From: Cordilura impudica
Taxonomy: Eukaryota; Arthropoda; Insecta; Diptera; Scathophagidae
DNA: 64,000 nt
NCBI GenBank assembly: GCA_963682025.1
Contig: OY821520.1
Coordinates: forward strand, 132,055,937 to 132,119,936
Direction: 5' to 3'
Shown here piece by piece: positions 1-64,000 of the stretch (the stretch's first letter is position 1; each line of letters begins with the position of its first letter). A program made the translations under genes and the position numbers. The notes below the pieces were generated by a model. That model was given only the letters and a program-made list of their open reading frames with translations. It was not told the DNA's origin and did not search any database.

Positions 1-972
1 AGGCTGTGGGTGTGGATTTTATTTTCTTAATTAATTTCAAATGGATTTTTTACTTGCTAGTTATTGTTATTTTAAGTGCTATTGATACAGTTTAGAGGGT
101 TTGTAGAATTCGGCGAAGGTTGATAAAAAAGTTTTCAAAATCTTTTAATCACTACAGAGTAAAATAAATGGTTACCCACAAATATTTTACAACCAGTATG
201 TTCAGTCACCGTTTTATAATTTAAATTATGGAGAAAATTGCTGAGAATGCTAAATTTATCAAAATATTGTATGGCCTATTTAAATGCTTATCAATCTTTG
301 CTAATATCATAAATCGTTTAGCGTCTCATGTGTATAATGAAAATTCACAGTTTTTTTTTTATAAATATAATTGAGCCGTTAATTGGATTTTTGCTACGCA
401 TATGGGAGTGAAAAATATTATTACTTATTAGATGGCTATAGTGTGTTAATTTTTTTTTGTATTTTAAAATTATTTGTCTGCCTTGTGTTAATCTGAAATA
501 ATGGAGGAACTAATAAAAAACAGATCTATTTATATTGTATACTTTATAATATGTATATATACTTAAATGGAACAGCAAGACTGGTTGTGCATAAATGCTC
601 AGACTTCCGTAACTTTTTGATAAAAAAAACTGTTTTTCCGTGCCCAGTGGGCTTTGTAGAAATTAAGCCGACACTATTAACAAAAAAAAAAAAAAAAAAA
701 AAAAACTACTGAGGTAGTTACTACCTAATAGGCAAAAGTAATCATTAGAGGATGTATAAAATAAGCATAAACCGAATTTAAGAGCAGCATCGGTTCCGAA
801 TCTTCAGAAAATATTTTTTTTTAATTTACCCTAATTGGTTGTAAGAGTCAATGAGAACAACATACCGAAATTTCACAAAGAAACTTCTAAAGATACTGAG
901 GATTGCGGACATACAAATATTAATAAAAATATATCGCAAAAACTGCACGAAATGACCGAATTTAAAAAATTA
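1..972. other. AT-rich region without recognisable gene
   Basis: No supported coding region. It is AT-rich with several homopolymer runs, the longest an A tract of about 24 at roughly 680-705 that could be the tail of an old retroposed sequence. Short open frames here match no family I know. Confidence 0.5.
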
Positions 973-974
973 TA

Positions 975-1749
975 TAGGGTGGCGCAGAATGAGCTTTGTA
1001 TATGGTTTGAATCCTTTATAACTTTTTAATTATTGTTTGTTATATTTGTACTAATTTTTCAGACATATTGCAATTAATACGGTAATTAATATGCAAATTT
1101 TAATTTTGTTTCATTGGTGCGTGGTAGAGAAGAAGAAAGCATATATTTCAAAAGTTCATAACTACACTGTATTCTTAATCGGACCGGTTTCTGGCATTTC
1201 AGCCTTCATTTATTTTACTTTTTCTTTTTTTATCTTCAGCAATTTATGGAGAAAACATGGGAAATTAATAATGAACAACAATCAAAAAAGTAAAATTTTA
1301 TTTTTTAAACCAAACCAATCCATTGTGTTGACGCAGCGTGCATATCGTCATTTGATTGTGCGCATTGCTCCCACAGCGTCAACAGTAAACCAATTCATTG
1401 GAAATTTTCGTCAACATGGATCTGCAAGAATCTTTCCTGGTGTCGGAAGAGCACCTACCGTGAACACTGCTCAAAATATTGAACTTGTATGTTAACAAGC
1501 CAAGAACCATTACCCAGCTAAAAACCAATATTTGAAATAAAATCATTCTGCGAAAAGTTATAAAAAATATGTTAAAAAGGGCACATATGTGAGAAGCAAA
1601 AAATGGACAACATATTTAAGGTATCATTTTTCAGAGCTAATTGAAAAAAATTCCCCAATAATATACTGTTAAAAAAAAAATTATAATAATCGCATAAACA
1701 AAAAAATCATAAACCATTCAAACCATATATCTCATTCTGCGCCACCCTG
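975..1749 (+). mobile_element. Small Tc1/IS630-type DNA transposon with TIRs
   Basis: The two ends are inverted repeats: AGGGTGGCGCAGAATGAG on the left (from 976) and its complement on the right (to 1748). The similarity continues inward for about 35 bp (GTATATGGTTTGAAT side). Each end is flanked by a TA dinucleotide (973-974 and 1750-1751), the target duplication of the Tc1/mariner/IS630 superfamily. At 775 bp it is too short for a full transposase and carries only an N-terminal piece, so it is an internally deleted, non-autonomous copy. Confidence 0.8.
1261..1495 (+). pseudogene. Transposase N-terminal fragment (helix-turn-helix, IS630/mariner type)
   Basis: The last ~75 residues of the open frame read like the DNA-binding N-terminus of insect IS630/mariner-like transposases: a LTQRAYR segment, then APTAS, then FRQHGSA, then RAPTVNTAQNIE, equivalent to the common GRPRTVRTPENIE linker. 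The DDE catalytic domain is absent and the frame ends in a stop at 1493-1495. It lies inside the 975-1749 TIR element, so it is the residue of that element's own transposase. Upstream residues of the frame (from 1091) are hydrophobic and not recognisable. No function is expected. Confidence 0.7.
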
Positions 1750-2034
1750 TACAATTAATTTATCTGGCTGTTTTTTATATTACAAAATTAATTGTTTTTT
1801 ATGAATACTTAAAATTTCTCAGTAATACCCCCATAGGCGGTTTTGTGGTATATTTAATGATCCTTCAGCTGTACAGACTATTTCCTAGGAAGAGCATAAG
1901 AGTTTTCTATGGGACCTCGTACTGGAGAGTTCGGTGGGTTCGCATTTCTTGGTACGAATTAGGCGATTAGACGAATTGACATGATGGAAGATCAATAAAA
2001 AAAAATATGTATATGTAAAACAAGGATGAGGAGT

Positions 2035-2905
2035 ATAGTCGGCCTAGACCGAATATGCGATACCCTATACGATTTGTAGAAAATTGGTCTTAAATTCAAC
2101 TAATTGGCTATAGTAAATAAACATAAACCAAGTCTGAGTGAAAATCTTTATTAATTTTTTTGCTTGCAGATCTGAAAAAGTTCATATCAATCTATTTTTA
2201 AGTAAAATATTTATTGCATATTGGAAAACATATTTTATCATATTTTGCGAGGCTAAGAAAATCGAAAAAATGTAAAATCGAAACACCCAAAATTGGAAAA
2301 TCTGAAAATCGCGAAAACACAAAATCACAAAAGTGGAAAAACATAATAACGAGAAATCGTGAAAACGCTGAAATACAAAAACACATAAAGGAAAAATTGC
2401 AAAATTGAGAAAACGCAAAAACGTATTTGCAAAATCCAAAAACAATTATAAAAAATTTTTAAAAGAATTTAATTATATGCTATACCACTATGTGGTCAGG
2501 ATATAATGAATTTGTGCTGATGTTTGTAACTACCAAAAATATTTGACCTAGAACCATCCTTTATTTTACCGATTTTACCGATTTTGCGATTAGATTTGAT
2601 ATGTAAGCCTTCACTGACCATAGAATGAACACTGCTGAAATCGATGCAAATCAGTGCATGTTCAGATCCTGTCCCACTACTCAGTAGTTCAAAAATAAAC
2701 GTTGTAGGAAAATTCTCTTAAGTTTAACAGAAAACAAAAATATTGCAATATTTTTGAAATTGTCCCCATATAAATATACCATCAGATATGAACTTTTTTA
2801 TATTTGCAGACAAAAAAATTGAGTACAACATCACTCAAATTTGGCTTATTTTTATTTTCTATATTCAATTAGTTGGACCTAAGACCTTTTCTCTAAAATC
2901 CCCCA
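2035..2905. repeat. Dispersed repeat family R, rearranged copy
   Basis: The left part (about 2035-2195) is in minus orientation, starting at the characteristic GTCGGCCTAGACC end. The right part (about 2464-2905) is in plus orientation, starting at the hairpin-like ATACCACTATGTGGT start. The two parts match different portions of the complete copy at 36281-37081. The arrangement suggests two insertions or an inversion around the A-rich stretch between them. Confidence 0.65.
2205..2450. repeat. Degenerate A-rich low-complexity repeat
   Basis: Many imperfect repeats of an AAAATCGxxAAAAC-like unit with a period near 10 bp. Long open frames on both strands here (lysine/asparagine-rich on plus, phenylalanine-rich on minus) follow from composition and are not called as genes. 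Confidence 0.6.
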
Positions 2906-2954
2906 ATTAATCTTATATGTCGTACCCATATACGATTTATATCGATTTATTCAG

Positions 2955-3090
2955 CGAAATTTTGGCAGGTTAGAAAATGATTTTAGAGGTATGGTTCCAA
3001 AAGCAAATATACTTCTTATATCTCATAATACCAGAATCGCGATGAGCCCATGTAGTAAAAATAATTGACCCACCCTAATATATATATTTA
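2955..3090. repeat. Transposon end repeat (ATTAGGGTGGGTC type)
   Basis: The segment ends in the complement of ATTAGGGTGGGTCAATTATT and includes GGGCTCATCGCGATT (minus strand). A related segment occurs at about 62775-62908. The end resembles a Tc1/mariner-type terminal repeat and lies beside the transposase relic at 3120-3440, so it may be the 3' end of that element. Confidence 0.5.
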
Positions 3091-3119
3091 TATTTTCCAG
3101 ATTAAACAAAGTGGAAATT

Positions 3120-3440
3120 TTTTACACGAATTGTGGAAACTAATGTCATTTAAATGATCCCCGTTTTCAGCTTCGAAATGATGGGCTCCTTTTAGAGCAT
3201 TTTCCTTAAGATTCTTCAAAATTTGTTGGCTGTAGCGTTTGAATTTCTGCAATAGTGTTGGCCTTGAATTCAGCGATTGAAAAGAAAACTGGTGGGTGCT
3301 AAAAAATCTAGCGAAAAATCCGAACTTCTAGAAATTTTCTCTCTAAAAATTTGCCTTAAAGTGCCATTGTGTCTTGGGCGGTGTGGGCAGTAGCTCCATC
3401 CCACTGAAAGCACAACTCTTTGGCCAAACTTTCAACTCTA
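3120..3440 (-). pseudogene. Transposase C-terminal relic (IS630/mariner type)
   Basis: Read on the minus strand with frame changes, the sequence gives DGATAHTA, then a TMAL segment, ISRSSDF, an FxANTIAEIQT-like stretch and a final GDHLND. This is the order found in the C-terminal half of insect IS630-type transposases: the second catalytic aspartate in QxDGATAHTA, then WPxRSPDLTPxD, then the tail. The WPxRSPDL block carrying the last catalytic aspartate is badly eroded (FSLDFLAPTS). At least three frameshifts are needed. It is a relic with no coding capacity and may belong with the repeat end at 2955-3090. Confidence 0.6.
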
Positions 3441-3535
3441 TATGCTCTTTCGCAGATGGCAGCAGCATATGTCATTCATTTTCCTTTAATTGTAGGCCAA
3501 GCCTCATAAAAGTGTGGGGGGGGGGGCGTTCAAAA

Positions 3536-4330
3536 AGGCAGACACTGGATGATACACTCAATCAAGACCTGTTGGCAATCTCCGAGTGCGGCAAAGCGAA
3601 TAGGTTTAATTTTAATGCGCTGAAGACCCAATGTTGTCAGTTGACTCATGGGGCCACAGATTCAACAATGTCATCTACATATGTTTGTGTGTTATAGGTA
3701 TTGAGGAATTGGATACGCTTAATGTTCTGGGCATGAGAGTTCAATGTGATTTCCGTTGTACCGAGCATGTTTTTCAAATGTTGAAAGAAGCCTTCAAGTG
3801 TCTTGGTTTTCTAAAAATTGTTCCACTCCTCCGGATCTCCTTAAAATCTATACCACTTACCGACCGAAAAGGGAATACTACTCCCATATATGGATAGGAG
3901 CTACAAAGTCTGTTTTGGAGCTACTGCACCATGTTCAAAGAAGGGCGTTGGCGCTCATTAATGACAATAGGGTATCCAACTCTATCGATTCGTTGGAACA
4001 TTGTTGAAATGTGGAATGTAAAACACTGTTCTATAGATACTACCGTGGGAAATGTTCTTTTGAGATTAGCGAACTTATTCCAGTTCCCTCAGCCCGCTAC
4101 TCTAGCAGATCACATCCGTTTGGTGTCTATTGTCCAGTCGAACTATCAATATGTGGAATAAACTCCCCATGCAGGTCTTTCCCGACAGTTATAATCTAAT
4201 ATCCACAAACACTACTCACTCTTTCCTCCTTCCCATAACATATTTTCCTGAGATCACCACAATGCGCTGCATCTGTAGGAGACATCCCCTGAGTGTTCGT
4301 TGTAGTAAATCAGTCAAGACCGACTAGACT
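3536..4330 (+). pseudogene. Jockey-like LINE reverse transcriptase tail, frameshifted
   Basis: Conceptual translation across several frames gives the end of a non-LTR retrotransposon ORF2: FNALKTQ, a NVLGMRV segment, MLKEAFKCLGFL, PKREYYSHIWIGA, VLELLHHVQRRALALIND, SLEHCR, LFYRYYRGKCSFE and RSHPFGV. This order (KTQ motif, thumb region, HVQRRA linker, YYRGKCSSEL tail) is typical of Jockey/CR1-group elements in insects. The YADD catalytic box is upstream and absent. There are at least four frameshifts, so it is dead. It reads towards 4330 with no clear poly(A) tail. Confidence 0.75.
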
Positions 4331-4529
4331 CAAGCCTCATTACGACTTCGGTCAGAATATTTGTATTAATGTCTTTTTAAAAAGCAGTGTTAGAGAAATG
4401 GGGGTTTCAAGTAAATATAAAGCGTTTTTAGTAGAATATGATAGCATACATATCTCAAATCATTTAAGTCGACTTAGGCGGTTATCGCTTGTGACCACAG
4501 ATAACTAAAATTCATTTTCTGTTTGTTTG

Positions 4530-5815
4530 TTTGTTTGTTTGACCGCTATACAAATATTTATTTTTCAAGGATTTCTCTGAAATTTGGTGCACACGATATC
4601 TGTACCTCAGGAAAGGTCGCTATATGATTCTTGCCCGCCACGCCTACTTTTACGCCCACTTTTTCTATACAATTCGTTTTCTGTTTTTGGTATATTTGTT
4701 CGCTATACAAATTTTTATTTTTCAATGGATTTCTCTGAAATTTGGTACGCACGATCTCTCTCCACCAGGGAAGGTTGTCATATCCTTCGTACTGGCCGCG
4801 CCCATTTTTACGCCCACTTTTTGTATACAATTCGAGATCTGTTTTTTTTTTTTTTTTGTATTTTTATTTTTCACAGGATTTCTCTAAAATTTGGTAGACA
4901 CGATCCCTGTACTTCAGGAAAAGTCGTCATATGCTTTGTACTGGCCACGCCCATTTTTACGCTCACTTTTTGTATACAATCCTTTTTCTGTTATTTGGTA
5001 TATTTGTTCGCTATACAATTTTTTTTTCAACGGATTTCTCTGAAATTTGGTACGCACGATCTCTCTCCTCCAGGGAAGGTCGCCATATCCTTCGTACCGG
5101 TCACGCCAACTGTTACGACCACTTTTTGTATACAATTCATATTACGTTTTTTGGTACGTTTGTTCGCTACACAATTCCTCTGAAATTTGCTATGCACGAT
5201 CTCTGTACTCCAGGGAGGTCGGCATATGATTCTTACCGGCCACGCCTACTTTTACCTCCGCTTTTTATACAAAATTAATTTCCTGTTTTTTGGTATATTT
5301 GTCCACTATAGAAATTTTAGTTTTTCAAAAATTTGGTCACACGATCTCTATACTCCAGGGAAGGTCACCTTATGCTTCTTACAGGCCACGCCTACTTTGC
5401 GCCCACTTCATGTATATAAAATTTATTTTTTTCCTTTTATTTGTTTCTTTGTTTGATTGCTATACAAACTTTTATTTTTCAAAGGCTTTCTCTGAAATTT
5501 GGAAAACGTGATCTCTCTACTCCAGCGAGGTTCGCATTATAATCTTTCTTGCTACGCTTACCTTTACACCCACATTTTTATAAAATTCATTTTTTGTTTT
5601 TTGGTATATTTGTTCGGTATAGTAATCTTTATACTTCAACGGCTTTCTCCGAAATTTAATGCATATTCCAGGGAAGGTCGCCATATGATTTTTACGGACC
5701 ACGCCTAATTTTATGCCCACTTTTTAAATAAAATTAATTTTTTGTTGTGTGGTATATTTCTTCCCTATACAAGTTGGTATTTTTCAACGGATTTCTCTAA
5801 AATTTTGTTTACACG
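4530..5815. repeat. Satellite-like tandem array, unit about 155 bp
   Basis: Eight to nine diverged copies of a unit containing GGATTTCTCTGAAATTTGGT, a CACGATCTCT box, a CCAGGGAAGGTC box and a CCACGCCTACTTTTACGCCCAC box. Units begin near 4563, 4720, 4870, 5030, 5175, 5320, 5478, 5632 and 5783. Spacing is about 145-160 bp. A short GTTT microsatellite (4522-4541) precedes the array. Divergence between units is high, so the array is old. The overlapping frames translating from it on both strands reflect the repeat, not genes. Confidence 0.85.
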
Positions 5816-5852
5816 GGAATAGCTTCACGGTGAACAAATTCCCCAAATTTAA

Positions 5853-7809
5853 CCCTCATCAAATATAAAATAAAATAACGAATTATGTATTTTGGGCAAA
5901 TATTACCCAATACTTTTTATTTTTTTATTTTTTAAATTTTCTTACGGTTAAAACACGTTATTTCTATATTTGAATATGGATTGCGCACAAATTAATTATA
6001 TGCTTTACATTTCGTATTATATCTAGTACTGTTTTGGAGCAGAACTATATGGCTGAGATGTGCGCTATTGCATCTCATCATACAAAAGGTCAAAACCCAG
6101 TTGCTCGAGGAAAAGCCTGCGGCGAAAATATTTACTTTTATTCCATTCAGGATTTATCGAAGTCGAAATCACAAAAGCATAACATGCAGGTATGTCAAGC
6201 ATATTGTCAAAAAGAGCTGCGGGCCATATGTTGTCTTTCTATTACACGCGTATGTTTCTACAGATTGGTCTACTGTATCCACTCCACCCTTTGTATGAAT
6301 ATAGTATTCTATAATTTCGGGTTTCTTCATCTGGTTATCTTTAATTTTTGAAACGTGATGCAATGTACTTAGCAGATAGACACAGCGATACCTTTTTGTG
6401 CTGTTCAATTTTTAGGTTCGAAAACGAATTCCCTATAAGATACAGGTTTCATTTTCATATCCAACATATGTGGAGGTAAAAAAGCTTTGTTCTTGTGAAC
6501 TGTACCAACTAAAGTAATTTTTCTTTCTAAAAGTTCAGCAGCAAGATCATATGCCGTGAAAAAACGTTCTCAAGTTAAATTTCTGCCTTTGAGTCCTGGT
6601 GCTAGATCCAACACGACGTGTATTACATGATTATTCTTGGTTGCACAATTACGGTCTTTTTCTGTATATACTTGAAGTGACCAGGCATAGTTGGAAGCAG
6701 AGTCGCATAATGCCAAAATTTGTATATCATACTCTATGGGTTCGAAAAGAATATATTGTTTGAATTGACATTTTATGCGAAAATGTTACATGTTACACAT
6801 GATTTGGATTGTACATTAGATGCATGCTATTGGACCGAATTGGGAATCTTTGCTAAGACATAGTTGCTTTGAAAATGGGTCGTCTTCACATCGTCCCATA
6901 AACACTATAACGCTTCACTACATGAGCGATATACGCCCGCTAATAGCAACATTAAAAAATAAACCTTTAGTGATACATGATTTATTTCCTTCCAAATTTC
7001 TCCCAATACTTTAGTTCCTGATGAAATATAAAAAAATATTTTGACACATAAACTTCTTCCATTTAGATCAAAATATTTGGAATAGTCATTATATAAAGAC
7101 TTATTCGAATAATGACCCTATGTCAGTTACACGATTTACCGCATAAGGAGTTGGGTTTGGACCCGAAAATGGCTCTTCTTGATCCGCTAACTGCTCCTGA
7201 TTATATCTGAAGAAAAAATTTGAAATTCTTCATCAGGACTTGGATCGTCCATTGCATTGCTTTCATTTTCATCATCGAACTCACTCTCCTCTCGACTAAT
7301 AGAACTTTTTTTGTAGTAAATATTATTTAGTATACACTTACTTACTTACCGTTTTTGACATTTAACCTACCCAAAAATAAAATATTTACAGTTTCTCTAT
7401 TAACTGTATTTCCAAGCGTCACAAAACAAGTGAGACAAATTCGCAAATATACAAAAACCAAAGCAAAATAATTATTTGAAAGCAAAGTCTACTAGACTAA
7501 GCGATCGACTGTTACTCGCTGCACGGTGTATAAGTGTATCGGCATCGTATATCTTACGTTTTTAGAGATAAGTAATTGTAAATATTGAATATAATTGGCA
7601 AAAAATCAGATTTAAATCAATTAAAAAGACATTGGGCAAAATTTACCCAAAACGCAGGATTCGCTACTATTTTTATTATATATTATATTTATTATATATG
7701 TAAAAGAATAATTGTCAAAAAGTTTTATTATAAAATTATAAAAAACACCCGAGATATTTAAGGTTAAACAGCCGTTTGGGCAAAATTTGCCCAAAATACA
7801 GGATGAGGG
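5853..7809 (-). mobile_element. piggyBac element, decayed, with TTAA target sites
   Basis: Both ends have TTAA (5849-5852 and 7810-7813) directly followed by the inverted repeat CCCTCATC. Internally both sides carry TGTATTTTGGGCAAAT-type subterminal repeats and further GGGCAAAxTTACCCAA copies. TTAA duplication and CCCT-type ends are hallmarks of the piggyBac superfamily, and the interior encodes a piggyBac transposase relic on the minus strand. Length is 1957 bp. The flanking AAATTCCCCAA sequence suggests it inserted into another repeat. Confidence 0.9.
6169..7320 (-). pseudogene. piggyBac-like transposase, multiply frameshifted
   Basis: Minus-strand reading gives, from N to C: an acidic start (SREESEFDDENES), the segment LLLAGVYRSCSEAL with a following LWDD, then CDSASNYAWSLQVYT, NFT/FFTAYDLAAELLERK, LVGTVHKNK, and the C-terminal KPEIIEYY, KGGVDTVDQSVETYACNRKT and YGPQLFLT. 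These follow the order of piggyBac transposases (LAGVYKS region, catalytic-domain blocks, GGVDxVDQ). The last ~79 residues (6408-6169) form one open frame; the rest needs several frameshifts and stops are present. Ends and target duplications identify it as the element's own enzyme, no longer functional. Confidence 0.85.
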
Positions 7810-7814
7810 TTAAA

Positions 7815-8855
7815 AAAAGGTCCCCAAAAGAAATGAATAAATTCCCCATTTTTTTAACGAAATACAAAATTCATTCTTAAACTTTAACATATTTTTATTT
7901 AATGAATTTCGTTAAATATTTATTTTAGTGATAATTTGCATACTGCTCTCAATATATGTCCTACAATAAACGCATTTAAAATGAGTATTCTTTTCAATAG
8001 CATCATTTCGGTGCGCGAAAGTTACGCGCACGCGGAACACAGCTTAGCTAGAATATCGGAATGATCTGAAAAATATATTTTGACAATTAAAATAAGTTGG
8101 CAACAACTGCGTGGCAACACAGGTGTGGCTGCCAAACGCGCGGAAGCGGCGCGTGGACTCGGACGCGACGTGCTCGCGAATACAGCTCAGTTAAAATATC
8201 GCAATGATGCGAAAAATATATTTTCGCGATTAAAGTAAGTTGACGACAACTACGTGGTAGCACAGCAGCACAGCTGCCAAACATGCGGACGCGGACGCGA
8301 CGCGCTCTGGGAACACAGCTCAGCTAAAATATCGGAATGATCTGAAAAATATATTTTGGCGATTAAAATAAGTTGACGACAACTGCGTGGCAGCACGGGT
8401 GTAGCTACCAAACGCGCGGACGCGGAAGCGACTCGCTCGCGGAAAACAGCTCAGTGAAAAGTCTTATAATTAGTTGTATCTGCGTTTGTGCAATAACTAC
8501 AATACATATACTATAAGCAGTTGCTTAAAACAACCTTGCGGCACAATTTTAAACATCGCCTTAGTTTTTCATTTTTGAAACTTCTATGAATTTGGCTTCT
8601 CTGCTCAATGATGATCACTTATTTAATGAAGTAATTCAATGTTTAAAAGTTCCGATTCCTTTAATTTGCAAACGATTCCGTTATATTTGATGTTTATAAA
8701 TAAACTTAAAAAAAAAAACTTAAAGCCGTTTCCCAGCTTATTTTTGTAGCATTTTTGCTGCAGCATCTTATAAAAAACTTCTAATTTACTGTCCATACAA
8801 ATTTTTGGGGAGAAAGTTCATTTTATTGGGGAATTCGTTCATTGGGGACTAACTA
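7815..8855. mobile_element. Putative non-autonomous TIR element carrying a tandem array
   Basis: The left side has GGTCCCCAAAAGAAATGAAT then AAATTCCCCA. The right side, read on the minus strand, has CCCCAATGAACGAATTCCCC. These partly match in inverted orientation, and similar AAATTCCCCAAAT sequence lies left of the piggyBac insertion at 5836-5852, so piggyBac may have landed in the left end. Between the ends is the 8.0-8.47 kb tandem array. There is no coding sequence. Boundaries are uncertain. Confidence 0.4.
7995..8465. repeat. GC-richer tandem repeat, unit about 135-143 bp, about 3.3 copies
   Basis: Repeated blocks are ATATCGGAATGATCTGAAAA (near 8053, 8197 with changes, and 8329), then AATAAGTTGACGACAACTGC, then a GC-rich stretch of GCGGACGCGGA type. 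It stands out in composition from the surrounding AT-rich DNA and has many CpG dinucleotides. Units are about 85-90% alike by eye. Confidence 0.8.
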
Positions 8856-9092
8856 CTCAGCGCCTGGTAAGCATACTGATCCATTTTCCAAGTCAAGTGC
8901 CTTTTTATCCCGGGCAAGACCGGGTAAAAATAGCTAGTAGGATATAAAAACACAGGTCTGTTTTCAAAAGCAGGACATAAAAAATGTTGTATCATAAACC
9001 GATACCGCTCTCCATTTGCGGTAGTACCACTTCGTTTTCAAAGAAGTAAGGCCCAATGATATTTTTAGATGTAACGCCATACTATTACTGTA

Positions 9093-9790
9093 CATTGGGG
9101 CGGGTTGATTTAAAAATCACCCAAGTGACAAGGAAAATCTTATTCTAGGGATCAAAACAAGAAACTTTGCCCGAGGAACCATACCTCTAAAATGAATTCT
9201 GATGTCCCGACTTTTGACCTGTTTGTCTGTCTGTCTCATTTAGAGTACCCCAATCGAGTCCAAATGTACGATCGACCCCAACTAACTTTGGAGGGCCGAC
9301 CCACCCATGCCAGTGGCACACCCCTTGGAACCGCCCTGGGATGTTCCCCATACAAACATTTAAAAAAATCACCATTTTTTGTTTCGAATTGGGCTGACTC
9401 TGTTTGATTTAATATTATAATTAACACTCATACGTATACGTATCTTCTACTCTGCTAATAAATAATAATCGTACGCCTGGACCATGTTATGTTATTCAAA
9501 ATGGTCGATCGGATGAGGGTAAATAACTTTTAGATCACTCCGTGACTATGCGTGACTCTGCATGACTACTTCAAAATTAATCTGTAGTCACAACAAGACT
9601 ATGGGCCAAGTTTCAGATCAATTACATGAGCAGACAGACAGACAAACAGACAGGTCAAAAGTCGGGACATCAGAATTCATTTTAGAGGTATGGTTCCTTG
9701 GGCAAAGTTTCTTATTTTGATCCCTAGAATATGATTTTCCTTATCACTTGAGATATTTTTTTGCTTCCTACAAATTGACCTGGCCTACTG
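9093..9790. mobile_element. Long-TIR MITE, copy A
   Basis: The element starts CATTGGGGCGGGTT and ends with the complement of CAGTAGGCCAGGTCAATTT, with TA on both flanks (9091-9092, 9791-9792). Roughly 130 bp at each end are inverted copies, including CTAGGGATCAAAA, GAAACTTTGCCC and ATGTCCCGACTTTTGACCTG. The TA target and end sequence suggest the Tc1/mariner superfamily. There is no transposase. Copies B (13467-14661) and C (20395-21077) share the middle part. Confidence 0.8.
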
Positions 9791-9794
9791 TACA

Positions 9795-10290
9795 CTGAGT
9801 GAGGTTCAAATAGCGTTGATAAATGGCTCTTCGATTTTCAGAGGCCAAAAACCCACAGTTCTGCTTATTAAGAAAGCCAATCAAACGAAAATGAGCTTCA
9901 TCAGTCATATTCAGATTTTCAAAAAGATGAATTCATTTCTTGCCAAATGTTAAAATTTAGGATCCGATGATATACGGGTTTGACTACGTACACCAATCGC
10001 ACCTTATAACATTAGATCTTATTCTAAAATACGTCGTAGTGACATACGAGATATTCCCAGCTAAACAGACCGCCTTCTGGTAGATGTTTCTGCTGTTTCG
10101 TTAACGCATTGCTCTACACGTTCAATATTTTCCGCAGTGCGAATTAAATGTAGTCTACCTATTGTAGGCAAATCTCTTATGGTACCATGTCGGTGGTGAC
10201 GATCAACTCAGTAATGAATCATTGCTTCAGAGAACGCAATTCTGACTGTAAAATGATAATGATATGCTCTTCGCGCTAAAATAATTGTTC
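9795..10290 (-). pseudogene. IS630/mariner-type transposase relic
   Basis: Minus-strand conceptual translation gives an N-terminal HTH region, RLHLIRTAENIERVEQ, TSTRRRSV, MSLRRILE, then MTDEAHFRLIGFLNKQNCGF, ASENRRAIYQ. This matches the order of insect IS630-type transposases: TxENIxxV linker, SxRRxL HTH, then the first catalytic aspartate in the DEAHF block. The second half with the remaining catalytic residues is missing where the sequence meets the right end of MITE copy A. Numerous frameshifts and stops. It is related to, but distinct from, the fragments at 1261-1495 and 12140-13220. Confidence 0.7.
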
Positions 10291-10299
10291 GCTCATTTA

Positions 10300-12015
10300 A
10301 ATAATAAAATTATATTTTTCCGGCTCTTTGCTCAGTTGTGAATCTCTTTATTTTCCATGTAGTTTTTATATAATCTGAAAAAATAAAAAAATATAGTAAC
10401 GTTAAAAGCTACTGAATTTTTTAATACCATGCTGACTTTTGATCCATTGTAGTAAAACGCCTAAAACGTTTAACCTATGTGGGCATAGGCAAATTGTATG
10501 CCCATTAAAATATTTCGTATTCCTAAATTACTTTGTAAAGAACACAAAAAATGGTACCATTTTTACACTTATGGACCGTTTTTACCCCCTTTAATCCCAA
10601 TTTCCAAAAGTTTTCCTTTCATTTGATGTTTCTATCTCTAGTGGCATCCACATACTGTATTTCATATTTTTGGACTCGTTTGTTTAAAAGATACCAAATG
10701 GAAAATTGTTTCAATTTTTGGCCGTTTTCCTGCCCTAAACGTTAAAATTAGCAACAAAATCATTCTTGACTGATATATATTAATATGTTGAGAAGGTGCA
10801 GAGAGATACATTTTTACACTTTTGGGCCGTTTTCCCCATTAAATTGTTGAATTTCGAAAAATTACTCCTGAGCCAATGTTTGTTTCTCGCAAATTTCATA
10901 TTCTTCCTAGATTCATTTATTATTATTTTCTCACTTTTTGACCAAAGACAGGGGACCTACAATCCAAATTCCAAGTTCCTGTGTTGAAGGGTTTGAGCTG
11001 GGCGATGACGAATCAGTTACGCAACTCTTCTATATATGTACGTTTTCTAGAGAAAAGGCACTTTTCAACGAAATATATCCTAAAATATTGTAATGTTAAC
11101 AAAATTTATATTTTCATAATAATAATTTAATTTTAAATTTCATCAAAATATGAAAACCAAGGTAACTTTGTTTCGCTTTAAGCCATTATTTAGTTGTCTG
11201 CTAATCTGTTGTCTTTTGTTCATATTAGAGAGAACTCCACTTTTCCAGACTGTTACGTCAATGATTATGTTATAGTCAATTCGTAGAATACACAAATATA
11301 TTACAATAATTACAAAAGAGAAATTACACTAAAAGCAATTTCAATTTAAATCAACACAAATTCCATGAGTCCTTGTAATTAGCTGTCAAGAGCAATAAAT
11401 TATTTTGCCAAACTATCTGCAAATTGTAAAATATACAGATTTAGAATTTCTAAAATAAAAAAATTTCGTATTGCTATAACGCTGCTATATGTTTATCAGA
11501 TATTGTTGGTCAGCAAATGACACGAAATATTCAATTAGTTTTTGGAATGGTAAATGGCAATCGTCAGCTCAAATATATTACATGTATAGTGATTATTTAT
11601 TATTTATTTTGGAATGGAAAATTATATACACGGAAATACATCGAATTAGTTAAAATTTAATTTAATAAATAAATAAAAAAAATTTAACGAAACGAAAGGA
11701 AAAATTTTTATACTTATAGTGTTAATGGCAGACGCAATTAGTGGACAGTGGTGTACAAATTATTTGTGTATTTAACTCGTTTTAATTTTTACTGTCGAAA
11801 AAATTTAAATTAAATTCTTTTAACTTTAAATCAACTACGGGTGAAAAAGGAATCTTATTCAGTGGAATTATGTTAAAATAAAAATTAATTTTGAAAAATT
11901 AATATCTGTTTTTTGATTGCTGTTAGTTCAAGTTTCTGAGTTGTTAGAAATAAAATAGTTTTTCTTCCAACCCATTCAGATATATTTATTTTCATTTGCA
12001 ATTTCCAGAAATGTT
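10300..12015. other. AT-rich region with a weak ~245-bp duplication
   Basis: No gene recognised. Two stretches near 10546-10700 and 10790-10960 share CATTTTTACACTT(A/T)TGG, GxCCGTTTT and similar following sequence, suggesting an old tandem duplication. A short translation near 11000-11090 (DDESVTQLFYICTFSREK) vaguely resembles the Cys/His-poor end of a LINE protein, but it is too short to call. Confidence 0.35.
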
Positions 12016-12019
12016 CAGC

Positions 12020-13255
12020 ATATTATATATAAAGGGTCTGCCATCTAACGTTTTTTTTTTCAACTAGTGCTTATTTCGGGAATGGTAACACTTAGCTCAT
12101 GTTTGATTTGACAGATAATTAGTTTTATCCTTTCGCTGAATGAATATGGTTGTGTATACGCTTGAACAACGCTGGGAAATATTGCGACATTACTTTGGTA
12201 ATGTTGCAGAATGTGTGCGAAAATTGCGTACGGATTTTGGAAGAAGATAAGTACCGTCAGCTCCGTATGTTCGTTATCTTGTGAAAAAAGTGAAAGAAAC
12301 TGACATCCTCATCGACAAACCAAAGCGTGAAAAGCCAAAAACAGTGCGTACACCCGAGAATATTGCTGCTGTGGCAGAAAGTGTTCGTGAAGCGCCATCA
12401 ATATCAATTCACCGTCGTTCTCAAGAATTGAACATTTCGGAGGCATCATTGAGACGAATTTTGCATAAAGACCTTGGTATGACGTCATACAAAGTCCAAT
12501 TGTTTCAGGAGTTGAAGCCAACTGACCATCCAATGCGTTTTCGCTTCGCTAAGTGGGCCTGCGATCGACTTACAGAAGATGCCGATTTTGCCAAAAAAAT
12601 CATATTTTCAGATGAAGTTCATTTTGATCTTGGCGGGTATGTAAACCAGCAAAATTGTCGCATTTGGGGCACAGAAAACCCGCACGCATACATTGAAAAG
12701 CCGAGACACCCAAAACGAGTCACTGTTTGGTGCGGATTTTGGTCCAGAGGCATAATGGACCATTTTTCTTCGAAAATGAGCAAGGAGTGGCCGTTACAGT
12801 CAGTGGCGATCGTTTTCGGGCCATGTTGAACGAATAATTGTTCACAAAAATTGAAGAAGAGGATATTGGCAACATTTGGTTTCAACAGAACGGCGCTACG
12901 TGCCACACAGCCGAAGCTACACTCGATGTTTTGCGCCCTATTTTGAAGATCGCATTATCAGCCGCAGAGCTGATGTCGTTTGGCCACCTCGGAGCTGCGA
13001 TTTGACACCCTTGGACTATTATTTTTGGGGTGCCCTCAAAGAGGAGTGTTACGCCAACAAGCCAGAGACAACTGACGCTTTAAAGGACAATATTCGTTAA
13101 GCCATTGGTGAAATACAGCTGCACGCATTCGATAATGTGTTTAAAAATTGGACCGATCGTGTAGGCTACTGCATGGCCAGCCGACGCAGCCATTTGAATG
13201 AAATTATTTTCCATTATTAACCGGAAGGATTGTACTTTCAAATAAAAAAAGAAAT
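12020..13255 (+). pseudogene. mariner/IS630-type transposase, nearly full length but broken
   Basis: A start at 12140 gives MNMVVYTLEQRW and an HTH region, then PSAPYVRYLVKKVKE, KTVRTPENIAAVAESV, RRSQELNISEASLRRILHKD, then the catalytic domain: FSDEVHFDLGGYVNQQNCRI, WGTENPH, KRVTVWCGFW, FFFENEQG, QQNGATCHTAE and WPPRSCDLTPLDYYFWG, ending SRRSHLNEIIFHY near 13218. Lesions seen: an in-frame stop near 12250, a frameshift near 12765, a stop near 12837 (NE-stop), a frameshift near 12940, and a stop near 13100. The second catalytic aspartate (QDGA in relatives) is asparagine here. The left end GGGTCTGCCATCTAACG (from 12031) could be a TIR; no matching right end was found. Confidence 0.85.
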
Positions 13256-13466
13256 TTGAGATAATAGGATGAAATTTGCACCAAATTTTTTTTTGCAAAA
13301 TCAAAAATTTTTTGACTTCTTTTTCGAAAAAGGAATTTTTTTTTGCTCAAAAGAAAGCTTAGGTTTTTTCCTTTAAGAATTTTTTGGTCGCTAAATGGGA
13401 TGCCGGGATATCTATCAAAAAAATGTTTGTAGCTCAAGACAACGGTTTTTCAATTTGTAGCATATG
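13256..13466 (+). repeat. Truncated fragment of element S end repeat
   Basis: It matches the terminal repeat of element S (35612-36210), with an internal deletion: GATGAAATTTGCACCA joins directly to a poly-T/TTTGC stretch, then AAGAAAGCTTAGG, TATCTATCAAAA and CAAGACAACGGTTTTTCAAT. It lies between the mariner pseudogene and MITE copy B, which may explain the missing right end of the former. Confidence 0.7.
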
Positions 13467-14661
13467 CACTAGGACGGGTCGATTTGTAGGGAGGCAAAAA
13501 AATCGCTTAAGTGACAAGAAAAATAATATCCTAGGGATCAAAATAAGAAACTTTGCCCATGGAACCGTACCTCTATAACGAATACTGATTTACCGACTTT
13601 TGACCTGTCTATCTGTCTGCCATGTGGCAACCCCATTCCCCCTCATGCGATTGATCTGAAACTTGGCCCATGGTCTTGTTGTGACTACATATTAATTTTG
13701 GGGTAGTCACGCAGAGCCACGCATAGTCACGGAGTGATCTAAAAGTTATTTACCCTCATCCAATCGATCTTTTTTAATAACATAACACAGTCAAGGCGTA
13801 TGATTATTATTTACTAACAGAGTAGAAGTTACGTATACGTTTGAGTGTTAATTTTAATATTAAATCAAACATAGTCAGCCCAATTTTAACGGCCTGTACG
13901 CAGCTTGCTAAGGAATCAACAACTTCATATAAAAAAACACTTCAGAAATGATTAGGGAATTTTTCTGTCAAAAAATTTCTGTTGATAGTCCGCAGCTTTT
14001 TAAAAAAGTAGTATTGTTTTTACTACTTTTTTTTTGACGTAAATGAAGTTAGGCAACCCAGGCTTTGAGCAGGAATATCAAATTTTTCGTTCTTTCTGAA
14101 AGGAATTTTGACAGGAGAGGTAAGCATAAACAAAATGTAATATGCTAAAAAAAATAAAAGTTATTTTTCAGTTGCAAACCTGGGAAAAAAACGAACAAAA
14201 TTCGGCAAAAAAAAAACAAGAAGCGGATGGGTAATTTTGATACTGAGCTTAAAAAGCGTTTAGCAGGCCAAATAAAGCAGAACCGAAGAATTGATTTGTT
14301 TTCAATTTCACAATTCTTAATAATTGACAGAAAACAGCTGATTTCTAGCGTTGCACTGAAAGGTCCTTTTGTGTTTTTTTTTCTTTAAGAAATATATGAA
14401 AATTTTCTGTTAAGATTCCTTAACAAGCTGCGTACAGCTCTTAAACAAAAAATGGTGAGTGGGGTTGCTTATACATACATTTGGACTCGATTGGGGCACT
14501 CTAAATGGGGCAAAGTGAGACAGACAGACAGCCAAGTCAAAAGTCGGGACATCAGAATTCGTTTTAGAGGTATGGTTCATCGGGCAAGGTTTTTTATATT
14601 GATCCCTAGAATACGATTTTCCTTGTCACTTGGACGATTTTTAAATCGACCCGTCCTAATG
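13467..14661. mobile_element. Long-TIR MITE copy B, interrupted by a nested MITE
   Basis: Ends are CACTAGGACGGGTCGATTT (left) and the complement of CATTAGGACGGGTCGATTT (right). Internal sequence matches copies A and C in reverse orientation up to about 13889, where a 551-bp insertion begins, and resumes at 14441 with ACAAAAAATGGTGA. Flanking dinucleotides are TG on both sides rather than TA. Confidence 0.8.
13890..14440. mobile_element. Nested MITE with TTAA target duplication
   Basis: TTAA is present on both sides (13886-13889, 14441-14444). Ends are inverted repeats of TGTACGCAGCTTGCTAAGGA (left) and TGTACGCAGCTTGTTAAGGA (right, minus strand), preceded by CGGCC and GAGC. There is no coding sequence. 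TTAA suggests piggyBac-type mobilisation, but the ends lack the usual CCC start, so another TTAA-using superfamily (Kolobok, Sola3) is possible. The empty site is visible in copies A and C. Confidence 0.8.
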
Positions 14662-14735
14662 TGCGTGTGTGTGAGAGCATAGAAAGAAATGAAGTTAATT
14701 GAAACTGTTGAGTAAACTTGGACGCATTTGCAATT
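14650..14735. repeat. GT microsatellite-linked repeat, shared with 22045-22115
   Basis: TGTGTGTGAGAGCATA, AAAGAAATGAAGTTAATT and GAAACTGTxGAGTAA occur in the same order and nearly identical at 22045-22115. Here the segment directly abuts the right end of MITE copy B, so it is likely part of a larger repeat that the MITE hit. Confidence 0.6.
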
Positions 14736-14879
14736 GGACGTGTTGCAATTCTGTCTCGACCAGTGCATGCGTTCTTTAGCAAAATTTTTATGAGCCAGAT
14801 GATTTTTTTCTAATATCAGTGGTTTCTACACAGTAGGATAGCAGCCAATTTCAGCCACCAGTGCTCGTCGGGAAACAGA

Positions 14880-15235
14880 TCGAGCACATGTTTTTAGTTC
14901 TAGATTGTTAATAACCTCATTAGGTAGCATTTCTGGAAATTTTTTTATATTATTTAAAACTTTTCTTGAGGACCGACCACAGATTTTCAATTGGGCTTAT
15001 ATCTGGAGTTTGCGGTGGGATTTCAAGGTATTTTGTATTTTAAGGAATTTTTGTAGCGCTCTGTGGCTGGGATTATTGTCTTGTTGGTATGCGAAATCCC
15101 CAGATATCCTACTTTTTCTGCACTTCGCTTTAAATTTCTCTCTAAGATATTAATATAATCCTCAAAATTCATTATTCTATTTAAAAAAGCAATATCGCCT
15201 ACTCCGCACATTGGGTTGAATGATAATCAAAATGA
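14880..15235 (-). pseudogene. Tc1-type transposase C-terminal relic
   Basis: On the minus strand, across frames, the sequence reads GVGDIAFLNRIMNFEDYINI, LERNLKRSAEKVG, YQQDNNPSHRALQKFL and TPDISPIENLWSVLKK. This is the second half of a Tc1-family transposase: the second catalytic aspartate in QQDNxPxH, and the final acidic residue in SPIENLW. At least two frameshifts separate these blocks. The first catalytic aspartate region lies beyond 15235 and is not recognisable. Its terminal repeats were not found. Dead copy. Confidence 0.75.
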
Positions 15236-15996
15236 GGAACCCTGGCTTCCGTATTAAAAAAAACTTTTATTTTTTACAAATTATTATTAATACATTAAAA
15301 ACTACCATTTAGGAATTTTTTTTTTTAATTAAGCGCTTTTTTGTGTTTGGCAAAAATTACTTTGGTTCACAATGTTCGGTGTAACTTAGGATTTTAAAGA
15401 GACAAATTTATGAATAAAATTGCAGAAAATAGTGTACATAAAGCTTTACGAAAAAAAATAAATAATATATAAATATTATAATAATTTTAGTATCAAGTAT
15501 TAGATTTTTTTTTTAATTTTGCTCTAAACCAACAAAATTTTCAATAATGTAATCACTATTACATCATATTTCACACTCATCATAGTCATCATCACTTTTA
15601 TAGTCATCATCTTCATATTCATCATCATAAACATCTTCTTCACCTGTTGTGTTTTGCTAAATTATAATTTAAGCCCCAAAAGTGCATGCTTCCAAAAAAA
15701 ATTTATGTACTTAAGTTTTTTATGTACTATAGCTTTGCACCAAAATAGCTGCCAAAGAAAAATTTTTAAGCTTTTAGAGCAAAACACTACGCGTTTTACT
15801 TTTTATATTCCTCAAAAGTGCTACTCTATTTATGAATAAAGAAAAAAATGCTTTTTTTGACGGTATATTGAAAATTCTTTAATTTATCAGCAAAAAGGTT
15901 GCTTATTTAAAACTGCATAACATGTTTTAACAAATTGAGATCATATTAGCATAAAGATATATATTTTTTAATTTTCCCAAAACAGAACTAAAACAT
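15236..15996. other. Non-coding stretch with a duplicated acidic-tail relic
   Basis: Mostly AT-rich with no gene. At 15560-15652 the minus strand encodes an Asp/Glu/Tyr-rich run (EEDVYDDEYEDDDYKSDDDY) before a stop. This resembles the acidic tail of the transposase relic at 15997-17964, so it may be a second, older C-terminus of the same family. A 15-bp inverted pair around GTGTTTTGCT (15649 and 15777) could bound a tiny insertion of about 140 bp. Confidence 0.4.
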
Positions 15997-17964
15997 TTAC
16001 TCAGTAATGAAAGAATCGTTATCATCATAGGATTCATCATCATCATTATCAGAATCAATATAGTCCCCGAAAATGTCAACATATTCCTCGCCTTGCTCTT
16101 TTACTTCTATCGGCTCGGTTGCCGTTTCAAACTCTGGGTCTTGAAATAAATATTTTGCACGCCAGCAAATTTCTGCCATGACCGCATCTGGACGGCCCTT
16201 TCCTTTATATCTGAAATAAAAAAAAATATGATTTAGATAATAAGAAAGGAATACAAACAAACTTTGTTACCTGAACTCAACTGGTAAAGCAGTTTGGTGG
16301 AACCGCTCGCCTTGTTCATCGGATTCAGTTGGAAGTTGTTGGCTGAAGAACTCTAAATTGTGGTGAAGAAAATGAATCTTCAAAGACATTCGCACGTCAA
16401 TCACCTCAAATGCGTACAACACAGCGCGCACCAATCGCTTATAGTCGTGAGAACGACGTTTCCCGAGATAGCTTTGTATGACTCTTTTCAAAAGACTCCA
16501 AGCATTTTTTTCGGCGCCGAACAAAATGTCATCGAATCGTTCATCTCTGATGAGTTTCCGAATATCTGGTCCGGTCAGCACACCTAGAAAGGATAATTTT
16601 TTTTAACTGTAAAAAATATGAAAAATTTTTACCTCACCTTCTTTTAATTTGTCAATGCTAATTTTCTCTTGGAAAACTTGATATCTTAAGAAGTCCAAAA
16701 CCTCAAGAGCGTGATCCAGATTCTTCTCCTCATTTTTTTTCCCAACGATTCTCTTTATGAAGCTTTTGACAAGCCCAAGCTTGATATGTAGTAGTGGCAT
16801 TAAAATCTTATCGCGTGGCACCAGCGCATTCTGTACCACATTTATTTCGCCCAGTTTAGCCTCCGCTCTATCTTGCCAAGAATGATTCTTGTATTGATTG
16901 CCTTTGAAGCGCGAATCCCAGTTACAATGAAAACACATGTATTTTGTGTAGCCACCTTGCAAGCCACTCAGCATTGCCACTACTTTGAGGTCACAACAAA
17001 TTCGCCACTTATGGTTGTCGTAGTCGACTGACTTCAATATGTGGTCCATTTGTCCATACGTTTCTCGTGTGTCTAAACTGTACACTATTGGTATACTAGG
17101 CTTTAAATTTAGTTTATGCAGCAAAACAGCTTTTAGGCTTTGTTTTGAGCTGTCTATAAATAACCTCCATTCGACCGAAGCATAAGAAATTTGCATGCAA
17201 TTCATGAGTTCCTTGATGTCTTCACAAAATGCCATTTTTTTTGGAGTTATCAATGGTAAAAAACTGTTGAAGATCTTCTTGGCGTTTTCTGTAACCAGTT
17301 ATCTTCACGTCAGGCATCAAAAGATTTTGTTCCTTTAACAGTTTAGCCAGTTCTTCCGACTTGCGTTGAGACAATTCTAATTTTGCTACGATAAAATCGA
17401 GCCGGGCTTGCGATATCGGAATTGGTCCCCCTTGTGAGAATGATGATCCCGGACTATAGTCAGACGCAGTCTCCGTTTCAACGCCGTCGCAGCTCATGAC
17501 TCCGGCAGCTTGACTTTCAGTGGACACACTTTGCTGAAGTTCAAGTGGGAATGATATGTCTACTGAACGCGCTTTCGGCAACTGAACACTTGGAACCGCA
17601 TGGTACTGAAAATGTTTTGCTTTTCTAGCATTCATGCCCCAAACTGTATTTTTGCAAGCATAGCAATCCTCGAGTTTGTGTGTTCCTTCCCGGATTCGTC
17701 CAAATGACAGGGACATCATAGCGAAGAAACCGCTGCCTTCAATTTTCGTATTCGATGACATCTTTGTAACATACCATACACACTGAATTCGGTGCCCATT
17801 TTTTTCCATTAATGCTTTGTTTATAGCATTTTATGTATGCTTTTTTAAAACCTTTACTGAGACCGCAAGAATTTTTTTTGTATCGTTTGCGGTAGTCTAT
17901 TTTTTTTAATAAATTTTCCACACACATAGCAAAAATAGTTAATGTTTCCTTTGCACTTGTTCAT
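15997..17964 (-). pseudogene. Transposase of the CACTG long-TIR family (CMC/Chapaev3-like?), diverged copy
   Basis: From ATG at 17964: a zinc-binding-like start (CKGNINYFCYVCGKF, later CMVCY and DCYAC), a linker with VPSVQLP, the YRKR box (ITGYRKRQEDLQQFF), WRLFIDSSKQSLKAVLLHKL, a CDLKVVAMLSGLQGGYTKY block, CFHCNWDSRF, PLLHIKLGLVKSF, TGPDIRKLI, a SDEQGERFHQTALP block and an Asp-rich tail. Two GT-AG introns fit well: 16584-16637 (54 bp) and 16211-16270 (60 bp). Frameshifts occur near 17900, 17740 and 17236, two of them at A8 runs. Copies B and C share every block. Likely catalytic acids are in CDLK, NWDS and DEQGE (inference). No TIRs recognised here. Confidence 0.75.
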
Positions 17965-19227
17965 ATAAAATCTATTTATGTGAATTTTGGTTGCAAAAAA
18001 GTTGTTCGATTAAAAATTTGTTTGTTTTTATTTTTTTTATTTTGATTCAAACACTTGGTTTCTTTCTTTCACGTGTTAACTTCGAAACGATAAGATATAG
18101 AGAAGTGAGAATTGATCAAAACAAAGCTTTGCTATCAGATAAGCCATTTATATAACCTCACTGCAAAGCTTCTGAGTTTTGTTCTCAAAAACTTTGCTTG
18201 TGCAATTGATTTTTAATTTTTGCAAAATTAATTTTTTATTTCTTTCTCTGATTCAGAAAATGGTAACAATAAAAAAAAATTGGATGACAAATTCAGGTTC
18301 AGATTTCAGCTCATCATATCTTCTACAAACCTTGACCGATTTTGATAACCTCGGACAATTTAAAAACAGGTTTTTATTGCAAACAACTTTTTGGAAGGAA
18401 CATTTACCGAAATATCACGGCAAGATGGCACAATTGCGGTTTTTATAAAAAGAAACCCGAAAATCCCATATAAACCCATTTTTAGAAATTCGGACCCAAA
18501 CCGGGTAACTATACACAATTTTACCGGTAAATTAAGGTAACTTTCGGCTTTTTCAGCCCAAAATCTATAAAAAAAACGTCCCCAAGCCTTTTGAAATTTG
18601 GAAATAAAGAAAATTAGACACACCCTTATGAAGAAAGAAACCAGAAAAAGGGAATTTTTTTTTGGAAACATGCACTATTGGGGCCTTTTTGTAGCATGTA
18701 AAAGTGTTCAGATTGTAAAGCGTTGTTAAGAAGAGTTAATTGGAGTTTGAAGAGCTTCATTTTTTAAGAAGAGAGTATGCAAAAAATCCTGATTTTTTAA
18801 AAGTAAAAAAATACGCTTTTTCAAAAGAGTTTTTTAAGAAAAACTTCCTGAAAACATGATATTTTTGAAAACCTTTGAAAACAAAAATTGTTCGCCAGAC
18901 TGTGAGCTACAACTTTGGCGAAGACAGTTTATAGCTATCACCAAAATTGAATGAGTTGTTTGCCCAATTCTAATGACACCTTTTTTGGTGGTCACACCCA
19001 ATTTCAAAAACTTTGAGGGTCCAAAAAACTTAGACAAACGCAGCTAGGAATTTACTCAATTTGGGTAGCACTATCGATTCCGCATAGTGTAGTTTTGTTG
19101 TTTATTTTTTACTGTTGCACTGTGTTATTGATGAATTTTTTTCTTACAACTTTTTTTGGCGGTAAGTAATGGATCTAAACTAAGTAGAAACCTATTAAAT
19201 ATGTCTTCATTTGACTTCTCCGGACTG
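17965..19227. other. No recognisable gene
   Basis: AT-rich. Segments near 18450-18680 and 18830-19060 look like decayed repeats (blocks of GGxTTTTTAxAAAA), but I could not tie them to a family or find a second copy in the window. Confidence 0.4.
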
Positions 19228-19640
19228 CATTTACACGCGTAGTACTCTATAATTTTTAATGTCTTTGTTTGGCAATAATACATGTGATACAATTTCTGGT
19301 CCATGAACTAAGAATTTATGTAATGTGGGAGATATATAAAACCACTGGTAGAGCTTAAAGAAATGTCTGGTCGTATTGCGAGTATAGTTTCTAAACTTTT
19401 CAACTCGGATCTCATGCCCACGGGATACTAAAATAAGTATCACATGTATTCGTTCTATCAATTCTTTGTCCACTTTTGTAATTTGTGCAGAAACAAAAAC
19501 GTTCTGAAATAATCATCTACCAGTGTTTTCATCATTAGACTTTAAAAAGCCTTGCTTCGGTGGGTCAACGCTCTATGCAGTTTTCTCCCTAAACTCTTTC
19601 TGAATCCATAATTTTGTAGCTGAAATAATTTTCTTATCAT
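19228..19640 (-). pseudogene. Transib transposase fragment (fourth Transib in the window)
   Basis: Minus-strand reading gives KEFREKTALSVDxPKQGF, KSNDENTG, VDKELIERIHVILILVSRGH, then FYISPTLHKFLVHGPEIVSH and VLLP. The order matches the C-terminal half of the other Transib proteins here (GLxxDQxKxGxGxxNDGNTARRFF, a helical block, WYxMPSTVHKxLxHG, LPIG). The paired histidines of LHKFLVHG, equivalent to a zinc-binding pair in RAG1, are retained. The catalytic glutamate region after LPIG is missing. There is a frameshift near 19480. No CACAGTG end could be assigned, so this is an isolated relic. Confidence 0.7.
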
Positions 19641-19937
19641 TATCTGACCCATTTTCCTTTAAAAATCATTAAAAATAATATAAAAACTATTTAATATCTC
19701 TAGATCCTATGTATTATTTCTTGCAATATCTATATGTAAAGATAAGATCTCATATGTAAATATCAAAATTTGTTTAAATATGTAAATAAAGGAAGAATAT
19801 TTAATTGAAATTATCATTATCTGATCTAGCCTGTCATTAGAAATTTTTATGATCGGTGAAGAAGACAATCAAAAAATAGTATCCATCCACGAAGTATAGA
19901 TAAACTAAACTGCAGAGGTTCTACATTTAATTCTTTA

Positions 19938-20304
19938 CTAGCAGATTCCAGCGCTCGAAATTCGAATGCAATTTCTGGGCAGCTTTATTTTTCAACTTAG
20001 CTAATTCACAAACCAACACTTTTATGGTTTATTATTATTGTGAATGAAGTTAACAAAGTCATTAACAAACAAATTAACAAATTTAGTAAAACGCATATAG
20101 CATATGTATAATTTTTTCTATATGCTAGTAGCAATTTTAAATGCAATTTACGCATAATAAAGGAAAAAATTAAAAAATCTGTAAATCTGCAAAACGGCTA
20201 AAAAGAAATACCTTTCAAATAATATACGTTTGGCCAAAATCGGGATAAAACGGTAGAACAAAACATCGGTCACAAGAAATCGCCTAGCCTATTAATGTTA
20301 CAGA
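19938..20304 (-). mobile_element. Non-autonomous Helitron, copy 1
   Basis: Read on the minus strand it starts TCTGTAACATTAATAGGC after an A and ends with CTAG before T. Just inside that end is a hairpin built on TTCGAATTTCGAGCGC-like sequence. TC start, 3' hairpin, CTRR-type end and A/T target are the Helitron pattern. Internal marks are GGCGATTTCTTGTGACC and CCGTTTTxTCCCGATTTTGG. Other copies: 32527-35425 (split), 41774-42057, 56304-56680. Confidence 0.75.
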
Positions 20305-20394
20305 TAAATCATTCTATCAACTGAATTAAAAGTTTTGCTTGTTGCATCACAAACGTAACACTTTTGTGTAGATGTTGTATCCGTTATAGCTTTA

Positions 20395-21077
20395 CATTAG
20401 GGCGGGTCAATTTAAAAATCGCCCAAGTGACAAGGACAATCGTATTCTAGGGATCAAAATAAGAAACTTTACCCGAGGAACAATTACCTCTAAAACGAAT
20501 TCTAATGTCCCGACTTTTTACCTGTCTGTCTGTCTGTCTCACTTTGACCCATTTAGAGTGCCCCAATCGAGTCCAAATGTTTGATCGATCCCCACTAACT
20601 TTGCAGGACCAGCCCGCCCATGCCAGTGGCACACCCCCCTGGAACGTTTAAAAAAATCACCATTTTTTGTTTAGAATTCGGCTGACTATGTTTGATTTAA
20701 TATTAAAATTAACACTCAAACGTATACGTATCTTCTACTCTGCTAATAAATAATAATCATACGCCTGAACTATGTTATGTTATTCAAAATGGTCGATCGG
20801 ATGGGGGTAAATAACTTTTAGATCACTCAGTGACTATGCGTGACTCTGCATAACTGCCCCAAAATTAATCTGTAGTCACAACAAAACTATGGGCCAAATT
20901 TCAGATCAATTACATGAGGGGCAATGGAGTTGCCCCATGGCAGACAGACATACAGGTCAAAGGTCGGGACATCAGATTTCGTTTTAGAGGTATGGTTCTT
21001 TGGGCAAAGTTTCTTATTTTGATCCCTTGAATACGATTTACCTTGTCACTTAGCGATTTTTTTGCCTCCCTACAAAA
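20395..21077. mobile_element. Long-TIR MITE, copy C
   Basis: It starts CATTAGGGCGGGTCAATTT after TA (20393-20394). The first ~130 bp recur inverted at the right (about 20940-21077). The outermost ~20 bp of the right end are missing, the sequence stopping after TGCCTCCCTACAAA. The middle matches copy A closely, including CGTATACGTATCTTCTACTC. Confidence 0.8.
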
Positions 21078-21084
21078 CTTTACA

Positions 21085-22633
21085 TCAATCATCGGCAATA
21101 TTAGTTCGTGACAAATTTTTACTGATCGTTCTCCTAATAAAACCATAGAATCCAAAAGTGGTTCAATTTCGTTTTCTACAAGTTCTTTATCAAGTTTTGC
21201 AGTATTTGGTAGCTATTTCGTGTGCAGCATATTTTGATTTGCAACTGGGTATTTTTAAAAGAAAATTAAATATTTATCGTGTTTGCAAATAAACGCTAAA
21301 TGTTTTTTAGGAATCTACATGCTAAAATCCCTATCTCACCCGATAACACTTTAAAACTATATGTTTATTCAAAAAATACCTTTTTTTTATAGGATAATAT
21401 TCAAAAAAGTTTTAAAAATATTTTTACAATACTTTTCTAAAAAAAATTTATCAGCAGGATAGTCCAATACCTGAAGTTGCAGTTTTCATTTAAAAGAAGT
21501 TTTGTTTTCAGGACAAACAACCAAAAAAAATATACTTTACTTTTGCCACTTTGCACTTATTTAGCGAAAGTTACTGAAATTTGAGAGAATATAACATAAA
21601 AAGTAAACAATGTGGAACATTTTTTTAACAGCTATTGATTGTGAATTTTACTTAATTTAACCTGGTACCAAAACTTATTAACTTCAACTTTTGAATTAAT
21701 TCTCGCTTTTAACATATTTCAACCCAATGTGCGAAGTGTCCCCGTGTTATCACATCAGCAAAGTGACAAATATGTTCACTCCAAAGTCAAGCTAAAATAA
21801 ATTATATTTTCAATAGAATCACTTTTGTACGAGTACAGAAATTCATTCTAAAATGGATTAATTTCATACAAAAAAAAAAAAATTTTTTTTGGAAAACATG
21901 CTGTTTTTGTTTCTTGTGTAAATAATTTTAAAAATGTTGTTATTATTGCTTACGCCTTTTTAATTAAAATATATAAACTGCGTATGTTTGTATTTACAAA
22001 TGTTAATTTTTTAATTTCGTTGACCGACTATTTGTATATGAAAAATGTGTATGTGTGTGTGTGTGAGAGCATACAAAGAAATGAAGTTAATTGAAACTGT
22101 CGAGTAAGTTCTTTCTTTTGTATGCGTTTTTTTTAATCGCGTTTATTCTTTATTGCTCCATGTAAAAGTGTTAAAGTATCATGCTGTGCCAAAATTTCCG
22201 CATACGCCATCATCTTTAACATTTCGCAGACATTCCGAAATGTGTTTTGGAGCTTTTTATTGATCAGCGGGTGTATATTTATACTGATTATTTGTATGAT
22301 TATTTAATCATTTTGAAATTAATTATAGACAATTAAGAACAAATAACGCATAGGCAATTAACACTGATCTTAATTAAGTTTTAATTAAATCTACTAAATA
22401 AATATGTGCTAATTGCTCGCGTTCATACTACGAACTAAGACCCATCATTCATTTGATTCAATTTAAATATTTTCGAAAAACTTTTTTTTAACAGATAAAC
22501 TTTATCAGTAGAGCTTTCTTTGTCAAAAAAAAAAATTCGACTTTTAAATTAAATATAACCAGATGTATTTTAGATCAAAATATAAGCTTTGTTATGAAGT
22601 GTAAGCGTCTCTCGTGGTTGGGCAAATGAAGAA
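21085..22633. other. No gene; GT microsatellite repeat at 22045-22115
   Basis: Nothing recognisable codes here. The GT-rich segment at 22045-22115 duplicates 14655-14735, including ATGAAGTTAATTGAAACTGT. Confidence 0.45.
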
Positions 22634-22636
22634 TTA

Positions 22637-23043
22637 CACTGTGGAACAAATTCAGGTTAGTAAAAGTTAGGTCGATTCTGAGAGTGAGGGATGAAAATAG
22701 AGGCAAAATTAGAAGAAATGTTTCGCGGCGTTTGTTTATGTTAGTTCGAATTTTTTTTTTAATCGACCTTCGAACTTTGCAGTCAAATGCCGATTTTCAG
22801 CATATTGTTTGTATGGTTTTTTGGCTATAACTCGTCGACTAATTGATATTTTTTCTATCTGTCAAAGCCAAATTATTGCTAGAGACCCGTGCAATAATTA
22901 AGATTTTCTATAAAATTGATTTAGGAAATTTTTGTGGTGCTTATGAAGCAAAATGTTGGAAAAATTAATTTTTTAGCCTCTATTTTCACCCCTCACTCCC
23001 AGAATCGATCTAACTTTTGCTAACCTGAATTTGTTCCACAGTG
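22637..23043. mobile_element. MITE derived from the CACTG long-TIR family
   Basis: Ends are CACTGTGGAACAAATTCAGG and its complement, flanked by TTA on both sides (22634-22636, 23044-23046): a 3-bp target duplication. The left ~345 bp match the left TIR of the 32537-35067 and 58013-61366 elements, then jump directly to the last ~70 bp of the right end. It is a simple internal-deletion derivative with no coding sequence. Confidence 0.9.
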
Positions 23044-23596
23044 TTATGATTTAAACTTAGTTAGCTGATTCAACAACCAACAGAAAGCGCCATGAATGTA
23101 CAGCAAGCAACTGCTATGGTTGTTATACTTGATGGTTGCAGTTGCTTGCTAGAAATAGATGGCGCTTACTGTTTTTTTAATTGATCTGTAAATAGATGTT
23201 TACACATCTCCCCTGTGGTCGGACTCACACAGTTTTTATTTTATTTTATAGGAACAAAATGAGGAGAAAAACATCGTTTAAAATTTTTATCCTTGAATGT
23301 CCTTAATGACGTACAAAAAACAAATCTTGAAATAATACATGTTAGAGACTATAAAGGCTATTTGGTGACTAAAAGCAAAAAAAAAAAAAAATTGGCAAAT
23401 TATTAATGATGTAAAATAAAATAAAAAAAAAACAAAAAAAAGAAATCAATTCATTTAAAACGATATTGTAAAAAATTAAGAAGTTCAATTAATTAAGACA
23501 TAAATCATATTTTTGGATGCCGCTATACGAGTTTTTACGTAGTTTTCCTTTCTAGATACGTTTTCTGGATATAGAAAATAAGTATAAATGAAATTT

Positions 23597-24208
23597 GAGT
23601 GGCATTGTTATTAAATTTGTTTCCTTTGAATATGAAAAAGTTCATATCGGATGTTGTATTTATGTGGGGACTAGGTCTAAAACTGGACCGATTCTGACCA
23701 TATTCGGTAAGGTTACTTATGTTTTGCAAAAACATATAAAAACCAAATTTGAGGAAAATCTGTCCAATATTTTTGTTTTTTGCTAGATTAAAATGAAGGT
23801 CGAGAACCAGCTTCATGTGGGGGCTGTGACTAAGATTTGTCATTTAGGGTTTATTTTTGGACTACTGATTAATATATGTAATAAACATACACAAACCCAT
23901 TTTGACCGAGATCTATATGATAATTTGTATATAATGGCCATTTTAAATCGCTCTTATAGGGGTCATTTGTATGGGGCCTAGGTCTGAACATCAGCTAATT
24001 TTCACCAATTTCAATAGCGTACATTATATAAAAGATAGAAGCTTATGTACTGAATTTATGTACTTTATTTATATATTCATATTTGCGACCTGTAATTTGA
24101 TTGCTAGATTCACACGGACGCGCAGGCCGACGGATGGACGGACATCGCTAAATCGACTCAGGAAGTGATTCGGAGTTGATCGGTGCATAGTGGTATAGGT
24201 TATAAAAA
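23597..24208 (-). repeat. Dispersed repeat family R, minus-strand copy
   Basis: The complement matches 36281-36900 block by block: the ATACCACTATG start (at 24185-24200), the GTCCGTCCxTC block, then AAAAGTTCATATCGGATG on the plus strand at 23637. An ORF of 102 residues on the minus strand lies inside and has no known domain. Confidence 0.7.
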
Positions 24209-26029
24209 TATCGACTGAGACTATCGAAAAAATTCATCAAAATTGCTGAGAATTTCCAGTGACAGTGTTATTAGAAAATTCTTGTATAGGGAATATGATG
24301 TTTGAATCCGCCAGATTTTTTACGTCTTTATTTTCTATAATAAAAAGATCTGAAAAAAAAGTCTTTGGAATAATAAGTACTGCTATTATCATTTCACCTA
24401 CTAGGCCATTTGTATACTTTTGGTGCGTTCTGAGTTTAATAAAACAAACAGTGGGTGTGAAGTATTTATGTGTGTATCATGGAATTTTGTTTACAGACGT
24501 GGCTTTGTTTATACTGGTTGTGATATTGTATCAAAAAAGTATCAACAATAAAATTGTATTTTGTAATTGCACACAAAATTTTTATATATAGAAGTTAAAT
24601 TACATATAAGTAAACATAAGTTAGCACGTGCACATCATCTCTTTACTTATTCATGCTTTGATAGATCTTCGGTTTATGCAAACATCAGACAACACAATAT
24701 TTAAAGTAATGAAGGCCTTAAAAGCTTTTGGTTGAAGTTAAATTTGCAAAAGTAATTTAAAATATTTATATGATGTTTTGAGTACTTACTCGTACCACAG
24801 GAAGAAAATCTGTCTTAGATTGAGGCTTGTTGTGAACAAATATTAAAATTATTTAATGTGGCAATATTTGTTACAAATTTTAATTTTTCTTTGAATGATT
24901 GTTTAAAATTCAAACTTTATTATCCCATCAATCTCTTTCTTAGGAATAAATGTTTTTTGTTTTTTTTTTACTGATTTATAGTTCGGCTTATGAATTTCAA
25001 TTGTTTTCGCATTTCAACTATAATTAACTTGTCTATTAAAGGCAAATGTAACGAGTATTTTGTATAATTGTGTTTCAAAGAAACGCTTTTAGGGTTGGTC
25101 ATGCCACCACACAAATTTCTGTCACAAGCATTTGTTTTTAAAATTGAACAATTGTGTTACACAATTTCTTTTTTTTTGTCCTTTGGGACTTGAATTGAAT
25201 GAATTGTTTTTAAGTGTTGTACGTACATATATAACAAAAAATATAATTGCCGAAGGTTAGGTTAAAGTGGTAGCCAATATTGTGCATATGCGTACACAGA
25301 CTCTGTTCTCTATTGTGAGAGCATGGCACTGCTATACACTTAGCCTTGGTAACTTATCAAAAAAAATTGTGAAAACTTCTTAGTTGTAGCGGACCCAAAG
25401 CATCTGTGTAAGAAATACTGAAAATACTTTTTTTTAGATAAAAAAAACTTTTTAACCCATTAAAGACGGCTCATAGACCGCTCGTACGATTTTGACGAAA
25501 CTTTCAGAATTTTACCAGGAGGTCCATAGAAGTTGGTTGGTGTAAAAAAATTTTTACCTCCCCCCATTCCAGAGATAGGACATGGATATTTAAATACACA
25601 ACCGCCTTTAACGATATACTTTTTTTTTTTAAATATTTTTGAACAATTTTGTTTTTCTTATTTCAGTAAAAATTAAAAACTATTTATTTTTTTACAAAAT
25701 TATTAATTTTCTTGACCCCTCAATGTTCCGGTACACCCCACTGTGCCATTTAAAATGTACAGGGTTACTTCGAAGAGCATTACAAATATTGAAAATTACG
25801 TCGTAAAAAGTAAATCCAACTTTGAACTCTATAGCTTATTATTTTTTTTAAAGGGGATTCCCAGTTTGCTTCTCCTTTTTCAGACTTGTTGAACTTTTTA
25901 CATGTAGTTTATTTCAGTAAAGCAAAGTGAACAGGTTAAATCAAGTCAAGTTTTTTACAATAAAACAAGTGCATAAAACCATAAATTTATACAAAATTAA
26001 AATTATAAATAACCGATATAAAAACGAAT
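24209..26029. other. No recognisable gene
   Basis: AT-rich. A 110-codon open frame (24259-24591) is hydrophobic and matches nothing I know. The stretch around 25440-25740 (CCATTAAAGACGG onward) looks repeat-like. A piggyBac reading frame may begin near 26012, just before Transib-1. Confidence 0.4.
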
Positions 26030-26034
26030 CGTCG

Positions 26035-26071
26035 CACAGTGGACCATATTTTGAGAAGGCGGCCAAAAATC
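26035..26071 (+). repeat. Transib-1 left terminal signal (heptamer, 21-bp spacer, nonamer-like box)
   Basis: Heptamer CACAGTG at 26035-26041 and A-rich box CCAAAAATC at 26063-26071. The V(D)J recombination signal consensus is CACAGTG plus ACAAAAACC; the box matches 7 of 9 positions. Confidence 0.85.
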
Positions 26072-26511
26072 ATTTGTTTTTTGTTACCGATTTTAAAGTT
26101 ATGATATTCATTTGAAAGTAAATACTAGTAAACCTCGGGAGCCAAAAAATTGTGACTCTATCTCAACTACGTCATAGCGAACAGGGTCTTCGAAAATGGG
26201 CTTTCTCAGTATTTTGCTAAAATTAAAAATTTCTTTGTAAATTTTTATTTTTGAATGACTGTAACTTTTTTGATTAAAAAGATTTTGAAGTGAAATGAAT
26301 TTTGTATAATTTTGCGGCTTACATTCTATTAAACGTAAAAACGTAAAATCACCGAGTCATTCCTAAATTAAAAAAAAAAATTTTTTTTAAAAAGGTCCAA
26401 ATTTTCCGAAAATCTCCTACTTAATAGAGCATAACTCCTGCTAGTCAACAGCCGTCAGAAAAAGTCTTGCACTCTTCTATAGTCCGAACCCTCCCCTATG
26501 AATACAAACGT

Positions 26512-26760
26512 TGTCCACTATGTGGTTAAGATATATTAAGTTTGAGGTGATGTTTGTAACTGCCAAAAGTATTGGACCTTTATCCATCTTTTATTATACG
26601 GATCTACTCAAAAACACTTTCTGAGTCGATTAAACGATGTCCGTCCGTCCGTCTGAGTGTTATGAATACAAAAGTTGGTCCTACCGGTGCACCGCGTTGT
26701 ATTTTTTTGCGTGTAGGTAGAGTTGTCAGGAGTTGTTGTATACTTACAAAAAAGGGTTAA
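26512..26760 (+). repeat. Family R fragment inside Transib-1
   Basis: CCACTATGTGGTTAAGATAT through CGATGTCCGTCCGTCCGTCTG matches the 5' third of the 36281-37081 copy. It is either an insertion into Transib-1 or a fragment captured by it. Confidence 0.7.
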
Positions 26761-26882
26761 GATATAATGCGCTTAATTGTTACAGGTACATTTACATAGG
26801 TATCTTTCAAAAACATTAATAGTCTGAATTAGAGTTATATAGTTTAAATACCTGACAAAATGGGAAACAATTTAAATAACAG

Positions 26883-27773
26883 GTAAATGGTAAAAAAAAA
26901 AACTATTGCGACATAGCCCTTTAAGATATGAGCAGGTATGATTCACCTTTTAAAAGAGGTTAGGGTGTGGGTTTTTATGATTCTAAAAGTGGTAATAAAA
27001 GATAAAAATTTGTAAATGGTAAAAAAAACTATTGCGACTTAGCCCTTTAAGATGTGAGCAGGTATGCTTCACCTTTTAAAAGGGGTTAGGGTGTGGGTTT
27101 TTTATGCTTCTAAAATTGGTAATAAAAGATAAAAATTTGTAAATGGTAAAAAAAAACTATTGCGACATGGCCCTTTAAGATACGAGCAGGTATGATTCAC
27201 CTTTTAAAAGGGGTTAGGGTGTGGGTTTTTTATGCTTCTAAAAGTGGTAATAAAAGATAAAAATTTGTAAATGGTAAATAAAACTATTGCGACATAGCCC
27301 TTTAAGATACGAGCAGGTATGCTTCACCTTTTAAAAGGGGTTAGGGTGTGGGCTTTTTATGCTTCTGAAAGTGGTAATAAAAGATAAAAATTTGTAAATG
27401 GTAAATAAAACTATTGCGACATAGCCCTTTAAGATATCAGCAGGTATGCTTCACCATTTAAAAGGGGTTAGGGTGTGGGTTTTTTATGCTTCTAAAAGTG
27501 GTAATAAAAGATAAAAATTTGTAAATGGTAAATAAAACTATTGCGACATAGCCCTTTAAGATATCAGCAGGTATGCTTCACCTTTTAAATGGGTTAGGGT
27601 GTGGGTTTTTTATGCTTCTAAAAGTGGTAATAAAAGATAAAAATTTGTAAATGGTAAATAAAACTATTGCGGCATAGCCCTTTAAGATATGAGCAGGTAT
27701 GCTTCACCTTTTAAAAGGGGTTAGGGTGTGGGTTTTTTATGCTTCTAAAAGTGGTAATAAAAGATAAAAATTT
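26883..27773. repeat. Seven-copy tandem repeat, unit about 127 bp, inside Transib-1
   Basis: Units start at about 26883, 27012, 27139, 27268, 27394, 27521 and 27647, each with GTAAATGGTAAAxAAAACTA, TTGCGACATAGCCCTTTAAG, GAGCAGGTATGCTTCACC and GGGGTTAGGGTGTGGG. Units are highly alike, with only single-base changes and a few indels, so expansion was recent. The array ends about 70 bp before the likely transposase start and would lie in its promoter or leader. Confidence 0.95.
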
Positions 27774-27846
27774 TAATTTTACATAATTGCAAGAAAGAGT
27801 ATTTATAATAATGTTTCCACAATTATTATTCATTACAATTTGTGCA

Positions 27847-29830
27847 ATGGCTAAGTACTGTTACAGAGATCTGGCAGATATTTATCTTCAACGAAATGAT
27901 GTAGACGATGTAATTTTGCACATAGTGAGCAACGTCTTCTTTAAGAATTGTAACCTAGAAGACATTGAAATGCACAAAGGAAAAATTACTAGTTTTGCAT
28001 CGAATTTGAAAAGACGGTACATTGAATGCTCTCATAGCAAGGCAAAGATGTACAAACGTTACCAAGACTGGTTAATAAAGGAACTTATTTCTGAGAGTGC
28101 ATCAACAACTGCCAACGAAAGTGGAAAAAAGGGTCGACCAGCAAAACCAATTGACGGATGTAGTGAAAGGTCTCGAAGGCGCAAGCTGGAGAATATCAAT
28201 GAAGAAATTTCTCAAAGAATTATTAAGGATTCATTTTTGCACCAAATTCAACCAACCCAAATTAAAGAAAATAAAATTGATATAATTGAAAAAATAGTAG
28301 AAGCGAGCCCAAGACGCACAAAGATTATTTTGAAAAGCAATCCTACACCAATTGAAGATAAGAAATTTACGCCGAAAGAAGCGTTCGCCCTATTTTTGGA
28401 TTTGAAATTGACCAAAAATCAATATAAGGAATTGCGGAGCGAACCGATGAAAAGAATTGTGGGATTTTTCCAGAGTATCGAGATTTAGTTTCTGCCAAAA
28501 AATCACAATCTGCTATTAGTGTCACTTCAACATCAGCAGAAATAAAATTGCAAGATCTCCTTGAACATACTGCAGAACGATTGCTAAATACGCTTGATAC
28601 TGATCATTTAAAAAAAAATTGGTAATGGCAGCATTACTTTAATTTCTAAATGGGGATGTGATGGATCCTCTGGTCAGAAACAATACAAGCAATTTAATGC
28701 CGAAAATTCATCAGGTGCTAATTTATTTATGGTATCTTTCGTTCCATTGCGCTTAACAAAAAGGTATAGCGTCTTAGAGCCGTCAACTAGTAGAGCAACA
28801 GAAATTGATATATGGAAAAATGAAATTCCTTCTTCAACAAAGTATTGCAGACCAATAAAATTTGCATTCAAAAAGGAAACCAAAGATGTCATAACTGAAG
28901 TTCAAAAAATAAAAGATCAAATTAAGGAACTTCAACCAGTAATATTTAAATTTGAGGACCAAGACATTGAAGTACATTTTAAAATGTGTCTCACAATGAT
29001 TGATGGAAAAGTTGCACAAGCTTTAAGTAGAACAAAGTCAACGTCAAGATGCATTATATACCAAAAGACATCAAGTCAATTAAGCCAACCCCCACCAGAA
29101 GACGATAGTTTTAAGGGAGCCTACGAATTTGGAATGTCCCCTCTTCATGCTAGAATACGTGTCATGGAGCATATTCTTAAATTGGGTTACGATTTGGAAT
29201 TTGGCCCGTTAGGCGAAACAGTGAGAAAAAACAAAGAAAATGAAGAAAAAAGAAAGCAAAAAAAAAACAAATTCAACAAAAATATCTATAGCTAGGCCTC
29301 GTAATCGACCAACCAAAACAAGGTGAAGGAAACATAAATGATGGAACTACTGCAAGGAGATTTTTTTCCGATCCGGAAACTGTAGCATCTATCATGAATT
29401 AATAAGACGATTCAAAATCATATTACAAGTTCTAGCATGGAGAAGAAAGATAAATGCAAAAAAATTAGGAGAGTACGCCAATAAAACAGCTATACTTAAT
29501 ACTGGAAAATACTCTTGGAGATATATGCCATCCACAGTTCATAAAATTTTGTACCATGGGGAACAAATAATTCAAAACAATATGCTACCAATAGGAGATC
29601 TATCTGAAGAAGTGCAAGAAAAAACGAACAAAGACTACAGATTCTTTCACGAGCACAACACAAGGAAAATGTTGTACTAATGTTGTACTAATGAAGACCT
29701 TATCACTATTTTGTTGTGCACTTCAGATCCATATATGTCCAACATTCGTCAGAAATGGAAAACTACCTCTATTGAATTAGACGAAGAAGCTAAAGAACTT
29801 CTAGAAGATGAAAATCAAGGCTATTTATAA
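27847..29830 (+). pseudogene. Transib-1 transposase (RAG1-core-like), broken
   Basis: ATG at 27847 (MAKYCYRDLADIY; an in-frame ATG at 27811 is the alternative). An N-terminal basic region with KKGRPAKP and CSERSRRRK precedes the RAG1-like core: KWGCDGSSGQ (first catalytic Asp), VPLRL, CRPIKF, TMIDGKV (second Asp), LHARIRVMEH, GLVIDQPKQGEGNINDG, WRYMPSTVHKILYHGEQII (paired His), LPIGDLSEEVQEKTNKDYR (catalytic Glu region) and SDPYMS, ending at the TAA at 29828. Frame changes occur near 28465, 28612 and 29295, with further ones around 29400 and 29680. The CxxC seen in Transib-3 is reduced to one Cys (RCIIYQ). All three catalytic acids are still encoded. Confidence 0.9.
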
Positions 29831-30451
29831 GATATTTTTACTAAAATTGGTTGACTTAAAGTACTTTTTCATTACACTAACAATAGTTAAGTTACACTTT
29901 TTTTTTATATAGTTAAAAAATTTTCTTGATTTAAAAATTTATATATATTGTAAATTTACAATAAAAATTGTTAAATTTCATAAATTTACCATAAAAATTG
30001 ATATAGAAATATTTAAAAAGACAATAAAAACAAATTTAACTAAAGCAAAAACATACGAGTTTTTCATTGAAACTTCTCTAATTTGAACCAATATAAGGTA
30101 ACTTTTATGTTCGCTGCTTAATAAATCATATTTTAACTCGGGATCTTTCAAAAAAAAAACAACCTTTGCATTAGGACTAAAAAGTTTACGGGGGCTAAAT
30201 TTTGGCATTTTCTGAAAAAATTAACTTAAGAAATTGTTAAAAAGTATTAGTTGTAAAATTAACTGAAGAAATAAGACATTATATTAAAAAAAAACCTTTT
30301 TTTTACCTTTTAACACTTCATTTTTGTACTAAAATTCAACTTTATTTTCGGTAGAGAATTACGTTTTATAGCAAAACTTAAAGGCTAAGGTCTCGCCTAC
30401 CAAACAAAAAAAAAACCGCATATCAAAATTCAAATCTAATCAAAAGTTATA

Positions 30452-30488
30452 GGTTTTTGACCGCCTTCTCGTCAAATGGTCCACTGTG
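30452..30488 (-). repeat. Transib-1 right terminal signal (21-bp spacer)
   Basis: Minus strand: heptamer CACAGTG at 30488-30482, then 21 bp, then TCAAAAACC at 30460-30452. The box matches the V(D)J nonamer consensus ACAAAAACC at 8 of 9 positions. Confidence 0.85.
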
Positions 30489-30493
30489 CGTCG

Positions 30494-30844
30494 TCAGAAA
30501 ATTCGTACCACTTCCGAACTAGAAGAAATTCTCGATAGCTTGTCCGATGGGGAAGAAGATTTTGAACTAGAATCATATACAACTGATGTTGTTATATTAC
30601 CACCCGATGACGTCGACAAGATAAGTGATACGGAGGAGTTGAATGAAAATTTACTAGCGTTGAACGACGACCAAAATCTGCCTCACGAGAATGCTGGGAC
30701 TTACCAAATAGAACGTTCTTCAGTAGATGGAATGAAGATATACTATTTGCTGAAAAAAGAATGATGATTTGCCAGTGGCCTCCAGTAAGATTGGTAAGAA
30801 GAGACGTAAAATTTATAAGGGAATTAAATGGGGTAGAAACTCCC
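30494..30844 (+). pseudogene. piggyBac-like transposase N-terminus, interrupted by Transib-1
   Basis: The frame reads RRQKIRTTSELEEILDSLSD, then an acidic stretch, DVVILPPDDVDKISDTEELN, and after a frameshift near 30756 KKRRKIYKGIKW. Acidic N-termini with ELExILxxLSD and xxVILPPDxxxxxDxEE are typical of piggyBac-like transposases in insects. The reading frame can be followed to the left of Transib-1 (TDIKTNR near 26018-26034), so the Transib insertion split this fragment. The catalytic domain is missing, cut off where the mariner relic begins. No start codon is visible. Confidence 0.65.
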
Positions 30845-31590
30845 AGGCAAGAGCTTTGATTGTATACTGAACCGGTTTTGCTTTATGCGGAGGTGAATTG
30901 TTATGGAGCAAAATTACCTTGCCGTGTCTTCTGGCCCATTCTGGTCGTTTTTCGATCAATATCTGGTTGAAATTTATCATTTGTTGTCGGTACTGAACAT
31001 TTTCATAGCAGTTTCAGCAGGTTTTAGCAGCACCTTTCCGGTCCCACCAAATCAACCACAGTTGATGGTTGTCCCGGATTAACCCATAATTTTTTCCATT
31101 AAGGATTTGTAAACTAAATCTTTTTTTCCCCGCCGGAACAATTCGATGCAAAACTGATTTTATTTCGTGTCTTTGAAGCAAAATTTCACTAGTGTTTTTT
31201 GGTTTTCCATCTGCCTTTCATTCGGTTCATGTGGCATCTAATTTCCACACTTTCTTATCTTTCCCATAGCTTTTAAATGGCGAGGAATTGTTTCTTGTGC
31301 AACATTTAACATTTCTGCTGTTTGCTTTTGACTGAAAATATCATCCTCATCCAATACTGCTTGTCTTCGAAGTTTTTTGTTGGTCTTCCATGTTCTTAAT
31401 TTCTCACATCAAAATCATTATCACTGAACCGTTGAAACCATCTTTTGGATGTTGCTTCTGATAGAGTATGATCGCCATATGCCTCGACATGCATTCCATG
31501 TGAGTCTGCAGCACTTTTCTTCAAATGAATACAAAAAATTAATGCTTTCCGCAAATCATCATTTTATGGTACAAAATTCGATATTTTTAA
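30845..31590 (-). pseudogene. mariner (mos1-like) transposase relic
   Basis: Minus-strand reading gives KYRILFVIHLKKSAADSHGM, VEAYGDHTLSEATSKRWFQR, FSDNDFDVRN, a GRPTKNFED block, and further on TRNKISFASNCSGGEKKI (equivalent to the FLHRIVTGDEKW block), PGQPST and TRMGQKTRQGNFAP. This is the order of mariner transposases: HTH with GDxxxSExTxxRWFxxF, then the WVPHEL and GDEKW regions. Stops and frameshifts are frequent. The C-terminal part, with the second and third catalytic aspartates, is missing at 30845. No terminal repeats identified. Confidence 0.8.
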
Positions 31591-32526
31591 TACGATGAAA
31601 AAATATCATCTTGTTTTTTCAATGACTTAATGTGTACTAAATATGATACAAAAAGGACCATATAATTTTTTTTCTTCTTTGAAAAACTACTTAAATATTT
31701 GTACTCGCTTATACTTTTTTTTCCACTACCCGTCCGCCAAATATTCTGTTAAACTGATTTTATTTAATAATAGTTTCCATAGAAATTTATGCACTAATGG
31801 ACAAAAAGTAATTTTCATCATATTTTAGAACAAACTAAAAATTTTCACAAATAAACTTTTTTAATCTTTTTTAGCCAACTTTATTTTCTATTCACTTGCA
31901 GGTATGCTCTATGAACTTTATTATTTCTTATGGCTTCTTTTACATATGGTTTTGTTTTTCAATTGATGTTGACTTCAAGGTAAGTTTTATTTTTTAATCG
32001 GAAAAATGCGTATGCCGCCCTTCATACAAATAATGTAACTTTTAGCAGAGCACAGTCAAGTCCAGTACAGTGCGCTGTATACTTATTAATTTTTGCTGGG
32101 GGAAAAAATTAAGCTCCCATAATTTCGAATTTTCTTGGTAGGCAAACGTTTGTGAAATATATCAAGAGTTTATATGTATTAAAATCAGTTTCTTATGGTA
32201 TTAATTATGAGCATAAAAATTATTCCAGACCATCTTATGCATATTTCTTTTTTGATTTGGCAATCTTTTTGCTAAGAAGGAACATTTTAGTGAGGTACCC
32301 TCAGAACGCGATAAAGAGATAGATCCCCAATCTCATACATAGGTAATAAATAAACGGCCGACTTTATTGTTGTTAATTTTTCACGTTTGAACTAACGAAG
32401 TCATAAAAGATAAGACGTAATATACAAGACAGACACGATCATACTTAAATCCTCGTCGTTTTATTAACGCCCTAAATTTTAAGAAGTTTTGTATGGTGAT
32501 ACATGTGAATTTTAAATCAAACATAC
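31591..32526. other. No recognisable gene
   Basis: AT-rich. A possible short exon flanked by CACTTGCAG and GTAAGT (31902-31979) was noted but has no recognisable product. Confidence 0.35.
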
Positions 32527-32536
32527 TCTACAATAT

Positions 32537-35067
32537 CACTGTGGAACAAATTCAGATTAGCAAAAGTTAGGTCGATTCTGAGAGTGAGGGGTGAAAATAG
32601 AGGCTAAATTAGAAGACTCGTATCTCGGCGTTTGTTTATGTTAGTTCGAATTTTTTTTAATCGACCTTCGAACTTTGCAGCCAAATGCCGATTTTCAGCA
32701 TATTGTTTATATGGTTTTTTGGCTATAACTCATCGACTAATTGATATTTTTCAATCTGTAAAAGCCAAATTATTGCTAGAGACCCATACAATAATTAAAT
32801 TTTTTTTAAAAAATTGATTTAGAAAATTTTTGTGGTGCTTATGAAGCAAAATGTTGGAAAAATTTTTTTTTTCATGCTTTTTGAAAATATTTTCCACAAA
32901 ACTAAGTCTTTACCGCATTCAGAATTCGTTCCAGTATCATCATACCGAAGTATTGATCTTCAAACAGATATCAGTACTACAACCGCCGCTGCTACATCCA
33001 TGGATTTTCTCAGAATACGACCCTGGTGAAGCTACATTTTATGAAGCATCAACGGACGCAGTCCTAGTCACACAACACCAATTGGATGGAATTGTTGCAA
33101 ATTTGTGTTTGACTCAGAAAAAATCAGAACTACTGGCTTCATTTTTGAAAGGAAATAATTTGCTGGCGAAAGGTACCAAAGTAACAGCATATCGAAAACG
33201 CCAAAAAGGGTTAGAAAAGTTCTTCAATGTGAATGATGTAAAAATTTCGCTTATTGCAACGATATTGAAAAGTTAATGGAGACGATAGGTTTAACCTATA
33301 AAAAAGAAGATTGGCGTTTATTCGTCGATAATTCACTAATCAGCTTAAAAGTTGTGCTTTTGCACAAGACAAATACAATGCCTTCTGTTCCGATTGCGTA
33401 TAGCACTGACACTAGTGAAAATTTTGATAATTTGAAACACATTCTGGAAGTAGTCAAATATAAAGAACACCAGTAGTGCATTTGCTGAGACCTCAAAATA
33501 TTTTCATTGATTACAGGCTTAACAGCATCTGGCCCTCCAAAATATCCGTGTTTTTGTGCGATTGGGATTCACGATACGGAGAAGGTATTAAGGAAGAAAC
33601 CAGCACAAACAGCGTAACTGGAATAGTTGCATTGGATGGAAATGGCCTAAAGACAATAGGCTACACGAAAGTCTTGTTCCTGAAATGAAAATTTTGTTGC
33701 CGTTGCTCCACATTAAACTTGGCATTGCTAAAAATTTTTTGAAATGTATCGCAAAAAGACCAGCAGTATTCAACCGCTTAAAAGACATTTTCCCAAAATT
33801 CAGGAAGGGGTTGTTAAAGGTCTCGACATACGGAAACTAATGAGTAGTCAAGATTTTGACCAAACTCTGACAGACCGAGAATTAAATGCATGGGTAAATA
33901 ACACGAAGACAACTACAGGCAATCTGTTGCAAACATGTTGGCATCTTTCGATGAAATTGGGGTTAGTATGTCGTACAAAATTCATCTCTTGAATCAGCAT
34001 CTTGATCAACTCGCTCAACAGTTGCCAACTGAATCTGATCAGCAAGGCGAACGTTATCACCAAACTGCGCTTCCATTTAAAATAAGTTAACTATAGTGTG
34101 TACATATTTTGAATTCCTAGATTTTTCTAATATCTTTGTCAGAGTGCACAATTTAAACATGTTAACGATTGAAAACTATTTTCGTTTCAGGTACAGAGGA
34201 AAGAAATCTCCAGATGCAATACTCGCTGAAATTTGTTGGTGGTATAAAAACACCTTTGAAGAAGAGGAAGATGAGGAAAAAGAGGAAGAAGGGGAAGACA
34301 AAGATGAAATTCCAGAATATCTGTTGGACGAAATTATCGACCCTTCTGATGATGATGACGATGACCAAGATATTAGAGAGAGCAGTGATGTTGATCCACA
34401 GCCGCCTGCTAAACGGCAACTGGCCAAATCTTTAAGTTAATTTATTTTATTTTTTTACTTAAAACTTTTCATAACTAACATTTCAAAAATATATTTTTTT
34501 CCATATTTTTTTAATTTCTTTTTCAATGTTTCTTCAAAACCAGCACTGAACAAAATTGGTACATAAAAAATGAGAAGTAAATTAATATTAAGCTGGAAAA
34601 CGCAAGTTTTGTATTATGATTGTTTTCTTTTCAAATGAAATTTATTGAAGAAACTGAGAAGCATATTATAGATCAAACAGAAAGCAAAAAAGACTTAGTT
34701 TTGTGGAAAATATTTTCAAAAAGCATGAAAAAAAAATATTTTTTCCAACATTTTGCTTCATGAGCACCACAAAAATTTTCTAAAACATTTTTTTTAAAGA
34801 ATTTGATTATTGCACAGTTCTCTAGCAATAATTTGGCTTTCACAGATTGAAAAAATATCAATTAGTCGACGAGTTATAGCCAAAAAACCATATAAAAAAT
34901 ATGCTGAAAATCGGCATTTGATTGCAAAGTTCGAAGGTCGATTAAAAAAAAAATTCGAACTAACATAAACAAACGCCGCGATACGGGTATTCTAATTTTG
35001 CCTCTGTTTTTACCCCTCACTCTCAGAATCGACCTAACTTTTGCTAACCTGAATTTGTTCCACAGTA
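32537..35067 (+). mobile_element. CACTG long-TIR transposon, copy B (CMC/Chapaev3-like?)
   Basis: Ends are CACTGTGGAACAAATTCAG and the complement of TACTGTGGAACAAATTCAGG. TAT flanks both sides (32534-32536, 35068-35070), a 3-bp target duplication confirmed by the restored Helitron sequence. Inverted repeats run about 375 bp in this copy. It encodes a 5'-truncated transposase. CAC ends with 3-bp target duplications fit the CMC (CACTA/Mirage/Chapaev) supergroup, especially Chapaev3; this is an inference from ends and not from a protein match. Confidence 0.85.
32912..34440 (+). pseudogene. CACTG-family transposase, copy B, 5'-truncated
   Basis: The reading starts abruptly within the left TIR with the SEFVPVSSYRSIDLQ segment; the N-terminal zinc-binding region present in copy C is gone. 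It continues QLDGIVANLCLTQKKSELLA, VTAYRKRQKGLEKFFNV, WRLFVDNSLISLKVVLLHKT, VPIAYSTDTSENF, FLCDWDSRYG, MKILLPLLHIKLG, GLDIRKLMSSQDFDQ, a SDQQGERYHQTALP block (E to Q versus DEQGE), then after an intron RYRGKKSPDAILAEICWWYK and an acidic tail to 34440. Several frameshifts (near 33240, 33475, 33690, 33890). The intron acceptor (TTTCAG before 34191) is kept, but the donor reads AAGTTAAC instead of AAGGTAGC, so splicing is also lost. Confidence 0.8.
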
Positions 35068-35425
35068 TATTAATAGACTAGGCGATTTCTTGTCACCGAT
35101 GTATCTTCCACCGTTTTGTCCCGGTTTTGACCAAACGTATATTATTTGAAAGGTATTTCTTCTTCGCCGTTTTGTAGATTTACAGATTTTTAAATTTTGT
35201 TCTTTATTTTGAGTAAATTGCATTTAAAGTTGCTAATAACACGTACATTAAATTAAAAAATGCTATGTGTGTTTTATTAAATTTGTTAATGTGTTTGTTA
35301 ATGAGTTTGTTATCTTCATTCGCAATAATAATAAACCATAAAAGTGTTGGTTTGTGAATTGACTGAGTTGAAAAATGAAGATGCCTAGAAATTGCAGTCG
35401 AATTTAGAGTGCTGGAAGCTGCTAG

Positions 35426-35611
35426 TATATATTATTTTGCAGTTCTATTTTGTGTGGACGTATTTCAGGTTTTTTCGATATGATAGATTGTGATAATCCT
35501 GTACATAAAATATAAGTAACATGGTTATCAATATTTTAATTTCGAAAATTTAAGCAATATTCCCACACAAATATTATTGAAAAATTGTATTTTTCAATTT
35601 GTATATACATA
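35426..35611. other. AT-rich spacer between Helitron and element S
   Basis: Nothing recognisable; TATAT-rich immediately before element S. Confidence 0.4.
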
Positions 35612-36280
35612 TATGGGGGATTTCATGTCAAGTGCACCAACTTTTGAAACCGATGTCTTCCGATCGGGATGAAATTTGCACCAAGGTTAGTCCTATTGGA
35701 TAGTAGTTTAGACACAATTTTTCAATAAGATCGGTCAAGATCTCTCTGAGTTAGAGGGGATCAAAACTTGACATTTTGGCCAAACAGGTGTTTTTTTCTC
35801 ATCCATGTAACTTATTACCTATTGTTCTTAGAAAATTTTCTCCCAAAAAGTTTAGATAGCTATTTCTTCAATATTTCGGAAAAAAATACTTTAGAAAAAC
35901 AAAAAAAATTTTTATACTTTTTTTTTTTGCTAAATCAAAGCATTTTTTGCTTTTTTTTTCAAAAAGGGCATTTTTTTTTTTCATAAGAAAGCTTCGGATT
36001 TTTCCTTTAAGAGCTTTTTAGTCGCTTAGTGGGATGGGAGTGGGATGGGATATCTATCAAAATAAATGGTTTGTAACTCAAGACAACGGTTTTTCAATTT
36101 TTCACAAATGCACTATTTTGATTTTTTTTCCTATTTGTGTGTAAAACCTTACAAATAAAACTTATACTGAGAAACTAGACAAACTAAACTTTCCGAAGGT
36201 ATATAACATACCTAACTAAAATTTTATACCCTCAATACTGTAATACCCAGAATATGTTAACCTCAGGAAAAAAATCGCTT

Positions 36281-37081
36281 TTTATACCCTATACCACTAT
36301 GTGGTTTGGGTATAATGACTTTGTGCTGCTGTTTGTAACAACCAAAAATATTTGACCTACACAAATCTTTAATTATACCGATCGAATCAGAATCACTTTC
36401 TGAGTTAATTTAACAATGTCCGTCCGTCCGTCCGTCTGTGTGTCCATGTAAAGTTTGTAATCAAACTGCAGGTCGCAAATATGAATATATTTTGATGAAA
36501 TTTGGTATATAAGCTTTTATCGGCCATGGGATGAACGCTATTGAAATTGGTGAGAATCGGTCTATGTTCAGACCTAGCCCCCATACAAATTACCCATATG
36601 AAATCGACTTAAATTGCCATAAGATCCAATTTGTCATATAGATCTTACTCAAATTGGGTTTGTATGCATTCATTATATCCACTAATGAGTAGTCCAAAAA
36701 TGATCCCTTTGAGCCCATATAGAGCTGCTTCCCGATCTTCACTTAAATCTATTAAAAAACAAAAATATTGCACTGATTCTTCTCAAATTTTGTTTGTAAT
36801 TATTTTTGCAAAATACAAGAGACTTTACCAAACATGATCAGGATCGGTCCATTTTTGGACCTAGTCCCTTTATAGATATAGCATCCGATATGAACTTTTT
36901 CATATCTGCAGCCAAAAAAATTAATAAAAATCCCACTCAAATTTGGTTTTTGCTTATTTTCAATGTCCAGTTAGTTGGGCCTAAGAGATAGGGTTTCTAA
37001 AAGCATGGTATAGGGTATCGTATAGTCTCAAGATGAAAAACTGAATATACTACTCTAGACCGACTATAATTTTCTTACTTC
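36281..37081 (+). repeat. Dispersed repeat family R, complete copy inserted in element S
   Basis: Boundaries come from comparison with the second element S copy, which runs uninterrupted from AATCACTTTT to TTCTATAGAAATGTTG (63562-63590). The repeat begins with a hairpin (TATACCC..ACCACTATGTGGT..GGGTATA), contains ATGTCCGTCCGTCCGTCCGT, and ends CTCTAGACCGACTATAATTTT. No ORF of known type. Mobilisation mode unknown. Confidence 0.85.
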
Positions 37082-37321
37082 TTTTCTATGGAAATGTTGA
37101 AAATTATTATTTTTATTTATTTTTAATAATAATTAAATTAATGTAGAATAATAATAATATTAAAAATAAAAAATTAAAATTTAATCTTAATTGCATTAGA
37201 TCGATTTATATCATAACTATTTTTATACTTAATTTATTGTAGCTGATGAAGTATTTAAGTCTTGTAAATATTTAAATACCCATCCAGCTTTTTTGTCGCC
37301 TTTATTTACTGCGTTTTTTTG

Positions 37322-38590
37322 TCAATCCTTTCTTGGCGTTACTACGTTCAGCTGTTGATTTCGCTGCTGGTTTATTTGTTGTCTTTGGAAAGAAATCGCA
37401 TTGAATAGAGGCAGAAAACTTTTCAACTGGAGTCTTCCATCGATAGGCGGTATAAAAGCATGGTATTGGGCGGTGCCATCGATTGTTACCGCAGCATCGA
37501 ATCTGCTCTTCAGTGTTTTCAATGTTTCCTGATGATCCTCTTTGCTACTAAAAACTATTTTAGTTTCTTTACAATGCCCAATGGAATAAAGCAGTCGCAT
37601 CTAAGATGCGGTCTTGATGAGAGCACTGGAGGCTATACTTCGGTGCATTTCTTTTAAGATTTGCTCCAATACCATCACATGCTCCTTTACCATGAGCAGT
37701 AGGATAAAAATGCCACTCAGCTGGCATTCCAAAACCTCTTTCATGAGCCACAAGATTTGCGAAGCTACTTTTGTTTTTAAAATGTTGACGAGCTCCATCC
37801 GAAACGTAGTATACCTTCTTTACTGTAAATTTAGATTTTAGAAATTTTAGTATTCTCTTCTGGTACTCGTAAACTGCAACGGTATCATGTTTTAAATCGT
37901 CGGATATGATTGCCATACTTTTGTGTTCCAGTTTTTCATCTTTCATGTAGTAAATAACTACTCTGAATATACTGTGGCATCCCGAAGAACATATTTGTAG
38001 TTTTCTGCGAAATCATATAAAATAACGAATTCACCAGACTTCAAATGTATCTTCAAATCCTTGAAGAATGACCATTGCTCTTTGACTAAAAAGTCATGGG
38101 TTCTCAAGTTTAGCAATCCTGTACACATTTCTTCCACAAAATCATCCACATTTAAAATGATTGTTTTCAATGTGCATCTGTCAGTCTGAATCCAAGAATC
38201 AAATTTGACCTCCTCTATATATTCTCGATCTAAAGAGTTGATTAAATTTTCTTTGATGAATGTGGTTTTCGGACAATTGGTACATTCACCTAAGTGGCAA
38301 GAAGTTGTTGCATTAGGACACATAGTCGATTTAAGGCAATCGCGGTGATCGTGTAAATCTTCTGCCGAATCACCTGTTAAATACTTTAAGTTGATTTTCT
38401 TCGCCATCAGTTTAACATTTTCATGGTAAATGCAAACGCAGACTGTGCGAGTCTGCTGATTTCTGCCAAAACGCAATTTTTTGGCCTCATTTGGGTTAAT
38501 TTCATGAAGCCAATTCTAACATCCTCGTGTTCAGATTGGAATGTTGGAAATAACTGTTTCAGGTTACAGATAAACATTCTCTTCTGTTAT
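37322..38590 (-). pseudogene. Element S transposase-like protein, frameshifted
   Basis: From N to C on the minus strand: LFPTFQSE, IGFMKLTQMRPKNCVLAE, (frameshift) TRTVCVCIYHENVKLM, a Cys-rich stretch (CPNATTSCHLGECTNCPK), KEQWSFFKDLKIHLKSGEFV, ILYDFAENYKYVLRDA, (break near 37955) SMAIISDDLKHDTVAVY, VKKVYYVSDGARQHFKNKSS, MPAEWHFYPTAHGKGACDGI, ANLKRNAPKYSLQ, (frameshift near 37590) SKEDHQETLKTLKSRF. I recall this motif order (RPK-C, DFAEN, SDGAxxxxKN, HGKGxCDGxG) from many uncharacterised insect and cnidarian proteins. The Asp in DFAENY and in SDGA are plausible catalytic residues (inference). Flanking long TIRs support a transposase role. At least three frameshifts. Confidence 0.75.
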
Positions 38591-39189
38591 GTTATGAAGG
38601 TATGTTACATACCTTCGGAAAGGTTAATTTGTCTAGTTTCTCAGTATAAGTCTTATTTGTAAGGTTTTTCACACAAATAGGAAAAAATTCAAAATAGTAC
38701 ATTTGTGAAAAATTGAAAAACCGTTGTGTTGAGTTACAAACCATTTATTTTGATAGATATCCCACTCCCATCCCACTAAGCGACTAAAAAGCTCTTAAAG
38801 GAAAAATCCTAAGCTATCTTATGAAAAAAAAAAAAAATATGCCCTTTTTGAAAAAAAGGCAAAAAATGCATTGATTTAGCAAAAAAAGTCAAAAAATTTT
38901 TTTTTGCTTTTTTAAATTATTTTTTTTTCGAAATATTGAAGAAATAGCTATCTAAACTATTTGGGAGAAAATTTTCTAAGAACAATAGGTAATAAGTTAC
39001 ATGGATGAGAAAAAACACCTGTTTGGCCAAAATGTCAAATTTTGATCCCCTCTAACTCAGAGAGATCTTGACCGATCTTGTGTCTAAACTACTATTCAAT
39101 AGGACTAACCCTGATGCAAATTTCACCCCGATCGGAAGACATCGATTTCAAAAGTTGGTGCACTTGACATGAAACCCCCCATATATATA

Positions 39190-39725
39190 TTTTTTTTTTC
39201 TAAACAAAATCCAATACAGTTTTTTTACACCATGCAAAGATGTTTTTAATGTTATTTCCAATGATATGTAACAATAACCCTCCATAGAGGTCTTTTATGC
39301 CCTTTCCATTTCCTCCAGCTGATGTTTAATTTGAATATGGTTTCTTTGGATGAAATATGAAAAATCTGCAAGAAAGACCAGTAAATAATTAATAGCCGAA
39401 TTGTTGTAAAGTGAAAAAAATGTATTTTCGATGGTTTTCTATTGTGATAAAATATTTGTTGTAAAAACAACAGTTCTGTAATCGTACTGAAACCGAAATT
39501 CCTTTTATAATATAATCGCAATTCGGTTTATAATAAAATTGGTTGCCACAGTGAATCTGTTTTTTTTTTTGTGTGTAGTTTCAAATGATAAAACCACTTT
39601 ATATTTTTGTCGTAAGCATTAGAAATACGACTTCCTGGATATTTTTTTAAAAATTCCAAAACAAATCAGATTTATTGTCTATAGAATAGCTGTAAAATGT
39701 CTTTGAATTGTCCTATCAGTATATA
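39190..39725. other. No recognisable gene
   Basis: AT-rich spacer between element S and the foldback element. An 89-codon minus-strand frame (39252-39521) has no recognisable motif. Confidence 0.4.
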
Positions 39726-39727
39726 TA

Positions 39728-41109
39728 CTTGGGTGGCCCTTCATTATATGGAGGAAAACGAAGTGTTCAGAGTCCCGGTCGCACCCCCTAGAAATATGCG
39801 AATAGCAAAAAAACTGAGAAATACAAAGTCTTGGGCCAATTAAAAAACATTTATTGGTGGCTGAACGCGACTGCGAATTTCAGGTGTGTTTATATGGGGA
39901 AAATATAACTTTTTTTCTTCAGAATTTACGAAAATTTCATTCTATACTTTAATATTTCGGACAAATTGTTATATAATTCAGGACCAGTATTAAATTATCT
40001 TTTCAAGAAGCTATAAAACTGCAAGACCACTTTTGTGCCAAAAAAAAAACTAGGTCATGAAATTTGATGGCATTTTTTCAACTTTGAGAAATTGATCAAA
40101 GCCATAATTTTTTTTGGTCTCTATACCTTATACCTTGTACTTAGATATGAAGTATTGTTTTATTACCACGTTGTTAACCTATTTCGCAATGAGTCAAAAA
40201 ATGGAAATTTTTTTATAAAATTTTGAAAACTCCTTTTTCAGGTTTTAAAAATTTTTTCTTAATCAAAATTTAAAGAAATGGATCTGGCTTAAGGTTTTGT
40301 TAAAAATATGCTATAGATTAACTGTGTGAAATTTAAAGTACATCTTTATATCAGCATTTTTTTGACAAGGATTTTATATTTGCAGATTTCGGGCAGAATG
40401 GGATTTTTGTAAAATATTCTGTAAATGAACTCTTTCTAAATACTTTGTATCAAAAATTCATCACTTTTCTACTTTTAAAAGTAGTAAAATCCTTGTTTAA
40501 AGAATTCTGGCATAGTGATTTACCTAAAAATTTACACAGTTAATCTATAGCATATATTTAACAAAACCTTGATGTGCAAGATCCATTTTTTAAAATTTTG
40601 TTTAAGAAAATTTTTTAAAACTTAAAAAAGGAGTTTTAAAAATTTTACCAAAAAAATTTCCATCTGTGATCTCATTGCGCAATAGGTTAACAAGGTGGTA
40701 ATAAAACAATACTTCATATCTGAGTACTTACAAGTATAGAGACCAAAAAAAATTATGGCTTTAATCAATTTCTCAAAGTTGAAAAAGTTGAAAATTTCAT
40801 GGCCTTGTTTTTTTTTTTAGTTTCCGTTCCATTTCGAAGTTTTATAGCTTCTTGAGGTGATAATTTAATACTGATCCCGAATTATAAAACAATTTGTCGG
40901 AAAAATTAAAATATAGAACGAAATTTTCGCCATATCTGAAAAAAGTCATATTTTCCCCATATAAACACACTTGAAATTTTCAATCGCGTTGAGGCACGAC
41001 TAAATGTTTTTTGATTGCCCCATTGTGTTTCTCAGTTTTTTGCTATTCGCATATTTCTAGAGGGTGAGAACGAGAGTTTGATCACTTTTTTTATTAAGGG
41101 CCACCCTAG
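39728..41109. mobile_element. Foldback element: near-palindrome of 1.38 kb
   Basis: The left end CTTGGGTGGCCCTT and right end (complement) CTAGGGTGGCCCTT are flanked by TA on both sides (39726-39727, 41110-41111). Inverted arms run about 600 bp each. Matching blocks include AAATATGCGAATAGCAAAAA, GTGTTTATATGGGGAAAATA, a TAATAAAACAATACTTCATA block and TTAACTGTGTGAAxTTT. The unique centre is roughly 40370-40500. No protein. The TA target and GGGTGG ends suggest a Tc1/mariner-mobilised long-TIR MITE. Confidence 0.85.
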
Positions 41110-41111
41110 TA

Positions 41112-41600
41112 ACCCACGCTCACTCACAATAGCAGAAGTGGTTCTTAACAATCGGCTTGACGATGCTATAATGGAACTAAAGAACAAAGACATCAACCTA
41201 AATATGTAGTTGACATTTAAGCCGTTGTCAACATAAACGACCGGAGCGAAATTACGAAAAGACTTAACATCATTCTAAGATTAAATTTACTATTGATGTG
41301 GAGGAAAGAAATGAAATAACTTACATAGACACAAAATTACAGGGATCGTCATACCATATCATCATGAAACGCTGAGAACTGCAGAGAGAATTCACAGAGT
41401 TCTAAATGAATACTTTCTTTTATTCGTGAGTTATGATGATTGGGTTCGTTATTACGCATTCGCTTACAATGATACAACTTATGTGGATAAAAACTATTCA
41501 CCTTTTGAACTAATTTATGGTAAATTACCAAGCTTACCAAGTAACAACATCGAACAATGCAATGAGAAGTTATATGCCATTGACAATTACGCAATGTAAT
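41112..41600 (+). pseudogene. Ty3/gypsy retrotransposon integrase fragment
   Basis: Across two frames the sequence contains HHETLRTAERIHRVLNEYF, DDWVRYYAFAYNDT and YSPFELIYGKLPSLP. These correspond to the C-terminal part of the integrase core and the following region in Ty3/gypsy polyproteins (ERxHRxLxEY, DW, YxxAYNxTxH, PFELxYG). The catalytic glutamate lies within the first block and its neighbours are degraded. No LTR or other pol domain is present here, and the fragment follows directly on the foldback element. It is a short degraded relic, described only. Confidence 0.75.
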
Positions 41601-41773
41601 TGTTTGTTTTTAATGTAAATAAAAGATTATTATTTAATTTTTCTAATCCAGCGATCGCTGGGATTTCTCCACCATCTCCAGGGATTTGTATTTTATTGAA
41701 TCTGGCCATTATATGGGAAAAACAAGAGCAAATATTTCATATAATCTTTAGTCAATTTTCACATTAGTTATAA

Positions 41774-42057
41774 CTAGCAGATTCCAGCCCTCGAAATTCG
41801 AGCGCAAATTTTAGGAAATTTTATTTTTTCATTAAATAAAGACCCTAAAAATATGCTAATCAATTATAGCCAATTCACAAGTCAACACAACAAACTAAAG
41901 AAAAAAGAAAAAAAAGAAAAAATTTAAAAATCTGTAAATCTGCAAATCGACAAAAAACAAATACCTTTCAAAAAATAAGCATTTGTTCAAAATCGGGACA
42001 AAACGGTAGAATAAAATATCAGTCACAAGAAATCGCCTAACCGATTAATATTATAGA
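41774..42057 (-). mobile_element. Non-autonomous Helitron, copy 3
   Basis: Minus strand: begins TCTATAATATTAATCGG after A, ends with a hairpin (GCGCTCGAATTTCGAGGG) and CTAG before T. Shorter than copies 1 and 4 because of an internal deletion around 41900. Confidence 0.8.
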
Positions 42058-42601
42058 TAATGTTTTAATACGAAAAATACAGCATGACATAAAAATAAAA
42101 TAAAATAAAATATCACAGTAAAATTAGTCTTAATGCTAGCTATCACATTTGGAAACTAACTAAATTGAGCTATTGCTGATGTGTAATTTGCGTTGGTGTT
42201 ATCTTTGTCTTCTTTTAAGTTTAGTGCATAGTATATTTTTTGTTGCATTATTATAATTATAATGATTATAGTTTTGATCCTAAATTTCTTTTGGACCATC
42301 TTTTTTAAATTATTGTGTGAATAATCCGTTGCTTTTTTATGCTTATCACTGGCTCACTGATTTACTAAACTTAGTCTGTAGCGTTTTTGATTTTTTATAT
42401 CCGTGAGGCTAATATCATTTCAAAGATTTATGAACTCGGTAATATAAAAAAACTATTACTATTATTAGTTTAAAAAATAAAAAGAAGACTAGCAATGTTA
42501 TGATATCAAATTTTAAACTTCTATTTACTAAATATATGTTAAGCATAAGGTAAGGAGTGGTATAGCTGACAATATTTCTCACTATGTACTCTTTTAGAGT
42601 C
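42058..42601. other. No recognisable gene
   Basis: AT-rich spacer between Helitron and Harbinger element; nothing seen. Confidence 0.4.
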
Positions 42602-42846
42602 TAAAGCCGATGGCACAATGAATACGTTGCGTCCGTTAAGTCGAATTTCTCGACTGACAGAAAAGTTGTTTACATGCATGCGCAATGTTTGATGGCAGAA
42701 TGAACACGCTACGGCGAATACGGCGCATACGGTGAATGCGTTCGCACGTCGAAGTTAAAATGTTTTCAACTTTCGACATTATACATTTTATGTTTGACAG
42801 CTGATATTTGTTATTATGCCCATGCCTATTCAACAAAACTTCACCA

Positions 42847-43315
42847 ATGTACCGTAACAAGTTGGTGAAGGGAAAATCATGGCACACGGTGGCTGTAGCT
42901 GTGGGAGAATCAGGTATTTATTTGATTGCTTTTCAGCTTTTAATGTGAAACTTAATAAGTGCTTAATTTAATATCGTGAAATAGTGTCAAAAGCGATGGC
43001 GGTCTCTATGTGATACATTCACAAAGGAACAATTCAAGGCAAAACAGAAGATCGGCAGTCTATTGTCCAGCCGCAAGCCTTGGCAATGGCTTGACCGGTT
43101 GTCGTTCTTAAACGACCACATTGCTCCAAGAGAGTAAGTTATTTTAAATTCTCAATAATCATAAAATTTTAAAGGTTTTTGTTTTTAGGACCACATCGAA
43201 CCTTTCCTTTGATATACTGTCAGATGTAGACGACATAATTTTGTGTGAAGAAGATGTGACCCAATCTCCACTGAAAAAATATTCCCGAACATTCGCGTTG
43301 CGTTTTACAAAATAA
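42847..43315 (+). CDS. MADF-domain protein of the Harbinger element
   Basis: Exon 1 encodes PCLFNKTSPMYRNKLVKGKS, WHTVAVAVGES. Exon 2 (42985-43133) encodes CQKRWRSLCDTFTKEQFKAK, KPWQWLDRLSFLNDHI. Exon 3 (43189-43315) has an acidic segment (SDVDDIILCEEDV) and ends in a stop. WxxVAxxVG, CxxRWxxLRDxFxKE and FLxD are the MADF/Myb-like DNA-binding core, the accessory protein that carries Harbinger transposase to the nucleus and element ends. The intron 43134-43188 is a clean GT-AG of 55 bp. The first intron (42914-42984) leaves the exons out of phase by one base, and a stop lies upstream in the PCLFN frame, so the gene is probably damaged or its true first exon differs. The start given is the first ATG in frame. 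Confidence 0.7.
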
Positions 43316-43959
43316 TCACCTAAATCTTTTTTTTTTGTAATATATTAATATTAGAGTTTTTGTTTTCTTTACCATTTTACATTTAGTACCTAAATTGTGG
43401 TTTTGATTATGTTTTTATTTTTTTTAAGATTTATTTTTAATGTATGAATTGTGATTTTCAGTTATTATTTAATAAACAAAATAGTTATAAAATACACTAT
43501 GCAAAAAAGGTGTCTTCAGTTTTTGTACAACAGGTAATTCATACTTGCTCATAGAGCTTAACTATGCTTGGCAATAATGTAGATAAGAATCCGTTGAATA
43601 AATTTAATTAACATTTTATGCAAAAAAATTATTTTGCCTTAACATTTTTGGAAAAAAAAAATACAAAAATATATTAACTTTTTCAGTATAACTTACAGGG
43701 ACTAGTAAATTTTTGCTAACAATATTTGGCAATATTGTAGCCATCATAGAGCTGAACAACTTTTGAGAACATATCGATACAATCTAAACGTGTCTAGACA
43801 CCCTAAATATCGCATATAGACCAATTTGTTCTTTCACTTTTTAACAGATAAGGACTTTTTGAAAAACAGATGGACTTGACATGAGGAATATATATGTTTC
43901 CCACCACCGTGAGCCAGATAACTGCAATGTTAATAATACATGCAATTATAATATATGTA

Positions 43960-44315
43960 TGTATAATGAAACCAAATTAGGCTTACCCAAGATTCAAAAA
44001 CAGTCTACATTTCGCTGGTATGGAGCTCGATTAGAGTTTGTTTCTAGTTTCTCATTTAGCAATTCAAAAAGCAAATCAAAATATGCCTTGCTCATCCTGG
44101 TGGTCTTTTTGAATTGTTCAGAATCCCCAAAATACATTTCCTCGAAGTTCCTAGCGAAGTATGCATTATCGTACATAAAAAGGCAAATAATAGTAAATCA
44201 CTAATATAAAAATATTAAAAAAAATTGTTATATTACCAGTCGCCATTATCTCTAGATACTTTCGTGCTTCATTTAAACATATAATGCTTAACACTATTTT
44301 AAGGGTGTCTTCCAT
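43960..44315 (-). pseudogene. Harbinger transposase N-terminus only
   Basis: A first exon (44315-44237) starts MEDTLKIVLSIICLNEARKY and ends at a GT donor after MATG-type sequence. A second segment (44176-43994) reads NFEEMYFGDSEQFKKTTRMS, KAYFDLLFELLNEKLETNSN and RAPYQRNVDCF, then a stop. Harbinger transposases begin with such a helical region ending in FRMSxxxFDxLLxxL before the DDE domain. Here the sequence runs straight into non-coding DNA, so the catalytic domain has been deleted. The TIRs on both sides show it belongs to the 42605-44504 element. Confidence 0.75.
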
Positions 44316-44507
44316 TACCTATTTTATTTCAAAACAAATCCAAACTTTCAAGTTCAATTTTAATTTGTATAGAAAATGTCAACATTAACAGCAAATTTCA
44401 TTTCTAGCCGTACGGCGACGACGTACTTTATGTGCCTTGCAATACGGCCAGTACGTTTGATAAGTCGACTTATCGGACGCAATGTATTCATTGGGCCATC
44501 GGCTTAA

Positions 44508-47500
44508 GAATTATGATATTCTGAACATACGAAGCATATATTTATAACTGAAATATGCTTCTTTTCATGAAAAAAAAAAATATTGCTTTTTAAGAAAGGT
44601 GGAAAATATAAACTATAAGCAAAACTGTTTGGTAAGGCATAATTAAATGTGACCCACAGTGCTTTAAAAATTAATACGATTTCTCTTCAACAATTTAACC
44701 AGTTTTTAATCGCAAATATTGCTAAAGGAATATACATAATCCTACCAGATTGCAGATTTTACTAAATAAAAAAAAATTAAATATTTTTGCCGACAAATTA
44801 TACTAACAATTTATATATCCTATACTGATATAATGACTTTTGATAAAACTTCGCATCTGCATGAAAAATAATGTGTACTTAATTTCATTGCAAAATGATA
44901 ACTTCTTCCATATTCGGGCACTATATATATTATTAATTAAAAATTGCACTAAAACTGTTCCCTTTGATTCCAAATTTTAACAGGCACATCCAGCTTGTAA
45001 AATATAATGAAAAAAATATTTTTTATTTCATTTTAATTTCACTTTTTTACTTTTAATTAATTACTGATTATTTTCAGCTTATTAACTTTTCAGTAAATCT
45101 TTGAACCGGATAAAAAAAATTCGAAATATCTTGGCTATTTTATTTTATTTTAGGTGTCAAATGTTGGCATGTGTTAAAATAATTGACATAGAAAATGACA
45201 TAGCTTAATATATAAAATGTTTGTACAAAATGTAAAATATTTTACATATATAAAAATAAAAAAAAAAGTCATTTATTCGGATTTGTTTAATGCCACTTTT
45301 GAAAATATCTGAATTCTTTTTAGATTTTATATGGAGTATAAGAATAATAAGAGCATAATAAGAAACCAGAGTTTACAGTAACTTTGTTTGGAAAAAGTGA
45401 GAAAATTATAGTCGGTCTATGCTAACTAGTTGGTCTAGACCGACTATAATTTTCTTAATTGTTATATATAAGATAAAAATACCCCTGAAATTCGTTTGCG
45501 TATGAACAATAACAACAAAAATTTTCAAATATTGATCATACGCCTGTTTTGTTTGTCATATTTAAATGTAACCGAGTGTTTTGTCCGCATTTAAAATAGG
45601 ACAAAAATTGGAGTTATCATAGACAAATAAAAGTAAGCGAGATATTACATTTTAACATACGTAAGTAGTTTTTTTATGGAAGATGATAACATCTGCATTG
45701 GCTGTCCAATGAAAAGTAACTACATTTCGCACTGCACAACTTCTAGTTTATGTGCAAATTTTCACTGCAATCGTGGTATCGTTTGCTTTTTTATTTAAAA
45801 CGGCATGAAATCGTCAGAAATTATTTAGTTGTTCTAAAATTGAACAAGTGAATTGCACACCCAATAACCGTGGTTAGTTTCAAATCGTAAAAATTTCGCG
45901 TTTGATCGCTGTTGATGTATGAATATTAAGTGTATAATTATGTTATGGAGAAAGTTTAAAAATCCTGTTACCACTAGACTAATGGAACTGGATATTTGCA
46001 ACTTAAATATGTCGAACTGCTCAATACACTTTTCGTTTAATAGTTTTTCAATATTTTTTGATTGGAAAGATATTCAAGATTGAAAATTTGCAAATACCAA
46101 AGCTGGCATAGCAGAGTGAACTCTTTCATTAAAGTGTATCCAAAAATGTTAAGGTGTTTTTCAGCGATCATTAGAGAAGCTCGCGTGAAGTTTTAACTTA
46201 ACCCTTGCAACTTTGCAGTGCTGTAACTCAGGAACGGCTTAACTTACGGCATAAAGATTTTGGAAATATAAGTAATTTCTAATCTTTCGGATCAGTGGTT
46301 CAGGAGCTACGAGCTGCCAAAGTACCTTCAATCTTATTTTGGCTTTTTCTAATGTTTAAATGGTCCAATTTCACAACCACGGGCATGGTATAGCCAAATG
46401 TTGCAGAAACAACCCTTGGAAAATCCAAATACTACAAAAACTGGTTTCTCAAATGGAATTGGGTACCTATAATAGTTGCCTGCATGCACTCTTTTGCTTA
46501 TATCTTTTGAACCACGTAGAAAATTTCAACGCTTTAGACGTTGAAATGTTTGTTTAATGTTAGACCACACATTTCACAAACAATCTACATATCCTGAGCC
46601 GGGTAAATATTTGCATGAAACAAAAACTTAAACATTTGTAAAATATTAATATATGCATAAAAAAAAAAATAATGAAATTGGACTATTTAAACAGTATAAA
46701 AAGGCAAAATAAGCTAGTAGGTACAAACGTATCCCGGGTGTGTGTTCTTGAAGAAAAAGTTGGGTATGCATCGTACGGTTAAGTTCTTTTATAAATATCA
46801 GTTGAATATGCACTTCTTAATAAAAAAAACACAAATATTAGTATTGTTTTTTTTTTCAACGCTACAATGAATCGAAGCTCCATTACTGAAAAGAAAAGAA
46901 TTCCATCGTAATCTTCTTTTTAATTTTTTACCACAAACAAACTTAGGAAAAAAAAACATTTTTCCACTATCTATCAAATTTTTCCACAAAATGAGCCGAA
47001 AAAACATTTTACTGTTAAAACTATAATGCCCATTACATAGAGGTATGCTTTAAGACAGCTTAAAACTTCACATACATATTGTTTTATGTTACACTCATTG
47101 TTAGCCTCCAATAGAAAAAGGAATTTAAAAAATAAACATTTTGGTACGTTAAACTTTTAAAGTTCTTTGAAAATAAAAAGTTTGCATGAAATAAAAAATG
47201 AGTATTACATTTTACTACAGATGCTACCTAGTTAGTTTCAAGTGTACATAGTTGCGTTAATTTTTAATATGTCTACGGTACAACCATGCTGGGGTTATAA
47301 AAATGATGTTTAAAAAAATAGTTTCAGTCAAAGTGTGATTCAAACTACTTAAAAAAAGCAAAAAGAAAAAAAAAAAAATTTTATATATAATTAGACTTCG
47401 TAAATTTTGATGCAACTAGCAAGAAAGGAATAAATTTTAAAAAGTCTTTAAAATATATTCCTTTCTTAAAACCAAAATTTCTATATAAAAGTAAAAAAAT

Positions 47501-47687
47501 TAAATAGAAAAATTCTGCAGATATTTTCATTAAAATATGATTTTCACAAATAGCAATAGGTTAAGCAATTTTTTTTTCGGTTGAATTAATTTGGAAACTT
47601 TAGCTACAAAATGGCGTTAAAATTTAAAAAATCGGTGACAAAAAAATTGGACTTTTGGCCAATGAAATCATAATTTCAGCCGCAGTC
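44508..47687. other. Long region without recognisable gene
   Basis: AT-rich with homopolymer runs. Short frames at 46360-46557 and 46798-47007 resemble nothing known. The only clear structure is the hairpin at 45401-45454. Confidence 0.45.
45401..45454. repeat. Perfect 19-bp inverted repeat, related to the end of family R
   Basis: GAAAATTATAGTCGGTCTA (45401-45419) and its exact complement (45436-45454) with a 16-base loop. The arm equals the terminal sequence of the family R copy at 36281-37081 (CTAGACCGACTATAATTTTC), so this may be two family R ends head to head, or a hairpin remnant. Confidence 0.8.
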
Positions 47688-47692
47688 CGACG

Positions 47693-49484
47693 CACAGTGT
47701 CGTGAGGGCAGCCAAAAATAAAAAAGTCAAATATCGAATTTAAAAAAAAAATTAATACGGTTTTATTAAGTACATTCCAGTTTAAGCAAATCTGAAAGAA
47801 TTAAAACAAAATTTAATTTTTAAGGAAGTTCTGAGCATTCAAAATTGAAAGTTATAAGCAAATACACAATTATTGAAAAAAATATGAAAAAATGCTATAC
47901 GTTATAAGGGTTAATTGGTAATCAAAATGTCGATAGAGCAGAATAATTTTAACTAAAATATAATAATACTACAATGTGATTGTCACATGCGATGTACTGT
48001 TATTCTGAATATAAACAAAGATAAATAAGTGATAATATTAGAAATTTTTAACTTCAGTGGACAATAAAAAAAAAGATAAAAAAGGTATTTTCTAAACTTT
48101 AATATAAAATTTCTATAAGTACGTTTATTTCAAAAAACTTGGTTTTACTTCCACTTTCGTCCACTTCTAATTCTTATTCGCAATTTTCAGTGGCTAATCA
48201 GGTTCAAGTTCGTCAATTTTTTGACATTTGGCATAGTACACTAAGTGCAGCAGAGTGTGAAGTAGTATATTATTTAGAAACATTCTACAAAATAAAACTG
48301 AATAAAAAGAAAATTAATTGAATTTTGTAAGTATTTAATATAAGTTGAATTTCTTTGTACTAAAGTAATACCTTTTAAAGGAACCAAGCATGAGTCGAAG
48401 AGACAGACCTGCAGTAAACTTCGAAAGTTGTTCCGAACGTACCAAAAGGAGAAAAGTTGAAGAGCTTGTGGCATCAACAAGTACAACACTTTTACAAAAA
48501 GCTGTAAAAAGAGTTTCAAATCCAACAACTTCATCCAGTATTTCTGTATTAAAAGCATTGACACTTTTTATGGACATAGATTTATCTTGCAGAGAGTATA
48601 ATATGATGAGAACAATTGTTAATGAAGTTCATAAAGACTGCTTTCCATCCTATTATGCCTTGCAAAATGCGAAACAAAAATACATTCCAGAACCAATTGT
48701 TGTTTCAGAAACGTTTGTTGAAGTTCCATTACAAACTTTTTTCAATATGACTGTGAATAGTTATTTAGATCTGCATCAGTTTGAATCCGAAAATGATGTT
48801 ATCTGTGAAGTTAGGTGAGGTTTCGATGGCAGTTCGGGACACAGTACTTATAAACAAAAATTTAACGATCCTAATTCAAATGATGAATTTCTTTTTATTG
48901 TCTCATTCGTGCCTTTAAGATTCTCATATATGTATATGGTTTTATTCATCCGATTTTTATAAAATTTAACAAAATTAAATACGTCTACAAAATAATAAAC
49001 ATAGTTTTAGCTAGAGGTTAAATTTTTCGATTTTATTTTTTTCAGGATATATGAGAGGTGGGTGAGTGCTTGCTCAAAATTGAAAAATTTCTTTTTTTAT
49101 AAATTCAGAATGATCTAAGTGTTCCATATACCAAAAAATACTAATTAATTTAATTTTTTTTGCAATTTCTCTTAAATTTATGAAAAAGGACAGTTTTGAA
49201 CTGTGCTTGTCTCTACTATGAATTGGACCAGATTTGGCCGAAACGTTAAAGTTGTCTAAGGTAACCAGTGTACAAAATTTCATAATGGTAGAACTTTTTT
49301 TTCTTCTGTTATGATATTTATAATTTTCAGGATATATGGGAAGGACCCGAATCCTTGCTCCGAAATTTTTTATGTTTGAAGTCTGACTATCTTTCACCAA
49401 ATCAAACAAGTGTTCCAAATTTCGTAACTCTACGACAACTCATTCTATTTTTGGCCGCTCGTTATATGAAAACACGACACTGTG
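47693..49484 (+). mobile_element. Transib-2, internally deleted element with 12/23-type ends
   Basis: Both ends start CACAGTGTCGTG. On the left the A-rich box CCAAAAATA follows the heptamer after exactly 12 bp (47712-47720); on the right (minus strand) the same box follows after exactly 23 bp (49454-49446). Flanks are CGACG (47688-47692) and TGACG (49485-49489): a 5-bp target duplication with one C-to-T change. Length is 1792 bp. It contains only the N-terminal half of a Transib transposase on the plus strand and inserted in a LINE. Confidence 0.9.
48390..48950 (+). pseudogene. Transib-2 transposase, N-terminal half
   Basis: The 142-residue open frame reads MSRRDRPAVNFESCSERTKR, a basic segment, then LKALTLFMDIDLSCREYNMM, NEVHKDCFPSYYALQNAKQK and YIPEPIVVSE, which aligns with the pre-core region of Transib-1 and Transib-3 (CSERSRRRK; ALYMDLDLSERKYNVLR; LPSLYALRNEK). 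A stop after ICEVR (48818) is followed in another frame by RFDGSSGHSTYKQKF (first catalytic Asp region) and DEFLFIVSFVPLR. Similarity ends where Transib-3 has an intron; everything after, including the second Asp and the Glu, is deleted. The true start may be upstream, as in Transib-1. Confidence 0.8.
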
Positions 49485-49489
49485 TGACG

Positions 49490-50062
49490 TAAAACTCTAT
49501 ATAAGTACAGATTTAAGAAACATAAATGATTGTTTGGAAAAACTAAACAGAGATCTGAAACACATTTATGACTGGACAAATATAAATGGTTTGTGGCTTA
49601 TTTATAAAGTGCTAAATAATAGCGAAGAAAATTGCCTTTTGAGCCGATTGTAATGCTTAATGATCAAAAAATAGAAATTGTATTAACAGCCGAAAAGCTT
49701 GGTATCACTCTCCTCTTCCACTCTCACATGGTCTAACCATATAAATGCTGCTACAGATAAAACTTGTGTAGCACTGCAGACGCTGTGGAACATGCAGAAT
49801 ATTGCACCACTTTAGATTAGAATTTTACTAGCAGAAACCTACTTAAAGCCAACTCTATTACATGAATGTTAAATATATGCAAGTTGCGATTTTATAAGTC
49901 GAAAAAGAACTAATGTCAACTTAAAATGCAATATTAAGATATGATTTTAATTTAAGAAAATATGACCATATATCTCAGTATTCCAAAAAACTGTACGTGG
50001 CGACTCTTACTGATTTAATGAAAATAGAAACACTAATACTGCTGCACAGAATTGTATATATC
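49490..50062 (+). pseudogene. Jockey-like LINE reverse transcriptase, middle part
   Basis: Conceptual translation reads VKLYISTDLRNINDCLEKLN, RDLKHIYDWTNINGL, then LTWSNHINAATDKTCVALQT, LWNMQNIAPL, RILLAETYLKPTLLH, KYDHISQYSK and LTDLMKIETLILLHRIVYI. These are the segments after the YADD box in Jockey/LOA-type elements (DLxxIxxWxxxNGL; LxWxxHI; PLxIRxLLAxTYLxPxLLY; IxTLILLHKI). Several frameshifts. It begins right at the Transib-2 edge and stops at the 50063-51896 element, resuming at 51900. Confidence 0.75.
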
Positions 50063-50109
50063 GGCAAGGCCACGAAAAATGAAACCACATATTTCTTTTT
50101 TCTGTCACA

Positions 50110-50302
50110 AAGCCCAAAATTTTTTTTACATTTCAAATGTCAAATATGCATAGAATATGGCAGCACTGTATGCCAGTGCAAAATTTGTGTCTGCTTTGGC
50201 ATTTTACATTCTTTTCATAAGTGGCACGTGCAAGGCGTAGTTGGAAAATATACCAATGTCGGCGAAAAATGTAAATTTTGTTGTTATTTTTTTATACTTT
50301 AG
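50110..50302 (+). other. Cys-rich open frame, function unknown
   Basis: An open frame running from before the element edge encodes HFKCQICIEYGSTVCQCKIC, VCFGILHSFHKWHVQG and GEKCKFCCYF. The CxxC pairs with His suggest a zinc-binding fold. It lacks its own start after 50063, and I cannot assign a family. It could be a degraded exon of the element's protein or chance. Confidence 0.3.
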
Positions 50303-50688
50303 GCAGATGATTACTTTTTTTGGATAGAATATAAATCAGTCTATTGATTAGCAAGCAAATTTGTGTACAAAGCTTGGCTTTTGGACCAATTACGGCTTAA
50401 AGTAATCAGCCGCAAATAAGTGGTGACGTTACTGACAAATTTTTATAAAATGTTTGTTTATGCATTAATTAATTAGAAAAGAGGTTGGATGAGCTGATTT
50501 TTTTTTTTGTGAGTATTTGTGATTTAGTTTCATAACAATGCTTTAATGAAGCCTTATTTGCATATAGCAGGGAATTTTTGCAGAAAAAGATTGCGTGACG
50601 TTACTGACGGAATTTTTTTATTTTTTCCTTTTTGCTTAATAATTTGGTATTTAATTGCTAGACTCCGATTCCCGGTGCACAAAGAGAA

Positions 50689-50985
50689 ATGCGTTATATT
50701 GAAAAGCTAAAAGAAAGCAACAAATATGACGAGTACAAAAAGAAAAAGGCCGGAGCTATGAAAAAATTGAGGGCTAACAGAAAAGAGGAAGAACAACTAC
50801 TGTCAATAATTGAATTGGGAAAGGCGATTTCTATGCACCGTGCTGCTGGCCGCGAAAGAAGCAAAAAATATCGACAGAAATTAAAACAATCAGATAAAGA
50901 CACCCAAAATTTCTATTTTTTTTTTGGTGATATTTTATGTTTATTTATATTTAAAAATAAAAATACAACTGAAGTGATGCTTTAA
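50689..50985 (+). CDS. Lysine-rich protein of unknown function in the 50-52 kb TIR element
   Basis: 98 residues, MRYIEKLKESNKYDEYKKKK then AGAMKKLRANRKEEEQL, ISMHRAAGRERSKKYRQKLK, followed by a hydrophobic tail after DTQNF. The repeated K/R-K/R-x-K with Tyr resembles the basic N-terminal leader (RxxKLKxxxxYxxYxxKxxxRxKxxR, then RxxxKxYR) that precedes several uncharacterised transposase-like proteins of insects. An acceptor-like TTGCTAG lies just upstream (50664), so this may be an internal exon and not a complete gene. No catalytic motif follows. Its place in a TIR element suggests a truncated transposase, with low certainty. Confidence 0.4.
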   Translation: MRYIEKLKESNKYDEYKKKKAGAMKKLRANRKEEEQLLSIIELGKAISMHRAAGRERSKKYRQKLKQSDKDTQNFYFFFGDILCLFIFKNKNTTEVML

Positions 50986-51896
50986 TTTTGCAATAATTAA
51001 CAAGAGTGAAATTAATAAAGACTTTTTTATTTTCCGATAATAATGTGTTTTTATTTTACAGAGTGTCCTGGCTTTAGTTCGAAATACTGACACAAAATTT
51101 TTATCACCATTTAGAAAGAAATTTCACAAATATTTCGCAAAAAAAAAAAAGAAAAACAGAAGTCAATTCGACATTTTTCGTCTAAATAGCCGCTAAAACG
51201 AAAAAGTAGGGAAAAATTACAAATTTTAATTTTAATGATAAAAAACTGGTCAAAAACCAATTTCGACCCTCAAGCTATACACATCATTCAAGAGATAATT
51301 TAATTAGCTAAGACTCTATCATACAAAAATAAGCTCTAAAGGGCAAGCCCGATTTACTACAATTTTTTTTATGAGATTAGTGCGAAAAGTGGTTTTGTCT
51401 TAATATCTCCCCAGGGTTGCATCTTAAAACTCCTTTACTACGATTTTTTGGCCGTTTAGGGTCCCTCTATTAAACCAAGAAAAAAAAAGACCCGAAAACC
51501 TTAATGAAATTCGTACGTGTGACATTACTGACATTTTGCGTCAAGTTACTGACACTGCTTTTATGTCATTTACGTGATTAAAACATAAAATATTAAGCCC
51601 AACTTTTAGATAAGAATCATCTTTCATCCTTCCTTTTTTAAAATGCTGGGCAATAATAAACATGAAGTCTTTTCAATTCGCTCATTTTTACACAAACGTT
51701 CAGTAACTTAAAAAGACACTTCCAAAAGCCGGTGACGTTACTGATGGCTTAAAGTGGTCATAACTTCACAACAAAATGAGATACAGCAAAATTGGCTGCA
51801 TATGAAACAACAGTTATGACGACAACTTTCATATGCCGCTCTCAAGTTGGGAGAAGTTGTGTATACGAGCGTTACGTTATTGACGGTGGCCTTGCC

Positions 51897-51979
51897 CATA
51901 TACGTGCACCGATTTACTTGTTCGAAAGATTACTTTTTACTCATTCAACAAGATCCAATGATACCATACACTTAAGACG
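51897..51979 (+). pseudogene. LINE reverse transcriptase fragment between two insertions
   Basis: The sequence encodes IRAPIYLFERLLFTHSTRSN and DTIHLRR, which continues the LINE frame interrupted at 50062 and is itself interrupted by Transib-3 at 51980. The motif (PxYLFxRLxFxxSxRxxxxIxxR) is the C-terminal region of Jockey-like ORF2 proteins. The final AGACG is the Transib-3 target duplication. Confidence 0.7.
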
Positions 51980-52069
51980 CACAGTGCTTTGTCTCCATAT
52001 AGTGAATCGGCAAAATTAGAGAAGTCATCGCAGAAAAATGAAATTTGGTGTGCTGGTTCAAAATTTGTT

Positions 52070-52480
52070 AGTTAAGAAAAATTCGAAGTTTCGGAAAAAT
52101 CGGTGCAAGGACATGACTACCTCCCATACATCTTTAAATTTAAAAGTTTAATTTTAGCTATAATTGTATACATAATAAATCGAAAGTTGGTAACTATCTG
52201 TTAAAATATGTCTTGTAGCTTAGTGGTTAATTTTTTTTCATTCGGTGCAAGGACATGACTACCTCCCATATATAATTTTTCTCAAAAACTAAATTGTAAC
52301 TACATTAGTGATCAGAATGCACTGAAAACTTATAACAACTTATAAAACTATGTTTTTGGGCTCTCTGGGAAATTTCGCTTCATTCGATACAAGGACATGA
52401 CCATCTCCCATATATCCTTTTTCTCAACAACTAAATTTTTGCAACATTTGTGATCAAAATGCAAATAATTTAATATTCTC
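52070..52480. repeat. Three tandem repeats of ~140 bp in the 3' subterminal part of Transib-3
   Basis: CGGTGCAAGGACATGACTAC followed by CTCCCATA occurs near 52103 and 52242, and a variant (GATACAAGGACATGACCATC) near 52385. Spacing is about 139-143 bp. Such arrays also occur 5' in Transib-1 (26883-27773). Confidence 0.8.
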
Positions 52481-52624
52481 TTTAAAAAGGGTCATAAATA
52501 AATTTGTTTCTAAATTTGCTCAACAAATAAGATAATTAATTTTAATTGTAATTTATGATGTTTTCTTTCAAAATGTATTTCTCAATTTCTTCGAATTCAT
52601 CATTTTTTTTATATGTGTTTTGTA

Positions 52625-54716
52625 GACCTAAGTGACGATAGTTCCGGATCCGACATTAACAACAAATGAGCCATTAAATCTCTATTTGTATTTTCTCTCG
52701 TCGTTTTCATGTATGGGAAAATCGCACATTTGTTATATTTTTATGACTGGCTTCTAAGGCTTCTTCGGACAAACACCCTAGAATAAAAATAGTTTTAAAA
52801 AATGTGTAAAACGTTTTTTTAATATTTTATTACCTATTGACAAGTTGAAGTATTCCAGAACATCGCACCCATGCAATAAAACCTTACGAACAGTACTTGG
52901 CATGTAATACCAGCCATACTGTATTAAATATGAGTTTCTAGTAATATTTAGCAGCTCCTTAAACGTTGTCATATTAACCGGGATTCCGCAAGATAAAACT
53001 CTTAACATTATGCCAAAATTATCAATAAGACTTCTATCAGTCCCCATAATTTCAGCAGAAATTTCACTATTTTCAAAAAATCGTCGAGCAGTGTTTCCGT
53101 CGTTAGTAGTTCCAAATCCCGTTTTTACTTGGTCTATTATTAATCCCGTCCGTGTTTTGAACTCATTTTGAATTCTCTTTTTGTTTTGTGAAAAAACTGA
53201 GGTATTTTCCTTATTGACTCTCCAAACTTTCAAAGGAAGACGGTAAGCAATGTGCAATATGCATTCAAAAAAGCGTATCCAGCAGTGGAGTGTAGAAAGT
53301 CCATATTTATAATTATTAATACAAGGGTCCTTATTAATGTTTATATTGTTCATATCTGTAGGGCTTGCATTACATATAAAGCACCTACTTGCTGAGTTTG
53401 TGTCATTAAAAACATTTGCAATTGAACCATATATCAATGTGCAGTGCATATCGTAAGACACCTCAACAGTTGAACCATTTGTATCAATTACAAAACATTC
53501 CAAATTTTTAAATTTTTCAATAAAATCGTTGTGCATTTGCTTAACTAAAACTGGATTCTCTTTTGTTAATACTAACTTAAGGGGTCTACAATACATTGTG
53601 GAATATGGCATTTTATTTACCCATAATACTTCCTTTGAGTCTAAATTTACCATTCTGAAAAAAATAGAAATTTAAAATATAAAAGGATAATTGTGGAATG
53701 CACGTATAAATGTACATCTGTGTATAATAATTTACATACCTCAGAGGGACAAAGGCTATAAAAAAAATGAACTCGTCGGAACTATTTTCGTTTTCAAATT
53801 TTTGCTTATATCGACTATGGCCAGAGCTACCATCCATGCCCCACTTGCAAATTAGGGACAGCTTTGTACATTTTTGTTCCGTATTACAAATTTTAATCAC
53901 ACTTTCCGCCGTTTTACACATTATACATTTTAAGTCAACCTCTGCTGAAATTTCAGTCGTTGCAATAGGGGGTAAGAATTTTAATTTTTCATTTCTTAAC
54001 GCATATAATGATGGCAAATAGTTTGGATGAAGCTCATTAATTGCTTGCCGCAATACGTTATATTTTCGTTCCGACAAATCCAAATCCATGTATAGCGCCA
54101 ATGACTTTTCAATAGAAATGCATTTTACATCTGCTTTAGTGCTGTCTAAATTATTATTACACCTCTTTCTTAATTTGTCTGCTGCATATTGAAGTTCTTC
54201 AAATGAATAATTTTCAATCAATTCTGGAATCTTTCTATTTTTTGATCTAACAGAACTTTGACTGAATACTTTCTTTTTTCTACCAGATTTAGTTATTTCT
54301 TTATTTGTAGTATGTGACACGTTTGTTTCCATATCTGATGCTATTGAAGATTCCATTGTTTCTAGATGTTCTATATCAGATACAGTAGATATTTTATGTT
54401 GGCAAGTTTTGCTCGTGCTTGGTTCCTAAATATTTTAGTTTTAAAGTTTAACTTTTTTACTTAGATTAAAAAGAATATCAATATACAACTTACATTGTCT
54501 GGGTCGAAAAATTTCCAATTCAACCACTTAGAATACTTTTTATCGAACAATTATCTATTGGATCTACTCTTGTTCCAATATTTTTTTTATTTTATTGTCA
54601 AACAATTTAATTTTTCTTAACAACACTTCTTTTTCAAGACTTGAATCCCCAATTTTGCCTTTTATAAATTTATATATAAAATCAACTATATCGGAATTAA
54701 TAATACAATTTTTCAT
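52625..54716 (-). pseudogene. Transib-3 transposase (RAG1-core-like), four exons
   Basis: Exon 1 from ATG 54716 to 54494, donor GTAAGT. Exon 2, 54425-53740, holds a basic region, ALYMDLDLSERKYNVLR, LPSLYALRNEKLKFLP and ICKWGMDGSSGHSRYKQKF (first catalytic Asp). Exon 3, 53654-52834, holds YCRPLKL, TLIYGSI, SRCFICNAS (CxxC), LHCWIRFFECILH, GLIIDQVKTGFGTTNDGNTA, WYYMPSTVRKVLLHG and LSIG. Exon 4 from 52777 holds CLSEEALEASHKN (catalytic Glu region), then TRENTNRDLM and MSDPELS. Introns are GT-AG: 68, 85 and 56 bp. Lesions: frameshift in exon 1 near 54555, second Asp replaced by Tyr (TLIYGS versus TMIDGK), first His of the His pair replaced by Arg, frameshift near 52690. Otherwise the best-preserved Transib here. 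Confidence 0.9.
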
Positions 54717-56140
54717 TATTGAAAAATATTGTTTCACAACTAGTAAATAAATTTGACAGAATAGTTTTATTATGCATATATATATATATAGAGATGAACC
54801 AGTGAGATTATTTAACTCACGAGGGCTCACTATTAGATTATAATGACTACTGCAGCACGAGGTTATTTCAATATTGACTAGGTATTAATTTCATGTTTTA
54901 GTGGTAATTCCACAATTAATTCAAATATTATTGAAAAAAAAAAAATGGTAAAAACTTCAAAACAATCGCAAACTATTAGAAAGTGATCACGTTAAACTGA
55001 AATAAACACGCTCTCATCTCTTGTCCAAATATAAAAAATAAAGGAAAATAGCAAAATGTAAATAACAATGGTGCAATTTTATTTTATTAAAGAAAAACCT
55101 TCCATATGAGGTACACACAGTCAATAAAATTGCACAGCTAGCAAAAATTGAATTGAACATTGAACGTCGCTGGACCCCTCTACTTGGAGAAAATTATATA
55201 ATAATATTTTTGGTCTTTGCAAAACTACAAAATATAGATGTTTAAAAAAAATACAAAATTTCAAATTTCCGGTTAAAAATCTTAAATTTTTTTTATTACT
55301 AGTGGTTAGATTTGTTAACAAAGTATATAAATGAAAAATAAAAAAACCCCCAATTTTTTTTTTATATATTTTTTTAATTTTTTCAAAATTTGCAAAACTT
55401 TAGGGTTGCTGCCAAAAAAAAAAATATTCTTTCAATTTTTGGTAAGTTTTTGCCACTATTTAATAAAAATTATACACTACATCAAAATTTGATTCATTTT
55501 TTATAGTAATAAAAAAAAAATTTATAAACTAATTTTTTTAAATTTTGGCAGTACCATAAACTTAGGTCTTTGCAACTTTTTCTGAAACTTAGGAAATATG
55601 TCTTAAAAAATTCATATCATTTTTACATTTCCGGGTGAAAAATCTAAAACTTCTTTACATATTATATTTAAGCCCTTTAACATGTACTAAAATCACAAAT
55701 AAAAAATTACCTATTCTTAAAAAAAAAATTTTTCACTCTATCAAACTTTTGCATTTTGGGAATTCCAAATAAAAAATCGCAAAAGTTTTCGATGGCACAA
55801 ACAACTTTTCCATATAAAATATTTACAAAAAATTATTTTTGTTTTTTTTGTACCTATAGTTATAAACAAAACTGTTAAGTTTCAAAGCAATACAATAAAA
55901 AATGAAATTTTAATAATTTTTTTGTAGCACAGTAAAAACCGTTTTTCCGTTCAACAGTTTTACCTCAAACGTTTTCTGACTTTAGCGCCCTCTACTGTTA
56001 ACAAAAAGACGAGATGATAAATTTTATTTACGAATTTATTTAAGGTACTTTGTTAGCTTTACAAAAATGTATATTACTTAAATATTCTAAGCACTTTATT
56101 TTATTTTAATTTTGCCTATGGGACAAAGCACTGTGAGACG

Positions 56141-56270
56141 GCCTTATCTGAGTGGCAGTTCTATATTAATTCAGTTTGTCTTTGTAACATGCTGCCCTCA
56201 TCCATTCAATTTATAAGCAACTCCCAGCAATTTAGGAAAAAACTATTTCAATTTCACTCATAGTTAACTA
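56141..56270 (+). pseudogene. LINE ORF2 extreme C-terminus
   Basis: Reads YLSGSSILIQFVCLCNMLPS, SIQFISNSQQFRKKLFQF and then a stop, continuing the LINE frame that Transib-3 split at 51979. NMLPxxIxxxxxxxxFKxxL is the typical tail of Jockey-like proteins (xWNSLPxxLR...). No clear poly(A) tail follows before the Helitron at 56304. Confidence 0.65.
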
Positions 56271-56303
56271 AATTTAATTGTTTTCAGCTCTCATTTATAA
56301 ATA

Positions 56304-56680
56304 CTAGCAGATTCCAGCCCTCGAAATTCGAGCGCAAATTCTAAGAAATTTTATTTTTTCATTAAACAAAGACCCTAAAACTCCCCTAATTAATTATAGC
56401 CAAATCATATATCAACACAAAAAACAAACTCATTTTTATTCCAAACACTTTAACAAATTTAATAAACACACACATAGCATTGTATAATTTTATGTATGTG
56501 GTAGTAGCAACTTTAAATGCAATTTACTCAAAATAAAGGAAAAACTTTTAAAATCTGTAAATCTGCAAAACGGCTAAAAAGAAATACCTTTCACATAATA
56601 TACGATTGGCCAAAATCGGGACAAAATGGTAGAACAAAACACCAGTCACAAGAAATCGCCAAGCCTATTAATATTATAGA
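56304..56680 (-). mobile_element. Non-autonomous Helitron, copy 4
   Basis: Minus strand: starts TCTATAATATTAATAGGC after A, ends in a hairpin (GCGCTCGAATTTCGAGGGC) and CTAG before T. Nearly the same length as copy 1 and the cleanest copy of the family. Confidence 0.85.
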
Positions 56681-58009
56681 TATTTTGTTTCCTTAAAAAA
56701 TTTTTTTTTTTTTTCATATTTATTTGTATATTTTGCTCTTAATTTTTGTTTTATTAAATTAACCCTTAATGCTTCATATATATTAACCAATTTTTATTAC
56801 TTCATTTATTAAATTAAATTTTTTTGTTATACTATGTATTTATACTTATTCATCATTACATTGTAATTATAAGATTGTAAATCTTGTTGTAATGGAAAAT
56901 AATGAATTCCATTAAATTAAAATTAAATAAAATTAACATTAAATAAATAAATAAAGCATAAGCTGCGATTTGATGGTCAAGTTTGATGATTTAAAAAAAT
57001 TAGAAACATTAATTGTTGAATTCATTATTAAAAACAATTTATTTAATACTGAAAACGTACTATAAAACATAGCTTTTAAGTAAAAGATATTAGATTTTTG
57101 GTAGGACGACATAATAAAGGCTCTTATGAAAGTTATTGAAAACATTGCTAATACAAAAGCCGTATAAGTAATACAAAATTAAAGGAATTTTAATTATCAT
57201 CAAGTATACGTCATGTTGTTTAATTATATTTCTGGCTATATAAAAGTTCTTCGCAATCCATTAAAAACTTCTGTTGACATAAAAGCAATTAATCCACAAC
57301 ATTAATGAAAATCTGCTTCGAACATTTAAAACGTTTAAACGTACAAAAATCCAAAATTTTCTTCTTTTTGACATTTAATATTTTAATCTGATACAAAATA
57401 TTTGCTAGTTCATATGTTTGATGAATACTGCTCATAGCGAATTAATACCGCATACTGATTTCTTAATTGTTTCAAGGCCAGACACATTGGGTATTATAAA
57501 AATGTTTTTTTTTTTACAGATTATAAAACTTTCTGAAAAAATTTCCATCATATCTTTAAATGTAAACTGCCCTTTGGGTTGTTATGCTATGACTTGTGAC
57601 ACTATGGCCAGATAATAACCATTTGTTAAGCTAACAGCAAGCCACTTGTTTCATAATATTTATCAAGAATTTCTTTGTAATGCTTGTTACGAGGGAGGTT
57701 CCACAATAAACGGACCTGACAAAGAAAACACAACATATTTTTAAAATTGTTTTCTTTATTTTTACCAGCGATATTCAATAGCTGTGAGACCCTGTTTATA
57801 ATTAAAACTGTCTAGTTCCTTAAAATATCTATCAAAATCTACATTGTAGGCAACTTTTTTAACACCGAGCTATTTTTTAAAGTTTGGAAATAGAAAATAA
57901 TGTTGCGATGAGACAATTCAAACTTTATTCCATGGACTTTGATCATCGTAGTAATGGATATGTGAAATGTGTGAAAGGCCAATCCTTAATTTTATCACCT
58001 TAACTACAA
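56681..58009. other. No recognisable gene
   Basis: Very AT-rich. Short frames at 56939-57145 (minus) and 57418-57615 (plus) have no recognisable motif. Confidence 0.45.
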
Positions 58010-58012
58010 TAA

Positions 58013-61000
58013 CACTGTGGAACAAATTCAGGTTATCAAAAGTTAGATCGATTCTGAGAGTGAGGGGTGAAAATAGAGGCTAAATTAGAAGACCCGTATC
58101 GCGGCGTTTGTTTATGTTAGTTCGAATTTTTTTTTAATCGAACTTCGAACTTTGCAGTCAAATTCCGATTTTCAGCACATTGTTTACATGGTTTTTTGGC
58201 TATAACTCATCGACTGATTGATATTTTTTCAATCCGTAAAAGCCAAATTATTGCTAGAGACCTGTGCAAAAATTAAAATTTTTTAAAGAATTGATTTAGA
58301 AAATTTTTATGGTGCTTAGGAAGCAAAATGTTGGAAAAAAAAATTTTTTTTTCATGCTTTTTGAAAATATTTTCCACAAAACTAAGTCTTTTTTGCTTTC
58401 TGTTTGATCTATAATATGCTTCTCAGTTTCTTCAATAAATTTCATTTTAAAATAAAATGCTCCTAGTCGATAATTTGCGTTAAAAATCCCAACACCATTA
58501 AATAAATAGCGATTTAGGTAGAAGTAATTAAAAAGGGAAGTTCCAAGAATTAGGAATTAGTAAAACAACTTTTTTGTTTTCAACCACAGCACAGGTATCG
58601 ATTTTTTTTTTTTATTTCGTACAAGCGAACTAATTTCAAAAATGAAGGTTTAGTTAAGACTCGAAACTCAGCCGAAGATGATGTCTTTTAATTTTCGCTC
58701 GGTCGTTATAAAATTTGCTATTCATTTTTATGGAACTTATTTTATTTCGTGAGTGATTAAGTTAAGTGCATCGGTTTCATAAAAATATCAAAAAAAAAAC
58801 ATTGTATAATATACATTTTATTAAAAATGTCGGAACTAAAATGTAAAATGGACCATTTTTGTAATGTTTGTGGACGTTTCATAGCAAGCGATGAAAAATG
58901 TGGCAATGCGAGTGATTTTTTTTTAAGCCTATAAACAATGTTTCTCGCAAGAGTTTATTACTGGCGTAAACTATGCATCTAAAAAAGTTTACTGTAATTG
59001 TTATTCAACTCTTATGCAGTGGAAAAGTGAAAGCAAGAAGGCTATGCCTTTTGGTTTACCAATGATGTGGTTAGACAACAGCCCGCATCAAGAAGAAAAT
59101 TGCTATAAATGTATCAACTACCATAAAACTTTGAATAGAAGGAAAGCAAAGAATAAAACTTATGCAGCAGTGCCAAGTGTCCAATTACCATTACCACACT
59201 CAGAATTCGTTCCAGTACCAACATACCGAAGAATTGATCTTCAAACAGATAACAGTACTACAACCGCCGCTGCTACATTGATGAAGGTACATCCTATGAA
59301 ACATGAAAGGACCAAATCCTAGTCACACATAACCAATTGGATGGAATTGTTGCAAATTTGTGTTTGACTCAGTAAAAATCAGAACTACTGGCTTCATTTC
59401 TGAAAGTAAATAATTTGCTGGCGAAAGGTACCAAAGTAACAGCATATCGAAAACGCCAAAAAGAATTAGAAAACTTCTTCAATGTGAATGATGCAAAAAA
59501 TTTCGCTTATTGCAACGATATTGAAAAGTTAATGGAGACGATAGAGTTAACCTATAAAAAAGATGATTGGCGTTTATTCATCGATAGTTCACTAATCAGC
59601 TTTAAAGTTGTGCTTTTGCATAAGGCAAATAGAATGACTTCTGTTCTGATTGCGTATAGCACTGACACTTGTGAAAATTTCGAAAATTTGAAACACATTC
59701 TGGAAGTGGTCAAATATAACGAACAGCAGTGGAGCATTTGCTGCGGCCTCAAAATAGTTTCATTGACTACAGGCTTAACAGCATCTGGCTTCCAAAATAT
59801 CCGTGTTTTTTGTGCGATTGGTATTCACGATACGGAGAAGGTATTAAAGGAAGAAACCAGTACAAACAGGATAACTCGAATAGTCACATTGGACGGAAAT
59901 GGCCTAAAGACAATAGGCTACATGAAAGTCTTGTTCTGAAATGAAAATTTTATTGCCGTTGCTCCACATTAAACTTGGCATTGCTAGAAATTTTTGCAAT
60001 GTATCGCAAAAAGACCAGCAGTATTCAACCGCTTAAAAGACATTTTTCTAAGACTAAGTAACGCCAAAATTCAGGAAGGGTTTGTTAATGGTCCTGACAT
60101 ACGGAAACTAATGAGTCGTCAAGATTTTGACCAAGTTCTGACAGACCGAGAATTAAATGCATGGCTCGCATTGAAAGCAGTCATTGAGGGACTTTTGGGT
60201 AAAGAACGCAAACACAACTCCAGGCAATCTGTTGCAAACATGTTGGCAGGTTTCGATGAAATTGGGGTTAATATGTCGTACAAAATTTATCTCTTGCATC
60301 AACATCTTGATCAACTCGCTCAACAGTTTCCAACTGAATCTGATGAGCAAGGCGAACGTTATCACCAAACTGCACTTCCATTTGAAATAAGGTAGCTACA
60401 GAGTGTGCATATTTTGAATTCCTAGATTTTTCTAATATCTTTGTCAGAGTGCACAATTAAAAATGTTAACGATTGAAAACTATTTTCGTTTCAGGTACAG
60501 AAGAAAGAAATCTGCAGATCCAATACTCGCTGAAATTTGTTGGTGGTATAAAAATACCTTTGAAGAAGAGGAAGACGAGGAAAAATAGGAAGAAGGGGAA
60601 GACAAAGATGAAATTCCAGAATATCTGATGGACGAAATTATCGACCTTTCTGATGATGATGACGATGACCAAGATATTAGAGAGAGCAGTGATATTGATC
60701 CACAGCCACCTGCTAAACGGCAACTGGCCAAATCATTAATTTAATTTATTTACTTTTTTACTTAAAACTTTTTATAACTAACATTTCAAAAATATATTTT
60801 TTCCATATTTTTATAATATCTTTTTCAATGTTTCTTCAAAACCAACACTGAACAATATTGGTACATAAAAAATGAGAAGTAAATTAATATTAAGCTGGAA
60901 AACGCAAGTTTTGTATCATGATTGTTTTCTTTTCAAATGAGATTTATTGATGAAACTGAGAAGCATATTATAGATCAAACAGAAAGAAAAAAAGTCTTAG

Positions 61001-61366
61001 TTTTGTGGAAAATGTTTTCAAAAAGCATGAAAAAAAAATAATTTTTCCAACATTTTGCTTCATAGGTACCACAAAAATTTTCTAAATCAATTTTTTAAAA
61101 TTTAAATTGTTGCACAGGTCTCTAGCAATAATTTGGCTTTTACAGATTGAAAAAATATCAGTTATTCGACGAGTTCTAGCCAAAAAACCATATAAACAAT
61201 ATGCTGAAAATCGACATTTGACTGCAAAGTTCGAAGTTCGATTTAAAAAAAATTCGAACTAACATAAACAAACGCCGCGATATGGGTCTTATAATTTAGT
61301 CTCTATTTTCACTCCTCACTCTCAGAATCGACCTAACTTTTGGTAACCTGAATTTGTTCCGCAGTG
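58013..61366 (+). mobile_element. CACTG long-TIR transposon, copy C (longest)
   Basis: Ends are CACTGTGGAACAAATTCAGG and the complement of CACTGCGGAACAAATTCAGG. Inverted repeats run about 435 bp (to about 58450 and from about 60930), including TTGTTTATGTTAGTTCGAAT, GGCTATAACTCATCGACT and AAGCAAAATGTTGGAAAA. Flanks are TAA and TTA, an imperfect 3-bp target duplication. It holds the most complete copy of the family's transposase. Length is 3354 bp. Confidence 0.85.
58827..60744 (+). pseudogene. CACTG-family transposase, copy C (most complete)
   Basis: ATG at 58827: MSELKCKMDHFCNVCGRFIA (Cys-rich start), VYCNCYSTLMQW, AMPFGLPMMWLDNSPHQEEN, CYKC, VPSVQLPLPHSEF, LDGIVANLCLTQ, VTAYRKRQKELENFFNV, AKNFAYCNDIEKLMETIELT, WRLFIDSSLISFKVVLLHKA, WSICCGLKIVSLTTGLTASG, MKILLPLLHIKLGIAR, GPDIRKLMSRQDFDQVL, SDEQGERYHQTALPFEIR, then intron 60392-60494 (GT-AG, 103 bp) and RYRRKKSADPILAEICWWYK plus a Glu/Asp-rich tail ending at the TAA 60742-60744. 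Lesions: frameshift at a T run near 58925, near 59290, stop near 59374, frameshifts near 59800, 59935 and 59995, stop near 60588. Versus copy A, GDLK-type Asp is Gly (CGLKIV) here. Confidence 0.8.
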
Positions 61367-61745
61367 TTAGACAAAGTTCTGAAGCATCTGAAATAAGAGA
61401 GCTAATAAAACACAGTTTTCTCTAAATAATTCAGTCTTTTTATTCATTTTTTTAAATAAAAAAATAACAAAGAAAATTAAAAACTAAAATAAAAAATATT
61501 TCTAAGACACAAACACAAAAAATTCATGTCTAAAACAAAGAAAACTAAAATAAGGTACAAAAAAATGAAAATTCGTGTTTGAAACATCCATTGACAGTTG
61601 TTAAGGAGTTGAAGTTCCTTTTCCTTTATAAACATTTTGATCTTTTTAAGTTTAAGATCATTCTTGTGGTTTTCTTTCTCTCTTAGACTTCTTTACGCGT
61701 CTCTTTTATTTATTTCCTCCAATAACTTTAACTTTTTTTTTATAT
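61367..61745. other. No recognisable gene
   Basis: AT-rich spacer downstream of copy C, probably the 3' untranslated side of the zeste-like relic at 61746-62509 (minus strand). ATAAA signals are abundant. Confidence 0.35.
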
Positions 61746-62509
61746 CTATAATTTGTTTTTGGTAGTTGTTTCCCTAAGGGTACGTTTAATTGAAGACAGT
61801 GAACTTGAAATGTCAGTCAATAGTTTTGCCTGCTCATCGCTATGCTTTTGCAGCAATTCCTGGCGGCCATTGGAATTACATTTTTTTCCCTCCATACGAC
61901 TTTCCTTGCTTATCAAGGGAGTTGAAATTCCTCTCCGCAGAGAAATGCTTATAGGCGTTGGTTTCTGAATGGTACGACTGGATGAACTTTCTGGGAATTC
62001 CTGGTCAATTGGAAAATCCATTGTGCAAAAGTCAGTGTCAGACATTTCCTCTAAATCCAAAGTGGGCGCTGTCTTTGGGACCTCGCACTCATTGCTTTGA
62101 TTTCTGCATTGTGATCCCTGGATGGCGCCCTGAGGGTTAAACTGTTTCTGAAACTGTAGCAGATTCGCCACAGCTTCCTCCAGTGGGCTAAATGTAAACT
62201 GCTTGAACCTTCCGCCGCCAGTAGCAGTACACTCGGATTTGTTAGCCATCATCTTCTCTTTGACTTTAAATTTTAAGTTTCGCCAAAACTGTAAATAAAT
62301 TTGATGTTATGTTTTTGTAATGCACAATTTACGTTCATGATTTCATTACCTTCTGCCACCCATTTCCAAATCTCCTTGACGGGCCAAGGGCATTGAGGAC
62401 TTGCGTTAATTTATGCAATTGCTGCTTAAAATTACTCGCAACAATGCGCCTGCAACTCTTCCACAAGTTTCTCAAATTGATCCGAGTTCGCTAATTTAAT
62501 TTTTTCCAC
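61746..62509 (-). pseudogene. zeste-like Myb/SANT DNA-binding protein, two exons
   Basis: Exon 1 (about 62509-62350) reads VEKIKLANSDQFEKLVEELQ, frameshift near 62435, then SNFKQQLHKLTQVLNALGPS and GNGWQK. After a 61-bp GT-AG intron (62289-62349), exon 2 reads FWRNLKFKVKEKMMANKSEC, TATGGGRFKQFTFSPLEEAV, ANLL, and a Ser/Thr-rich region ending in a coiled-coil-like segment (LLQKHSDEQAKLLTDISSSL). FxxLVxxxxxx, LNxLGPxxxxxxWxKxWxxLKxxxKxK and xATGGGxxxxxxLxxxEExV are the Myb/SANT domain of insect zeste-like regulators, also found beside Harbinger transposases. No in-frame ATG before VEKIK and one frameshift make it a likely pseudogene; exon 2 alone is open (168 codons). Confidence 0.75.
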
Positions 62510-62774
62510 ATTATTTTATTTTGTGCACTTTACTTCAAAATGTCGTTACCAAAAATGGCGTCGACAAAATCAGAGTCGTCTCAACACAATAACGTGGTTA
62601 AAATTTCTTACAGAATTCAAAATTTTTGTCAACAGTCATCGCTGCATGTCGAAAACGACAGCTAGAATATCAATTGCTAAAAGATGACAGTAGACGATGT
62701 CGTTTTGTGTCGGCAACTGGAATAAGGGGTAATTTAATAAATTGAAACAGTGGAAAATGTTTCTTTGCTTTTTT
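62510..62774. other. Non-coding, upstream of zeste-like relic
   Basis: Nothing recognised. A short inverted relation between CAAAATGTCGTTACC (62536) and GACGATGTCGTTTTG (62692) could be element ends but is too weak to call. Confidence 0.3.
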
Positions 62775-62908
62775 TTAATCGAAATTTTGGCAGGCTCAAA
62801 AATGATTTTAGGGGTATGGTTTCTTGGGAAAATATACTTGTTATTGCCCATAGTACATGAATTGCGATGAGCCCATGGAGTACAAATAATTGTCTCACCC
62901 TAATATTT
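62775..62908. repeat. Transposon end repeat, second copy
   Basis: Matches 2955-3090 in the same orientation: AAATTTTGGCAGG, ATGATTTTAGxGGTATGGTT, GATGAGCCCATG and a final CACCCTAATA. Confidence 0.6.
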
Positions 62909-64000
62909 ATATATGGATAATTTCATGTCAAGTGCACCAACTTTTGAAACCGATGTCTTCCGATCGGAATGAAATTTGCACCAGGGTTAGTCCTATTGGA
63001 TAGTAGTTCAGACGCAATTTTTCAACAAGATCGGTCAAGATCTCTCTGAGTTAGAGGGGATCAAAATTTGACATTTTGGCCAAACAGGTGTTTTTTCTCA
63101 TCCATGAAACTTATAACATATTGTTCTTAGAAAATTTTCTCCCAAATAGTTTAGATAGCTATTTCTTCAATATTTTGGAAAAAAATACTTAAAAAAAAAA
63201 AAAATTTAGACTTTTTTTTTTGCTAAATTAAAGCATATTTTGCCTTTTTTTCAAAACGGGCATTTTTTTTTTCATAAGAAAGCTTAGGATTTTTCCTTTA
63301 AGAGGTTTTTGGTCGCTTAGTGGGATGGGAGTGGGATATCTATCAAAATAAATGTTTTGTAACTCAAGACAACGGTTTTTCAATTTTTCACAAATGCACT
63401 ATTTTAAATTTTTTCCTATTTGTGTGAAAAACCTTACAAATAAAACTTATACTGATAAACTAGACAAATTGGCCTTTCCGAAGGTATGTAACATGCCTAA
63501 CTAAAATTTCATACCATCAATACTGTAATACCCACAATATGTTAACCTCAGGAAAAAATCACTTTTTTTCTATAGAAATGTTGAACAATTATTTTTTTTT
63601 ATATATTTGTGATAATAATTAAATTAATATGTAATAATTATAATAAAGATAAAAAGATAAATTATTTAATAAAATTTAAACCTTAAACATTAGATCCATT
63701 CATATCATAACTATTTTATAGTTAATTTATTGTAGCTGATGAAGAATTTAAGTTTTGTCACTTTTTAAGAATCCAGTCTTTCATCCAGCTTATTTGTCGA
63801 ATTTATTTGCTGTTTTTTTAGCCAATCCTTTCTTGGTGGTACTTGGTTCAGCTGTTGATTTCGCTGGTGTTTTTTTTTTTACTTTTGAAAGAAATCGCAT
63901 TGAGTAGAGGCAGAAAACTTTTTCATCTTGAGTCTTCTATCGACAAGCGGTATAAAAGCATGGTATTGAGCGGTGCCATCGATTGTTATCGCAGCATCGA
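62909..64000 (-). mobile_element. Element S, second copy (cut by the window end)
   Basis: Begins TTTCATGTCAAGTGCACCAA (62921) and follows the left arm and interior of the 35612-39184 copy without the family R insertion. The last bases (GGTATAAAAGCATGGTATTG onward) lie in the 3' part of the transposase gene on the minus strand, matching 37449-37502. The remaining gene and right TIR must lie beyond 64000. The start abuts the 62775-62908 repeat. Confidence 0.85.

Follow-up and report, generated by a model that had tools for sequence, protein, structure and literature searches.

Transib-2 and Transib-3, two elements of the window (the whole 64,000-nucleotide stretch of Cordilura impudica DNA analysed here), each have two unlike ends, one with a short and the other with a long spacer. 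Both are probably cut-and-paste Transib DNA transposons with ends resembling the 12-RSS and 23-RSS, in which a lopsided synapsis would pair a short with a long end.

Unlike ends of Transib-2 and Transib-3

Transib-2 spans 47693-49484 and Transib-3 spans 51980-56135 of the window (Table 1). The initial annotation had assigned to Transib-2 spacers of 12 and 23 bp with boxes CCAAAAATA, and to Transib-3 spacers of 13 bp (right) and 23 bp (left) with boxes GCAAAATTA. Direct reading of the ends and the genomic copies described below confirmed these values. In each element one end thus lies close to 12 and the other close to 23 bp (± 1), fixed among the matches listed. The short end of Transib-2 is 5' of its transposase, since the latter is read on the plus strand from 48390. 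The same holds for Transib-3, because its transposase is read on the minus strand (54356-52778).

The ends of the window elements, like the T2-, T3- and T4-type genomic matches, start with a CAC-type heptamer. Target-site duplications of 5 bp, rich in GC, were seen at Transib-1, Transib-2 and Transib-3. Judged by homology to the Transib/RAG1 core, the predicted transposases of the three elements belong to the Transib superfamily. They matched HzTransib (PDB 6PQN) with E values of 3.7e-24, 7.4e-7 and 3.5e-57, respectively, and identity to HzTransib was 34-46% by family, counted over aligned columns. Among transposase relatives several acidic columns are conserved, which we take to be the DDE catalytic residues. 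The window copy of Transib-2 is internally deleted. In that of Transib-3 one such residue, a nearly invariant Asp, is replaced, so this copy is probably inactive. Among named sequences, the best match to the Transib-3 transposase came from the fly Rhagoletis pomonella; Transibs may pass from one host to another.

Table 1. Transib features in the window (ends are given as heptamer, spacer and box).
Feature	Position	Strand	Description	Basis
Transib-1	26035-30488	+	Symmetric control; both spacers 21 bp; CGTCG duplication, exact; transposase on +	
Decayed Transib end	47648-47690	-	Resembles a 22/22 Transib (T6); adjoins Transib-2 short end	By-eye comparison with L054
Transib-2 left duplication	47688-47692	.	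CGACG	Flank reading
Transib-2 short end	47693-47720	+	CACAGTG 47693-47699, 12 bp, CCAAAAATA	Direct reading
Transib-2 transposase remnant	48390-48923	+	142-codon N-terminal frame; homology continues to 48923	
Transib-2 long end	49446-49484	-	CACAGTG 49484-49478, 23 bp, CCAAAAATA	Direct reading
Transib-2 right duplication	49485-49489	.	TGACG, 4/5 identical to left	Flank reading
Transib-3 left duplication	51975-51979	.	AGACG	Flank reading
Transib-3 long end	51980-52018	+	CACAGTG 51980-51986, 23 bp, GCAAAATTA	Direct reading
Transib-3 transposase	52778-54356	-	Two open frames (53613-54356 and 52778-53653)	
Transib-3 short end	56107-56135	-	CACAGTG 56135-56129, 13 bp, GCAAAATTA	Direct reading
Transib-3 right duplication	56136-56140	.	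AGACG, exact	Flank reading

Spacing is fixed across genomic copies

Genome-wide, 182 Transib-2-type matches were found with a pattern that permitted spacers of 7-29 bp. The outcome was bimodal: the 100 matches listed had spacers of 12 bp (33), 23 bp (66) and 11 bp (1), including one match (C1:135115812) whose membership in the T2 group is not clear. All 35 Transib-3-type matches had spacers of 13 bp (14) or 23 bp (21). A pattern search for T4 returned 72 rows. Sorting by eye gave 53 T4 rows (14 bp, 23; 24 bp, 29; 13 bp, 1) and 19 labelled T9, one of which (C5:79163766) is not T9. When the T2 group was merged with T5, the matches listed had spacers of 12 bp (69), 23 bp (93), 11 bp (1) and 20 bp (1) (164 rows). 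This set includes 38 of 88 rows of a looser pattern and 26 of 29 rows of another, with families assigned by eye; the 50 rows dropped from the 88 were Transib-1-type or unassigned.

Twenty Transib-2 copies were fetched by their left end. A recognisable box lay at 12 bp in 19 of them, the box of L042 being altered. The right end was found in 17, with a spacer of 23 bp in 16; L047 has a deletion. Exact 5-bp duplications flanked 13 of the 17 copies with both ends, and in the 20 left flanks the first base of the duplication was C in 95% and the last base G in 90%.

Convergent neighbouring ends within 12 kb formed 59 pairs (30 in the T2 group and T5, 10 in T3, 19 in T4), and none was like-ended. These are not 59 independent tests, because within a family the copies trace back to few masters. 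Same-strand neighbours were not taken as pairs; this concerned one 23/23 case and two 12/12 cases of the T2 group and one 13/13 case of T3 (C2:243830277 and 243831416). The prediction that heptamer-box spacing would be fixed in the genomic copies of both families was borne out. Lack of a conserved box, variable spacing and equal ends, named beforehand as counting against it, were looked for and not seen in Transib-2 or Transib-3.

In typical elements of the T2 group, T5, T3 and T4 the two spacers differ by 10 or 11 bp, about one helical turn. The exact 12/23 pair is confined to the Transib-2 group and T5, and a general rule of exactly 12 and 23 bp is ruled out by T3 (13/23) and T4 (14/24). For T7 a short end of 14 bp and a long end of 23 bp were read from different copies, a difference of 9 bp that falls outside this range. 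T8 (L065, spacer 10) was set aside after a search for its far end found none; here a Transib-1-like N-terminus sits behind another Transib end. Tx (L043) and the fragment 19161-19650 yielded no convincing ends, nor did L053 yield one on the far side of T5.

Could such signals be coincidental, A-rich boxes being cheap in an AT-rich genome? The GC content of the window is 32%, the box is a run of A, and looser patterns did carry some background (reversed control versus matches: 16 versus 234 and 7 versus 88; 3 versus 5587 for a third). However, the reversed-pattern controls for the searches with 182, 35, 72, 29, 29 and 132 matches all gave 0, and the spacing is bimodal and constant over copies. 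The pattern CACAGTGN{6,30}GGYCAAAAAY matched 5555 places in the genome versus 7 for its reverse, and CACAGTG occurs 14 times in the window versus a mean of 3.02 in shuffles. Chance as the origin of the end signals is rejected by the reversed controls, and we consider it extremely improbable.

Constant polarity relative to the transposase

In each of the six families with both ends and a transposase in one element, the short end was on the 5' side of the transposase, which extends to further families the polarity proposed for, and confirmed in, Transib-2 and Transib-3. It was read in T2 (window copy), T2b (L056), T2c (L066), T2d (L060), T3 (window) and T4 (L051, L052, L055). In all 20 T2 copies fetched, the N-terminal match is directed away from the short end. 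T5 agrees, on fragments only (L053, L059), as does T7, where only the short end is inside the element (L063).

A basic N-terminal motif of the GRP type was found by pattern scan in T1, T2, T2b, T2d, T4, T5, T9 and the T8 stretch; the N-terminal frame of Transib-2 has it in the form RRDRP. The scan did not find it in T6 or in T3, which reads SGRKKK. A profile of the motif run against PDB failed to retrieve the RAG1 nonamer-binding domain (best match MetJ, E 0.13), and a Pfam search with seven proteins gave nothing above the cut-off.

Symmetric families in the same genome

The window also contains Transib-1, which the initial annotation had left out. Nearly all listed places among the 5555 and 5587 genome-wide matches are Transib-1. 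Its ends are unlike in sequence and mostly equal in spacing (23 convergent pairs, read by eye). With Transib-1 at 21/21, T6 at 22/22 and T9 at 23/22, the notion that Transibs in general are 12/23 is ruled out: 12/23-like ends held for Transib-2 and Transib-3 and failed as a general Transib property. These symmetric families do well, so Transibs as a whole do not require spacers of unlike length in order to transpose.

Origin of the asymmetry

In the transposase tree the asymmetric families occupy two distant parts, T2 with T3 and T4 with T7, and the symmetric families (T1, T6; T9) lie elsewhere. Deep nodes are weak, with support of 0.34-0.81 and of 0.0 at the node uniting T2 with T2b-d. The main tree was built without T5_L053, T5_L059, T8_L065, T1b_L035 and homologues with too few aligned residues; an earlier tree was built without Ty_win and T5_L053. 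This layout and the weak nodes would fit a parallel origin, with separate Transib lineages each acquiring the asymmetry on their own.

Against a parallel origin, polarity is identical in both tree parts. T2/T3 transposases are only 30-40% identical to those of T4/T7, yet the ends of these families have motifs in common. Counted from the heptamer, the long ends of T2, T3, T4, T5 and T7 agree (p about 0.0001), and CATA stands at spacer positions 10-13 in four of these five families (T2, T3, T5, T7). In the short ends of T3, T4 and T7, CCATA runs directly into the GG in front of the box, an agreement of this block reached in 0 of 20,000 shuffles, despite T3 not grouping with T4/T7 in the tree; the spacer motifs were noticed before testing, and T3/T4/T7 is a chosen subset. 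Agreement was weaker in the other alignments, where p was 0.049 for long ends counted from the box, 0.081 for short ends counted from the heptamer and 0.003 for all five short ends counted from the box. We regard a parallel origin as fairly unlikely. For the pairing of unlike ends, the initial annotation had offered either an origin before RAG or one in parallel. Because end motifs are common to distant transposase families, one old common origin is favoured, which the tree does not settle.

A putative pairing of short with long ends

In the mechanism that we propose, the transposase core most likely reads the heptamer, and the basic N-terminal region, whose GRP-type motif is comparable to the RAG1 nonamer-binding domain, most likely reads the A-rich box. 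At the end on the 3' side of the transposase the spacer is one helical turn longer. A lopsided synaptic complex would then accept a short end together with a long one, and excision would consequently join two different ends of one element. What we infer here is which protein region contacts the box, that synapsis is lopsided and that like pairs are rejected. The unlike ends are probably an ancient, inherited trait that exists alongside symmetric lineages.

The asymmetry may instead be real and inherited with no pairing rule, like ends pairing equally well. Each end would then have its own transposase-binding layout, the short promoter-near end serving for example in autoregulation as well, and like-ended elements would be missing only because copies stem from few masters. 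The constant polarity relative to the gene, the thriving symmetric families and the unlike yet mostly equally spaced ends of Transib-1 all agree with this. Regulation alone would not have to yield a difference of 10 or 11 bp, however, and ProtoRAG was described as more efficient with unlike 5' and 3' ends than with like ones (PMC8289069). On this evidence the lack of a pairing rule appears rather doubtful. A broader form of the pairing model, in which short/long pairing with the short end always 5' of the transposase is ancestral, functionally enforced in many Transibs and lost in the symmetric lineages, is put forward only tentatively. If it were true, vertebrates would not have invented the 12/23 rule that governs V(D)J recombination but would have inherited it from the transposon.

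The origin of this rule is an old question. Asymmetric families in two tree parts, beside symmetric ones in one genome, offer natural test substrates and controls: transposases of asymmetric families are predicted to require one short and one long end, those of the 21/21 type are not. Constant polarity and a difference of about one turn constrain the ends more tightly than "12/23" does, and both can be looked for in any other Transib-bearing genome.

Relation to known systems

Transibs with asymmetric ends have been published before (PMC8355894, PMC9435367), and the families described here are further cases. Following Kapitonov and Jurka 2005, PMC8355894 describes 12/23 asymmetry in Transib5 of Drosophila melanogaster and in Transib2, N1, N2 and N3 of Anopheles gambiae, which like our families combine a heptamer, 12 or 23 ± 1 bp and an A-rich box within one Transib. 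PMC9435367 describes asymmetric ends for all Subgroup I Transibs and both kinds for Subgroup II. Added here are the fixity over copies, the constant polarity and the symmetric controls; our families are set beside the published ones by description. A search of viral_contigs and genome_contigs for Transibs of other hosts confirmed none.

In HzTransib from Helicoverpa zea (PDB 6PQN series; PMC1852546), the transposase is homologous and the duplications are likewise 5 bp long. Unlike Transib-2 and Transib-3, its ends are described as symmetric, with little nonamer similarity (PMC8289069). ProtoRAG (27/31) and AanRAGL (4/13) resemble our families in having two-part ends with unequal spacers in one element (PMC8289069, PMC9435367). 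According to these accounts they differ in having RAG2-like genes, other boxes and other spacer differences. In the families here, homology was examined for the transposase.

The V(D)J 12-RSS and 23-RSS have in common with the present ends the CACAGTG heptamer, short and long spacers about one turn apart, and an A-rich box in the same orientation. Under the 12/23 rule, V(D)J recombination is efficient only between unlike pairs of signals. Unlike those signals, the Transib spacers here are 12-14 and 23-24 bp and both signals lie in one element. The boxes also differ from the V(D)J nonamer ACAAAAACC: they read GGCCAAAAAT or GGCAAAATTA, and in register CCAAAAATA of Transib-2 agrees at 6/9 and GCAAAATTA of Transib-3 at 5/9 positions (hand count). 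The right-end box of the window's Transib-1, TCAAAAACC, is identical to that nonamer at 8/9 positions (hand count).

Transib elements in the window

The initial annotation had given Transib-2 spacers (between the CACAGTG-type heptamer and the A-rich box) of 12 and 23 bp and Transib-3 spacers of 13 and 23 bp, with the short-spacer end 5' of the transposase in both. Direct reading recovered both elements and their spacers as described, and the polarity was borne out by transposase frames matching HzTransib of Helicoverpa zea (PDB 6PQN). Transib-1, which had not been part of that claim, has 21-bp spacers at its left and right ends alike by direct reading, and is an internal control for its asymmetric neighbours.

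Positions of Transib elements and other repeats in the window
Feature	Position	Size	Observation
Transib-2	47693-49484	1792 bp	transposase frame matches 6PQN, E 7.4e-7
Transib-3	51980-56135	4156 bp	transposase frame matches 6PQN, E 3.5e-57
Transib-1	26035-30488		transposase match to 6PQN, E 3.7e-24
Tandem repeat, 5' part of Transib-1	26857-27773	unit of ~127 bp	seven units
Further Transib transposase fragment	19161-19650 (-)		33-35% to transposase homologue P0021
Repeat with CACTGTGGAACAAATTCAGG ends	22635-23047		long inverted termini
Repeat with CACTGTGGAACAAATTCAGG ends	32528-32872		long inverted termini
Repeat with CACTGTGGAACAAATTCAGG ends	34728-35069		long inverted termini
Repeat with CACTGTGGAACAAATTCAGG ends	58004-58351		long inverted termini

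No ends were identified for the transposase fragment; a 12-bp matching CACATTGGGTTG pair near it (15207 and 21731) lacks a matching duplication. The CACTGTGGAACAAATTCAGG-ended repeats form a separate family, and Pfam gave nothing above cut-off for the open frames near them (16603-17253 and 59415-59939).

Spacing is fixed across genomic copies

Pattern searches of the 1.49-Gb genome left the spacer length free within a set range, with the reversed pattern as control. Among 20 Transib-2 copies fetched via the left end, a recognisable box lay 12 bp from the heptamer in 19. Right ends were located for 17 copies; their spacer was 23 bp in 16, and 13 of the 17 carried identical 5-bp duplications. 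The pattern CACAGTGTCG...GGCCAAAAA (7-29 bp allowed) matched 182 times versus none in the control, with spacers of 12 bp (33), 23 bp (66) and 11 bp (1) in the 100 matches listed. For CACAGTGCTTTG...GGCAAAAT (9-32 bp allowed), 35 matches versus 0 had spacers of 13 bp (14) and 23 bp (21). Fixed heptamer-box spacing is borne out for Transib-2 by fetched copies and patterns, and for Transib-3 by the 35 pattern matches.

Further families were covered in the same way. The pattern CACAGTGGTCG...GCCAAAAA (8-32 bp allowed) yielded 72 matches versus 0: family T4 with 14 bp (23), 24 bp (29) and 13 bp (1), family T9 with 23 bp (18), and one match in neither. T2b short ends, with heptamer CACTGTG and a 12-bp spacer, made up 26 of 29 matches of their own pattern (control 0), and T5 long ends with a 23-bp spacer came from a looser pattern (88 versus 7). 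A long-end form with G at spacer position 5 and CATA at 10-13 occurred 132 times versus 0; by eye, all matches listed were of 23-bp-spacer length (21-26 allowed). The short-end form CCATAGG (29 versus 0) was of 14-bp-spacer length in 28. T3 and T4 usually have a spacer difference of 10 bp, and T5 and the T2 types one of 11 bp, which comes to roughly a helical turn. "12/23" is better stated as spacers that differ by roughly one turn, with the short end 5'.

Beside the short-spacer heptamer, one T5 copy (L053, 101-140) has the box as CCAAAAATG three times in tandem, and another (L059, 3984, minus strand) has a second, shorter box copy.

The short end lies 5' of the transposase

Both ends and a transposase were present in one stretch for T2, T2b (L056), T2c (L066), T2d (L060), T3 (window copy) and T4 (L051, L052, L055), and the short end was at the 5' side of the transposase in all six families. 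T5 agrees, in L059 with both ends and a 53-residue transposase match, and in L053 from one end and an N-terminal match. A T7 copy (L063) has a 14-bp end with transposase downstream; the 23-bp end of T7 type was found only in another copy without transposase (L064), and the difference would be 9 bp if these ends belong together.

Symmetric families occur in the same genome: T1 (21/21), T6 (22/22, exact duplication AGCCG) and, nearly so, T9 (23/22, exact duplication CACCG). At position 5 of the spacer, the five asymmetric families compared (T2, T3, T4, T5, T7) all have G in their long ends; A stands there in T6, in T9 and at the two T1 ends.

Asymmetric ends are of a known kind. Ends of 12/23 ± 1 are described for Transib5 and several A. 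gambiae Transibs, and symmetric ones of 20-22 for others (PMC8355894, citing Kapitonov and Jurka 2005, in the part consulted). In the accessible portions of the other sources, symmetric ends are ascribed to most families (PMC8289069); Subgroup I is asymmetric throughout, with asymmetry listed among the ancestral characters it retains, and Subgroup II has both kinds (PMC9435367). The observation is true, and better supported than in the initial annotation, by spacing that holds across whole families, by polarity, and by symmetric families that serve as controls. In the parts of the literature text searched, including PMC7204232, PMC4411706, PMC1852546 and PMC11844651, we found no published statement that short and long ends keep a constant orientation with respect to the transposase; one may be in print.

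Convergent ends are unlike

Convergent neighbouring ends at most 12 kb apart, among rows kept, were taken as pairs. All joined a short to a long end: 30 in the T2 group with T5 (including 13 from the first count), 10 in T3 and 19 in T4. Random matching is very unlikely to yield only unlike pairs (2.6e-12 for the first 42). Since Transib copies stem from few masters, the absence of like-end joins among the 59 reflects stability of design more than mechanism. In 23 Transib-1 pairs readable by eye, the two ends were distinct in sequence (ATATTTT type with TTTSACG type or variants), and spacers were 21/21 (21), 21/23 (1) and 21/10 (1).

RAG-like synapsis is most likely as a working model for the asymmetric ends. 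The box would be recognised by the N-terminal region with the GRP motif, and, we infer, a lopsided synaptic complex would accept one short and one long end. ProtoRAG prefers unlike ends (PMC8289069, part consulted), and the available text of PMC9435367 describes a Transib equivalent of the nonamer-binding domain bearing GRP. Thirteen stretches from ten families were scanned by pattern for a GRP-type motif with basic residues after it. Symmetric and asymmetric families alike carried it (T1, T2 as DRP, T2b, T2d, T4, T5, T9), as did the T8 stretch; it was not found in T6 or T3 (SGRKKK in T3). No sequence match from this motif to the RAG1 nonamer-binding domain was obtained.

Origin of the asymmetry

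In a transposase tree (FastTree, 142 rows, shown after pruning), T3 falls on the side of the T2 types, a grouping that carries no support figure; the node joining T2 to T2b, T2c and T2d has support 0.0. T4, T7 and homologue P0028 form their own clade (1.0), T1, T6 and Tx another (0.995), with T9 apart. Transposases of T2/T3 and T4/T7 share 30-40% identity. With low support at the remaining deep nodes (0.34-0.81), this tree does not tell loss of asymmetry from gain.

The ends help a little, with shared spacer motifs that were spotted before being tested, so that the p values are post hoc. CCATA immediately preceding the box GG is common to T3, T4 and T7 short ends (0 of 20,000 shuffles for the block). 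Aligned on the heptamer, the long ends of the five asymmetric families match one another (p ~0.0001), and more weakly so on the box (p 0.049); for the short ends of all five, p is 0.081 on the heptamer and 0.003 on the box. Taken with the equal polarity, these motifs favour a single old origin over parallel origins.

Other genomic observations

Transib ends often lie one 5-bp duplication from another Transib heptamer, as CACAGTG-CGNCG-CACAGTG, in 21 places by eye among the matches listed (for example C1:8664287 and C1:133576911) and also at window 47648-47692 and L052 3412-3437. It looks as if new copies had used the duplication next to an earlier element as their insertion site. Long COX1 matches occur, besides contig C855, on large scaffolds (G000:C2:170329906, C2:170416148, C5:21573894) and are probably nuclear copies of mitochondrial DNA.
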